Shown here: piece by piece, positions 1 to 44,111 of the stretch | How the letters are laid out: the number at the start of each line of letters is the position of its first letter | Position numbering within the stretch: the stretch's first letter is position 1 | Virus record (IMG/VR): IMGVR_UViG_3300035682_002088 | Coordinates: 1-44,111 of that record | Reading direction: 5' to 3' (one strand) | From: a virus | DNA length: 44,111 bases | The notes under the pieces: model-generated | What the model was told of the DNA's origin: nothing | Database searches by the model: none | The model's input: only the letters and a program-made list of their open reading frames with translations | Program-made: the position numbers and the translations under genes

Positions 1-186
1 TCTCAAATAACTGGTTCAACAAATAAAAGTATAACCTTATATTATTTTTACCCCTTTGGCGGTAGTAATTATTCGACTCAAGTTGGTGAATTTTTTATTA
101 ATGATTGGTACATGAGTAATATTGAATTTGTTGATTTACAGAACAATACTACTAAAATTAGGGCTTGGTTTATAAGAATTCAATAG
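1..186 (+). CDS. 3' end of a probable phage structural protein (partial)
   Basis: The reading frame is open from the window edge to a TAG at 184-186 and encodes 61 C-terminal residues. The end of the protein contains the segment NIEFVDLQNNTTKIRAWF, and a diverged copy of that segment is encoded at 988-1064 beyond the HNH gene. The protein has no family signature I recognise. Its Ser/Asn/Tyr-rich composition suits a virion or fibre protein, but that is inference. The opposite-strand HNH gene ends inside its last codons (7-base overlap). Confidence 0.6.
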   Translation, partial: SQITGSTNKSITLYYFYPFGGSNYSTQVGEFFINDWYMSNIEFVDLQNNTTKIRAWFIRIQ

Positions 187-884
187 TTACCTTTTTTTAT
201 AAATCTATTGATGTAACTACACAATGGTTGGAAGTTAGTATAATGATTTAATTTAATTGCATCTTTTTCTGATTTAACCAAAACCAAAGGTTTGATGTGG
301 TCTAAGTCCCATGTCTTATTTAATTCATATATACCATCTTTTGGATTACCATAATTATCCCACCCCATCCAATCTTCCCATTGTGATTCGATATGGGTTT
401 TAAATTCTTCGAAAGAACATCCAAGTATGTCTTGTGTTTTAGATGATTTAGTATAACCGTTATTTTTAATTGATTGTCTAACTAATGATGATAAATTATC
501 TTTAATTCTAAAAATAATATCATTTTTTCTTTTTATTTTTTTATAATTTAATTTAGATTTTAGAATTGATATTTTATTTTCTTCTCGGTATTTTTTGTTT
601 TTAATTTTTAACTTTTCTTTATTTTCTTCTCGGTATTTTTTATTTTTAATCTTCAACTTTTCTTTATTTTCTTCTCGATATTTAGATTGGTACTCATTAT
701 ATTTTTTGTTTTTTATTTTATTATAGTTTTTATTTTGAAGCAAATTAGCTTGGTATAATTTTTTATTATCGCTACTAATACATTCTTTACATTGATTTTT
801 AAAACCATCTTTATTCGCTTTTCGCTCACTAAAAAAAATTATATTCTTTTCTTCACCACATTTATTACATATTTTATTAATCAT
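180..884 (-). CDS. HNH homing-type endonuclease
   Basis: A 234-residue protein. The N-terminus carries two CxxC pairs (CNKC near residue 6, CKEC near 32), suggesting a zinc finger. A lysine-rich middle has about three copies of a YREENKEKLK-type repeat, likely helical. The C-terminus has the HNH pattern: DHIKPL, then an Asn in LNHYTNFQPLC, then a final Asn/Lys segment. This arrangement is usual for free-standing phage homing endonucleases, which nick or cut DNA near their insertion site. It opposes its neighbours and sits between two similar copies of a structural-gene 3' end, which fits an invasion event. Confidence 0.85.
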   Translation of the reverse strand: MINKICNKCGEEKNIIFFSERKANKDGFKNQCKECISSDNKKLYQANLLQNKNYNKIKNKKYNEYQSKYREENKEKLKIKNKKYREENKEKLKIKNKKYREENKISILKSKLNYKKIKRKNDIIFRIKDNLSSLVRQSIKNNGYTKSSKTQDILGCSFEEFKTHIESQWEDWMGWDNYGNPKDGIYELNKTWDLDHIKPLVLVKSEKDAIKLNHYTNFQPLCSYINRFIKKGNY

Positions 885-929
885 AACCTTTATTTATTAA
901 AATTTATAACTATTATATTAATAAATAGG

Positions 930-1064
930 TTTAAAAAAATAAAAAGTAATTATTCAGGTCAAATTAGCTCATATGCTGTTCAAGATGGTGAATTAAATAA
1001 TATAGAATTTACTGATTTACAGAACAATACAAATATAATTAAAGCTTGGTTAAAAAAAATATAA
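930..1064 (+). pseudogene. Displaced C-terminal remnant of the structural gene
   Basis: Read in the frame that ends at the TAA at 1062-1064, this stretch encodes SNYSGQISSYAVQDGELNNI followed by EFTDLQNNTNIIKAWLKKI. It is plainly similar to the end of the gene at 1-186 (SNYSTQ..., then NIEFVDLQNNTTKIRAWFIRI). At the DNA level, GATTTACAGAACAATAC is identical in both. There is no good independent start: an ATG at 792 would begin antisense inside the HNH gene. I read it as the original gene 3' end left behind when the endonuclease gene brought in a replacement end. Confidence 0.6.
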
Positions 1065-1095
1065 AAAAATTATTGCTTTTTTAAAAAATTGATAG

Positions 1096-1103
1096 TATAT
1101 TTG
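1096..1103 (+). promoter_or_regulatory. Promoter -7 box (TATATTTG) for the DUF2828 gene
   Basis: TATATTTG lies 24 bases before the ATG at 1127. A TTG-containing -33 region (ATTGC at about 1071) is about 20 bases upstream, which is the Bacteroidota arrangement. Confidence 0.7.
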
Positions 1104-1126
1104 CAAAGTTAATTAAAAACACAACC

Positions 1127-2557
1127 ATGAAATTAGTAGATGCCCTTCAGACAAAAAACACATTCACCGAAAACGGAATGCCTACGAATTCGTCATCATT
1201 GAATGATTGTGTTAATTTATTTTTCCAGATTGGAGCAATGCGTGGTCAAGAAACAAATAGACTGATTAATCTATTTGTTAAAGCATACGAAGAAGATGCA
1301 TTGACAGCGATGAGAATATTATTCTGGGTTAGAGATGTTAGAGGTGGTGCTGGTGAGAGACAAATCTTTAAAGATATTATAACATACCTTGCAAACAATA
1401 GGACTGATGTTATGAGAAAAAATATTCACTTAATATCAGAATTTGGTAGATGGGATGATATTTTATGTTTAATTGGTTCACCACTTGAAAATGATGTATT
1501 AACATTAATTTCTAATGAATTAAATAAAGGTAATGGGTTGTTATCAAAATGGTTACCAAGACCAAATGTTAATAATAGAGAAAAGAAAAGGCAAGCAAAC
1601 GTTTTAAGAAAATTCTTAAAATTAACACCAGCAGCTTATAGAAAAATGTTATCAGAATCATCAAAAACTGTTGAACAATTAATGTGTTCAAATAGATTTG
1701 GTGATATTAATTACTCTCACGTACCATCAAAAGCAATGTCAAGTTACATGACATCTTTCACGAAAAGAGATAATGATAGATTTTTAGACTATTTGGAATC
1801 AGTTAAAAAGGGTGATGTTAAAATTAATGCTGGTGCTGTATATCCATATGACATCGTTAAGAATTTAAAATTTGGTAATTCAAAAGGTGCTGATGCGCAA
1901 TGGGATTCATTACCAAATTATTTGGAAAATAATAATGAAAGTTTTCTACCAGTTGTTGACGTATCTGGTTCAATGGAATGTGCAGCTGGAAATAATCCAA
2001 ATATTACTTGTATGGATGTTGCAATCTCTTTAGGGTTGTATATATCAGAAAGAAACGAAGGTGCGTTTAAAGATGTGTTTATGACATTCTCAGAGAGACC
2101 AGAACTACAAGTATTGAAAGGTTCATTATCTCACAGATATAAACAATTATCAACTTCTGAGTGGGGTATGTCAACAAATATTGAAAGTGTTTTTGATAAA
2201 ATCCTTAATTCTGCTATTACAAATAATGTACCTGAATCAGAAATGCCATCTATGATATTAATTCTATCAGATATGGAGTTCAATAGTGGGGTTAGAGGTA
2301 ATTGTGATAAAAGAGCTCAAGAATTATTTGAATTAGCTTATTCTGAAGCTGGATATAAATTACCAAAAATTGTATACTGGAATATTCATGCTAGAAATAG
2401 TAATTTCCCAGTTCAATTTAATGAAAATAACGTTGCGTTAGTTAGTGGGTTCTCACCTTCATTATTAACCAGTTTGTTATCAGGTAAAGATTTAACACCA
2501 TATTCTATGATGATGGACATTATAAATAACGAAAGATATTCAATTATAACTATTTAA
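1127..2557 (+). CDS. DUF2828-type protein with von Willebrand A (MIDAS) domain, TROVE/Ro60-like
   Basis: A 476-residue protein. The N-terminal half is helical and includes MRILFWVRDVRGGAGERQIF, the arginine- and glycine-rich stretch typical of DUF2828 proteins. The C-terminal half is a vWA domain: DVSGS of the metal-ion site near residue 279, a Thr in WGMSTNIE, and LILSDMEFN with the final Asp. DUF2828 is known from plants, giant viruses and phages and resembles the Ro60/TROVE layout (helical repeats plus vWA), where the helical ring binds RNA. No biochemical role is established for the phage version. RNA binding here is inference, prompted by the structured region just downstream. Confidence 0.75.
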   Translation: MKLVDALQTKNTFTENGMPTNSSSLNDCVNLFFQIGAMRGQETNRLINLFVKAYEEDALTAMRILFWVRDVRGGAGERQIFKDIITYLANNRTDVMRKNIHLISEFGRWDDILCLIGSPLENDVLTLISNELNKGNGLLSKWLPRPNVNNREKKRQANVLRKFLKLTPAAYRKMLSESSKTVEQLMCSNRFGDINYSHVPSKAMSSYMTSFTKRDNDRFLDYLESVKKGDVKINAGAVYPYDIVKNLKFGNSKGADAQWDSLPNYLENNNESFLPVVDVSGSMECAAGNNPNITCMDVAISLGLYISERNEGAFKDVFMTFSERPELQVLKGSLSHRYKQLSTSEWGMSTNIESVFDKILNSAITNNVPESEMPSMILILSDMEFNSGVRGNCDKRAQELFELAYSEAGYKLPKIVYWNIHARNSNFPVQFNENNVALVSGFSPSLLTSLLSGKDLTPYSMMMDIINNERYSIITI

Positions 2558-2738
2558 AAATAAACTGTACAAAGAATGCATACCGCAAAGATTAAAAAAT
2601 AAACTATACAATCAGAGCGAAATCTGGGACTGATGTCCCAGATGCAATTACTGTTGGTTACTCAGTAAACAAATACAAAGTTAACAAAGCCAAACAGAGT
2701 TAGGCTATATAGCTCCAGCATTCTGAAACAGTCATTTA
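2558..2738 (+). ncRNA. Structured 3' region or small RNA candidate after the DUF2828 gene
   Basis: This is a 180-base non-coding stretch ending at a strong terminator. It contains a perfect 9-bp hairpin (ATCTGGGAC, loop TGAT, GTCCCAGAT; 2622-2643), a 10-base palindrome GCTATATAGC at 2704-2713, and TTACTCAGTAA at about 2659-2669. There is no ORF and no clear promoter box of its own, so it may be the 3' UTR of the upstream mRNA. I could not see the conserved Y-RNA stem or a T-loop. Confidence 0.35.
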
Positions 2739-2768
2739 AAACCGAATAGAAATATTCGGTTTTTTTTT
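2739..2768 (+). terminator. Rho-independent terminator
   Basis: AAACCGAATA (2739-2748) and TATTCGGTTT (2753-2762) form a perfect 10-bp stem with a GAAA loop, followed by a run of T. Confidence 0.85.
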
Positions 2769-2841
2769 GTTTATTTATTTACAGTGTCAAAAAAAATCGG
2801 TAATGTTAATCAATAACAAGAAATAATATTAAAATTTTATT

Positions 2842-3039
2842 ATGAAGATTATCACAAAAGAAATTAATGAGGAAGGTACAAATTATTTGATTTATGTTTC
2901 TGATTTAATCAATAATCCTTTGGTGTGTGAATACGCAACAAATGAAACAAAAACAAATGTAATTAATAATTTAAGAAATCAATTCGGAAACATTGAAATT
3001 GTTGAAGAAATGAATTATAACGAATATATAAACCAATAA
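2842..3039 (+). CDS. Hypothetical small protein
   Basis: A 65-residue acidic, Asn-rich protein of no family I recognise. It starts after an A/T-rich leader and is followed after 3 bases by the next gene, so the two are probably co-transcribed. No TATATTTG box is visible just upstream. Confidence 0.6.
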   Translation: MKIITKEINEEGTNYLIYVSDLINNPLVCEYATNETKTNVINNLRNQFGNIEIVEEMNYNEYINQ

Positions 3040-3042
3040 TTT

Positions 3043-3324
3043 ATGAACAAGAATGAACATCCTTTAATTTTAGTTTTCTATTTAAATCGTGAAATGATGA
3101 TGAATGGGGATATTATAAGAGCATTTGCTGATTCAGTAAATAATGCTATCGCTGAACGAGAAGCTAACTGTATGGCTTTTTTCTTACCAACTGATGAACA
3201 AGAGCGTATTGAATGCCTTAATCCTGTAACAATGCAAGAAACTGATATTGAACGCATCAATAAAATTATCAATGAGTTAACTAAATCATTTGATATTGGT
3301 CAAGGTGCTGACGAAGGGATTTAA
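3043..3324 (+). CDS. Hypothetical protein
   Basis: A 93-residue protein of unrecognised family. The first part (HPLILVFYLNREMM, then IIRAFADSVNNAI) alternates beta-like and helical segments, and the tail is acidic (DIGQGADEGI). It directly follows the 65-residue gene and its end converges with the minus-strand gene at 3330. Confidence 0.6.
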   Translation: MNKNEHPLILVFYLNREMMMNGDIIRAFADSVNNAIAEREANCMAFFLPTDEQERIECLNPVTMQETDIERINKIINELTKSFDIGQGADEGI

Positions 3325-3329
3325 TTAAA

Positions 3330-3986
3330 TTACGGTCTAGTGGTGGTTCTCCATATTTTTTGGATGGGCCACCCCGTATTTTCTTTAATTATATCATACA
3401 TTCTACATATTGAGGCTTCAGTTGCTGTACCCATAAATAATACATTTTTAGCTTTATTTTTTTTAGCTATTTTATGTAATAGATGATGTAATCTCTGAGC
3501 ATCATCAATACATTTACAAATAACCATATCAAATTGTTCTTCACTATAAATGACTAATTTATTATGTACAACAATAATTTGTTTTGTTAACTTTTGTTTA
3601 TATGCACCAACTAATAGTGGCTTAATTAAATCATGTATTGTTACCCTATCATTTTTTGGGTTTCTACCATATAACCAAAAAGTTTCTTCAATATCATAAT
3701 CAGTATCATCCAATATTGTCCAATCACCCATTGGTTTTTCCTGGTAAGTTTTACCATACCTATCTCTTAATAATCTAAATTTATCTCCTTCCTCCGTATC
3801 CTTAATAACGTGAATTTTATAAGATACTGGCATTATCTTATTATAATTTATATTTTTTTTTGGAAATATAACTGATTTATTTTCTTCTTTAAGTTTTCTA
3901 AAACGAACAAATGATGCTTCCCTTGTTCTGCTCCTATACAATGTTTTTTTATATTCACCATTCTTAGTCAATACTACTCTATACAT
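3330..3986 (-). CDS. Hypothetical protein, phage-type
   Basis: A 218-residue basic protein whose family I do not recognise. The N-terminus (MYRVVLTKNGEYKKTLYRSR) is rich in Arg/Lys and could bind nucleic acid. The C-terminal half (QRLHHLLHKIAKKNKAKNVLFMGTA) looks like an alpha/beta fold. It is one of the few non-mobile minus-strand genes and is divergent from dnaJ, with a 57-base spacer. Confidence 0.6.
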   Translation of the reverse strand: MYRVVLTKNGEYKKTLYRSRTREASFVRFRKLKEENKSVIFPKKNINYNKIMPVSYKIHVIKDTEEGDKFRLLRDRYGKTYQEKPMGDWTILDDTDYDIEETFWLYGRNPKNDRVTIHDLIKPLLVGAYKQKLTKQIIVVHNKLVIYSEEQFDMVICKCIDDAQRLHHLLHKIAKKNKAKNVLFMGTATEASICRMYDIIKENTGWPIQKIWRTTTRP

Positions 3987-4043
3987 AATTTAATTGTTTA
4001 TTTTGTTATTAATTATAACTATATTTAGAAAAAAATAAATAGA

Positions 4044-5066
4044 ATGAGCAAAAGGGATTACTACCAAGTGTTAGGATTAAATAAAAACGCAACACAATCT
4101 GATATAAAGAAATCATATAAAAATCTTGCAAAGAAATCACATCCAGATGTTGGTGGTGATGAAGAAACATTCAAGGAAATCTCTGAAGCATATGAAATTC
4201 TAAGTGATGAAAACAAACGAAAAGAATATGATACATTTGGCCATAACAAACCAAATGGTCACAATAGAAATTACCAAGATATGTATGGATTCGGCTTTAA
4301 CCCAAAAGCTGAAGCTAGAAATAGAAAAGGTAGGGATTTCAGAATAAATATTAAATTAACATTAGAAGAAATATTTAATGGTGGAACCAAAAAAATAAAA
4401 TACAATAGAGATTCAGCTTGCGGTACTTGCAATTCAGTTGGGGGGTTCAATAATAAAAAATGTGCACATTGTAATGGTGGTGGATTTATTGTTGAGAACA
4501 TAAGAACACCATTCGGTATTATACAAAATGTTGCAACATGTAACCACTGTAATGGTATTGGTGAAACATATACTGAAACATGTAATGATTGTGGTGGTTC
4601 TGGTATTAAAAATAAAGAAGAAAATATTGAAATAAGCATACCAATTGGTATTAAAGATGGTATGTATTTGAATTACCCTGGAATGGGTCAAGCAATTAAA
4701 AATGGTACATCTGGTTCATTAATTATAGTATTTAATGAATTACCACATAAAACGTTTATTAGAGATGGTAATAATTTAAGATTAAACTTAAAAGTACCAT
4801 ATAGTAAATTAGTATTAGGTGGTAAGGTTGATATAAAAACAATAGAAGGTGGTGAAATAAGAATAAACATACCTGAATATAATAATATTGGTGATACATT
4901 AAGAATTTCAGGTAAAGGTATGAAGATACAAAATTCAAGTCAAACTGGTGATTTAATGGTTATATTAGATGTCGACATACCAAAAGAAATTAATGAAGAA
5001 ACTAGAGAATTATTAGAAAAATTAAAAAATATTGAAAATAATGTTGTTGAAATAGAAAAAGGTTAG
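4044..5066 (+). CDS. dnaJ: DnaJ (Hsp40) co-chaperone
   Basis: A 340-residue type I DnaJ. The J domain occupies residues 1-70 with the HPD tripeptide (KKSHPDVGG) that stimulates DnaK ATPase. Then comes a short Gly-poor linker and a zinc-finger domain with all four CxxCxGxG-type repeats ([32 protein letters not shown]; residues about 130-195). The C-terminal substrate-binding region is complete. It is slightly shorter than cellular DnaJ (about 375). No DnaK is in the window, so it would act with host DnaK. It lies close to ClpP, tmRNA and FKBP genes. Confidence 0.95.
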
Positions 5067-5074
5067 TATATTTG
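5067..5074 (+). promoter_or_regulatory. Promoter -7 box (TATATTTG) for the 5110 operon
   Basis: The box overlaps the dnaJ stop region (its TAG stop is at 5064-5066) and lies 35 bases before the ATG at 5110. It probably drives 5110 through clpP. Confidence 0.65.
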
Positions 5075-5109
5075 CTATCTAATTAATTAATAACTAAAAA
5101 AAATAAAGT

Positions 5110-5535
5110 ATGGCAAAATTTGAACAACCATTTGATGACACAAAAAGTATTTTTGATACTCTTATTGTTAACGCTGATTTAGATAGAAATGTAACTATCG
5201 AAGTTTTGGTAAATAACAGACAAAAAGATATCTACAAATTAATTAAAACTAACGATTTAACAAAATACAAAACAAACATTGATGTATTTGTGGTTTTAAA
5301 TGAAACTGTTTTCGACCAATTAAATGAGGTACAAAAAGTTATTATTGCTGATGAAGCATTAGCTGGTATTCATTATGATAATGAAAAAGACAAGTTGGTA
5401 GTTGGTAAAGCTGATTTCTCAACGTTTAGTGGATTACTTAAAAAATATGGTGCTGAACAATGTGTTGAATTAAAAGAATTAATTAAACTAATCTATTCTC
5501 AAGAGAGAGAAGCGGAAGCAGAAGCTGAAGGGTAA
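5110..5535 (+). CDS. Hypothetical protein
   Basis: A 141-residue acidic protein, family not recognised, ending in a Glu/Ala tail (REAEAEAEG). It contains LNEVQKVIIADEALAGIHYD, a segment that looks like a phage-conserved fold. Its stop shares one base with the next start (5535), so translation is probably coupled in the operon that ends with clpP. Confidence 0.65.
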   Translation: MAKFEQPFDDTKSIFDTLIVNADLDRNVTIEVLVNNRQKDIYKLIKTNDLTKYKTNIDVFVVLNETVFDQLNEVQKVIIADEALAGIHYDNEKDKLVVGKADFSTFSGLLKKYGAEQCVELKELIKLIYSQEREAEAEAEG

Positions 5536-5789
5536 TGAGTAGAGAAGAAATTGAAGAAATAAATCCAGAAGCATTATTGTGTGATGGGTTTGATGAAGCA
5601 ATAATTGGCATGGCTGAGAGAATAAATCTCAGCCATGTTGTTGCTTATGACGTTGATAAAATGTTGGAAATCATGGTTGAACGTGACGGAATGACTTACG
5701 AAGAAGCTATGGAATATTTCGACTATAACATATTAGGTGCTTGGATGGGTGAATATACACCAGTTTACATTAGAAAAAATATATTATGA
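5535..5789 (+). CDS. Hypothetical protein
   Basis: An 84-residue, strongly acidic protein, family unknown. The segment YEEAMEYFDYNILGAWMGEYTP is rich in aromatic residues. The TGA stop overlaps the ATG of the next gene (5786), the second tight coupling in this operon. Confidence 0.65.
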   Translation: MSREEIEEINPEALLCDGFDEAIIGMAERINLSHVVAYDVDKMLEIMVERDGMTYEEAMEYFDYNILGAWMGEYTPVYIRKNIL

Positions 5790-6043
5790 ATAAACCATTG
5801 AAAAATATGTTGAGAGCTACATTTGAAGCTCAAAAACAAAAAGCATTAGCAACGTTACAATTATTATCACACCATTCAGTTGGTATCGGTGACCATTCAA
5901 CAAATGATTACTACAAAAACGCTGAAGAAGCGTTGGAAATGTTGTGTGATGCTGATGATAAATTAGAAACTTTAGATAAATACGAATTCTCAATTGAATC
6001 TGGAGAATACGTTGTAACGGTTAATGGTAAAAAATATGAATGA
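5786..6043 (+). CDS. Hypothetical protein
   Basis: An 85-residue protein with a basic helical N-terminus (LKNMLRATFEAQKQKALATL) and an acidic C-terminal half. No recognised family. Its TGA stop lies inside the first codons of clpP, so clpP translation may depend on it. Confidence 0.65.
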   Translation: MNKPLKNMLRATFEAQKQKALATLQLLSHHSVGIGDHSTNDYYKNAEEALEMLCDADDKLETLDKYEFSIESGEYVVTVNGKKYE

Positions 6044-6704
6044 ATTTAAGAAGTACGCAACAAAACATATGGGTGTTAGCGGTATGCAGTTTCATTACTG
6101 GGAACAATATCAAAATAGTTTAACTCCATATATTTTAGAAGAGAGAGAATTAAGAGCCACACAGCTAGATATTTTTTCGAGATTAATGATTGATAGAATT
6201 ATCCATTTATATGGTACAGTAAATGATAATATGATGTCTATTACTCAAGCTCAATTATTATTTTTAGATAATCTTGAATGTAGTGATATTAAATTACATA
6301 TATCTAGTCCAGGTGGTAGTGTTTTAAGTGGTTTAGGTATCGTTGATGTTATGAATTACATTTCATCTGATGTTGTAACTGTAAATATGGGTTTAGCGGC
6401 ATCTATGGGTAGTATTTTATTATCCTCTGGAGCTAAAGGTAAACGAAGTAGTTTAAAACATAGTAGAGTTATGATTCATCAGGTATCATCATCAGCTCAA
6501 GGTGTTATATCAGACATGCAAATTTCATTTAAGGAAACTGAAAAATATAATGATGTGTTATTTGAAATATTAGCAGAAAATACTGGCAAAACTAAAGAAC
6601 AAATTTTGATTGATGCAAATAGAGATTTTTGGTTAAGTAGTGAAGAAGCTATTGAATATGGTGTTATTGATGAAATAATTACAAAAAAAGTAAAAAAATC
6701 TTAA
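6036..6704 (+). CDS. clpP: ClpP-like serine protease
   Basis: A 222-residue ClpP protease subunit with an intact catalytic triad in order: Ser123 (GLAASMGS), His148 (RVMIHQ) and Asp197 (RDFWLS). The oxyanion-side Gly motif ISSPGGSV is at about 90-96. ClpP forms a barrel that degrades proteins fed by ClpX or ClpA. No Clp ATPase is in this window, so a host unfoldase is presumably used. I chose the ATG at 6036 because it follows an A-rich run; an in-frame ATG at 6024 adds four residues. It ends 49 bases before the tmRNA gene, whose tag normally sends proteins to ClpXP. Confidence 0.93.
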   Translation: MNEFKKYATKHMGVSGMQFHYWEQYQNSLTPYILEERELRATQLDIFSRLMIDRIIHLYGTVNDNMMSITQAQLLFLDNLECSDIKLHISSPGGSVLSGLGIVDVMNYISSDVVTVNMGLAASMGSILLSSGAKGKRSSLKHSRVMIHQVSSSAQGVISDMQISFKETEKYNDVLFEILAENTGKTKEQILIDANRDFWLSSEEAIEYGVIDEIITKKVKKS

Positions 6705-6724
6705 CATTAATCAAATATATTTAG

Positions 6725-6732
6725 TATATTTG
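6725..6732 (+). promoter_or_regulatory. Promoter -7 box (TATATTTG) for tmRNA
   Basis: It lies 21 bases before the mature tmRNA 5' end. The upstream stretch (CATTAATC, A/T run, ATATTTAG) is nearly identical to that before the promoter at 14169, suggesting the same promoter class. Confidence 0.75.
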
Positions 6733-6753
6733 CATTATAGTTCTTTGATTTAT

Positions 6754-7126
6754 GGGTTAGACGTTGGAATTGACTATTAACAGTCGTAAATAGCAAGCAT
6801 GTAGCGTTAGATGGAAACGCTTTAATTACCTATCAATTTGTTTAAATGGCAATATTTTTGACATTGAAGAAAACTTCCTAGCAAATGCTTCGGTAGAAGT
6901 AGTTTCAGGAGAGGTAGCATTAGCCTAAGATAATGAGATGGTGGTAAACCACTAAAAACTCTAACTTATTGGAGGTTAAACTAAATAGGTAGAAGATTAG
7001 TTTTCAGTAGAACGAACTGTAATAAGGGAACTGTGGGATTTTGGATAATTAGATTAAATTATATCCTAAACATGTAGAAAGCATTGAAGAGTTAGTAACA
7101 CGGTGGTTCGAGCCCACCCTAATCCA
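6754..7126 (+). ncRNA. ssrA: tmRNA (transfer-messenger RNA), ribosome rescue
   Basis: The 5' end GGGTTAG (6754-6760) pairs with CTAATCC (7119-7125) to make the 7-bp acceptor stem. The T arm is GGTGG-TTCGAGC-CCACC (7102-7118). The 5' region GACGTTGGAATTGAC matches the tmRNA D-like signature. A tag reading frame ends ...GAG GTA GCA TTA GCC TAA (stop 6926-6928), encoding GEVALA if resumed at GGA 6908, or ANASVEVVSGEVALA if resumed at GCA 6881. Small hairpins (GAAG/CTTC at 6866-6877, CTTC/GAAG at 6888-6899) precede the two options. CCA is not encoded after the discriminator A. The length, about 373 nt, is normal for tmRNA. Confidence 0.93.
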
Positions 7127-7198
7127 CTTTTTACGTTTTTTGTACTTTTTCGTTTTAAATAAAAGTATAACATAATAATTAAAATTAAAAAATTAACT

Positions 7199-7621
7199 AT
7201 GAGTAAAGTTGAAAGCGGTAAAACCGTAAAAGTACATTACACTGGCACATTTGAAGATGGTCAAGTGTTTGATTCATCCGTTAACCGAAATGAACCAATA
7301 ACATTCACAGTGGGTTCAAATCAGGTTATCCCAGGTTTTGAAAATGCGGTTGTAGATATGACAATTGGTGAAACTAAAAAAGTAACGTTGTTACCAGAAG
7401 AAGCATACGGTAATCCTCGTGAGGAAATGATTCAAGAGGTTGACAAACAATTTGTACCACCAACGGTTCAAGTTGGTGAAATGTTAACAATTGAAACTGA
7501 AAATGGCGTCTTTAACGTTATTGTTAAAGAGGTTAAAGAATCAACCGTTGTTTTGGATGCTAACCACCCAATGGCTGGAAAAACTTTGGTTTTCGAATTG
7601 GAATTGGTTGATGTTGAATAA
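7199..7621 (+). CDS. FKBP-type peptidyl-prolyl isomerase, SlyD-like
   Basis: A 140-residue protein. The FKBP core is visible: VKVHYTGTFEDGQVFDSS, then the signature VIPGFENAV, an inserted-flap region, and the SlyD hallmark DANHPMAGKTLVFELEL. It lacks the His/Cys-rich metal-binding tail of E. coli SlyD. It catalyses cis-trans isomerisation of prolyl bonds and acts as a folding helper in the cytoplasm. It sits just after tmRNA and is followed by its own strong terminator, so it is probably expressed as a single gene. Confidence 0.93.
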   Translation: MSKVESGKTVKVHYTGTFEDGQVFDSSVNRNEPITFTVGSNQVIPGFENAVVDMTIGETKKVTLLPEEAYGNPREEMIQEVDKQFVPPTVQVGEMLTIETENGVFNVIVKEVKESTVVLDANHPMAGKTLVFELELVDVE

Positions 7622-7622
7622 A

Positions 7623-7655
7623 AAAAGGGGACTTGTTAACAAGTCCCCTTTTAAT
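7623..7655 (+). terminator. Rho-independent terminator, bidirectional
   Basis: A perfect inverted repeat of AAAAGGGGACTTGTT with AACAAGTCCCCTTTT (7623-7652). With A and T runs on both sides it can also stop the minus-strand mini-gene at 7664. Confidence 0.9.
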
Positions 7656-7663
7656 TAATCAAA

Positions 7664-7717
7664 TTAATTTTTTGGTTTGGTTGGTCTAGGTTTTGGTTTA
7701 CCACATCCACATTTCAT
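7664..7717 (-). CDS. Mini-protein candidate, Cys/Lys/Pro-rich (17 aa)
   Basis: ATG at 7717 to TAA at 7664 encodes MKCGCGKPKPRPTKPKN, with a CxC pair and alternating Lys/Pro. It is converged upon by the FKBP gene and shares its bidirectional terminator, which supports it being a real transcript. Its short length makes the call tentative, and no function can be assigned. Confidence 0.4.
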   Translation of the reverse strand: MKCGCGKPKPRPTKPKN

Positions 7718-7792
7718 AGCTATAATATTTATTGGTTGTTATATCTATAAATATATAACTTGGTTTGATAAAAATAAATAATATTATTAATA

Positions 7793-8005
7793 ATGTTTAA
7801 AAGATATAATGTTTCATTATTGGATAAAGGTTGGGAATTAATAATCCCAAATCTAAAACTTAAACATATACCAAGAAATGGTGAGATAATTTACATAACC
7901 AGACAAGAACAATATTACAAAGTAATGAATGTAATACACAATATAACAACAAAACAAGAAATATTTCTTGTTGTTGAGAAACTTGAAACAAATATTAAAG
8001 GTTAA
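7793..8005 (+). CDS. Hypothetical protein
   Basis: A 70-residue protein, family not recognised. It looks beta-rich (WELIIPNLKLKHIPRNGEII, then EIFLVVEKLE), like small phage head or tail accessory proteins; that is only an impression. It starts at ATG 7793 after an A/T-rich leader. Confidence 0.6.
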   Translation: MFKRYNVSLLDKGWELIIPNLKLKHIPRNGEIIYITRQEQYYKVMNVIHNITTKQEIFLVVEKLETNIKG

Positions 8006-8063
8006 TTTCAGCAAATTAAAAAAATAAGAATTTGAATCTTAAAACATTAACCTGAAAACAATT

Positions 8064-8090
8064 AAGCTCATTGAAAAATGGGCTTTTTTT
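8064..8090 (+). terminator. Rho-independent terminator
   Basis: GCTCAT (8066-8071) pairs with ATGGGC (8078-8083) with one G-T pair, followed by seven T. It lies between the 7793 gene and the next start. Confidence 0.75.
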
Positions 8091-8113
8091 ATTTATTTTT
8101 ATATTTATATTAT

Positions 8114-9028
8114 ATGAATATTTTTATTAAAAAATTATTGAGGGAAGGTTTAATGATTGATGCATCATTGAATGAGGTAACCAATGAATTGGATTTTTCA
8201 TCATTTAAAATAAAGGATACACTAAATCCAGAAGTTTGGCAAAATGAAAATCAAATTAAATCAAATTTAAAAGAATTATTAATAAAAATTGCAAATGATT
8301 ATTATAAAACATTAAAATTAAATATACCAATATCTGACATTACATTAACTGGTAGTTTGGCAAATTATAATTGGTCAAAATATTCTGATTTTGATATTCA
8401 TATTTTAATTGATACTAAAAAGTTTGGAGAAAAGGAAGAATTAATTAAGGAATTAATTGATTTTAAAACCAGAGCATGGAATGATAAGCATGATATTAAA
8501 ATAAAGGGATATGATGTGGAATTATATATTCAGGGTAATAACCAAGAACATCATTCAACTGGTGTATATTCACTAATGAATGATGAATGGTTAACTAAAC
8601 CTGAAAAAGTTAATCCAAAAATTGACAAGGATTTAATAAAGGTAAAATATAATTCGATTGTTAATACATTATCAGATATTAAAAAAGAATATAAAAAAGG
8701 TAAATTTGATATTGTAACCAAAAGATTGGAAAAACTTAAGGATAAAATTAAGAAAATGAGACAATCTGGATTGGAAGATGGTGGGGAATTTTCACCTGAA
8801 AACATAACTTTCAAATTGTTAAGGCGAAATGAGATAATGACCCAAATTGGTGATTTATTGGATAAATCATTTGATAAAGATATGAGTTTGGACGAATGGT
8901 TAACTGAATCAGTTGATAAAAAAATTAAATGCAAAAATTGCGGTTGGAGTTGGAAAGAATCGGAATCAAAAAAAGAAGATTTATATTTATGTCACAAATG
9001 TGGTTACAATAACAAACCTAAAAAATAA
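8114..9028 (+). CDS. Pol-beta-fold nucleotidyltransferase with C-terminal zinc ribbon and prohead-type leader
   Basis: A 304-residue protein. The active-site pattern GSLANYNWSKYSDFDIHIL (residues about 80-98) has the GS motif and two carboxylates of the nucleotidyltransferase superfamily. A helical basic middle follows (KRLEKLKDKIKKMRQ). The C-terminus is a zinc ribbon (CKNCGW near 275, CHKCGY near 295). The N-terminus MNIFIKKLLREGL has L-x-E followed by G, like the peptide that T4-type prohead protease removes from capsid-packaged proteins. I use the ATG at 8114 because an earlier in-frame ATG at 8078 lies in the terminator. Substrate unknown. Confidence 0.7.
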   Translation: MNIFIKKLLREGLMIDASLNEVTNELDFSSFKIKDTLNPEVWQNENQIKSNLKELLIKIANDYYKTLKLNIPISDITLTGSLANYNWSKYSDFDIHILIDTKKFGEKEELIKELIDFKTRAWNDKHDIKIKGYDVELYIQGNNQEHHSTGVYSLMNDEWLTKPEKVNPKIDKDLIKVKYNSIVNTLSDIKKEYKKGKFDIVTKRLEKLKDKIKKMRQSGLEDGGEFSPENITFKLLRRNEIMTQIGDLLDKSFDKDMSLDEWLTESVDKKIKCKNCGWSWKESESKKEDLYLCHKCGYNNKPKK

Positions 9029-9046
9029 ATTATATTAATATATAAT

Positions 9047-9292
9047 ATGAGTCAATCTGATAAAAAATATCATATTATATATAAAACAACCTGTTTAATC
9101 AACAAAAAATATTATATTGGAATGCATTCAACCGATAACCTGGAAGATGGTTATATGGGTTCTGGCAAAGCCTTAAAATTTTCAATTAAAAGATATGGAA
9201 AAGAAAATCATAAGGTTGAAATTCTTGAGATTGTTGAAAGTAGGGAAATATTAGCTGAAAGAGAAAAATTAATTGTTAACAAAAATGACATT
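9047..9292 (+). pseudogene. GIY-YIG endonuclease, 5' part, interrupted by an IS element
   Basis: Residues 1-82 match the GIY-YIG nuclease fold: HIIYKTTCLINKKYYIGMHS, then DGYMGSGKAL, SIKRYGKENH and the catalytic-region Glu of EREKLIV. The reading frame then runs into the IS right end and stops at 9328 after foreign residues (LPWSKEPWVSQ). The missing C-terminal part (NCMNLKVGGIGGF) is encoded at 11088-11201 on the far side of the element. Confidence 0.8.
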
Positions 9293-9302
9293 CTCCCATG
9301 GT

Positions 9303-10532
9303 CTAAAGAACCATGGGTTTCTCAATAAGAGATGATTTATTCATTAGATTGAATCTATGAATCACATTGGATTTATCCAATGGCTGTGTCATTGCAGCAA
9401 GATGGTTGTTAAAATACCTTTCTAAAATATTAATAGATGCGTTTAAATCTCTATCTATTTCTATATCATTACTTAATTTAACTGACCTATCACTTAAAGT
9501 TATTTTATCTTTAAATTGTTTACCAGTTAAACAATTTAATTGTGTGGTATATGCTTCATTTATCTTTATAATATCTGTTTTAAACATATATGATTTATAT
9601 TTTAACATATCCACAAACATGGATATATTACTCTGATGAAATGATTTATTTAAACCATTATATTTACCATCACCACTACTCATTAACTTTTTGACCGATA
9701 GGTCACCAATAACTATACATTTATAGTTCATACTCAATAATTCTTTACTCTGAGTATGTAGAGTTTGTTTTACTTGTTTATTCTTTTTATTATATAATTT
9801 ATTTAATACTAATTTTAATTTATCATTTCGTTTACTACCTTTATTTGTATTACTTAATTTATTCTGTACCTTACTAATTTGTTTTAAATAATATTTAGAT
9901 ATTTTCTTTGATTTGTTTTTAATTACAATAACCTTACCTTTATTATCTACACCAGTACCTAATCGTTTTAACCCCAAATCAATTGCTAATACTTTATTGT
10001 CTTGCTGGATAATGTCGTCATAGACGACATTATCATTAACACATATATCACATATCCATTTATTATTAATAAATTTAATTCTAATCTCTTTTATATCTAA
10101 TTTAGTTATATCTAAATGTGATTTATATTTAAATTTAATTTTATTAATAGTAATTACTTCATTAGAGTTAATAATCCATCCACTTTGATTAAATACAATA
10201 GTATGTAATTTACTAACATCTTCTATTTTACGTGGTGGTTTAGCCGTTTTATCTTTTTGTATTAATTTAAAGAAGGACTGATAAGATGAATAAACTTCTT
10301 TAGATATACGTTGACACGCTTTAGAATTAAGTTTAGATACGTTAGTATTTTTTCTTAATTCAGTAATTCTTTTATCTAATTCATAGTTATGAACTATTTT
10401 TTTATTATCTTCGTATTCAAATTGTTCAATATCGATTAATGTGTTCCATAAGTTATTTCTAATAGACGATAGTTCAAGTAACTGACTTACTTGATTTACA
10501 TCTGGAAATAATCTTATATTATATGTTTTCAT
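9303..10532 (-). CDS. tnpB: TnpB RNA-guided nuclease (IS605 OrfB)
   Basis: A 409-residue TnpB. RuvC-I is VLAIDLGLKRLGTG, and RuvC-III is DRDLNASINIL near the C-terminus. The RuvC-II position reads CIVIGDLSVKKL, with Gly where the usual catalytic Glu stands; a Glu occurs instead in INEAYTTQ. The zinc finger is degenerate, with one Cys (LNCLTG) instead of four. TnpB proteins cut DNA guided by an RNA from the element's right end. I chose the ATG at 10532 (MKTYNIRLFP), because the longer ORF start at 10577 would overlap the divergent tnpA start. Confidence 0.88.
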   Translation of the reverse strand: MKTYNIRLFPDVNQVSQLLELSSIRNNLWNTLIDIEQFEYEDNKKIVHNYELDKRITELRKNTNVSKLNSKACQRISKEVYSSYQSFFKLIQKDKTAKPPRKIEDVSKLHTIVFNQSGWIINSNEVITINKIKFKYKSHLDITKLDIKEIRIKFINNKWICDICVNDNVVYDDIIQQDNKVLAIDLGLKRLGTGVDNKGKVIVIKNKSKKISKYYLKQISKVQNKLSNTNKGSKRNDKLKLVLNKLYNKKNKQVKQTLHTQSKELLSMNYKCIVIGDLSVKKLMSSGDGKYNGLNKSFHQSNISMFVDMLKYKSYMFKTDIIKINEAYTTQLNCLTGKQFKDKITLSDRSVKLSNDIEIDRDLNASINILERYFNNHLAAMTQPLDKSNVIHRFNLMNKSSLIEKPMVL

Positions 10533-10575
10533 ATTAATTTTACTAGTCGTTCTAATATATAAATATATGGTAATC

Positions 10576-10989
10576 ATGAAAAAGTTAAATAATAATAAAA
10601 TAAATTCTAAAAATAGACGTAAATATTATTTAAAAATACATTTAGTTTTAGTTACTAAATACAGAAAATCTATTTTAATTAATAGTTTTAATGATTTTAT
10701 TAAAGAAAATATTAAATTAATTTCATTAAAATATGATTTTGAAATAAATTTAATAAATAGTGATAAAAACCATATACATATGTTAATATCATTCACGCCA
10801 AATTTAACCATTAATTCAATTGTTAGGGTAATTAAACAAGAAAGTACAATAATTTCATGGAATCATTATAGTAGTTATTTGAATAGATATTATTTTAAAG
10901 AAAAAACATTATGGAGTGATGGTTATTTTGTTAGTTCTGTCGGTTATACGGATGAAAATACTGTTAAAAATTATATAAATAATCAATAA
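10576..10989 (+). CDS. tnpA: TnpA Y1 (HUH) transposase, IS200/IS605 family
   Basis: A 137-residue protein. The HUH metal-binding motif is HIH (66-68, in KNHIHMLIS). The catalytic tyrosine is probably Tyr133 in VKNYINNQ at the C-terminus. The N-terminus RKYYLKIHLVLVTKYR matches the family start. It cuts and rejoins single-stranded hairpin ends. It is divergent from tnpB, the IS605/IS608-type arrangement. An alternative start at 10567 adds three residues. It could also mobilise the other hairpin-ended tnpB elements in trans. Confidence 0.92.
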   Translation: MKKLNNNKINSKNRRKYYLKIHLVLVTKYRKSILINSFNDFIKENIKLISLKYDFEINLINSDKNHIHMLISFTPNLTINSIVRVIKQESTIISWNHYSSYLNRYYFKEKTLWSDGYFVSSVGYTDENTVKNYINNQ

Positions 10990-11014
10990 AGTTGTTTTAA
11001 TTTAAAAATTAGAG

Positions 11015-11022
11015 TATATTTG
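11015..11022 (+). promoter_or_regulatory. Promoter box inside the IS left end, reading outward
   Basis: TATATTTG lies between tnpA and the end hairpin and points out of the element toward the 3' fragment of the interrupted GIY-YIG gene. Confidence 0.55.
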
Positions 11023-11087
11023 TACTATAATAAAGGTTCTTACATCCCACCCACTGAAGATGATTGGGCTTTACGAACCACAGTAAA

Positions 11088-11201
11088 GTTAACGATGGTA
11101 ACTGTATGAATCTTAAAGTTGGTGGTATTGGTGGTTTTATGAAAAAATCTAAGAAAAGAAAAAAATCAAAAACAATTAAAAAAAGAGTTAAAAAGAAATA
11201 A
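11088..11201 (+). pseudogene. GIY-YIG endonuclease, 3' part
   Basis: The frame VNDGNCMNLKVGGIGGF continues the GIY-YIG protein broken at 9292. GG-rich segments after CxNL are typical of phage GIY-YIG enzymes. It ends with a very basic tail (KKSKKRKKSKTIKKRVKKK), probably DNA-binding. From the internal ATG at 11106 a 31-residue basic peptide could still be made, driven by the outward IS promoter. Confidence 0.7.
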
Positions 11202-11227
11202 TATTTGGTTATTTAATATATTCTGTT

Positions 11228-11235
11228 TATATTTG
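11228..11235 (+). promoter_or_regulatory. Promoter -7 box (TATATTTG) for the CCA-adding-type gene
   Basis: It lies 23 bases before ATG 11258. The block TTTGGTTATTTAA-ATATTC-GTTTATATTTG is almost the same as at 12900-12932, so the two genes share a promoter type. Confidence 0.75.
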
Positions 11236-11257
11236 CATTAATTAAATAATTTTAATA

Positions 11258-12388
11258 ATGGAAAAAAGAATTAAATTTGATATCCAAGTACCTACAGATA
11301 TCCAACATATCCAACAAATATTTAAAAAAAATGGATATATCCTATATCTAGTTGGTGGTTCAGTTCGTGATGCATTATTAAACAACAAAATAAAAGATTA
11401 TGATTTGGTGACTGATGCGGTTCCAGATAAGGTTGAAGAAATAATGAACAACTCTGGCTTTAAAACATTAGCAACTGGAAAAGCATTTGGAGTTATAAAT
11501 GTTTTTACTGATAAATATGAATATGAAATCGCAACTTTTAGAGGTGAATGTTATAGTGATAAAGACAAAAGAAGACCAGAAACTGTATATTTTTCAGATA
11601 TAGAAACTGATTCAGCTAGAAGGGATTTAACTTGTAATGCATTATATTATGATATTGAAACTAAAGAGATAATTGATTTGGTTGATGGGTATTCTGATAT
11701 TAAAAATGGAATAATAAAAACTGTTGGTAAAGCTGAAGATAGGTTTAATGAGGACAAATTGAGAATATTAAGGATTATTCGTTTTGCTGCTAGATTTGGT
11801 TCTAATATTGATAATGAAACTGATTTAGCATTAATTAAAGATTTGAAACTTGAGGGTATTTCTGGTGAAAGGATTAGGGATGAATTTATCAAAGGTTTAG
11901 TATCAGCAAAGTCAAGTAAAAACTATTTAGAATTGGTTGACAGATATAATTTATTTGATTGGATATTCAAAGATTTAATTATTGATAAACGATTTATAGA
12001 TAATGATGACCCAATAGTTTTAATATCAATGTTATTACACAAAAATGGCTCATCAGTTTTATCTAAAAAATTAAACGAATTAAAATATAGCATTGATGAG
12101 ATTAGAAAGATAACAACATTAATTTCAATGTTAGACTTGGATATTGAAACAGCACCAAGATTAAAGAGATTATTCATTAAATCTGGTTTATGTAGTGACA
12201 AATTAAGAAACTTTGGTGTCAATATGTGGATTAGCACGCAATTGTTAGATTCTTTTGAAGAATATTTAAAATTACCTAATATTACAGGACAAGAAGCAAT
12301 GGATAAATATAAAATAGAAAAACCTGGAGCTGAGTTAGGTAAAGCTATAAACATCATGGAAATTGATGTATTTAATAGCTTCATATAA
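11258..12388 (+). CDS. tRNA nucleotidyltransferase / poly(A) polymerase family (CCA-adding type)
   Basis: A 376-residue class II enzyme. The head motif GGSVRDALL (33-41) is followed by the metal-binding DYD (47-49), then ARRDLTCNAL, IIDLVDGYSDI, and the neck motif EDRFNEDKLRILRIIRFAARF. These are the classical motifs of PcnB/Cca. It transfers CTP/ATP to RNA 3' ends. Whether it adds CCA or poly(A) cannot be decided by eye. It could mature the phage tmRNA, which lacks an encoded CCA. It is followed by its own terminator. Confidence 0.92.
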   Translation: MEKRIKFDIQVPTDIQHIQQIFKKNGYILYLVGGSVRDALLNNKIKDYDLVTDAVPDKVEEIMNNSGFKTLATGKAFGVINVFTDKYEYEIATFRGECYSDKDKRRPETVYFSDIETDSARRDLTCNALYYDIETKEIIDLVDGYSDIKNGIIKTVGKAEDRFNEDKLRILRIIRFAARFGSNIDNETDLALIKDLKLEGISGERIRDEFIKGLVSAKSSKNYLELVDRYNLFDWIFKDLIIDKRFIDNDDPIVLISMLLHKNGSSVLSKKLNELKYSIDEIRKITTLISMLDLDIETAPRLKRLFIKSGLCSDKLRNFGVNMWISTQLLDSFEEYLKLPNITGQEAMDKYKIEKPGAELGKAINIMEIDVFNSFI

Positions 12389-12390
12389 TT

Positions 12391-12412
12391 AACCATCAAA
12401 AGGTGGTTTTTT
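12391..12412 (+). terminator. Rho-independent terminator
   Basis: AACCATC (12391-12397) pairs with GGTGGTT (12402-12408) with an AAAA loop, followed by T residues. It separates the CCA-adding-type gene from 12448. Confidence 0.8.
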
Positions 12413-12447
12413 TATTAATTCTATATATTTATTAATAAAATAAAATC

Positions 12448-12852
12448 ATGAGAAGATTTGACAAAAAAAATAATATTATAAAGGTTAATTTATTGGCCGA
12501 ACAAAGATATTTGCAATCAAAAGGTTTGATTATTGAAAATGGATTTGGTGGAGATGATTACGGTGATATGCCAACTGGTGATTATTTAGAAGTTGGTGGT
12601 GATGAATATGAAAAGCAACAAGCAATTTTGAATGATTTAAATTCTGAAACTAATAACGAAAATTATTCAAGGGAAGGTGATGATTTTAATTCTGATTTAG
12701 AAATGTCTTATTATAATATTATTAAAAAGATTGAGTCTAAAATTGAAGAATTAAGAGGTGACTTTAATCAAAATGAAGATAAAATTTACAAACTAGAAAC
12801 TTTAATTGAGGAAACAAAACGTTTAAGTAATTATTTGAGTGAAATAAGATAA
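12448..12852 (+). CDS. Hypothetical protein with prohead-leader-like N-terminus and coiled coil
   Basis: A 134-residue acidic protein. The N-terminus KVNLLAEQRYLQSKG contains LLAE, similar to T4-type prohead cleavage sites (L/I-x-E). The middle is Gly/Asp/Glu-rich (FGGDDYGDMPTGDYLEVGGD). The C-terminal 50 residues (IIKKIESKIEELRGDF to the end) form a predicted coiled coil. It could be a head or scaffold component. That role is inferred from the leader only. Confidence 0.6.
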   Translation: MRRFDKKNNIIKVNLLAEQRYLQSKGLIIENGFGGDDYGDMPTGDYLEVGGDEYEKQQAILNDLNSETNNENYSREGDDFNSDLEMSYYNIIKKIESKIEELRGDFNQNEDKIYKLETLIEETKRLSNYLSEIR

Positions 12853-12924
12853 GTTATAAAAATCAAAATACTGATGATTATTAAAAAAAATAAATTTTAA
12901 TTTGGTTATTTAAAATATTCAGTT

Positions 12925-12932
12925 TATATTTG
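12925..12932 (+). promoter_or_regulatory. Promoter -7 box (TATATTTG) for 12949
   Basis: It lies 16 bases before the ATG at 12949. Its upstream sequence is a near copy of the promoter at 11228. Confidence 0.75.
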
Positions 12933-12948
12933 TACCAAATTAAAAATT

Positions 12949-13431
12949 ATGAATATATTTGTTTTAGATTCAAACCTAAAAAAATGCGCTGAATATCACG
13001 CAAATCGTCATGTTGTCAAAATGATAATTGAATACAATCAATTATTATGTTCCGCACATTGGCTCACTGATAGTGAAGCACCCTACAAATTAACCCACAA
13101 AAATCATCCTTGTGCAATCTGGACCAGAGAATGTATTGAAAATTACATTTGGTTGGCTGATTTATGTTTGGAATTATGTAAGGAATATACCTACAGATAT
13201 GGAAAACGACATAAATCACAAGATGTCGTTGAATGGTGCATTATTAATAAACCAAATTTAATTGAAAAGGGTGACATAACTGAATTTGCATTGGCAATGC
13301 CAGATGAATGCAAAATTGGGAATGCCGTTGAATCCTACAGAGAATATTATATTAAACACAAACAATCCATTTGTTCTTGGAAAAATAGAGAAATTCCATA
13401 TTGGTTTGAAACTGAAAGTTGTTTTGTTTAA
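12949..13431 (+). CDS. Conserved phage protein, His/Trp/Cys-rich
   Basis: A 160-residue protein of a type I have seen in many tailed phages of aquatic bacteria: LDSNLKKCAEYHANRHVVKM near the start, then YKLTHKNHPCAIWTRE, EYTYRYGKRHKSQ, and a C-terminal WKNREIPYWF. Conserved His residues (HANRH, HKNH) suggest metal binding or catalysis. Some relatives are loosely annotated as DNA repair or glycosylase proteins, but I cannot support that here. Confidence 0.7.
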   Translation: MNIFVLDSNLKKCAEYHANRHVVKMIIEYNQLLCSAHWLTDSEAPYKLTHKNHPCAIWTRECIENYIWLADLCLELCKEYTYRYGKRHKSQDVVEWCIINKPNLIEKGDITEFALAMPDECKIGNAVESYREYYIKHKQSICSWKNREIPYWFETESCFV

Positions 13432-13451
13432 ATTTTATAAAAAAAAATAAT

Positions 13452-14138
13452 ATGAATAATGAAGAATTTTTAAAAATTTTAATTAAAGAAGAATTAGAAC
13501 GAAAAGTTTTATATGAGGGTTTAATTTTCTCTTACCCACCAACAAAGGTTATTAAAGAATTAAAAAAAAGAGGTTTCTTTGATGTTGCATATAATAATAA
13601 AACAATAAACATTAATTTTCTCTTATCAAAAAACAACAAAGAAAAATATAAAAGTTTAAATGATTTTATGCAAAATCTTTTCGGTTGGTTTCACGGAGTT
13701 TCAATAGCTGGAAAAACACCAACAAAAGATAAATTAGATTTTTTAAAACATTCAAATGGAAATGTTACCTTGCAATATGAAGCCAAATTCGATATCGAAG
13801 TTGATGATATCCCAGAACATATTTATCATTTAACAACATGTGATAAATTAAAAAAGATTCAAAAAATAGGTTTAACCCCTCATGACTCCCTTGATTACTT
13901 CAATTTTGAGAATAGAATATATTTCTCATTGAATAAAGAAAAATTAAAGGATTTATCCAAAATAAAATCATCAATAACCTCAAATAATTGTTTCGTTATT
14001 TTGAATATTCAAGTTAAAGGTTTTTCAAATAGAATAAGATTTTTTAATGACCCTAATTTTGAGGGTGGTATTTATACGCTAGAAAATATTCCACCTCAAA
14101 CAATTGAACCAGTTGAAAGATTTGAATTAAATAATTAA
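13452..14138 (+). CDS. ADP-ribosyltransferase-fold-like protein with prohead-type leader (tentative)
   Basis: A 228-residue protein. The N-terminus MNNEEFLKILIKEELERKVL is followed by YEG: L20-Y-E22 then Gly is a good match to the T4-type prohead cleavage rule. The C-terminal half has HIYHLTTCDKLKKIQKIGLT followed by RIYFSLNKEKL, which resembles the H-x-T / NL-xx-I-xxx-GL pattern of ADP-ribosyltransferase-fold or RNA 2'-phosphotransferase enzymes. In T4, the ADP-ribosyltransferase Alt is packaged via such a leader, so an analogous injected enzyme is possible. I use ATG 13452 because the ORF extension from 13419 overlaps the previous gene. Confidence 0.5.
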   Translation: MNNEEFLKILIKEELERKVLYEGLIFSYPPTKVIKELKKRGFFDVAYNNKTININFLLSKNNKEKYKSLNDFMQNLFGWFHGVSIAGKTPTKDKLDFLKHSNGNVTLQYEAKFDIEVDDIPEHIYHLTTCDKLKKIQKIGLTPHDSLDYFNFENRIYFSLNKEKLKDLSKIKSSITSNNCFVILNIQVKGFSNRIRFFNDPNFEGGIYTLENIPPQTIEPVERFELNN

Positions 14139-14168
14139 AATTAAAACATTAATCTAAAATATATTTAG

Positions 14169-14176
14169 TATATTTG
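14169..14176 (+). promoter_or_regulatory. Promoter -7 box (TATATTTG) for the RNA ligase operon
   Basis: It lies 18 bases before ATG 14194 and reads toward 14194, the RNA ligase gene and 15678. It shares its upstream region with the tmRNA promoter. Confidence 0.75.
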
Positions 14177-14193
14177 CAAAAAATAAATTAAAT

Positions 14194-14487
14194 ATGAAGA
14201 ATTTGGAGCGTTATGACGAGTTGTCAATGAAATTATTAAAGATAGGTGAAGCTTTAATATCAGAAGGTGAGGAAAAAGATGATTTTAATATATTAAGTAC
14301 TGGTAATTCTATTATATTTATTAGTTCATTAGTTGGTGATATTGAAGACATGAAAACATTCACTGATTTATGTAGTATGTTCGCTGCTAAAAAAATGATG
14401 GAAGGTAATGAATTAATGTTATTATTAAGTGAATTATCATTTATAGAAATTAGAGAATTAATTAAAGAAATTAAAGGTAAAAAATAA
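14194..14487 (+). CDS. Hypothetical protein
   Basis: A 97-residue, largely helical protein (YDELSMKLLKIGEALISEGE at the start, LLSELSFIEIRELIKEIKG at the end). Family not recognised. It is the first gene of the operon, 6 bases before the RNA ligase gene. Confidence 0.65.
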   Translation: MKNLERYDELSMKLLKIGEALISEGEEKDDFNILSTGNSIIFISSLVGDIEDMKTFTDLCSMFAAKKMMEGNELMLLLSELSFIEIRELIKEIKGKK

Positions 14488-14493
14488 GATAAT

Positions 14494-15666
14494 ATGTATA
14501 TTAATAATCAAACTATTGATGCTGTTCAAATTGTAACAATTAAAGGTTTCAAAACATTATATAAAGGTGAAGAACCAGCATTAAAAATTGAACAAGTTTT
14601 ATTGGAAGAAAATGATTTTACATTGGTTGCTCAAAAAGACTTATACCAACCTGGTGACAAAGTAATTTATATTCAACCAGATTATAACCTTCCAGACATT
14701 GAATTGTTTGAATGTTTTATTAGACCAGGTGGTGACCCAAAGAAAAGTATGTTGGGTTCAAAAAACAGAATTAGAGCAAAATCATTCAACTTTCATATTG
14801 GTGATAACGAAAAAATATATTCAGTTGGAATATTATTACCACTTAATGAGGTTCAAGATTATATTACTAAAAACAATTTAAAAGGTGATAACTTAACCGA
14901 ACAACTTGGCATAACCAAATATGAGGAACCTGATACCACAAGTGGTGGCAAACAATCTGGTGGAAAACCATTCCCATCTTATTTATATAAGACCGATGAA
15001 ACAAATTTTAATAACGTTTCAAATAAAATGGTATTTCCTTGTGAATATATTGGAACGATAAAAACTGATGGTAGTTCAATAACAATATTTGATAATCTTA
15101 ATGAGTATGGAATTTGTTCAAGAAACTTATTAAAACCTTTGCAAATCACTAAAGTTGTTGGTTATAGAAAAGAAGGGTTTTTTGATAAGGTTAAAAAAAT
15201 ATTTGGTTATAAACCAGATTTAAAAATATACCAAACGGTTGAAAATGATGATAAGTTTATATCATTAGCAAAACCTTATCTTGAAAAACTTAAAACATAT
15301 TGCAAGGAAAATAATATTAAGATTGCATTAAGAGGTGAAGGTAATGGTCAAAGTTGGAAAGGTAGTGGAAACAAAAATAATCCTGATGCAAAGAATAATG
15401 AAAATATTAAGTTCTTTGGTGCTGATGATTTATCAAGTGGTTCAGCAAAGAAAATGTCTGAAAAGGAATTTAATGAGTTATGTAATACTTTGGATTTAAA
15501 TCGATGTGATATCGTATTTAATCAAAGATTTGAAACTAAGGAAGAATTAATAAAAACTTGTAATGATTATTTTAAAACAAACCTTATTGAAGGTATTGTT
15601 ATTAGAAGTTTAGATAGTAAATTTTCTTGCAAATTTATGAGTTTAGAATATGACAGTAAAAAATAA
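14494..15666 (+). CDS. RNA ligase (DRB0094/Rnl2-like nucleotidyltransferase)
   Basis: A 390-residue protein. The nucleotidyl-accepting lysine is K190 in GTIKTDGSS (motif I). Motif IIIa-like RGEGNGQ, motif IV EGIVIRS and motif V CKFMS follow in order. The N-terminal 130 residues (LKIEQVLL, then YQPGDKVIYIQPDYNLP) look like the extra N-terminal domain of Deinococcus-type RNA ligases. It seals RNA breaks with ATP through a lysyl-AMP intermediate. An RlaP-type nucleotidyltransferase gene follows within 700 bases, a pairing known from RNA-repair clusters. Confidence 0.88.
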   Translation: MYINNQTIDAVQIVTIKGFKTLYKGEEPALKIEQVLLEENDFTLVAQKDLYQPGDKVIYIQPDYNLPDIELFECFIRPGGDPKKSMLGSKNRIRAKSFNFHIGDNEKIYSVGILLPLNEVQDYITKNNLKGDNLTEQLGITKYEEPDTTSGGKQSGGKPFPSYLYKTDETNFNNVSNKMVFPCEYIGTIKTDGSSITIFDNLNEYGICSRNLLKPLQITKVVGYRKEGFFDKVKKIFGYKPDLKIYQTVENDDKFISLAKPYLEKLKTYCKENNIKIALRGEGNGQSWKGSGNKNNPDAKNNENIKFFGADDLSSGSAKKMSEKEFNELCNTLDLNRCDIVFNQRFETKEELIKTCNDYFKTNLIEGIVIRSLDSKFSCKFMSLEYDSKK

Positions 15667-15677
15667 TATAAAATAAT

Positions 15678-15908
15678 ATGAGCAGAGTTAAATATTCGAA
15701 TAAGGTTTTTAGGTTAAAAAAACCAATGGAAGTTAAATTCCAAAATATACCACAACCGTTACAATTTAAACTTGGTGAAGAATTTCATATCGTTGCTGAT
15801 GTTTTATACATGAATGGATTTCCATTACCGCCAGCATTCCAACAACCAATAATTAATTGGATTGAATTAAATCCAAAGTTATTCGTTGATGACACAAGGC
15901 AATTTTAA
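15678..15908 (+). CDS. Hypothetical protein
   Basis: A 76-residue basic protein that looks beta-rich (VFRLKKPMEVKFQNIPQPLQ, then FHIVADVLYMNGFPLPPAF). Family not recognised. It starts 11 bases after the RNA ligase stop, probably in the same operon, and converges with the holin-like gene on the other strand. Confidence 0.6.
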   Translation: MSRVKYSNKVFRLKKPMEVKFQNIPQPLQFKLGEEFHIVADVLYMNGFPLPPAFQQPIINWIELNPKLFVDDTRQF

Positions 15909-15914
15909 TCTTAT

Positions 15915-16187
15915 TTAAGAATTTGATTCTGGTTTATCACTATCTATTTTGTTTTTCTTATTAAAGAATCTATCTAATGATGTTAAACCTAGTGTACCAA
16001 ATGCTAATAAAGCTACAGCGTCAACTAAATTATCAGATGGGTTATGACCAGTGAATTGACTAATAAATAAAGCGATACAAAGTGATAACCCACAAATTAA
16101 CCCTATAAATCTTTTTGATGAAGGATTACCCTTTTCATCACTGAATAACCAATGAATCCAATTTAATATTTTTTTACGCCATTCCAT
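15915..16187 (-). CDS. Holin-like membrane protein
   Basis: A 90-residue protein. An amphipathic N-terminus (WRKKILNWIHWLFSDEKGNP) precedes two hydrophobic segments (FIGLICGLSLCIALFIS and LVDAVALLAFGTLGLTSL) and a charged tail (NKKNKIDSDKPESNS). Size and two-helix topology fit a class II-like phage holin that would let endolysins reach the wall. The hydrolase genes are at 27595-29816. Other small membrane roles cannot be excluded. Confidence 0.65.
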   Translation of the reverse strand: MEWRKKILNWIHWLFSDEKGNPSSKRFIGLICGLSLCIALFISQFTGHNPSDNLVDAVALLAFGTLGLTSLDRFFNKKNKIDSDKPESNS

Positions 16188-16273
16188 AATATTTCTTTTT
16201 ATATAAATAGTATTTATTTTTTTAAAATATTAATTATTTTATTAAATTTTTTTGTAAATTAAAAAGTTATTAT

Positions 16274-16281
16274 TATATTTG
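16274..16281 (+). promoter_or_regulatory. Promoter -7 box (TATATTTG) for the RlaP-type gene
   Basis: It lies 19 bases before ATG 16300, in the 112-base spacer divergent from the holin-like gene. Confidence 0.7.
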
Positions 16282-16299
16282 TATCATAATTAAAAAAAA

Positions 16300-17478
16300 A
16301 TGCAAAATAAATATACATTAGATTACATCAAAAATAACAACCTAATAGTATTAGAAGCTATTTCAGGTAGCCACGCTTACGGTTTGAATATAGAAACATC
16401 TGATATCGATAAACGTGGGGTTTTTATATGTGAATTGGATGATTACTTATGTGGTAAATATCCAGAACAAATTAATGATGAAAATAATGATATTACTTTT
16501 TATGAGTTAGGTAGATTCTTATCATTGGTTGGTACAAATAACCCAAATATATTGGAACTCCTAAATATACCTGATGATTGTATTATTTATAAACACCCAT
16601 TATTTGATTTAATAACTGAAAGAAAAAATGAGTTCATAACAAAAATATGTAGGAATTCATTCGGTAAATATGCATCGAGTCAAATATCCAAAGCTAAAGG
16701 ATTAAATAAAAAACAAAACTGGGAGCAAGATAAGGTGACCAGAAAAGATATTCTTGATTTTGTTTATGTAATTGAAAATGGTCAAACCATACAATGGAAA
16801 AGTTGGAACACCCGTTATAATGAAAAATTTTGTGGAGTTGTAAATGTGTCAAATGCTAGAGATTTATATGCGGTTTATTTTGATGTTGATGCTAATAATT
16901 GCTTTAATGAAAAAATTCCAGAACATATGAGGGAAGCAGCTAAAGCATGGAGAAAAGAAGAGGGTGAATCAATGGGTTTTGGTTACAAAGGTATTGTTAA
17001 AACTGGTGAAGGTGCTAACGTTGCTGAATCAAACCAGTTAAGACTTTCAAGTATCCCAAAAGGTCAAACACCAATATGTCTAATCACATATAATAAAGAT
17101 GCTTACACTCAACATTGTAAAGATTATTTATCTTACCAAGAATGGTTAAATAATAGAAACGAAGCTAGGTATGTTGAAACTGTAAAACACGGTCAATCTT
17201 TAGATGGAAAAAATATTATGCATTGCATAAGATTAATTAATATGGCTAAAGAAATTGGTATAGGTGATGGTATACAAGTTCGTAGAAGTGATAGGGAATA
17301 TTTACTATCAATTAGAAAGGGTGAATTTGATTTAGAATCATTAATTAATGAAGCTGAAGAATCAATAAAAGAAATGGATAGTATATTTGATAATTCTGAT
17401 TTACCAAATAAAGTAAATATGGATTTAATTAATGAGTTATTAATTAAAATTAGAAAAGAATATTATGGAATCTCTTAG
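16300..17478 (+). CDS. RlaP-type nucleotidyltransferase (RNA-repair associated)
   Basis: A 392-residue protein. The N-terminal active site SGSHAYGLNIETSDIDKRGVF (residues about 22-42) has GS-x-AYG and D-x-D-x-RG, the hallmark of the PF10127 nucleotidyltransferase family, called RlaP for RNA-ligase-associated. The later ELGRFLSLVGTNNPNILELL is also typical. It may modify or protect broken RNA 3' ends. The nearby RNA ligase (14494-15666) supports a joint RNA-repair role. It overlaps the next gene by 14 bases. Confidence 0.85.
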   Translation: MQNKYTLDYIKNNNLIVLEAISGSHAYGLNIETSDIDKRGVFICELDDYLCGKYPEQINDENNDITFYELGRFLSLVGTNNPNILELLNIPDDCIIYKHPLFDLITERKNEFITKICRNSFGKYASSQISKAKGLNKKQNWEQDKVTRKDILDFVYVIENGQTIQWKSWNTRYNEKFCGVVNVSNARDLYAVYFDVDANNCFNEKIPEHMREAAKAWRKEEGESMGFGYKGIVKTGEGANVAESNQLRLSSIPKGQTPICLITYNKDAYTQHCKDYLSYQEWLNNRNEARYVETVKHGQSLDGKNIMHCIRLINMAKEIGIGDGIQVRRSDREYLLSIRKGEFDLESLINEAEESIKEMDSIFDNSDLPNKVNMDLINELLIKIRKEYYGIS

Positions 17479-17683
17479 GGATAAATACATTAAGTTATTA
17501 TCTAACAAAATAACTGTTAGCATTGAAGATTTAACCAATAACGAATTGAAGTTAATTACTGAATCATTTGAGTTATTTAAGGAAAAATTGGATGATATTA
17601 AGATATTGAACGATGAGTTAAAAAGAGTCAATATTGAATTAATTAATCTTAAATCAATGCTTGATGATTCAGATTATAATTAA
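17465..17683 (+). CDS. Hypothetical protein, coiled coil
   Basis: A 72-residue acidic, Leu/Ile-rich protein, mostly helical (ELFKEKLDDIKILNDELKRV and onward). It starts inside the end of the RlaP-type gene and converges on the minus-strand gene at 17680. Function unknown. Confidence 0.55.
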   Translation: MESLRDKYIKLLSNKITVSIEDLTNNELKLITESFELFKEKLDDIKILNDELKRVNIELINLKSMLDDSDYN

Positions 17684-18000
17684 ATGAATGGGTTATCTGA
17701 TTTTTTTAAAAATTCAAAAGCATCATGAAGTTTTTGGCAATCATCTTTAAATCTGATAATATCATCATCGGATAATTCAAACCATTCACCAATTAATCTT
17801 TTGGAATTATATTTTTTATGTAACATTTTTTCAATCTTTTTGTAGTGATTCGATTCAAATGTATTAATCAAAGATATTTCCGAACCGTTACCAGTCTTTA
17901 AATTACCAATCCTTTCATTAACATCTTTTCTAGTTACCCCAATTTTAAATTGAGTCCATTCAGAATTAGCCAAAAGATAAACCTTTTTAATTTCAGTCAT
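17680..18000 (-). CDS. T5orf172/MUG113-type GIY-YIG domain protein
   Basis: A 106-residue protein. KVYLLANSEWTQFKIGVT matches the GIY-YIG-like start of T5orf172-type domains. RIGNLKTGNG, the H-x3-IE pair (HYKKIEKMLHKKY) and GEWFELSDDDI are the usual following motifs. These domains are presumed nucleases, common in phages as solitary proteins. It is on the minus strand and divergent from the AAA+ gene. No intron or split host gene is visible beside it. Confidence 0.75.
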   Translation of the reverse strand: MTEIKKVYLLANSEWTQFKIGVTRKDVNERIGNLKTGNGSEISLINTFESNHYKKIEKMLHKKYNSKRLIGEWFELSDDDIIRFKDDCQKLHDAFEFLKKSDNPFI

Positions 18001-18048
18001 TAAATTAAATATATTTAATCAAATCAAAAAATAAATATAATTTTTAAG

Positions 18049-18056
18049 TATATTTG
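18049..18056 (+). promoter_or_regulatory. Promoter -7 box (TATATTTG) for the AAA+ gene
   Basis: It lies 23 bases before ATG 18079, in the spacer divergent from 17680-18000. Confidence 0.7.
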
Positions 18057-18078
18057 CAAAACAATTTAAACTAAAAAT

Positions 18079-19323
18079 ATGCATTCAAACGAATTATTAA
18101 ATGCTGGACTATTAATATCAGCAGCTACGTATATCGGTTACCAATTAAAATCAATACCAGAAACCTTATGGGTCTTCATTAAAAGGAAAATCACATATAC
18201 ATTAACAATAGAGGAAACTGATGAATTATATATTTATATGGAACGTTGGTTAACTCATAACTATAAAGATAATTATAGAAATGTTGAAGCTAGTTTATCA
18301 TCGAATAAAATAAATGGTGGTGTTGATTCAGAACGTAATCATATATTTGATGATGATGATAAAATTGAAAAAACTGATAAATTACATATTTGGCAATATT
18401 CAGATGTTTTTATTTTAAAATATGGTAAAAGGAGATTATTATTAAATAAAGGTAGAGAAAAATTAGAAGGTGCTAAAGATTTAAGAAATGCGTTTTTTAA
18501 TAGATTCACAGTATCAGGTTTATTGGCAAAAAAACCAATATTAAAATTATTAAATGAGGTTATTGAATATAATCAACAATTTAAAAATGAAAGATTACCA
18601 AGAATATATTCAAATAACAGTTGGGGAGAATGGGAATACTCTGGAGAAATAACAACAAAGAATATTGATAATGTATTTTTTGAAGGTAAAGATTGTCTGA
18701 TAAATGATTTGGACTCTTTCTTTAAAAATAGAAACTGGTATTTAAAAAGGGGGATAACTTATAAACGTGGTTATATATTTTATGGGTTACCAGGAAATGG
18801 GAAAACTGCAACAGTTCAAGCAATTGCCAAACATTATAAGAAAGATGTTTACTACACATCACTAACAAATTTAGAACAAGATTCAACATTACCAAAATTA
18901 TTTACCAGAATAAATAATGGTGGTATTATTGTGTTTGAAGATGTAGATGTATATTTTAATGGTAGGAAAAACAATAATCCAAATGGTGTATCATTCTCAA
19001 TGTTGTTAAATTGTTTAGATGGTGCATTTTCTAAGGATGGTACGATTGTCATTATGACTACAAACTATGTTGAAAACTTAGACTCAGCATTAATAAGACC
19101 AGGTAGGATTGATGTTAAATTAGAAATAAGTAACCCAAAGAAAACTGAAATCACTGAATACCTTAAAAATTTCTATGAGGTTGATGAAATTATAGGTTTT
19201 GATGATTATATAGATTCAGCTATATCAATGGTTAAAATTCAAGATATTTGTTTGGTAAATAAAGATTCATTGAGTGATGCTATTAATTTGATTATTGAAG
19301 AATCTAAAAAAATAAACATTTAA
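18079..19323 (+). CDS. BCS1-like AAA+ ATPase
   Basis: A 414-residue protein. An N-terminal hydrophobic stretch (LLNAGLLISAATYIGYQL) may anchor it in the membrane. The BCS1-type middle domain is followed by the AAA+ module: Walker A GLPGNGKTA (about residue 236), Walker B GGIIVFEDVDVYF, sensor MTTN, and the arginine-finger region SALIRPGRID. BCS1 proteins remodel or translocate folded proteins using ATP. A phage role is unknown; it could act as an unfoldase or in host takeover. The next genes also encode membrane proteins. Confidence 0.88.
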   Translation: MHSNELLNAGLLISAATYIGYQLKSIPETLWVFIKRKITYTLTIEETDELYIYMERWLTHNYKDNYRNVEASLSSNKINGGVDSERNHIFDDDDKIEKTDKLHIWQYSDVFILKYGKRRLLLNKGREKLEGAKDLRNAFFNRFTVSGLLAKKPILKLLNEVIEYNQQFKNERLPRIYSNNSWGEWEYSGEITTKNIDNVFFEGKDCLINDLDSFFKNRNWYLKRGITYKRGYIFYGLPGNGKTATVQAIAKHYKKDVYYTSLTNLEQDSTLPKLFTRINNGGIIVFEDVDVYFNGRKNNNPNGVSFSMLLNCLDGAFSKDGTIVIMTTNYVENLDSALIRPGRIDVKLEISNPKKTEITEYLKNFYEVDEIIGFDDYIDSAISMVKIQDICLVNKDSLSDAINLIIEESKKINI

Positions 19324-19347
19324 TTTGATTAATTGAAATATTATTAT

Positions 19348-19355
19348 TATCTTTG
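19348..19355 (+). promoter_or_regulatory. Promoter -7 box (TATCTTTG) for 19378
   Basis: A variant of the box with TC in the middle, 23 bases before ATG 19378. AATTTGATTAA upstream could serve as the -33 region. Confidence 0.6.
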
Positions 19356-19377
19356 TTGATATTAAAATATTTATAGT

Positions 19378-19698
19378 ATGATAGCAATTACGATTATAGG
19401 TTTAGTTTTGGTAATATTGGTAACTAGAATTATTGAATTTATTTTATTCATGAAAAAAGTTAGTAAAACTTGTCATAAATATGATTGGAAATATGTTAAT
19501 AAACACCCAATGTGTTTATTGGATATGATGAAAAATAGAAAGGGTTATTATATGACTAATGATTGGTCAGCTTATAACTTTTTATATTTGAAAGGACCAA
19601 GCCCAAAAAGTATGTTTCTATCATTTAAAAAATTGACAATTGAAAATCAATATAACAAAAAAATTGTAGATAGATTAAAAGAATATGAAATTATCTAA
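19378..19698 (+). CDS. Hypothetical membrane-anchored protein
   Basis: A 106-residue protein. Residues 1-24 form one transmembrane helix (MIAITIIGLVLVILVTRIIE). The rest is soluble with paired Cys/His (KTCHKYDWKYVNKHPMCLL). Family unknown. Its end overlaps the next gene start by 14 bases, so translation is coupled. Confidence 0.6.
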   Translation: MIAITIIGLVLVILVTRIIEFILFMKKVSKTCHKYDWKYVNKHPMCLLDMMKNRKGYYMTNDWSAYNFLYLKGPSPKSMFLSFKKLTIENQYNKKIVDRLKEYEII

Positions 19699-20371
19699 AT
19701 TATACCAAGAAACCTTAAATGAAGGTAATGTTTGGAAAAAATTGGAATCCATACTTAGAAATGGTGAAACATTAACCGAAGGTTTAGGTGGTGGTTTGGA
19801 ACCATTATTAAAAGAAGCAAACACAGTTATTTTTGCTAAGTTTAAAATAAATCCAAATGATAAGGTATATTTTATATCAGGTTCAGCTAGATTATACTTA
19901 TATCCAGATTTAATTGCTGAATTAAATAAAATGGACTCTAAAAATTTTCCATTACAAGTTGGTGATTTAGATATGGTGATACCAGATAAAAAAATATGGG
20001 AAAGTGCTGGATTAGGTGAGTTTTTAAAAACGGGAATATATAGACCATATCAACTAAACCCACCAGCAACTAAAATGAATATCGAAGCTTTTACAATATG
20101 GGCACCAAATAGAACACCAGGTTATGAAAATATTGAAATAAGGTCTGAACAAGAAATATTCAGTGACTTAGAACAATTTGAAGGTTATTGGTTCATGGGT
20201 CTTAAAGATGTAATCGATTACAAAGATAAAATGAAACGTGATAAAGAAGTTGCATTATCTGAATTGATAAAACAATATGAACAAGGTGGTGGTGCACCAG
20301 AAGAAAGGGGTTCATTTTTAAGTAGAGTTGCATCAGTATTAACTGGTAAATTTGCACCAAGACCACAATAA
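19685..20371 (+). CDS. Nucleotidyltransferase-like protein with prohead-type leader
   Basis: A 228-residue protein. The N-terminus MKLSKLYQETLNEGN closely resembles T4 capsid-targeting peptides (which begin MKTYQEF and are cut after I/L-x-E). L11-N-E13 then Gly, and L30-T-E32 then Gly, are two candidate cleavage sites. The body has SGSARLYLYPDL followed by VGDLDMVIP, the GS plus D-x-D pattern of a Pol-beta-type nucleotidyltransferase. A packaged, injected enzyme is a reasonable inference. The substrate is unknown. Confidence 0.6.
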   Translation: MKLSKLYQETLNEGNVWKKLESILRNGETLTEGLGGGLEPLLKEANTVIFAKFKINPNDKVYFISGSARLYLYPDLIAELNKMDSKNFPLQVGDLDMVIPDKKIWESAGLGEFLKTGIYRPYQLNPPATKMNIEAFTIWAPNRTPGYENIEIRSEQEIFSDLEQFEGYWFMGLKDVIDYKDKMKRDKEVALSELIKQYEQGGGAPEERGSFLSRVASVLTGKFAPRPQ

Positions 20372-20405
20372 TAAAAAAAAACTTGCATAATAAAATTTAA
20401 AGTAC

Positions 20406-20413
20406 TATATTTG
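20406..20413 (+). promoter_or_regulatory. Promoter -7 box (TATATTTG) for 20438
   Basis: It lies 25 bases before ATG 20438 and probably drives the small membrane protein and the SPFH gene together. Confidence 0.7.
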
Positions 20414-20437
20414 CATCAACATATAAAAATATATACG

Positions 20438-20617
20438 ATGAAGTACTTTAAAATTTTATTATTGTGGCTGGGTTTTATCACAATCACATCATTATTTGCT
20501 GAATATATTATCAGCAGAGAATTAAACGGATTCCTCCAACTGTTAAGTTTCGTTGGGTTGGTTGGAATTTTCATTTTTGCAGCACACGAAACAATAACTA
20601 TATTTAAAAACAATTAA
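20438..20617 (+). CDS. Small two-helix membrane protein
   Basis: A 59-residue protein with two hydrophobic segments (ILLLWLGFITITSLFAEYII and LLSFVGLVGIFIFAAHETI). An upstream in-frame ATG at 20411 falls in the promoter box, so I use 20438. It lies 12 bases before the SPFH gene and probably works in the same membrane. Function unknown. Confidence 0.6.
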   Translation: MKYFKILLLWLGFITITSLFAEYIISRELNGFLQLLSFVGLVGIFIFAAHETITIFKNN

Positions 20618-20629
20618 AAAAAAAGAAAA

Positions 20630-21574
20630 ATGATTGGATTATTAATTTTTATTTTAGGATTAGCGATTGCTGGAGTTATTGCTTACACAACACGAGAACA
20701 AATGTTTGAAATGGTTGAATCACGTTATGGTAATTCAGAAAAATTCAAACCATCCTGGCTTGTTAAACCGTTGTCAATTTTGTTATTATCAATTATCATT
20801 AGTTTAATACAACCATTTGCTATTGAGAAAATTGATGCTGGAAACAAAGGGTTAAAGGTTAACTTAGTTGGTAGTCAAAGAGGTGTGTCAAGTTATCAAT
20901 ACAAAACTGGTTGGGTAATGTATAATACTTGGACAGAACAAATATTAGAGTTTCCGATTTATCAACAACACATTGAATATGATGACCAAATTGTTATTTT
21001 AAAAGGAGGTTTCTCGGCAACAATTAAACCAACATTTAATTATTCATTAAAAGAAAATGCTATCGGGGATATGTTTGTTAATTTAAGAAAACCAATATCA
21101 GACATTGAACAGTTTTGGCTTAAAAACGCAATTGTTGGAGCCGTTAATGATGAAGCTAACAAATGGGAGGTTGATAGTATATTCAATCATAGACAAGCGT
21201 TTGAATCAGCAATTGTTGTAGAATGTAACACAAGACTTTCTAAGTGGTTTAATGTTTCACAACTAAGAACAAACATCACACCACCAGAAGCATTACAAGA
21301 ATCAATTATTGCTAAAACAAAATCAATTCAACAAGCTCAAGCATCTGAACAACAAGCGTTGGCTGCAATTGCTGACGGTAAAAGAAAGATTGCTGTTGCT
21401 AGAGCTGATAGTGCTGAACAAGTTATTAATGCATCAGCCGCTGCTAAAGTCATCAAACTTAAACAACAAGAGTTAACACCAATGTATATTGAATATATCA
21501 AAGCACAAGCATGGGATGGTAAATTACCTACCACAATTGCTGGTGGTTCTGGTACATTCTTAAATATTAAATAA
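20630..21574 (+). CDS. SPFH/prohibitin-like (band 7) membrane protein
   Basis: A 314-residue protein. There are two N-terminal hydrophobic segments (residues 1-20 and about 47-65), then an SPFH domain (IEKIDAGNKGLKVNLVGSQR, then WTEQILEFPIYQQHIEYDDQ). The C-terminus has a long Ala/Gln/Lys helix (AKTKSIQQAQASEQQALAAI and onward) typical of flotillin/HflC-like oligomers. Such proteins build large rings on membranes and in bacteria restrain proteases such as FtsH. Their presence in a phage is uncommon. A terminator follows directly. Confidence 0.85.
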   Translation: MIGLLIFILGLAIAGVIAYTTREQMFEMVESRYGNSEKFKPSWLVKPLSILLLSIIISLIQPFAIEKIDAGNKGLKVNLVGSQRGVSSYQYKTGWVMYNTWTEQILEFPIYQQHIEYDDQIVILKGGFSATIKPTFNYSLKENAIGDMFVNLRKPISDIEQFWLKNAIVGAVNDEANKWEVDSIFNHRQAFESAIVVECNTRLSKWFNVSQLRTNITPPEALQESIIAKTKSIQQAQASEQQALAAIADGKRKIAVARADSAEQVINASAAAKVIKLKQQELTPMYIEYIKAQAWDGKLPTTIAGGSGTFLNIK

Positions 21575-21580
21575 TAAAAA

Positions 21581-21607
21581 AAACGTGACAAATTGTCACG
21601 TTTTTGT
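21581..21607 (+). terminator. Rho-independent terminator
   Basis: AAACGTGACAA (21581-21591) pairs with TTGTCACGTTT (21593-21603) in a near-perfect stem, followed by T residues, right after the SPFH gene. Confidence 0.9.
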
Positions 21608-21666
21608 TTTTGGTTCAATATTGGTTATATTTATTAATAAATAATTAAAAATAAAATATTAATAAT

Positions 21667-22032
21667 ATGTTAGATGGGTTCTTAAATGATAGTAATGATG
21701 ATGGGTTTGATATTAATGAATTCTTAAAGAGAATATTGAATATGAAGGATTCAATTAGTAATGGTGATGATAATTTTGGTGATTTAATTTCAACAGAAAT
21801 ATTTGATGAAGATGGTTTTACTTTTGAGAAAAAAACATTTATGACTAAAAATGGTAAACTAACTATCATTGATATGATATCAACACCATTTGGTGAATCA
21901 ATTAATAAAAAAATACCTTTAGACATTCAATTAAATAAAGCAGTAGAGGATGAAAGATATGAAGATGCTGCAAGGATTAGAGATTTAATTAATATTGAAA
22001 AAGAAGTCGAAGAAGATAAATGGAATTTTTAA
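21667..22032 (+). CDS. UVR-motif small protein
   Basis: A 121-residue acidic protein. The C-terminal segment LDIQLNKAVEDERYEDAARI followed by RDLI is a UVR motif, the helical hairpin found in UvrB, UvrC, ClpC and McsA that mediates protein-protein contact. The rest (FEKKTFMTKNGKLTIIDM) has no family I recognise. It could bind a host UVR-domain partner such as a Clp ATPase or UvrABC. That is inference. Confidence 0.6.
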   Translation: MLDGFLNDSNDDGFDINEFLKRILNMKDSISNGDDNFGDLISTEIFDEDGFTFEKKTFMTKNGKLTIIDMISTPFGESINKKIPLDIQLNKAVEDERYEDAARIRDLINIEKEVEEDKWNF

Positions 22033-22070
22033 AAAAGGTAAATTGAAACGTTAAATAATCTTGAAAATAA

Positions 22071-22103
22071 AAAACCTATTGAGAAATCAATAGGTTTTAT
22101 TTT
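22071..22103 (+). terminator. Bidirectional Rho-independent terminator
   Basis: AAAACCTATTG (22071-22081) pairs perfectly with CAATAGGTTTT (22088-22098), with A and T runs on the two sides. It serves the 21667 gene and the converging small gene at 22120. Confidence 0.88.
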
Positions 22104-22119
22104 TTAAAACAAAAAATTA

Positions 22120-22266
22120 TTATTTACCTTGTGAGGTATAAGGTTTTTTATAATTTTTAGATTTTTTGCTTTTGGAAGTACCACTCTTTGCATGGATTCC
22201 TGGTCGTTTCTTTTTTGGTTTTGTTAAAAAACCTGAAACTGTGCTTGTTTTCGATGTTTTTGACAT
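22120..22266 (-). CDS. Small basic Lys/Ser-rich protein (48 aa)
   Basis: ATG at 22266 to TAA at 22120. The sequence starts MSKTSKTSTVSGFLTKPKKK and continues RPGIHAKSGT, ending KNYKKPYTSQGK. About a third of its residues are Lys/Arg, as in nucleic-acid-binding or virion peptides. It is converged upon by 21667 and shares the terminator, which argues for a real gene. Family not named with confidence. Confidence 0.6.
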   Translation of the reverse strand: MSKTSKTSTVSGFLTKPKKKRPGIHAKSGTSKSKKSKNYKKPYTSQGK

Positions 22267-22335
22267 AATGTTTAATTTTTTTTTAATAAATATCCCTTAT
22301 CCAATAATAAATTTCATTTTTTTAAATTTTGTTAC

Positions 22336-22343
22336 TATATTTG
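22336..22343 (+). promoter_or_regulatory. Promoter -7 box with leaderless start for 22348
   Basis: TATATTTG ends 5 bases before the A of ATG 22348, so transcription would begin at the start codon itself. Confidence 0.7.
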
Positions 22344-22347
22344 CAAT

Positions 22348-22590
22348 ATGAAAAATATAATATATTTAGATTATGATTCTGAAAGGGAAAATAATGAAAT
22401 TAGAATCGGAAAACCATACCAAGAACAACCAAAAAATAAAGAATCAGAAATTGAATTAATAACCCAAGATTTGGAATTGATGACCAACGGTTTAATTAAA
22501 TTAATTACTGAAGCTGATAAATTAGGTTATTGGGATAAATCAACAATATTAACAGAAGTTGTTGATAAATTAAATAAAGAAAACAAATGA
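22348..22590 (+). CDS. Hypothetical protein
   Basis: An 80-residue protein, Glu/Lys-rich and helical in its second half (ELITQDLELMTNGLIKLITE). Family unknown. It is the first gene of a run of tightly spaced small genes ending with 23429-23572, and is probably translated from a leaderless mRNA. Confidence 0.6.
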   Translation: MKNIIYLDYDSERENNEIRIGKPYQEQPKNKESEIELITQDLELMTNGLIKLITEADKLGYWDKSTILTEVVDKLNKENK

Positions 22591-22778
22591 CAAATCAAGA
22601 AAAAGCATTAATGTATGACGCAATCGTTGCGGAAGGTGATAAATTAAATCGAGAAAAATCAAAATTAAAATCTCAAAATGCTGGAATTAATATTACTCCA
22701 GAAGTAGAAAAACAAATATCAGAGATTGATAAACGGTTAGATTTACTACAAAATAGATTAAACGAATTAATTAGATAA
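22587..22778 (+). CDS. Hypothetical protein, coiled coil
   Basis: A 63-residue charged helical protein (NREKSKLKSQNAGINI, then VEKQISEIDKRLDLLQNRLN). The ATG overlaps the TGA of the previous gene. No recognised family. Confidence 0.6.
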   Translation: MTNQEKALMYDAIVAEGDKLNREKSKLKSQNAGINITPEVEKQISEIDKRLDLLQNRLNELIR

Positions 22779-22784
22779 TTAATT

Positions 22785-23003
22785 ATGTCAAAAGTTAGAA
22801 CAAAGGTTAGTGATAACGAATTAACAATCTTTGATGATAAAAAAGGTTTGAGTGATAGTAGATTTGAAAAACATAAAGCCTTTGGTGATTTACCTAAAAG
22901 AAGTGAAATTAATGATAAGGTTAAACAAGGGTTATTAAATTGGTCTTTTTTTGCTTTGGATAACGACAAACCCTACCAATATTATATAAAAATTAAAAAA
23001 TAA
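22785..23003 (+). CDS. Hypothetical protein
   Basis: A 72-residue basic protein with FDDKKGLSDSRFEKHKAFGD in the middle and WSFFALDNDKPYQYYIK at the end. Family unknown. It lies 6 bases after the previous gene and 4 bases before the YqeY gene, so it is in the same operon. Confidence 0.6.
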   Translation: MSKVRTKVSDNELTIFDDKKGLSDSRFEKHKAFGDLPKRSEINDKVKQGLLNWSFFALDNDKPYQYYIKIKK

Positions 23004-23007
23004 ATAT

Positions 23008-23436
23008 ATGTTACAAAAACAAATTAATGAAGATTTAGTTTCTGCAATGAAAAACAAAGAAACGACAACATTAAATGTTCTTAGAGTTTTGAAAGGTGAA
23101 ATTCAAAGAGCTGAACAATCACCGAGTGGTAAAATTGAATTATCAGATGCTGATATTGTTAAGTTGGTTAAAAAATCGATTGAAGGTATCAATGAAACTG
23201 GTGGTGACCAATCTGAAGTTGCTGTACTTGAAAAATATATGCCGAAACAAATGACTAAAATCGAAATAATTAATGAGGTTAGTTTATTTGTTAATAATAA
23301 TAACTTAACATCACAAAAAGATATGGGTAAAATTATGAACCACTTCAATCAAAACTATGGTGGTAGATATGATGGTAAAGAACTATCAATAGTTGTTAAA
23401 GAAATATTAACTAATATTCAATCTATAAATGAGTGA
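23008..23436 (+). CDS. YqeY/GatB-tail-like protein
   Basis: A 142-residue protein covering the whole YqeY length. INEDLVSAMKNKETTTLNVLRVLKGEI is the N-terminal helical region, LEKYMPKQMTKIEI the linker motif, and MGKIMNHFNQNYGGRYDGKE the C-terminal Gly-containing part. YqeY resembles the tRNA-binding tail of the GatB amidotransferase subunit. Its cellular role is unclear, perhaps in tRNA handling. It fits the RNA-centred content of this phage. Confidence 0.85.
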   Translation: MLQKQINEDLVSAMKNKETTTLNVLRVLKGEIQRAEQSPSGKIELSDADIVKLVKKSIEGINETGGDQSEVAVLEKYMPKQMTKIEIINEVSLFVNNNNLTSQKDMGKIMNHFNQNYGGRYDGKELSIVVKEILTNIQSINE

Positions 23437-23572
23437 TAACGAAAAACAAATTCAGGATATTAGAAACTTAATTAAGTTTTATGAAGGTTTAGGTCAAACC
23501 AATCCTCAATTATCTGTCTATATTTCAAAATTACATGAAGAATTAGATAGATTATTAAATGATAATAATTAA
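23429..23572 (+). CDS. Hypothetical small helical protein (47 aa)
   Basis: ATGAGTGA overlaps the end of the YqeY gene. The peptide MSDNEKQIQDIRNLIKFYEG continues to LHEELDRLLNDNN and is charged and helical. The overlap and codon use suit a real, translationally coupled gene. Function unknown. Confidence 0.5.
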   Translation: MSDNEKQIQDIRNLIKFYEGLGQTNPQLSVYISKLHEELDRLLNDNN

Positions 23573-23580
23573 TTTATTAG

Positions 23581-23588
23581 TATATTTG
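23581..23588 (+). promoter_or_regulatory. Promoter -7 box with leaderless start for 23593
   Basis: TATATTTG ends 5 bases before the A of ATG 23593, the same spacing as at 22336. Confidence 0.7.
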
Positions 23589-23592
23589 CAAC

Positions 23593-23976
23593 ATGGCATT
23601 AATAAAATTTGAATTAAAAGAAAACCACATTAAGTTATTAAAACACCTTAAATGGTCATTAGATACGAACTTTATCGTATCAAAAGGTAATGATAATGAG
23701 GAATATGGTGATTCACCATTTGGCGGTGATGACCTTATTGAAGATATGAATATCATAATTAACGGTAAACGAGATAATTTCGACCCATTAAATGATGAAA
23801 TCTTAGGTATTGATTTATCTGATGATAAAAAAAATGAATTGATGGAATTATATGATGAATTACCAATGGCTTTAGATATTATTTTATATACTAGTTCATT
23901 TGAACCAGGTAATTATAAAACTAAGTGGTATGATAGAAACTGGATTAAGTACGAACCTAAAAATCAATTAATATGA
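23593..23976 (+). CDS. Hypothetical protein
   Basis: A 127-residue acidic protein. It contains GNDNEEYGDSPFGGDDLIED and a C-terminal YETSSFEPGNYKTKW-like stretch (read as YTSSFEPGNYKTKWYDRNW). I do not know the family, although such short acidic proteins are common in phages of Bacteroidota. Its stop overlaps the next ATG. Confidence 0.6.
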   Translation: MALIKFELKENHIKLLKHLKWSLDTNFIVSKGNDNEEYGDSPFGGDDLIEDMNIIINGKRDNFDPLNDEILGIDLSDDKKNELMELYDELPMALDIILYTSSFEPGNYKTKWYDRNWIKYEPKNQLI

Positions 23977-24167
23977 ATAAATTTGAAAAATCCTTTGTAA
24001 TCGTTAAGATATTACAAAACAAAAAAGGTAAACCACAACATGTATTGTTGGTGGATACAAATAATGAAATATTGGAATTTGATGATAAAGTAGAAGCTGA
24101 ACATTTATCTAATATTTTTGAGATTAATTCTGAACAAGGTTTCATATACTACGTTAGAGAAATTTAA
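23973..24167 (+). CDS. Hypothetical protein
   Basis: A 64-residue protein with an alternating beta-like pattern (FVIVKILQNKKGKPQHVLLV) and a closing EQGFIYYVREI. It lies between 23593 and the sigma factor gene in one operon, with ATGA overlap at its start. Family unknown. Confidence 0.6.
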   Translation: MNKFEKSFVIVKILQNKKGKPQHVLLVDTNNEILEFDDKVEAEHLSNIFEINSEQGFIYYVREI

Positions 24168-24177
24168 ATATATAATT

Positions 24178-24753
24178 ATGGGTAAAATTGATTTAGACAA
24201 AGATATTTCCTTTTTAATATCTAATGATTCAAAAGATAATAAAGTACTTCAAAACTTATTATATTTAAAATTCAATAAATTCATATTTAATATTTGCTTT
24301 AAATTATTAAAAAATAAGATGGAATCTGAAGATTTATCTCATGATATTTTCATTAAATTAATTGATGATATAAATAAATTTAAAGGTAACAATATATTAG
24401 GTTTAACTGCTTGGGTTAAAGTATTTACTAAAAATAAAGTAATTGATTACCTTAGAGTTAAAAAAAGAATTATAACTAATGATGAAATTAGTGATAATGA
24501 ATTTATTGATGAGCTTGACTTATCTTTTTTAGATGATGAAAGTACATTAGTTAATGATTTGAAAAATGCAATATCAAAATTATCACCAAAATACAAAAAA
24601 GTCTTTGAATTATACTACATTAGTGATTACACCCATGATGAAATTGCTGAAGAACTAAATTTAAATGTGGGTACTTCAAAATCTAATTTATTTAAAGCGA
24701 AGAAAAATTTAGCATCAACTTTAAGTAAATATAATAATAAATTTAATAAATAA
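24178..24753 (+). CDS. ECF-type sigma factor
   Basis: A 191-residue protein with the region 2 / region 4 layout of group 4 sigma factors. Region 2 includes ESEDLSHDIFIKLIDDINKF, then WVKVFTKNKVIDYLR. Region 4 includes LSPKYKKVFELYYISDYTHD followed by EIAEELNLNVGTSKS, a helix-turn-helix that would read the -35 box. It would redirect host RNA polymerase to a subset of phage promoters. I use the ATG at 24178; the longer ORF start at 24118 overlaps the previous gene. It is three bases before the metallophosphoesterase gene. Confidence 0.85.
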   Translation: MGKIDLDKDISFLISNDSKDNKVLQNLLYLKFNKFIFNICFKLLKNKMESEDLSHDIFIKLIDDINKFKGNNILGLTAWVKVFTKNKVIDYLRVKKRIITNDEISDNEFIDELDLSFLDDESTLVNDLKNAISKLSPKYKKVFELYYISDYTHDEIAEELNLNVGTSKSNLFKAKKNLASTLSKYNNKFNK

Positions 24754-24755
24754 AT

Positions 24756-27329
24756 ATGAAGTTTAAAAATTTAACTGACGAAGAAATTAATAGCATCAAA
24801 GAACAATATTACAACAGAGTTAACCTAAATTTAACTGTTGAAAAATTAGCAATTAAATTAGGAGATGAGTATGGTGTGACAGAACGAACAATGAGGAAAT
24901 GGTTTGTTAAATTAGACTTTAAAGAAAAAACTGATATTGAACCAGAGCAATATTTAAAAGCAAAATCTAGAGTTCATGATAACACCAAGAAAAGGTTCAT
25001 AATTTCCTTTGCCCAAAATAATACGTCAACACACCCTTCCTTTTTAAAAAATATCGAGGCATATGCCAAACATATTAATGCTGACATTCACATAATTGCG
25101 GGTAGGTATAAAAACCCAACATCAATGTGGACACAAAATCAACAATCAGAAGAAAAATGGGATGATAAAATTATAAAATATCTGGATGCTAATAGACATG
25201 ATATTCACGAATATGTATCAATTTTATCTGATATAAAAATACAACCGACAGCAGTCAATCCAATGGTCGGGTTACAAGCTTTAAGTGGTGTTAACTCATG
25301 TATATTCGGTAGCCCAAAAGTACAATTAGAAATGATACCTGTTTTAGAGGGTTGTAAGCCAAAAATGATGCTAACTACTGGCGCTATCACTAAAAAGAAT
25401 TATACAGATTCTAAAGCTGGTAAAACTGGTGATTTTCATCACACATTTGGATTTGTTATTGTTGAAATAAAAGATGATGAAACATTTTTTGTTCGTCAAG
25501 TGACTGCTGATGATAAAACGGGTGATTTTACTGATTTATATTACAATGTTAGTAAAGGTGTTGTATCTAAAATTGATAAAATTGAAGGTATTGTATTAGG
25601 TGATTTACATATTGGTCACCATGATGAAGTTGTTTTAAGTAAAACCATTGAATTAATGGATAATTTAAAACCTAAACATGTGGTTTTACATGATGTTTTT
25701 GATGGTGACTCAATTAGTCACCACCAAATGAAAGACCCATTTATTCAATATGGTAAAGAAGTTCAAGGAACTAATGATTTAGGTAAAGAAATTAATTGTA
25801 TGTTAGAACAATTAAATCGTTTTACTAAATTTGAAAACGTTGTTATTGTTAGAAGTAATCATGATGATTTTGTTGATAGGTGGTTAAAGAATGAGGATTG
25901 GAAGAAACAACCAACATTTAAAAACGCACCATTATATATGGATTTAAGTGCGAGATTACTTAGGCAATACTCAACTGGGTTTGACGATGTAAAGGGTGTT
26001 ATTCCAGAATTAATTAATGATAAATTTCCTAATTTTATTACATTAGGTAGAAGCTCATCATATAAAATTAAAGGTTGGGAATGTGGAGCTCATGGTGATT
26101 CTGGCTCAAACGGCTCTAGAGGGTCGTTACTACAATTCCGCAAACTGAATACTAAAATAATAGTTGGGCATTACCATTGCTTACCAGCTGAGTATAAGGT
26201 TCAAACAAAAGATAATGGGTGGAAAGAAATAAGAGCTATTAAACAAGGTGATATAATTCTCAGTTACGATTCAATAACAAATAAGAATGTTTGGAACGTG
26301 GTTAATGAATTTATTGAAAGTGATTATAATGGTGTTATGTTACAAATAAGTGGTAATGGTTTTGAACAAACATTTACAGATAAACATATGTTAATGTTGA
26401 GAGATGGTTCATACATACCAGCTAGTGAAGCTATATGTACTAGGTCATCTTCAGAATTACCATTATCAGCATTACCAGAAGATACTTTTGGTACATCAAT
26501 TCCAGAAAAAGTTATTAGGCAGATTGTAGCCATTGCTGCTGACGGTTCTCAAGATAAATATAGAATTAGATTTCATTTAAAAAAGAAAAGAAAAATTGAT
26601 AGATTGAAAGATTTTTTTGGTGATGATTTAAAAATATATACTGATGAAGAGAATAATTTTGATGGCTATATTTCAACTAGGGGTGAAACGTTTAAAAATT
26701 TAATGAAATATAAATACAATATAAAAACTGTTAAAAATATATCTGTAGAAATCCTAGAATGGGATTACAAATCACTTGAAATTTTAATTGATGAATTAAA
26801 ATTTTGGGATGGAACTTATGATACTGGTAATAATGGAAACCAATATAGTACATCTAATAAAGTTGAGTGTAGTGTAATTTCATCTGCTTTAAACAGGTTA
26901 GGTTATTCACATACTGTAAATAAACGAGAATATGAAAATGAAAACCATAAAACATCGAACGTTATAACTTGGTGTAGTGATAGAGATTTTAATCGAAGTA
27001 GTAAAAAAATGAACCATGATGTTAGATTCAATGGTTGGGGTTTTAATACCTACCAAAGTAATACAAAAGTCTATTGCGTTTCAGTTGAAAATAAATGTTT
27101 TTGGGTTCAGTCAGCTAAAACTGGTCAAGTATCTTTAACTGGTAACTCACCAGGTAGAAAAGATGGTGCTATAGCCGTGGGTACTAGTACAAAACTACGT
27201 GTGGGATATAATGTAGGCCCTAGCTCATGGTTTCAGAGTCACGTAATCATTCATAAAGATGGGAGGGCACAACATATTAATTTTGTTAAGGATAAAAATG
27301 GTGAAATGGGATATACTACCCTCACCTAA
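24756..27329 (+). CDS. Calcineurin-like metallophosphoesterase interrupted by an intein
   Basis: An 857-residue precursor. Residues 1-55 form a helix-turn-helix-like start (LAIKLGDEYGVTERTMRKWF). The phosphoesterase metal motifs are GDLHIGHHD (about 284), HDVFDGDS (about 312), RSNHDDF (about 370) and GHYH (471-474). The last motif is split by a 323-residue intein (see 26178-27146). The mature protein (about 534 residues) continues SPGRKDGAIAVGTSTKLRVG. The family hydrolyses phosphodiesters, here probably of nucleic acid or nucleotide. The exact substrate is unknown. Activity would require intein splicing, since the intein separates the last His from its flank. Confidence 0.85.
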   Translation: MKFKNLTDEEINSIKEQYYNRVNLNLTVEKLAIKLGDEYGVTERTMRKWFVKLDFKEKTDIEPEQYLKAKSRVHDNTKKRFIISFAQNNTSTHPSFLKNIEAYAKHINADIHIIAGRYKNPTSMWTQNQQSEEKWDDKIIKYLDANRHDIHEYVSILSDIKIQPTAVNPMVGLQALSGVNSCIFGSPKVQLEMIPVLEGCKPKMMLTTGAITKKNYTDSKAGKTGDFHHTFGFVIVEIKDDETFFVRQVTADDKTGDFTDLYYNVSKGVVSKIDKIEGIVLGDLHIGHHDEVVLSKTIELMDNLKPKHVVLHDVFDGDSISHHQMKDPFIQYGKEVQGTNDLGKEINCMLEQLNRFTKFENVVIVRSNHDDFVDRWLKNEDWKKQPTFKNAPLYMDLSARLLRQYSTGFDDVKGVIPELINDKFPNFITLGRSSSYKIKGWECGAHGDSGSNGSRGSLLQFRKLNTKIIVGHYHCLPAEYKVQTKDNGWKEIRAIKQGDIILSYDSITNKNVWNVVNEFIESDYNGVMLQISGNGFEQTFTDKHMLMLRDGSYIPASEAICTRSSSELPLSALPEDTFGTSIPEKVIRQIVAIAADGSQDKYRIRFHLKKKRKIDRLKDFFGDDLKIYTDEENNFDGYISTRGETFKNLMKYKYNIKTVKNISVEILEWDYKSLEILIDELKFWDGTYDTGNNGNQYSTSNKVECSVISSALNRLGYSHTVNKREYENENHKTSNVITWCSDRDFNRSSKKMNHDVRFNGWGFNTYQSNTKVYCVSVENKCFWVQSAKTGQVSLTGNSPGRKDGAIAVGTSTKLRVGYNVGPSSWFQSHVIIHKDGRAQHINFVKDKNGEMGYTTLT
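26178..27146 (+). other. Intein with LAGLIDADG-like homing endonuclease region
   Basis: Codons 475-797 of the host frame. It begins with Cys (CLPAEYKVQTKDNGWKEI) and ends VSLTGN with the final Asn, followed by extein Ser. Internal splicing blocks are visible: FTDKHMLMLRDG (block B-like, His) and VYCVSVENKCFWVQ (block F). The middle has two LAGLIDADG-like segments (IVAIAADGSQ and LIDELKFWDGTYD). It should splice itself out and rejoin GHYH to SPGR. Inteins favour conserved catalytic motifs, as seen here. Confidence 0.85.
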
Positions 27330-27474
27330 AGGGTTTTAAATGTCTATTTAATGTAGTTTTTGCAATCCCTACTCCTTTCATAATAGTTGATGTAGGGATT
27401 CCATCTTTATACATTTTTAAGGCTTTTTCTTTTTTTATATTTAATTGGTAGTCTCTACTATTATTACGAGTCAT
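27322..27474 (-). CDS. Small helix-turn-helix protein (50 aa)
   Basis: ATG at 27474 to TGA at 27322. The sequence KKEKALKMYKDGIPTSTIMK followed by GVGIAKTTLNRHLK is a resolvase-type HTH (recognition helix KTTLNRHL). It overlaps the end of the phosphoesterase gene by 8 bases on the opposite strand. It may be a regulator or a leftover recombinase HTH. Not matched to a named family. Confidence 0.55.
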   Translation of the reverse strand: MTRNNSRDYQLNIKKEKALKMYKDGIPTSTIMKGVGIAKTTLNRHLKPFR

Positions 27475-27594
27475 CTAAAAAACATATTGTAACATTTAAT
27501 GCAATTCCACCTAGTGCACTAAAATTAGTACATTCTGGAGGTAATAATAGGATTTTTTAATTATTTTTTATATTTATTATTAAACAATAATATT
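27475..27594. other. Spacer with small palindromes, no gene
   Basis: A 120-base A/T-rich spacer between the minus-strand HTH gene and the GH19 gene. It holds the palindrome TAGTGCACTA (27513-27522) and ACTAAAATTAGT just after it (about 27519-27530). These could be operator half-sites for the adjacent HTH protein, which is inference. I see no clear TAnnTTTG box. Confidence 0.35.
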
Positions 27595-28209
27595 ATGTCA
27601 TTAGTAAAATTACAAGAAAAGATTGGAGTAACACCTGATGGTTCATTTGGTCCAAAAACTATAAAAGCAATCAAAACGTATTTTAAATTAACTGATGAAC
27701 AAACTGCACATTTTTGTGGTCAAATTAGTCATGAAACTGGTGAGTTTAAATCATTTAGTGAGAATTTAAATTATTCAGTCAAAGGTTTACAAACTACTTT
27801 CGGTAAATATTTCCCAGGTAACCTAGAAGAATCTTACGCCAAACAACCTGAAAAAATAGCATCTAGAGTTTATGCTGATAGAATGGGTAATGGTAATGAA
27901 GCATCAAAAGATGGTTGGAAATATAGAGGTAGGGGTGCAATACAATTAACTGGTAAGGCTAATTATAAGGGGTTTTCGGATTATTTAAAAAATCCAGAAA
28001 TTATGACAAATCCAGATTTGGTAGCAACTGATTATGCATTTGAATCTGCAAAATACTTCTTTGATAAGAATAAACTTTGGAGTATATGTGATAAAGGTGT
28101 TACTGATTCAACTATATTATCATTAACAAAAAGAATTAATGGGGGTACAAATGGTTTAGACCATAGATTAGAATTGACAAAAAAATATTACGAATGGTTA
28201 ACAAAATAA
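27595..28209 (+). CDS. GH19-type endolysin (chitinase-like muramidase)
   Basis: A 204-residue protein. Residues 1-30 (LQEKIGVTPDGSFGPKTIKA) are a short peptidoglycan-binding-like repeat. The catalytic domain has HETGEFKSFSENLNYS with the general-acid Glu, then YADRMGNGNEASKDGWKYRG, and GRGAIQLTGKANY, a diagnostic GH19 motif. It cleaves cell-wall glycan late in infection. No signal peptide is visible, so release needs a holin. It is the first of three neighbouring wall enzymes. Confidence 0.92.
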   Translation: MSLVKLQEKIGVTPDGSFGPKTIKAIKTYFKLTDEQTAHFCGQISHETGEFKSFSENLNYSVKGLQTTFGKYFPGNLEESYAKQPEKIASRVYADRMGNGNEASKDGWKYRGRGAIQLTGKANYKGFSDYLKNPEIMTNPDLVATDYAFESAKYFFDKNKLWSICDKGVTDSTILSLTKRINGGTNGLDHRLELTKKYYEWLTK

Positions 28210-28212
28210 ATT

Positions 28213-28821
28213 ATGAGCTACAATAGAGAACAAATTGAAACAGCTGTTAAAGCTAAAGGGTATAAATGGTTTGACGATGAAACTAACAAAGGTTTTGATG
28301 TAAACATTGTTGGTATTAGGAATAATACACCTAGTGTTGCTAAAAAAGTAACAAACGTATTTGATGATTTAATCACAATATCATTTAAAGATGAAAAAGG
28401 TAATTGGCAATTTTATTGTTGGAATTCAACTACAGACCCTGGTAAAAAAGGTGTTGAAAAATTCACCAATAAAAAAGGTGTTGCTAGATTAGTCCCAAAT
28501 CAATATAGAGGTGTATGGATGGTTGATAAACATCAAGGTAAATATGACGCATTATGTCAAAGGTTAGGTAATGTAACTGTATTTCGTGACGCTAATAAGA
28601 ATATGATATATGATGAAAATGTTACAGACGCTGGTATGTTTGGTATAAATATACATAAAGCTGGACAAGATTCAACTTGGGTTGATGATTGGAGTCACGG
28701 ATGTCAGGTATTTAAACGAGTTAAGGATTTTGATGTATTTATGAAAATTTGTAAAAAAGCATCAAAAATTCACGGAAATAAATTTAGTTACACCTTATTA
28801 GAAAGTACTGATGTAATTTAA
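28213..28821 (+). CDS. YkuD/L,D-transpeptidase-like wall enzyme
   Basis: A 202-residue protein. FGINIHKAG followed by WSHGCQVF gives the H-x3 ... S-H-G-C pattern of a YkuD-like catalytic His and Cys. The N-terminus VAKKVTNVFDDLITISFKDE is beta-rich. In phages such proteins cluster with endolysins and probably cut or remodel wall peptides. It follows the GH19 gene by 3 bases, so they are co-expressed. The exact bond attacked is not predictable. Confidence 0.65.
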   Translation: MSYNREQIETAVKAKGYKWFDDETNKGFDVNIVGIRNNTPSVAKKVTNVFDDLITISFKDEKGNWQFYCWNSTTDPGKKGVEKFTNKKGVARLVPNQYRGVWMVDKHQGKYDALCQRLGNVTVFRDANKNMIYDENVTDAGMFGINIHKAGQDSTWVDDWSHGCQVFKRVKDFDVFMKICKKASKIHGNKFSYTLLESTDVI

Positions 28822-29816
28822 TTTAAACCACTTTTAAACATTTTAGACTCTCTAGCTCTTCTAGTTATTAGTCCAGGGTATTCATCAAATAGTTGACTAC
28901 TTGTACTTTTTATTAATTCAGCTGCCTTTATAAATTGATTGTTTTTAACAAATTGAATAAAATCACTGCGTCTAAAATTATCAATCCCCATATTATAAAT
29001 CATTGAAACCATAGCATCGTACATTGGTTGTGTTATTTTAGGGTTGATACCTTTATTACTCCATTGGTTAAGTAACCTATCCAAACCGTCAGATGCTATT
29101 TTAATATCATCTTTTAATAGTATTTCGGATTGTTCAGGTGTTATTCTAGTTTTACCTGGTGTAATTTGACTATATTTAGGTAAGAAGTCATATTTACCAC
29201 CATTATCACCTCTAGAAGGGTCTTTAAATACAGCATGCCCATAACCGATTGTATAAGCTCCATCACCCAAATCATAAGCAGTCAACACTGGTTTACCACC
29301 AATACCCTCTTCATTTTTTAATAAATCAACCAAATCATTTGAGAAAGTTAATTTAGTTACTTCTGGTTTTGATTCTTTTTTTGATATCTCTTTATCCAAA
29401 ACCTGATTAACAATTTTAGTTTCTTTAGAAATTGGTTGAATATTATTTTCAATATCCACTAATTGGTTATAACCTAAAGTTATCGCCATAGAACCAATTG
29501 TTAACTTAATTAAATCTAATTTTATTTTGTCTGGTAATTCAGATATTTTAGTTATTAAATTATTGATAAAATCAATTCCTTGTTCAGCTGTTCTAATATA
29601 TGAAACTGATTTTTTAATATCACTTTCTATATTATTAATTCTATCGTAGAATTTATTGCTTGTGAAGTCCCATTCATAATGATGGGAATCATCTTCAATA
29701 ATCAATGAATTAAGTTTAGGATTAGATTCAACTAGCAATCTACATTCATTAATAGCTTTAGTTAAATAATATACACTACTAATTCTATCATAAGGTTCAA
29801 AATTTATAAATTCCAT
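28818..29816 (-). CDS. T4-type lysozyme (GH24) with long N-terminal extension
   Basis: A 332-residue protein. The C-terminal GH24 domain (from about residue 160) has catalytic Glu in LLKNEEG, Asp in AYDLGDG and Thr in YTIGYGHAVF, matching the E-D-T triad of T4 lysozyme. MYDAMVSMIYNMGIDNFRRS and the C-terminal TRRARE are also characteristic. The N-terminal 150 residues are helical with a hydrophobic patch (LTIGSMAITLGY); they may anchor it to membrane or virion. It is on the opposite strand and converges with the YkuD-like gene. Confidence 0.9.
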   Translation of the reverse strand: MEFINFEPYDRISSVYYLTKAINECRLLVESNPKLNSLIIEDDSHHYEWDFTSNKFYDRINNIESDIKKSVSYIRTAEQGIDFINNLITKISELPDKIKLDLIKLTIGSMAITLGYNQLVDIENNIQPISKETKIVNQVLDKEISKKESKPEVTKLTFSNDLVDLLKNEEGIGGKPVLTAYDLGDGAYTIGYGHAVFKDPSRGDNGGKYDFLPKYSQITPGKTRITPEQSEILLKDDIKIASDGLDRLLNQWSNKGINPKITQPMYDAMVSMIYNMGIDNFRRSDFIQFVKNNQFIKAAELIKSTSSQLFDEYPGLITRRARESKMFKSGLN

Positions 29817-29871
29817 ATTTATAAATATTAAAAATAATCATTAAAATCATTGTTTTTTTAATTATATTAAC

Positions 29872-29879
29872 TATATTCG
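29872..29879 (+). promoter_or_regulatory. Promoter -7 box variant (TATATTCG) for 29899
   Basis: One mismatch from the consensus, 20 bases before ATG 29899, in the spacer divergent from the lysozyme gene. Confidence 0.55.
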
Positions 29880-29898
29880 CATAATTCTAAATTGAAAA

Positions 29899-30330
29899 AT
29901 GACCGAATCTGAATTTTTATTTTATTATATAAACAAAAAATATATATGTTTAGGTGATGGATTCAGATTAAGTTATTTAAATGATGAACCGTTTGGTTAT
30001 TATTTTTTTTTAGATGATTTAAAATATTCTTTAGGTTTTGATGAAATTAATAATAAACCAATATCAGAATTAGTTAAAACTTGGTACAACCAACTAATTA
30101 AAGATTTTGAGAATGATATATTAGATTATATTAGATTCAAATATAAAGTTAAATTGGGTTACAGAAATTGGGTGATATGTGATTTTAAAGGTAAGGAAAT
30201 AGAAATTAGGGATATCGTATCTGAATTTAAATCTAAATATAGTTATAGTTTTATTGAAAAAATAATTAATAATTGGTTTGTTAATGAATGTGTTAGAATA
30301 TCTGAACAAACAATTTTAAATTTTAATTGA
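29899..30330 (+). CDS. Hypothetical protein
   Basis: A 143-residue protein rich in aromatic residues (EFLFYYINKKYICLGDGFRL, GYYFFLDDLKYSLG). Family unknown. It ends before the SmpB promoter, so it is probably a separate unit. Confidence 0.6.
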   Translation: MTESEFLFYYINKKYICLGDGFRLSYLNDEPFGYYFFLDDLKYSLGFDEINNKPISELVKTWYNQLIKDFENDILDYIRFKYKVKLGYRNWVICDFKGKEIEIRDIVSEFKSKYSYSFIEKIINNWFVNECVRISEQTILNFN

Positions 30331-30360
30331 AAAAAATTTGGTGGATTGAAAAAGATTACT

Positions 30361-30368
30361 TACCTTTG
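30361..30368 (+). promoter_or_regulatory. Promoter -7 box (TACCTTTG) for smpB
   Basis: TAnnTTTG variant 17 bases before ATG 30385, with TTTGG at about 30338 as a possible -33 region. Confidence 0.65.
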
Positions 30369-30384
30369 TTAAAAATAAAACAAA

Positions 30385-30822
30385 ATGGATATTATTATTA
30401 AGAATAATAAAGCCAGGTACGAATATGAATTTATTGAAAAATATTTGGCTGGTATTAAATTGGTTGGTGGTGAGGTTAAAAGTGTTAGGGGTCATAAAGC
30501 GTCAATATCAGAAGCTTATTGTTATATTTCTAATGGTGAAATATTCATAAAGGGGATGCATGTTAGTGAATATGAAAGAGCCAATAAATATGATAGTTAT
30601 GAACCAACCAGAATTAGAAAATTACTTTTAAATAAAAAGGAAATATTAAAATTAGAATCTGATTTAAATAAAAAGGGATTAACAATTGTACCACTATCTG
30701 TAGTAATCAAAAATGGTTTTATTAAATTGGAGATAGCGTTATGTAGGGGTAAAAATGTTAGAGATAAAAGAGAAGATATTAAAAAGAGAGATATAGAACG
30801 AGAATTAAACATTAAATTTTAA
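30385..30822 (+). CDS. smpB: SmpB, tmRNA-binding protein
   Basis: A 145-residue protein covering the whole SmpB length. Seen in order: NNKARYEYEFIEKYLAGIKL, GGEVKSVRGHKASISEAY, IKGMHVSEYERAN, RIRKLLLNKKEI, GLTIVPLSV, and the tail GKNVRDKREDIKKRDIEREL. SmpB binds the tRNA-like end of tmRNA and delivers it to stalled ribosomes. Together with the tmRNA gene at 6754-7126 it makes a phage-encoded trans-translation pair. It is 8 bases before the SigA-like gene. Confidence 0.95.
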   Translation: MDIIIKNNKARYEYEFIEKYLAGIKLVGGEVKSVRGHKASISEAYCYISNGEIFIKGMHVSEYERANKYDSYEPTRIRKLLLNKKEILKLESDLNKKGLTIVPLSVVIKNGFIKLEIALCRGKNVRDKREDIKKRDIERELNIKF

Positions 30823-30830
30823 AATTAAAT

Positions 30831-31718
30831 ATGAAACAGTTAAGAATTACAGCAAAGATTACCGACAGAAATTCAAGTAAAGCATTTAATCAATATTTAT
30901 TTGACCTTAGAGCTATTAAACCATTCCAAACACCAGATGAGGAATATAATTGTGCGGTTAAAGCATATAATGGTGATGAACAAGCATTGGATGAATTAGT
31001 TAGAAAAAATCTAAAATTTGTGATTAGTGTTGCAAAACAATATGCAAATTCTAAAGCACCGCTTGAAGAATTGGTTAATGAGGGTAATTATGGTTTAATC
31101 GAAGCTGCAAGAAAATTCGAACCATCAAGAGGATTTAAATTCATATCTTATGCTGTTTGGTATATTAGAAAAAATATGTCTGATTATTTTAATAAATCAG
31201 CAAGTTCGATAAGAATACCAGTTAATAAAATCAATAACTTAAATAAGTTAAAAAAACAGATTTCCATTATGGAACAAATAAATGGTAGACCTGTAACATC
31301 ATCTGATTTTATTGATAATGATGATAATAACTTTAACATTGATGATGTATCATTATTAATGGATATTGATAAAATAAGTGTTTCATCATTGGATTCACCA
31401 TTTAGTAGTGATAGTGATAGTGGCAATATGCTAGACGTTATTGAAGATAAAAATTCGTACAAGTCTGATTCAATTGTTAATGATGAAGATTTAAATCGAA
31501 TATTAGAATCACTTATGGATAAATTGGATGAAAAACAAAAAGAAATTATAATTTTAAGTTTTGGGTTGTACAATCAAGAACCATTAACACTAATTGAAAT
31601 TGGTGAAAGAGTTAACGCTAATCGTGAAAGTGTTAGACAATCAAAACAAAAAGCACTTAAAATTATGGCTAAAAATATGAAAAAACGAGGTATTAAATTG
31701 GAAATGTTATTAAATTAA
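30831..31718 (+). CDS. SigA/RpoD-like sigma factor
   Basis: A 295-residue sigma-70 protein. The start MKQLRITAKITDRNSSKAFN closely resembles the start of Bacteroidota primary sigma factors. Region 2 is LVRKNLKFVISVAKQY, then EELVNEGNYGLIEAARKFEP and GFKFISYAVWYIRKNM. Region 4 is LDEKQKEIIILSFGL, then LIEIGERVNANRESVRQSKQ. Region 1.1 is absent and the spacer is Ser/Asp-rich. It probably directs host polymerase to TAnnTTTG-type promoters in phage DNA. A second phage sigma factor is at 24178. Confidence 0.93.
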   Translation: MKQLRITAKITDRNSSKAFNQYLFDLRAIKPFQTPDEEYNCAVKAYNGDEQALDELVRKNLKFVISVAKQYANSKAPLEELVNEGNYGLIEAARKFEPSRGFKFISYAVWYIRKNMSDYFNKSASSIRIPVNKINNLNKLKKQISIMEQINGRPVTSSDFIDNDDNNFNIDDVSLLMDIDKISVSSLDSPFSSDSDSGNMLDVIEDKNSYKSDSIVNDEDLNRILESLMDKLDEKQKEIIILSFGLYNQEPLTLIEIGERVNANRESVRQSKQKALKIMAKNMKKRGIKLEMLLN

Positions 31719-31742
31719 TTTGTTCATTTGAAATATTATTAA

Positions 31743-31750
31743 TATATTTG
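31743..31750 (+). promoter_or_regulatory. Promoter -7 box (TATATTTG) for 31771
   Basis: It lies 21 bases before ATG 31771, with CATTTG at about 31723 as a possible -33 region. Confidence 0.7.
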
Positions 31751-31770
31751 CATAATTAAAACTAAAAAAA

Positions 31771-31995
31771 ATGATAAAAATAAACAATCAAGATGATATG
31801 ATTCAAGTCGCTGAATTATATCTTCACCAACACAAAAATTATTCTCAAAATGATATTTTTGATATGGATGAATTTGAAAAATATTATCAAGCTAGAGAAT
31901 TGATTAAAACATGGAATGACCAACCAAAAGAAATATTAAATAATATTATATTATCTTTGGAAATTAATGATATCAATTATTCAATAATTAATTAA
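31771..31995 (+). CDS. Hypothetical protein
   Basis: A 74-residue acidic protein (MIQVAELYLHQHKNYSQNDI, then KEILNNIILSLEIND). Family unknown; mostly helical. It is a single-gene unit between two promoters. Confidence 0.6.
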   Translation: MIKINNQDDMIQVAELYLHQHKNYSQNDIFDMDEFEKYYQARELIKTWNDQPKEILNNIILSLEINDINYSIIN

Positions 31996-32023
31996 AATTT
32001 TTCTTTAATTAAAATATAATAAC

Positions 32024-32031
32024 TATATTTG
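32024..32031 (+). promoter_or_regulatory. Promoter -7 box (TATATTTG) for the 32085 operon
   Basis: It ends 5 bases before the ATG of a 20-codon ORF at 32036, the same leaderless spacing as at 22336, 23581 and 42073. Confidence 0.7.
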
Positions 32032-32035
32032 CATT

Positions 32036-32098
32036 ATGAAATGTTTAAAAAGTTTCAATAATATTAACTTTAAAATTGTAAAAAATGGACAGAAGTGA
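32036..32098 (+). CDS. Possible leader peptide (20 aa)
   Basis: ATG 32036 to TGA 32098 encodes MKCLKSFNNINFKIVKNGQK. It sits exactly at the predicted transcription start and overlaps the start of 32085. It could be a translated leader or just a chance ORF. Confidence 0.3.
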   Translation: MKCLKSFNNINFKIVKNGQK

Positions 32099-32324
32099 AT
32101 TTAAAATTTTTCATTCAGTAATTGGTTTTAAACATAGAGACACACCAACCAAAATTATTGAATCAGATGGTACAATTAAAATGTATAAAGGTGGAATCCG
32201 TTCAACATATAGTTGTGGTGAAATAAAACAAATTGAACATAAAGAATGTAACCCAAAATGGTTTACTAACTTTAATCAATCATTACTTAACAAAATAAGA
32301 GATTACCATAAAAACAATAACTAA
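32085..32324 (+). CDS. Hypothetical protein
   Basis: A 79-residue basic protein (FKIFHSVIGFKHRDTPTKII, then GGIRSTYSCGEIKQIEHKEC). Family unknown. The stop overlaps the next ATG by one base, beginning a tight run of five small genes up to 34066. Confidence 0.6.
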   Translation: MDRSEFKIFHSVIGFKHRDTPTKIIESDGTIKMYKGGIRSTYSCGEIKQIEHKECNPKWFTNFNQSLLNKIRDYHKNNN

Positions 32325-32857
32325 TGTGGAGATTTAGAGAATTAAAAAGAAGTGTTATAAATATATGGAAATGGTTACCAATAATCTGGAGAGATAGAGA
32401 TTGGGACCATTTCTACATATATCAAATCCTTGAATTTAAATTAAGGAAACAAGCTAATTATATTAGTATCATGGATAGACATACTACAGCACAAGAAGAT
32501 GCTAGAGATATGTTAACTTGCGCTGAATTAATCAATAGGGTTAAGGAAGGTTATTATGATAGTGAATATATGGATTACCATGAATCTGAATTTGAATTTT
32601 TAGATATTGAAGATAAACCAGGATTTAGTGAATTGAAAATTGATGTTATAAGTGAAGATTTTGATTCTTATTTCAAAAAATATCCAACATGGTACAAAAG
32701 GGCTATTAATCATATTGAAAAAAATAAAGATAAGTTTACAAAAGATAAAAATGATATTATATTTGTTGCTATGATTATGAGCCAATTAAGACAAGAAAAA
32801 GCAAAGGAATTGGTATTTAAAATAATATCCGATAAAATTAATGGTTGGTGGGATTAG
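32324..32857 (+). CDS. Hypothetical phage protein
   Basis: A 177-residue protein rich in Trp and charged residues (WKWLPIIWRDRDWDHFYIYQ near the start, KKYPTWYKRAINHIEK near the end). I have the impression of a phage-conserved family but cannot name one or assign a role. Coupled to its neighbours by overlap or short spacing. Confidence 0.6.
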   Translation: MWRFRELKRSVINIWKWLPIIWRDRDWDHFYIYQILEFKLRKQANYISIMDRHTTAQEDARDMLTCAELINRVKEGYYDSEYMDYHESEFEFLDIEDKPGFSELKIDVISEDFDSYFKKYPTWYKRAINHIEKNKDKFTKDKNDIIFVAMIMSQLRQEKAKELVFKIISDKINGWWD

Positions 32858-32867
32858 ACATATTATT

Positions 32868-33164
32868 ATGAATTTAACTAGTAAAATGATTAAAAACCTT
32901 TCTGATGATAAATTAATCAGAATTGCAAATATACTCGACCCACATGATAATTGGCAAGTTGGTAGAATAGATGATGGGGACCAAGAAATATATGAAGTAG
33001 TTGTTGATGGTGGTGATGGTCAATATATCGCTATCGTTCAATTTTTGTTTGGTGATTATGGATTGGAACCAGAATATATGATTCGTCATTTTGATGCTGA
33101 CTTCAATGAAACATCACCAACTTGTGATGAATGGGTGTTAATAATGGAAATAATAAATGAATAA
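32868..33164 (+). CDS. Hypothetical protein
   Basis: A 98-residue acidic protein (SKMIKNLSDDKLIRIANILD, then EVVVDGGDGQYIAIVQFLFG). I use ATG 32868, since the ORF extension from 32841 overlaps the previous gene. Family unknown. Confidence 0.55.
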   Translation: MNLTSKMIKNLSDDKLIRIANILDPHDNWQVGRIDDGDQEIYEVVVDGGDGQYIAIVQFLFGDYGLEPEYMIRHFDADFNETSPTCDEWVLIMEIINE

Positions 33165-33173
33165 TTTTAATTT

Positions 33174-33473
33174 ATGGCAAAAAGATTAAGTTATGAAGAA
33201 AAGAAAAATCAATCAGTTATCGATTTGATTAATGAAATGTTCAAAATTGCTGGACATGATGTTAAATATGATGACATTAAAAGTAGAGAAGATGATTGGT
33301 ACGCACAATGGACTATGACTGAAGAACAATATTGTGAATGGAAAAAATTTGGTGTTAACTATCTTAGGAAATCATTAAAACTTAGCAAAGAATCAGCTGA
33401 AAACGAAATGAATTGGTTTGGATTAATGTATGGATTGAAATTTTATAATCCAGAATTTAAGTTAAATTGTTAA
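33174..33473 (+). CDS. Hypothetical protein
   Basis: A 99-residue protein with WYAQWTMTEEQYCEWKKFGV and a C-terminal EMNWFGLMYGLKFYNPEF. This small Trp-rich type occurs in many phages, but I know no function for it. It lies 8 bases before the next gene. Confidence 0.6.
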   Translation: MAKRLSYEEKKNQSVIDLINEMFKIAGHDVKYDDIKSREDDWYAQWTMTEEQYCEWKKFGVNYLRKSLKLSKESAENEMNWFGLMYGLKFYNPEFKLNC

Positions 33474-33481
33474 AAGAATAT

Positions 33482-34066
33482 ATGAATAAAATAAAAAATA
33501 TTACCATATTCAAAGGTAAAAAAGCAAAATCTGGTCCAGTACACACAATGAATATTACAATTGGTGATTTGGTAAAAGTATTTAGACCAAAAACATTCCA
33601 TGATAAATATACCTATATCGGTTCAGTACCATGGAATGAGGAAGGTGATATTTTTAAAGTAATGGAACCTTTAATAATATTTATGGATTATAAAATGAGA
33701 CCTAAATGGTGTCCAAAATGGTTTCTAAGATTTTTACATCTATTCGGTAACGATAATTCAATTGTAAGAGTTAGGAACTGGAAATTAAATCGATTATTTA
33801 ATAAAATAACTAAAGGTTATCAACTTACCGATTATAAAACAAAATGGGAATGGTATGATTTAAGGATATCAGTTAGAGCTTGTGAGCAAGTCCAAGATTT
33901 AGCTAGTATGATTGAATCAACATATTATAGAAAAGGTAAAAAACAAGATTTAATTGAAGATATTAAATCAATTGAAAAAGATTTTGATTCTGGTTTTATG
34001 TCCTTAAATGATTTGCAAGAATATTATGATGATTTAATCGATAAAAATAAACTACCCATCGGCTAA
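33482..34066 (+). CDS. Hypothetical protein, C-terminus altered by a tnpB element
   Basis: A 194-residue basic protein (MKPLIIFMDYKMRPKW-like middle, read as EPLIIFMDYKMRPKWCPKWF). Family unknown. Its last four codons and stop (CTA CCC ATC GGC TAA) lie inside the end hairpin of the element at 34052, so the natural C-terminus ended at or beyond 34051. I use ATG 33482, which follows an A/T-rich stretch; a start at 33467 would add five residues. Confidence 0.55.
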   Translation: MNKIKNITIFKGKKAKSGPVHTMNITIGDLVKVFRPKTFHDKYTYIGSVPWNEEGDIFKVMEPLIIFMDYKMRPKWCPKWFLRFLHLFGNDNSIVRVRNWKLNRLFNKITKGYQLTDYKTKWEWYDLRISVRACEQVQDLASMIESTYYRKGKKQDLIEDIKSIEKDFDSGFMSLNDLQEYYDDLIDKNKLPIG

Positions 34067-35334
34067 AGACCAATGGGTTTTGTAGGATTAATCCTAACTG
34101 GGTGGTTTATAGCACCGCTTATATCCGTAAGGGATAAATCCCTACCAAACTTACTTTTAAGATATTTTCTTAAAATATTTATACAACCATTTACATCTGC
34201 ATGAATTAAAACATCTTCAGATGTTTTAAATAATCCACGTTTAATTCGTTTACCTAAATAAGTTTCCTTCTTACCTATTACCTCTAAATCTAATGCGGAG
34301 CATTTGCTTGTATAACTTTCTTCTTGTAATATATAATCTATTCCATAATAATTACATTTTGCTTCTAATTTTTTTTTTAATATACCGAAAGGTATCGAAA
34401 CAAAGTTCTGATTATTCTTACTTCCTAAATTAATTTCTTGTTTTATTCCTTTAAAATCACCTATTACTAAAGTACCTATATCATTATTTAAACAATAATT
34501 AACCACTTTACTTACTGTATTATTTAAATAATTATTAATATAATTTTTTCTATATTCACTTAATTTAATAAATCTTTTTGTGTTTTTATCTTTTATTTTA
34601 TTTATTTCATAACTACTTTGTAATTTAGCTTTAGTTTTATTATAATGTTGATTAACTGATTTTAATAGTTTACCATTAAAGATAAATGATTTTTTATTAA
34701 CTGTATCATAAGTTGTTATTAGATTATCTAATCCACAATCTAAACTAATATAATTCTTTTTATTTAATGGTTTAATTTCATTATGTTTTTCATAACAAAA
34801 TAGAATTTCATATTGTTTACCCCCGTAGGTGGGTTTAATTTGTAATTGTTGTAATTTAGTTATATTAAGATTAGTAGGTAAATCTAATATTAAATCTTTT
34901 TGAGTAATATTATATAAATCTCTAAACTTTTTAGTTAACCCAATATATACTTTATTACCTTTAACTCTAGCACTTCTACCAGCAACGAAGATGGACCACC
35001 CATCTTCTTTTGGTAAGTAGTTGGGTACTTTTACATCTGCTGAATATTTACCTTTATTTTTTAGTTTTAATAAAGAAAAGAATGATTTAAAATTTCTATC
35101 AACAATCCTATGAATTTGTTGTGCTGAATCAGTAATTAAATAACTATAATGTTCATTATCTTTTATGATATGATATTGTTCATTATAATTAAGATAAGAA
35201 TCATTTAATTTAAAATATTCTTTTATTACATAGTTACAAGAATTATATAATCTAGCTGAATGAAATGATAATTTATCTACGATAAATTTATCATTTTCAC
35301 TTAAAATCAGATTATTTTTAAGAGTAAGTATCAT
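34063..35334 (-). CDS. tnpB: TnpB RNA-guided nuclease
   Basis: A 423-residue TnpB. RuvC-I is ISLDCGLDNLITTYD and RuvC-III is IHADVNGCINIL. The RuvC-II position reads TLVIGDFKGIKQEINLG, without the usual Glu; candidates for a relocated Glu are KQE and QEESYTSKCS. The zinc finger is degenerate (one Cys remains). The sequence is closer to the TnpB of the IS607 element at 37269 (shared KQEIN, KNNQNFV, EESYTSKCS, KRGLF) than to the IS605 TnpB at 9303, although its ends are IS605-like. Confidence 0.88.
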   Translation of the reverse strand: MILTLKNNLILSENDKFIVDKLSFHSARLYNSCNYVIKEYFKLNDSYLNYNEQYHIIKDNEHYSYLITDSAQQIHRIVDRNFKSFFSLLKLKNKGKYSADVKVPNYLPKEDGWSIFVAGRSARVKGNKVYIGLTKKFRDLYNITQKDLILDLPTNLNITKLQQLQIKPTYGGKQYEILFCYEKHNEIKPLNKKNYISLDCGLDNLITTYDTVNKKSFIFNGKLLKSVNQHYNKTKAKLQSSYEINKIKDKNTKRFIKLSEYRKNYINNYLNNTVSKVVNYCLNNDIGTLVIGDFKGIKQEINLGSKNNQNFVSIPFGILKKKLEAKCNYYGIDYILQEESYTSKCSALDLEVIGKKETYLGKRIKRGLFKTSEDVLIHADVNGCINILRKYLKSKFGRDLSLTDISGAINHPVRINPTKPIGL

Positions 35335-35433
35335 AATTAAACATTCCCTATATATAAATATAGGGAAAAAGTAAAAAAGACAAAATTAAATGTTAAATAA
35401 TTGTTAAATTTTGTTTTATAAAAAATAAATTAG

Positions 35434-35441
35434 TATATTTG
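35434..35441 (+). promoter_or_regulatory. Promoter box inside the element end, reading outward to the cREC gene
   Basis: TATATTTG lies inside the tnpB-only element and points out toward ATG 35529. It is the second element end in this window with this layout. Confidence 0.6.
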
Positions 35442-35528
35442 TAAAAATTATTATTAATCAAAGAGGGAAACGTAGTTCATTTCCTCCCAACCACTAAAGA
35501 TAGTTGGGTTTCTATGAACTTAAAAAAA

Positions 35529-35948
35529 ATGAAGAATCAAATTAAAAGATTATTCCTTGATGATTTAAGAATACCAACAGATTGCCCAAAAACACATTAT
35601 ATGACATATAGAGGTGTTGATTTAACAATATACCATGAAGAATGGTATATTGTTAGGTCCCATGGTCAATTTGTTAATTGGATTGAACAGAATGGTTTAC
35701 CAGATTTGATATCATTTGACCACGATTTGGGTGATGACACCAACTTAAAAGGTGTATTACCAATCGAAGAATGGTTTGATATGGATAACAATAGAGAATA
35801 CACTGGTTATGATTCAGCACACTGGTTGGTCAATTATTGTTTAGATAATAATTTAATATTACCAGAATTTGTGGTACATTCGGCTAACCCAGCTGGGTAT
35901 GAAAATATAAAGGGTTTATTAGATTCTTATATAAAACAACAAAGTTGA
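35529..35948 (+). CDS. cREC: cyclic-phosphate-processing receiver-domain protein
   Basis: A 139-residue protein. KRLFLDDLRIPTDCP, FDHDLGDD, GYDSAHWLVNYCLDN and FVVHSANPAGYENI are the motifs of the receiver-like cREC family, predicted to act on RNA cyclic phosphates in RNA-repair systems. Metal-binding Asp residues in LDDLR and HDLGD are intact. I use ATG 35529; the ATG at 35514 lies inside the element's end hairpin. RNA ligase and RlaP-type genes elsewhere in the window support an RNA-repair role. Confidence 0.75.
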   Translation: MKNQIKRLFLDDLRIPTDCPKTHYMTYRGVDLTIYHEEWYIVRSHGQFVNWIEQNGLPDLISFDHDLGDDTNLKGVLPIEEWFDMDNNREYTGYDSAHWLVNYCLDNNLILPEFVVHSANPAGYENIKGLLDSYIKQQS

Positions 35949-35993
35949 GGGTTTACCCCTAATTTGCAGTAAGTTGTTGTTTTATATAAGAAT
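35923..35993. repeat. Perfect 20-bp inverted repeat overlapping the cREC stop
   Basis: The sequence ATTCTTATATAAAACAACAA at 35923-35942 pairs exactly with 35974-35993, leaving a 31-base loop that contains the gene's TGA and GGGTTTACCC. There is no T run after it, so it is not an ordinary terminator. It is immediately followed by the next promoter. Confidence 0.75.
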
Positions 35994-36000
35994 TAAATAG

Positions 36001-36008
36001 TAAATTTG
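36001..36008 (+). promoter_or_regulatory. Promoter -7 box (TAAATTTG) for 36024
   Basis: It lies 16 bases before ATG 36024, right after the 20-bp inverted repeat. Confidence 0.6.
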
Positions 36009-36023
36009 CTAAAAATAAAACAA

Positions 36024-36314
36024 ATGAATAAAACAAATGAATTTAAACCACATCGTGTTCATTGGCACGATATCGAAGAATTGGCTTGTCATATTTTAGA
36101 CTTAGATTATGATGAAGTTGATTACAGTGAAATTGAAGAAGCAATTTATGAAAAATTTGATTGCTCATTCGAAACATTCCAGGATATAGTTGAACATTTG
36201 ATACCTCTAGCTGATTCAGGTAAAAGCCCATTAAGTGGTGAGGTATTCCAAGGGTTTAGTAAAGATGAGGGTGATGGATTAAGATGTTGGATTGTTAAAA
36301 GTAATCCATTATAA
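36024..36314 (+). CDS. Hypothetical protein
   Basis: A 96-residue acidic protein (HWHDIEELACHILDLDYDEV, then FSKDEGDGLRCWIVKSNPL). Family unknown. I use ATG 36024 since the earlier ATG at 36006 is part of the promoter region. It is followed closely by the HAD gene. Confidence 0.6.
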   Translation: MNKTNEFKPHRVHWHDIEELACHILDLDYDEVDYSEIEEAIYEKFDCSFETFQDIVEHLIPLADSGKSPLSGEVFQGFSKDEGDGLRCWIVKSNPL

Positions 36315-36315
36315 T

Positions 36316-36693
36316 ATGCACATAGTTGTTGATTTTGACGGGACAGTCGTAACACACGATTATCCAAGAGTAGGTAAAGATATTGGTGCAGTTCCAGTTT
36401 TGAAAGAACTTATTAAAAATAAACATCAACTAATCCTATTTACAATGCGAAGTGGTAAGAAATTAGATGATGCAGTTAATTGATTTAAAGAAAATGAAAT
36501 ACCATTATTTGGTATTCAAACCAACCCATCACAACATGAATGGACTGATTCACCAAAAGCATACGGCCAATTAATTTTGGATGATGCCGCAGCATTTGCC
36601 CCATTAAAATTTGACCAAGAATATTCAAATAGACCATTCATTGATTGGGGTAAAATGAGAGATGAATTAGTTAGAACTGGTTGGATTAAATAG
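36316..36693 (+). pseudogene. HAD-superfamily phosphatase-like gene with in-frame TGA
   Basis: From ATG 36316 the frame encodes MHIVVDFDGTVVTHDYP (catalytic DxDGT) and LILFTMRSGKKLDDAVN. It then meets TGA at 36481-36483, where relatives typically have Trp (AV-W-F-KE). The same frame continues FKENEIPLFGIQTNPSQHEW, SPKAYGQLILDDAAAFAPLK (motif with DD) and NRPFIDWGKMRDELVRTGWI to TAG at 36691-36693. Only a TGG to TGA change breaks an otherwise intact 125-codon gene. It is a recent nonsense mutation, a TGA readthrough or a sequencing error. TGA is a normal stop elsewhere in this window. Confidence 0.75.
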
Positions 36694-36715
36694 TAATTTT
36701 TAAAAACAAATAAAT

Positions 36716-37051
36716 ATGAATGAAAGTAGAAGAGTGGACGCAGCACGTCCTGGTCGTTTAGTCTATGACAATGAACCACAAACAGAAATGTTGGTAGATA
36801 ATGAACAAATAACTAGTGACTATAGTTACGCTGAAGCGGAATTAAACCCAGACCCACAACCAGTGCAAGATGGGGGTAGTAGAGCAAGAACTGTAGTCAT
36901 TGAACCAATGCATTATGGTTATGTGGTAAAATTAGATTGCCATAATTTTGCATTTGAAAGTGCTGATAGAGCATTGAACTATGTCACTGAATACTTAAAA
37001 GACCCACAAGGTACTGAAAAAAAATGGTGGAATAAAGAATTATTCAAATAA
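36716..37051 (+). CDS. Hypothetical protein
   Basis: A 111-residue protein with a polar, Asp/Glu/Pro-rich first half (AEAELNPDPQPVQDGGSRAR) and a more folded second half (YGYVVKLDCHNFAFESADRA, then LKDPQGTEKKWWNKELF). Family unknown. It precedes the pseudoknot-like spacer. Confidence 0.55.
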   Translation: MNESRRVDAARPGRLVYDNEPQTEMLVDNEQITSDYSYAEAELNPDPQPVQDGGSRARTVVIEPMHYGYVVKLDCHNFAFESADRALNYVTEYLKDPQGTEKKWWNKELFK

Positions 37052-37065
37052 CAAATTGCGAATCA

Positions 37066-37130
37066 GCTCACTAAACTAAATGTTGTTATAATAAACAAGT
37101 ATTATTTAGTGAGCATTTTCTTGTTTAGTG
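37066..37130 (+). other. Pseudoknot-like or switching hairpin
   Basis: GCTCACTAAA (37066-37075) pairs perfectly with TTTAGTGAGC (37105-37114). In the loop, AAACAAG (37093-37099) pairs with CTTGTTT (37120-37126) just downstream, giving an H-type pseudoknot with 10-bp and 7-bp stems. Alternatively CACTAAAC (37069-37076) pairs with GTTTAGTG (37123-37130). The two folds exclude each other. It lies 20 bases before the ORF at 37150. Confidence 0.55.
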
Positions 37131-37149
37131 AATTAAAAATGAAATAGTT

Positions 37150-37272
37150 ATGACTGAAAGAGAGTTAGAAATACTAAGATTTGAAAAAGTTGAAGTATCA
37201 ATTGAAGAAAGTGGTGATAAACCATATTATTATTACACAGTTACTAATTATATAGAAAAATATTCTATTTAA
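37150..37272 (+). pseudogene. Truncated hypothetical protein at an IS607 insertion
   Basis: ATG 37150 encodes MTERELEILRFEKVEVSIEE, then SGDKPYYYYT, and a short foreign-looking end (VTNYIEKYSI) to TAA 37272. The SGDKPYYYYT stretch is familiar from longer phage proteins that continue with a folded domain. The IS607-type tnpB ends at 37269, overlapping this ORF end, so the gene looks cut by the element. Confidence 0.45.
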
Positions 37273-38528
37273 TTATTCATAATGACACCACATAAATGTG
37301 ATATGATTACTGGATATACTGCAATACCCTCTATTCCGTCAACAAAAGCATTCGGAACTACCTTTCTTATTATATTATAACCACCATTCATATCGGCATT
37401 GATTAATTCACCGTTTGATGATTTAAACAACCCTCTTTTAACTCGTTTACCTTTATATGTTTCGTGTTTCTTAATTTCTTCCATATCTAAAAAACTACAT
37501 TTACTGGTATAACTTTCTTCAGTTATAATAACGTTTATACCAACCAATTTACATTTGTAATTAAGTATTTCAATGAATTTGGTATGTGGTATGTTAACAA
37601 AATTTTGATTATTTTTATCCCCGATATTTATCTCTTGTTTCCAGTTTTTATTATTACCAATGATTAAAGTATTAATATTGTTTGAAACTAATTGATTAAT
37701 AATATATCTACTTGTGTTATGTAAATAATCGTTTATTTTATTATTTCTTTTATTAGTTAATTTATCTAATTTTTTACTATTTTTTTTATCTTGTCTTTTT
37801 TCTAAGTTACTTTGTATTTTACTCTTTTCTTTATTATAGAATTGATTAATAGATTTAACCGATTTACCATTTATTACAAATGGTTTAAAATCTTTACAAT
37901 TAGAAACAACTGTTGCTAGGTTATCCAAACCTAAATCAACCCCACAATACCTATTATTATCTTGTTTTAAAGTCAATTCTTTAACTTCATACAAAACTTC
38001 AATAACATAATAATTATTTCTAGGTATAATCCTACATTGTTTAATATTCGTTTTATTTGTTTTTATTCTAATATCAGAACCAGACAACTTAATAATACCG
38101 TTTTTAAGTTCCTTGGTAGAAATAGCACCTAATTCATACGTTGTAATATATCTACCTGTTTTACTGTCTTTATAATTAGGTAATTTAGGTCTTCCACTAT
38201 ATTTGTTAGGGTTAACCTTATAATCTTTAATTGATTTAAAAAATGATTTCCAATTTTTATCTAATATCATCAAAGTTTGGTTAGATACTTTTCTAGGTAA
38301 ATTGGTATAATCAGAATGATTTATAAGAATTTTTCTGATTTCATAATAATTTAAATATACGGCATAATCAACCTCACCTAATCCTTTTAATTTAGATGTT
38401 TCGATAAACTTATTTCTAATAATATAATTAGCATAGTTATATAAGTTTTTAGATAATAAACATATTTTATCACATTCACTATAGTAATTATGATTAGTAT
38501 TAATTATATGTTTTTCAGTTAATATCAT
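37269..38528 (-). CDS. tnpB: TnpB of the IS607-type element
   Basis: A 419-residue TnpB. RuvC-I is CGVDLGLDNLATVVSN and RuvC-III is INADMNGGYNII. The RuvC-II position reads TLIIGNNKNWKQEINIG, again without the standard Glu, with EESYTSKCSFLDME downstream as in the TnpB at 34063. The zinc-finger cysteines are mostly missing. The first residues MILTEKHIINTNHNYYSECD match TnpB starts. It overlaps tnpA by 14 bases. Confidence 0.9.
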   Translation of the reverse strand: MILTEKHIINTNHNYYSECDKICLLSKNLYNYANYIIRNKFIETSKLKGLGEVDYAVYLNYYEIRKILINHSDYTNLPRKVSNQTLMILDKNWKSFFKSIKDYKVNPNKYSGRPKLPNYKDSKTGRYITTYELGAISTKELKNGIIKLSGSDIRIKTNKTNIKQCRIIPRNNYYVIEVLYEVKELTLKQDNNRYCGVDLGLDNLATVVSNCKDFKPFVINGKSVKSINQFYNKEKSKIQSNLEKRQDKKNSKKLDKLTNKRNNKINDYLHNTSRYIINQLVSNNINTLIIGNNKNWKQEINIGDKNNQNFVNIPHTKFIEILNYKCKLVGINVIITEESYTSKCSFLDMEEIKKHETYKGKRVKRGLFKSSNGELINADMNGGYNIIRKVVPNAFVDGIEGIAVYPVIISHLCGVIMNN

Positions 38529-39093
38529 TTTTTTCTAAAAAATCAATAATTTCTTGTTTATTTTTCTTTCTTCTTAAACCATACATTCTTGCTGAGAATG
38601 AATATATGATTGAAACTAAATCTTGTATTAGGTCTGTTTTGTCATCATCAGTTTTATTAACAACGATAATTTCTTTATCATTGTTATTTAATAATGTTTC
38701 AATGTAGTTAAATCCAAATCTGGTTAACCTATCTTTATTCTCAACTAAAAGAATATCGTAATCCTTTCTTTTAAGTAGTTTAATTAATTTAGTTCTATTA
38801 TCATTTAAACCTGAACCAACCTCCTTGATATTATCAATAATCGTATAACCATTATTGATAGCGTAATTGTATAATCTATCAGATTGTCTATCTAAATTAT
38901 CCTTTCTATCTGAATTAGATACCCTAGAGTAGATAATAACTTTATTTTTATTTTCAAATTTATTAATAGGTATTAATACGTGGTTAGTCTCATCAATGAA
39001 CGCACCATCAATTTTACCTTTTTTAAACCTATTCCAAGCAGTTCGATAAGTTACATTAAACTTTTTTGCATAATCTGATAATTTATAATACAT
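38515..39093 (-). CDS. tnpA: IS607 TnpA serine recombinase
   Basis: A 192-residue protein. Residues 1-50 are a MerR-like HTH (YKLSDYAKKFNVTYRTAWNR). The catalytic domain has IIYSRVSNSDRKDNLDRQSD with the nucleophile Ser in YSRVS, then VENKDRLTRFGFNYIETLL with conserved arginines. IS607 TnpA cuts and joins double-stranded DNA with little target specificity. The N-terminal DNA-binding position is typical of the family. Confidence 0.93.
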   Translation of the reverse strand: MYYKLSDYAKKFNVTYRTAWNRFKKGKIDGAFIDETNHVLIPINKFENKNKVIIYSRVSNSDRKDNLDRQSDRLYNYAINNGYTIIDNIKEVGSGLNDNRTKLIKLLKRKDYDILLVENKDRLTRFGFNYIETLLNNNDKEIIVVNKTDDDKTDLIQDLVSIIYSFSARMYGLRRKKNKQEIIDFLEKNDIN

Positions 39094-39217
39094 ATACTTG
39101 TTTTTTATATAAATATATAGTACTTTTGTAAAAGTATGGGAAATTGTAAATATTTTTACAATATTTTTCTATATTAAATATTAATTGTAAATGACACATT
39201 AACTAATGCGATTGTAT
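39094..39217. other. IS607 end region, A/T-rich with inverted words
   Basis: A 124-base spacer without a gene. It holds TACTTTTGTAAAAGTA and a second inverted pair, TTGTAAATATTTTTACAA (about 39146-39163), plus another TTGTAAA near 39186. These are plausible binding sites for the serine recombinase. No TAnnTTTG box toward 39218 is clear. Confidence 0.4.
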
Positions 39218-39613
39218 ATGAAAAATAATAATTTATATTGTACTGACTGTAAAAAAGTGATGGAACACAGACCTAAATTATCTGCATTAATGGATGGTAG
39301 TATGGTGTGTTCTGAATGTTCAAAAATGAATGGTTTTTGTTCATTAATTAAAGTCGATGATGAATATTTCCAAAAACATTCCAGAGATATACGATGGATT
39401 GAATTCGATGAAAATGGTAGAGGTAAAGGTCAACATATTAAACCAATGGTTGGATGTAGTTTAATAATGAGCCCATTTAATGATTATTTTACCTGGATGA
39501 CAACAATTGTTACCGAGATTATTGAAGAATACGATAATTACGTACACTTCAAAACTGAAAATAGTGAGTACAAATTACATTATAATCGACAAGATGTTCA
39601 AGAAAGCAACTAA
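39218..39613 (+). CDS. Zinc-ribbon protein, hypothetical
   Basis: A 131-residue protein. LYCTDCKKVM and MVCSECSKM near the N-terminus form a two-CxxC zinc ribbon. The rest (GKGQHIKPMVGCSLIMSPFN, then DNYVHFKTENSEYKLHY) is beta-rich. No family named. I use ATG 39218; the ORF start at 39206 adds four residues. Its end overlaps the next gene by 20 bases. Confidence 0.6.
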   Translation: MKNNNLYCTDCKKVMEHRPKLSALMDGSMVCSECSKMNGFCSLIKVDDEYFQKHSRDIRWIEFDENGRGKGQHIKPMVGCSLIMSPFNDYFTWMTTIVTEIIEEYDNYVHFKTENSEYKLHYNRQDVQESN

Positions 39614-40043
39614 AGAAGATGTTGATAATTTTATGTCTAAAGCAATTTTAGATGAAGATATTTACCCATATTTATCAACTAACAAATATTTTGGCACGTT
39701 TGAAATACCTGATGATGATTGGGGTACTATATTAATGACTAATGAATCCAATAGTTTCTTATTTAAGGTGACCATTCGTAGGGCAGATGAGGTTGGTATG
39801 ATAATTTCATTATATGCTACATCATCATTTTCAGCTGGTAGGGGATTAATCGCTATTAACGAAATCATTAGAAGGTATAAACCAAGATATGCTGATACTG
39901 TGGTACACGCTAGTAATACTAAATCAATAAAATTGAATACCAAATTATTAGGTAAACCATGGGGTGCCGAACCAAATGGTGCTTGGAATGCAAAACTTGG
40001 TGAATATGAAGATTTGGTTTATTTTAGAAAATTATTTGCATAA
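39594..40043 (+). CDS. GNAT-like N-acetyltransferase-fold protein (tentative)
   Basis: A 149-residue protein. MFKKATKEDVDNFMSKAI at the start, VGMIISLYATSSFSAGRGLI in the middle and SNTKSIKLNTKLLGKPWGAE at the end give the shape of a phage GNAT-like domain (acetyl-CoA loop about SAGRG; Asn-x-x-S near the end). The residues that bind acetyl-CoA are not fully convincing, so activity is uncertain. I use ATG 39594, since the upstream extension overlaps the zinc-ribbon gene. Confidence 0.5.
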   Translation: MFKKATKEDVDNFMSKAILDEDIYPYLSTNKYFGTFEIPDDDWGTILMTNESNSFLFKVTIRRADEVGMIISLYATSSFSAGRGLIAINEIIRRYKPRYADTVVHASNTKSIKLNTKLLGKPWGAEPNGAWNAKLGEYEDLVYFRKLFA

Positions 40044-40058
40044 TTAAAATATTATACA

Positions 40059-40066
40059 TATCTTTG
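40059..40066 (+). promoter_or_regulatory. Promoter -7 box (TATCTTTG) for 40172
   Basis: TAnnTTTG lies just before hairpin A (40069-40156), so the hairpin would be at the 5' end of the transcript. Confidence 0.6.
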
Positions 40067-40068
40067 TA

Positions 40069-40156
40069 TTACGTTTAGGTGTATGAGAAGGTTTGCTTAA
40101 ATGAACCTTCAAATTACCACCGAACTTTATAGCAAACTTTCTTATACACCTTGTTA
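40069..40156 (+). repeat. attC-like hairpin A
   Basis: AGGTGTATGAGAAGGTTTGCT (40077-40097, pairing arm) is matched over 21 bp (with G-T pairs) by 40131-40151, leaving a 33-base loop. The outer TTAC (40069-40072) and GTTA (40153-40156) give a near match to the R-box pair of attC sites. Inside, GAAGGTT can alternatively pair with AACCTTC (40104-40110). Confidence 0.6.
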
Positions 40157-40171
40157 TAAACTGTAAAAATT

Positions 40172-40414
40172 ATGGATATAAAGAGACGACCTAAAAAATT
40201 AAAACTTGGAAAATACTATGTTGTTTGGTTTGGATATAAAAATAAGATGATGTGTAAGTTTATTCAACCAACTAAATGTGGTTTTAATTTTTTGAATTTA
40301 GACACCAATAAATGCATATTGAAACAACACCTATATCCAAGTAAATGTGAAAATCATTTATCTGGGGACTGGTTTTGGATAAATGAACGTATGAATATAG
40401 ACGAATGTAAATAA
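40172..40414 (+). CDS. Hypothetical small basic protein
   Basis: An 80-residue protein (MDIKRRPKKLKLGKYYVVWF, then IQPTKCGFNFLNLDTNKCIL). Rich in Lys/Tyr/Trp and Cys. It lies between attC-like hairpins A and B like a cassette gene. Family unknown. Confidence 0.6.
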   Translation: MDIKRRPKKLKLGKYYVVWFGYKNKMMCKFIQPTKCGFNFLNLDTNKCILKQHLYPSKCENHLSGDWFWINERMNIDECK

Positions 40415-40427
40415 TTTTTATTGTTTA

Positions 40428-40552
40428 TAACGGTCGGGCATAAGAGAAGTGCCGAAAATATAATTACAAATTATCAATTTAAAACAAAAGTAAATATGAA
40501 AAACAAAACATCAATTTTAGTAGGAACTCGGCATTTCTTTTATGCCTTGTTA
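40428..40552 (+). repeat. attC-like hairpin B
   Basis: A 19-bp stem (GGCATAAGAGAAGTGCCGA, 40437-40455, with 40528-40546, two G-T pairs) with TAAC (40428-40431) and GTTA (40549-40552) outside it. The 72-base loop contains the start of the lipoprotein gene, so the right arm is also signal-peptide code. Confidence 0.65.
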
Positions 40553-40747
40553 GTAGCTGTTATTTTTTGCGGTTGTGAAAGCAAGAATGTTACGGTAGAA
40601 GAAACATCAACAACAATTAACGGTAGAGAAATGAAAATTTATATCATTGATAGTTGTGAGTATATTGGAACTATACACGGAAGTAATGCAGATGTAATTA
40701 CGCACAAAGGGAACTGTAAATTTTGTGCAGAACGTAGCAAAAAATAA
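40496..40747 (+). CDS. Predicted lipoprotein in a cassette-like gene
   Basis: An 83-residue protein. The hydrophobic start LVGTRHFFYALLVAVIFCGC carries a lipobox-like FCGC, followed by ESKNVTVEETSTTINGREMK and an ending with several Cys (CEYIGT, GNCKFCAERS). It would be exported and lipid-anchored. I use ATG 40496; the longer ORF start at 40421 reads through the hairpin arm. Residues RHFFYALL are encoded by the right arm of hairpin B. Function unknown. Confidence 0.6.
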   Translation: MKNKTSILVGTRHFFYALLVAVIFCGCESKNVTVEETSTTINGREMKIYIIDSCEYIGTIHGSNADVITHKGNCKFCAERSKK

Positions 40748-40754
40748 TTGCTAC

Positions 40755-40802
40755 TAACGTCCGATGATAAACAATCGTTTTAATGTTGTTTATCATTTGT
40801 TA
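40755..40802 (+). repeat. attC-like hairpin C
   Basis: ATGATAAACAA (40764-40774) pairs with TTGTTTATCAT (40786-40796), loop TCGTTTTAATG. TAAC (40755-40758) and GTTA (40799-40802) pair outside, separated by unpaired GTCCG and TT. This imperfect layout with unpaired inner bases resembles folded attC sites. Confidence 0.65.
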
Positions 40803-40847
40803 TACACAGTATTTTGTGGGAGGGTTGATAAATTAAAAATAAATTAG

Positions 40848-40855
40848 TATATTTG
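40848..40855 (+). promoter_or_regulatory. Promoter -7 box (TATATTTG) for 40870
   Basis: It lies 15 bases before ATG 40870, inside the cassette between hairpins C and D. Confidence 0.65.
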
Positions 40856-40869
40856 TAAAAAATAGAATT

Positions 40870-41070
40870 ATGGAAAAACACGAACAATTAAGAAACGAGA
40901 TATTAAATAATAGTAATATCCCACAAGATTTAAAAGACCGAATGAATAATTTAAAAACACAATTTGAAACAAAGTGGTCTGAAGAAGATAAATGGATAAC
41001 CAATAATCTAAAAAACGGTAAAAAGATTATTGGTTATGATAACGAAACTTTTTTACCTATTTTCGAGTAA
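40870..41070 (+). CDS. Hypothetical protein
   Basis: A 66-residue charged protein (MEKHEQLRNEILNNSNIPQD, then TKWSEEDKWITNNLKNGKKI). Mostly helical, family unknown. It is the first gene of the C-D interval. Confidence 0.55.
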   Translation: MEKHEQLRNEILNNSNIPQDLKDRMNNLKTQFETKWSEEDKWITNNLKNGKKIIGYDNETFLPIFE

Positions 41071-41087
41071 TTTTAATAAATAAGAAA

Positions 41088-41265
41088 TGAAAACACTATT
41101 AGTAAGACTACAATTTAAGTTAGCGAGTTGGTTATATAATCAAGGTATTATTGCACCACAATTATTAGAACATAAAATAATTAGAGTTATGAATGATGAA
41201 GAAATGGAAGACAGACAAAAATCATTAAATTTTTGGAACTCGTTATCCAAAGATATGAAATTATA
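41088..41265 (+). CDS. Hypothetical small protein (58 aa)
   Basis: ATG 41088 to TAA 41265: MKTLLVRLQFKLASWLYNQG, then EHKIIRVMNDEEMEDRQKSL and a short tail. Amphipathic N-terminal helix. The codon pattern resembles neighbouring genes. Function unknown. Confidence 0.45.
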
Positions 41266-41280
41266 ATATATAACATATAT

Positions 41281-41361
41281 GAAAAAATATGGCGAATATG
41301 ATATAACACCAGAAAATATTACTGACGAACAAATAACTCAATTATGGATTTATGCGGTGTG
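41281..41361 (+). CDS. Mini-ORF (26 aa), uncertain
   Basis: ATG 41281 to TGA encodes MKKYGEYDITPENITDEQIT and ends LWIYAV. It lies 15 bases after the previous ORF and 20 bases before hairpin D. It may be a real short gene or the start of a decayed one. Confidence 0.3.
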
Positions 41362-41381
41362 ATTGGTAAAAATATTGTGTA

Positions 41382-41429
41382 TAACGGTTGAGAATATGTG
41401 TTCGTTTTAATGACACATATTCTTTGTTA
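41382..41429 (+). repeat. attC-like hairpin D
   Basis: GAATATGTGT (41392-41401) pairs with ACACATATTC (41413-41422), loop TCGTTTTAATG exactly as in hairpin C. TAAC (41382-41385) pairs with GTTA (41426-41429) outside. The stem sequence differs from C while the loop and layout are kept. Confidence 0.65.
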
Positions 41430-41455
41430 TATTTAGTATCAAAAATTTTATACAA

Positions 41456-41722
41456 ATGAAAAATATGAATTTACCAGAAAAGATTAAACTGAATGGTTAT
41501 GGAGAAATAATTGAATTTTCTTTGACCGACAAACGAGAAATAAAATATTACGGAAAAACAAAAACATCAAATGAAAGTTTATGGAGAACTGATAAGTTAA
41601 AAGATAATGAAGTATTTTATCAAACTGAATGGGGTTGGGGTGTTTTTGTTGATGTGGATAAAATGGAAACCATTTCTTATGATGGAACAGATTGGGGAGG
41701 TCAAAAAATAATAAACTCATAA
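41456..41722 (+). CDS. Hypothetical protein
   Basis: An 88-residue protein (LPEKIKLNGYGEIIEFSLTD, then SLWRTDKLKDNEVFYQTEWG, and GVFVDVDKMETISYDGTDWG). Beta-rich, with a Trp-containing repeat-like ending. Family unknown. It follows hairpin D like a cassette gene. Codon use is a little less A/T-heavy than in the phage core. Confidence 0.55.
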   Translation: MKNMNLPEKIKLNGYGEIIEFSLTDKREIKYYGKTKTSNESLWRTDKLKDNEVFYQTEWGWGVFVDVDKMETISYDGTDWGGQKIINS

Positions 41723-41777
41723 AATTTTTGATATTGAATATAACTACTTGCTATACGAACTTTAAATTGTATAAAAA

Positions 41778-42068
41778 ATGAAAGTTATTGAAAAACAGTT
41801 AGATAACCATACAATCAAAATTATGGTTATATCTCATAGATTTAAAGATTTTCCAAATATTATTTGCTCTGGTTCTAAAATATATCAATTACCATGTCAA
41901 ATTGGTAAGAAATCATTTCAATTAAAAGAATTATTACCAAAATATCATCAAGGTTCAATTGTTTATTTAATTAATTCAAAAAGAATTAATTATAAAGTAC
42001 TTAAAATTAATAATTTAAAAGTTAATGAAGAATTTATTTTGGAAAAACTAACCTATTGTCCGTTTTAA
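41778..42068 (+). CDS. Hypothetical protein
   Basis: A 96-residue basic, beta-rich protein (HTIKIMVISHRFKDFPNIIC, then KYHQGSIVYLINSKRINYKV). Family unknown. It is the first gene after the cassette-like region. Confidence 0.6.
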   Translation: MKVIEKQLDNHTIKIMVISHRFKDFPNIICSGSKIYQLPCQIGKKSFQLKELLPKYHQGSIVYLINSKRINYKVLKINNLKVNEEFILEKLTYCPF

Positions 42069-42072
42069 TTAC

Positions 42073-42080
42073 TATATTTG
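42073..42080 (+). promoter_or_regulatory. Promoter -7 box with leaderless start for 42085
   Basis: TATATTTG ends 5 bases before the A of ATG 42085. Confidence 0.7.
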
Positions 42081-42084
42081 TATC

Positions 42085-42540
42085 ATGAAGGGAAATCTAG
42101 ACTTAGTTAATGAAAATGAATGGGTTGTTCGTTATAAAACGGAAGACTCATTAGGTCTTATTATACATAAATCAATACCATTATCCAGATTCAATAAAAT
42201 TATGTACAAAACTCAATTAGAGGTTGATACTGAAATTGAATTTAGAATAGTAAAAGAGAATGACCATATATCACATTGTACATGTGCAAGTGAACAATAC
42301 GATACTTGTGAATTTTTTGTTAGGTCTGGCATTAATGAATGTATCAATTTTGACAATATTGAGGTTGAAGTTGCTAAGATAGAATCAATAGCACCTAAAA
42401 TCAATCAAACATTTGATAGAGAAGTAGTTAAAAATCTATTAATAGAAGTTAAAAACAGATTTGCTGTAATGAATAATGATAACTATAATTCAGACCTGGA
42501 TGTTATTGAATGGTTTGAAAGAAATTTTCCAAATAACTAA
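42085..42540 (+). CDS. Hypothetical protein
   Basis: A 151-residue protein with a cysteine-rich middle (HISHCTCASEQYDTCEFFVR) and a helical end (VKNLLIEVKNRFAVM, then NSDLDVIEWFERNFPNN). Possible metal binding by the Cys/His cluster. Family unknown. Leaderless mRNA is likely. Followed by two membrane or exported protein genes. Confidence 0.6.
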   Translation: MKGNLDLVNENEWVVRYKTEDSLGLIIHKSIPLSRFNKIMYKTQLEVDTEIEFRIVKENDHISHCTCASEQYDTCEFFVRSGINECINFDNIEVEVAKIESIAPKINQTFDREVVKNLLIEVKNRFAVMNNDNYNSDLDVIEWFERNFPNN

Positions 42541-42543
42541 AAT

Positions 42544-42669
42544 ATGAAAGATAGTCTTAAAAACTTATGGATATTACAAGTGGCACTTGTAATCGGAATT
42601 GTATACTTAGCATCCCAGGGTATAGATGGTTGGGGTTGGTTAACATTTGCTTTATTTTGTACTTTGTAA
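42544..42669 (+). CDS. Small membrane protein (41 aa)
   Basis: ATG 42544 to TAA 42669: MKDSLKNLWILQVALVIGIV, then YLASQGIDGWGWLTFALFCTL. Two hydrophobic stretches separated by GIDGWGW make a helical hairpin. It is three bases after 42085 and two before the RlpA-like gene, so it is co-transcribed. Confidence 0.6.
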   Translation: MKDSLKNLWILQVALVIGIVYLASQGIDGWGWLTFALFCTL

Positions 42670-42671
42670 TT

Positions 42672-43013
42672 ATGAAAAAATTAAAATTAAGTTTGTTTTT
42701 AGCAATATTTTTGTTATCATTTACAAAGAGTGATATTACTGAATGTGTTGCAACTTGGTATGATATGCATGGTGCAAAAACTGCATCTGGTGTTAAAATG
42801 CATAGAGATTCTTTAACAGCTGCATATAATTCAGTACCATTACATACTAAATTAATGGTAACTAATCCTATTAATAATAAAAGTTGTATCGTAACCGTTA
42901 CAGATAGAATGGGAAATAAAACATTAAATAGAATTGATTTGAGTTATAAAGCGTTTGGTGAAATTGCAAATCATAATCAAGGTAGAATTACAGTTAATAT
43001 AATTAAATTATAA
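42672..43013 (+). CDS. RlpA-like DPBB-domain exported protein
   Basis: A 113-residue protein. A signal peptide (MKKLKLSLFLAIFLLSFTKS) precedes a double-psi beta-barrel: ATWYDMHGAKTASGVKMHRD, LTAAYNSVPLHTKLMVTNP and TVTDRMGNKTLNRIDLSYKA match RlpA in order. RlpA-type domains bind or cut denuded peptidoglycan glycan. The catalytic Asp in the VTDR motif is present. A phage copy might help in wall handling or alter host division. It overlaps the next ATG by one base. Confidence 0.8.
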   Translation: MKKLKLSLFLAIFLLSFTKSDITECVATWYDMHGAKTASGVKMHRDSLTAAYNSVPLHTKLMVTNPINNKSCIVTVTDRMGNKTLNRIDLSYKAFGEIANHNQGRITVNIIKL

Positions 43014-43201
43014 TGATGAATATTGATGAGATAATTGAAAAATTCCCAAATGGTAAAGAACGTTTTAAAACTGATGCACTTTTTAACAAAGTAGTTATGA
43101 CAATTGCTTATAATGGGGATTTATATAAAATAATTGATTCATTAATTATTTCAAATAATGAGATTACTGAATCATTTACAAATTATATATTAAAAAATTA
43201 A
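43013..43201 (+). CDS. Hypothetical protein
   Basis: A 62-residue helical protein (MMNIDEIIEKFPNGKERFKT, then YKIIDSLIISNNEITESF). Family unknown. Coupled to the RlpA-like gene by a one-base overlap. Confidence 0.55.
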   Translation: MMNIDEIIEKFPNGKERFKTDALFNKVVMTIAYNGDLYKIIDSLIISNNEITESFTNYILKN

Positions 43202-43207
43202 ATTATA

Positions 43208-43597
43208 ATGATGACAGACGAACAAATGAATGAATTCCTTCAATCTATTGGGGGGTTAGAAAATGGTTTCTACACGGATAGAGAACCAATCACTGATTGT
43301 GGTTTTTTTGATGTTGATAACGGTTGGTTTCCACTTATAAAAGAATTAATTGAAGATTTAATCGCTTTGGGTTGGAACAAACAAACATGTCAGGTTAAAG
43401 AAAAATTTGGCTCTATGAGATTTTACATCAACGAAGGTAGTGATGAGATATTTAATAGAATTACTAAAGCTGAAAGAGATAGCTACGAGATTTGTGAAAC
43501 TTGTGGTGAAAAAGGTGAGTTAAGAAAAGACCTAGGTTGGATTTCAACACTATGTGATAAACATTATCTAGAAAGATTAAATAAAGTCAATAAATAA
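43208..43597 (+). CDS. Conserved phage protein with Cys/His motif
   Basis: A 129-residue protein. GWFPLIKELIEDLIALGWNK, QVKEKFGSMRFYI and the C-terminal CETCGEKGELRKDLGW then TLCDKHYLERL make a pattern I have met in many phages. The CxxC ... CxxxH set suggests a zinc site. The function is not known. Confidence 0.65.
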   Translation: MMTDEQMNEFLQSIGGLENGFYTDREPITDCGFFDVDNGWFPLIKELIEDLIALGWNKQTCQVKEKFGSMRFYINEGSDEIFNRITKAERDSYEICETCGEKGELRKDLGWISTLCDKHYLERLNKVNK

Positions 43598-43600
43598 GTT

Positions 43601-43819
43601 ATGCATTATGTTATTGATGGGGTTATTGTAGAAATTAGCAAAACTGAAAATTTTTCTAGTGGTTTTAAAAAACGAGAAATAATCATTAAAACTGATGAAG
43701 AACAACAAGAATTGAAAATAGATTTCGTTCAAGATAATGTTGAAAAATTAGATTTATTCAAAGTAGGTGAATCTGTAATGATTGCATTCACAATAACATG
43801 CAACAAATACCAAGGTGAA
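43601..43819 (+). pseudogene. DUF3127-type protein, truncated by a tnpB element
   Basis: VEISKTENFSSGFKKREIII, then IDFVQDNVEKLDLFKVGESV and the last native residues CNKYQGE are the start and middle of a DUF3127 (OB-fold-like) protein. The frame then enters the element end (CTACCC at 43820) and stops at 43834 after LPNP. The usual ending (about 20-30 residues with an aromatic LQAW-like strand) is missing. Confidence 0.65.
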
Positions 43820-44111
43820 CTACCCAACCCCTAAAGAAGGTTGGGCTTCTTAAATTAATTAAGAATTTTAGACGTTTCACGGATTGTGCCATCGCAAAGC
43901 GATGGTCTTATTTCATCTCCACGTCTGTAATCGTCAGTTCCTGACGATATAATTTTAATACCTTCTTTAAGGATATTAATACTTGCATTAATATCTCTAT
44001 CATGATGAGAATGACATGCGTTGCATGTCCATTCTCTCATACTAAGATTTAAGTCTTGGTTAATGTATCCACATTTATTACATGTTTTACTGGAAGGGAA
44101 AAATCTATCTA
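43820..44111 (-). mobile_element. Fourth tnpB element (partial, continues off the window)
   Basis: It starts CTACCC with hairpin CCCAACC/GGTTGGG (43823-43829, 43839-43845) and CTAAAGA in the loop. This matches the tnpB-side ends at 9293 and 34052. It truncates the DUF3127 gene. Confidence 0.75.
43855..44111 (-). CDS. tnpB: TnpB, C-terminal part (partial)
   Basis: The frame is open to the window edge. It contains a complete zinc finger (KTCNKCGY, then WTCNACHSHHDR) and the RuvC-III signature DRDINASINIL. It continues with a tail of about 40 residues to the stop at 43855. Unlike the three other TnpB genes in the window, its four cysteines are intact. The start and RuvC-I/II lie beyond the window. 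Confidence 0.9.
   Translation of the reverse strand, partial: DRFFPSSKTCNKCGYINQDLNLSMREWTCNACHSHHDRDINASINILKEGIKIISSGTDDYRRGDEIRPSLCDGTIRETSKILN

Follow-up and report, generated by a model that had tools for sequence, protein, structure and literature searches.

The purpose of the tmRNAs that phages carry is an open question, and the peptide tags that tmRNAs encode are commonly regarded as short and exchangeable for one another. A tmRNA is present in about 2% of phage genomes (PMC9004378). Complete tmRNA genes are known from the mycobacteriophages Bxz1 and Wildcat and from Bacillus phage G (PMC4131195), and the tmRNA of the OM43 methylophage Melnitz is of the permuted, two-piece form (PMC9004378); the hosts of these four differ from those of the phages discussed here, and the available portions of both papers do not describe a clpP tandem. 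In 2020, tmRNA and SmpB were reported in the large genomes of huge phages (Al-Shayeb et al., 2020, PMC7162821), but ClpP is absent from the main text of that report, and no clpP linkage, tag sequence or ClpC was found there. Jumbo phages also encode ClpP, ClpS, ClpA and ClpX, for which roles in assembly or against host proteins have been suggested, but the paper on these phage Clp proteins (Iyer et al., 2021, PMC7824862) draws no link to tmRNA, and the word does not occur in it. Lak phages and the 636-kb phage LR756504 hold SmpB, tmRNA and ClpP in one genome; however, the three genes lie far apart and the Lak tag has 10 amino acids (DDEIDFRMAA). An earlier note on the DNA described below had called it unusual for a phage to encode the RNA, its partner protein and a protease subunit together, a view that is not supported in this form, given two of these publications (PMC7162821; PMC7824862) and the Lak phages, which hold all three.

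The DNA analyzed here (the window) is the whole 44,111-base IMG/VR record IMGVR_UViG_3300035682_002088, with a G+C content of about 26%. The record is classed as linear and the window is therefore probably a fragment, so that absences within it carry little meaning; ARAGORN and Rfam at the gathering score found no tRNA or rRNA genes in it. The earlier note had assumed a phage, not a bacterial contig, and this agrees with the IMG/VR record, with three endolysin-like genes among other phage families (Pfam/PHROG) and with synteny to terminase-bearing relatives. The source is a large phage, probably with Bacteroidota as its host.

When compared with bacterial trans-translation and its ClpXP, ClpAP or ClpCP proteases, the locus has the same tRNA-like ends, G3-U70 pair, A at position -4, tag frame with stop codon, SmpB with its tail and ClpP with its triad. 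However, here the genes are phage-encoded, clpP and ssrA are adjacent, the tag has 25-26 amino acids instead of 9-10 and ends in AVA, ALA or AFA, and the relatives encode ClpC, not ClpX. The parts belong to known families, and what is new is their use in a trans-translation module of a phage, in which the tag is redesigned and the tmRNA physically tied to ClpP. The reading I favor, at a probability of about 0.68, is that the phage runs its own trans-translation and that this feeds a ClpCP protease of the phage. In the open papers searched, no report was found of the clpP-tmRNA tandem, the long tag family or the tmRNA-SmpB-ClpP-ClpC set.

The tmRNA gene, its upstream sequence, SmpB and the Cca-type enzyme

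6725..6732, + strand: TATATTTG, a match to the TAnnTTTG element, which is enriched upstream in the tmRNA family
6740..6753, + strand: GTTCTTTGATTTAT, leader abutting the 5' end of the tmRNA, with a resemblance to boxA
6754..7127, + strand: tmRNA (ssrA), RF00023 E-value 4.6e-11
11258..12388, + strand: class II CCA-adding/poly(A) polymerase-type nucleotidyltransferase, Pfam PolyA_pol 3e-36, also PHROG
30385..30822, + strand: SmpB of 145 amino acids with DKR motif and C-terminal tail, Pfam 3e-50

In an Rfam E-value scan, RF00023 matched 6754-7129 over the whole model (positions 1-374), and a record-scale search matched the tmRNA again at 6.9e-13. The score of 31.9 bits lies below the gathering score of 47, and the Rfam scan of the window at that score returned no tmRNA; the tmRNA model therefore backs the earlier call with a full-length E-value match but not with a score over the cut-off. 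ARAGORN also made no tmRNA call in the window, though it calls many of the relatives, and I treat this miss as a limit of the program. The acceptor stem (GGGTTAG/CTAATCC, 6754-6760/7119-7125) is paired at 7/7 positions and includes G3-U70, and the T arm at 7102-7118 (GGTGG-TTCGAGC-CCACC) is paired at 5/5. A script found the acceptor stem, T arm and G3-U70 in 33/34 relatives, the 34th being off by one register. Among the 34 aligned tmRNAs, 17 versions of the acceptor stem and 20 of the T stem occur, nearly all fully paired and with G3-U70 kept, and both sides have changed at 33/45 consensus pairs. The RF00023 match, the fold and the catalytic triad together bear out the earlier description of a complete tmRNA, with acceptor stem, T arm and tag frame, directly behind a triad-intact ClpP. 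In one relative (L111:5839-5882), the full tmRNA is immediately preceded by an incomplete duplicate of its 5' part.

Upstream, TAnnTTTG, the Bacteroidota -7 promoter element, occurs in 14/33 members of the tmRNA family against 3.0 expected. GTTCTT is found within 40 nt upstream of 29/33 phage tmRNAs, where 0.3 would be expected; of the bacterial tmRNAs, 13/29 have it within 60 nt upstream. Together, the GTTCTT leader and TAnnTTTG would point to Bacteroidota as both origin and host. The leader GTTCTTTxATTTAT, common to phage and Bacteroidota tmRNAs, resembles the boxA antitermination sites of rRNA.

The full SmpB gene claimed in the earlier note stands, since its product exceeds both NCBIfam SmpB cut-offs, in addition to the Pfam match, and matches an SmpB in the PDB at 7.6e-33. 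SmpB was identified in 9/49 ClpP records, many of them fragments; it was not detected in most tandem records, which are fragments, nor in a 380-kb tandem record (G050), and host SmpB may therefore serve in these cases. One SmpB-bearing phage contig (L020:1501-2904) carries a tmRNA whose tag ends in DEVAVA together with a GOLLD RNA, with about 600 nt between them.

CCA is not encoded in the window tmRNA, where the discriminator A7126 is followed by CTT, and the earlier note had suggested that the Cca-type enzyme could complete this end. The enzyme is real; the NCBIfam CCA model PRK13299 matches it over its full length, below the cut-off, and its PDB relatives are of both kinds, with a poly(A) polymerase as the best match. 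However, a special need for it is unsupported, because the bacterial-type tmRNA that lies beside smpB in MT835488 likewise lacks an encoded CCA and because the host has its own CCA-adding enzyme. Elsewhere in the window, a weak KptA/Tpt1-like match lies beside an RNA ligase-like gene (13419-14138 and 14494-15666), a possible RNA repair pair.

The clpP-tmRNA tandem and its gene block

1127..2557, + strand: DUF2828/DUF7788 RNA-binding-protein-like gene at the start of the block, Pfam/PHROG, homologues in 25 clpP-tmRNA loci
4044..5066, + strand: full DnaJ with J, CXXCXGXG and C-terminal domains, Pfam, homologues in 32 clpP-tmRNA loci
5110..5535, + strand: putative phage metallopeptidase-like small protein (PF18894), Pfam 9.8e-07, homologues in 36 loci
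5535..5789, + strand: conserved small protein, phrog_13182, homologues in 36 loci
6024..6704 (ATG at 6024 or 6036), + strand: ClpP peptidase of the Bacteroidota type, Pfam CLP_protease 5e-59
7199..7621, + strand: FKBP-type prolyl isomerase directly 3' of the tmRNA, Pfam 8e-27, homologues in 12 loci

An alignment-based ClpP search of viral contigs gave more than 570 viral ClpP loci, and in 38 of the best 80 of these, a non-random sample, clpP is followed by a tmRNA that has the same orientation. With the 353-kb G010 and the window itself, the tandem totals 40 viral records, a count in which most records are fragments and related sequences are not independent. A tmRNA profile built on the window tmRNA matched across the 38 loci with E-values from 1e-42 to 1e-93, and a strict tmRNA motif search of shuffled sequence returned none. 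The gap between clpP and tmRNA is 49 nt in the window (57 by script, the profile match beginning 7 nt late in the window tmRNA) and reaches up to 1813 nt in other loci. In G010 and the 233-kb G008, both large SmpB-bearing relatives, the tmRNA also lies directly behind clpP. No neighboring clpP and ssrA were found among the bacterial genomes in which both genes were located; there they lie on different contigs or, in the sole case of a shared contig, with about 126 kb between them. An adjoining tmRNA is absent from many ClpP loci of this phage clade, for example L043.

The tandem sits in a block that opens with the DUF2828 protein and two small genes, continues with DnaJ, the metallopeptidase-like protein and small proteins, and closes with ClpP, tmRNA and sometimes FKBP; homologues of the window block genes occur in 12 to 39 tandem loci, gene by gene. 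The block relatives nearest to the window are L083, L107 and L114, whose neighboring proteins are mostly 59-87% identical; the PF18894 protein between DnaJ and ClpP is 84-86% identical to its three counterparts there. However, the closest relative of the window ClpP itself (82%) is in L043 (L043:4986-5648), the record without a tmRNA beside clpP, and because the neighbors match the other three loci, the window clpP allele may be the product of an in-place exchange. The L043 clpP is also adjoined by a serine recombinase of the IS607-like kind. By eye, three TnpB-like genes were seen in the window (9303-10989, 34063-35334 and 37269-39093), one of them paired with a TnpA-like gene of the Y1 type and another with an IS607-like serine recombinase.

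Prophages often integrate in ssrA, and smpB lies at the edges of some deposited phage records, so that one could regard these genes as recent bacterial cargo without a phage function, either the remnant of an attachment site in ssrA or a contaminating bacterial contig. This explanation is highly improbable and was rejected on the ClpP and SmpB trees, the terminases and the conserved synteny: the tmRNA is full-length and divergent with a tag family of its own, synteny is conserved in up to 39 phage loci, the large relatives carry a terminase, the clade of 42 that holds the window SmpB is made up of phages only (support 0.93), and the window ClpP falls within a phage clade (support 0.94).

The tag reading frame

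6848..6928, + strand: tag frame GNIFDIEENFLANASVEVVSGEVALA-stop of a conserved tag family, pN/pS 0.38 and 0.55

The window tag, encoded by 6848-6925 and closed by a stop codon at 6926-6928, belongs to a family of 25-26 amino acids in the clpP-linked phage tmRNAs, with the consensus (G/D)NDFxVSENFL..A.....GE(L/V)A(V/L/F)A. The majority sequence of the tag across these 40 records reads DNDFIVSENFLDEATCS(-)FAGELAVA, and N2, the NFL of ENFL, and GE are near-invariant. A search with the tag pattern matched G010 only. The pN/pS of the tag is 0.38 for 25-aa and 0.55 for 26-aa tags, compared with 1.0-1.5 in the two other frames, and third positions carry a larger share of the tag variation than in 99% of shuffles of the columns, of which 42 and 66 per 10,000 attain the observed share. 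The phage tag is thus conserved as a protein and under protein-level selection. An A occupies position -4 relative to the resume codon in 33/33 tmRNAs (6844 in the window), the place held in E. coli tmRNA by A86, which is essential for the choice of frame (PMC2481249). An alternative tag frame starting from GCA (AIFLTLKKTS) was discarded because conservation is confined to the GGC frame. The earlier note had recognized that a tag frame is present, yet it overlooked its unusual length and conservation. Protein-level selection on the tag and the tandem in 40 records both make the linked tagging-plus-proteolysis function proposed there more likely.

For comparison, 29 tmRNAs were called in 36 bacterial genomes, mostly of Bacteroidota; 27 have tags of 9-10 amino acids that end in -AA, such as GENNYALAA, and the remaining two calls look like wrong frames. 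The phage tag is almost three times as long as the tags of Bacteroidota, the probable hosts, and the tmRNA database gives 10 amino acids as the commonest tag length (PMC11915505). Other huge phages also have long tag frames, but different ones (read by eye only).

As 31 of the 33 distinct phage tags lack the -AA ending and mostly close with AVA, ALA or AFA, it is not certain that a Clp protease would degrade the tagged proteins. This difference from the readable Bacteroidota tags invites the explanation that the system serves rescue only, with tmRNA and SmpB freeing ribosomes and the tagged proteins, having no host degron, largely escaping proteolysis, while ClpP would degrade host proteins, act in phage maturation or contribute to general proteostasis with DnaJ and FKBP. 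E. coli tmRNA does stay nearly as active when its tag template is altered (PMC2481249), and the loci like L043 show that ClpP of this clade also occurs without an adjoining tmRNA. However, a strongly conserved tag of 25-26 amino acids, including its last six residues, would be unexpected if only release counted, and ClpP adjoins the tmRNA in all 40 tandem records, so I regard rescue alone as unlikely. The tag could instead be a functional peptide that is not a degron, for example one for localization or partner binding, by which unfinished proteins are marked for a chaperone or a compartment of the phage; a threefold length over the host tags and a near-invariant internal ENFL, needless for a C-terminal degron, fit such a role. 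There is, however, no independent sign of a target, and conservation is about as high in the C-terminal GE(L/V)A(V/L/F)A as it is in the core, which leaves this possibility more doubtful still. Finally, mycobacteriophage DS6A has a minimal tmRNA, proposed to act as a decoy by drawing SmpB or ribosomes away from the host tmRNA, and a minimal molecule of this kind does inhibit tmRNA (PMC4131195; PMC11915505); a decoy would need neither a complete, selected tag frame nor a resume signal, and this phage brings SmpB as well, making the comparison a very poor fit.

ClpP and the ClpC-type unfoldase

In the ClpP of the window, the Ser, His and Asp of the triad are all present, and the HMM search (Pfam, 5e-59) agrees with the earlier assignment. 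The best NCBIfam model is PRK14514 with 254.5 bits. A head maturation protease was considered and rejected (NF045542, 78.7 against a cut-off of 120), and because the protein also stays below the housekeeping equivalog cut-offs, it is best described as a divergent ClpP. A search with the single ClpP sequence found L043 as its sole relative, which has no tmRNA beside clpP, and the alignment-based search was needed to find the others. With residues numbered on an E. coli ClpP reference sequence, the position of Tyr62, which lies in the hydrophobic pocket that docks unfoldases, holds His in 62/67 viral-contig sequences, including the window, and Tyr in 26/26 bacteria; the Leu189 position holds Ile or Val in nearly all phage sequences. 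These residues fit a changed unfoldase partner, short of proof.

The earlier note had named ClpXP as the protease, but no ClpX scored over the model cut-off in 41 records, and the large relatives encode a ClpC-type ATPase instead. The ClpX model partly matches a protein of 700-840 amino acids in large records. It contains a pair of AAA domains and ClpB_D2-small; of five such proteins scanned, three also have Clp_N and one has a UVR motif, and judged by these domains it is a ClpC-type unfoldase. Such a ClpC-like protein occurs in 15/49 records, with VGF or MGF at the place of the ClpP-docking loop of ClpC. The 44-kb window fragment contains no ClpC. However, tmRNA, SmpB, ClpP and ClpC are all found in each of four larger records (G008, G010, G032 and G035, 233-369 kb), each of which also has a terminase.

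Under the favored reading, the phage tmRNA would be transcribed, apparently from its own host-like promoter, processed, supplied with CCA and charged with alanine, and it would then, together with SmpB of the phage (or of the host), enter ribosomes that have stalled at the end of an mRNA, an event expected to be common where host and phage nucleases cut mRNA. The further idea of the earlier note, that translation is thereby protected during the destruction of host mRNA, is speculative. Translation would resume at GGC 6848, adding the 26-aa phage-specific tag; the ribosome would be freed, and the tagged protein would pass to a protease formed by phage ClpP and, in the complete genome, phage ClpC. 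A clpP-linked tmRNA family with a conserved long tag and ClpC would tie rescue to proteolysis inside a virus. More tentatively, and with odds that I place below even, rescue and degradation could form a private pathway, in which the long tag is a degron for phage ClpC-ClpP that host ClpXP reads poorly; if so, the proteolysis of interrupted proteins would be out of host control during infection. The tag family supplies a concrete peptide for mass spectrometry and a candidate degron-protease pair for studies of orthogonality.

Two further genes of the window can be mentioned here. A small protein encoded at 21667-22032 has a UVR motif (PF02151), as found in ClpC and its adaptor McsA, and is a possible ClpC adaptor, and at 24756-27329 an A1-type DNA transfer protein (phrog_1745) is split by a Hint/intein domain.
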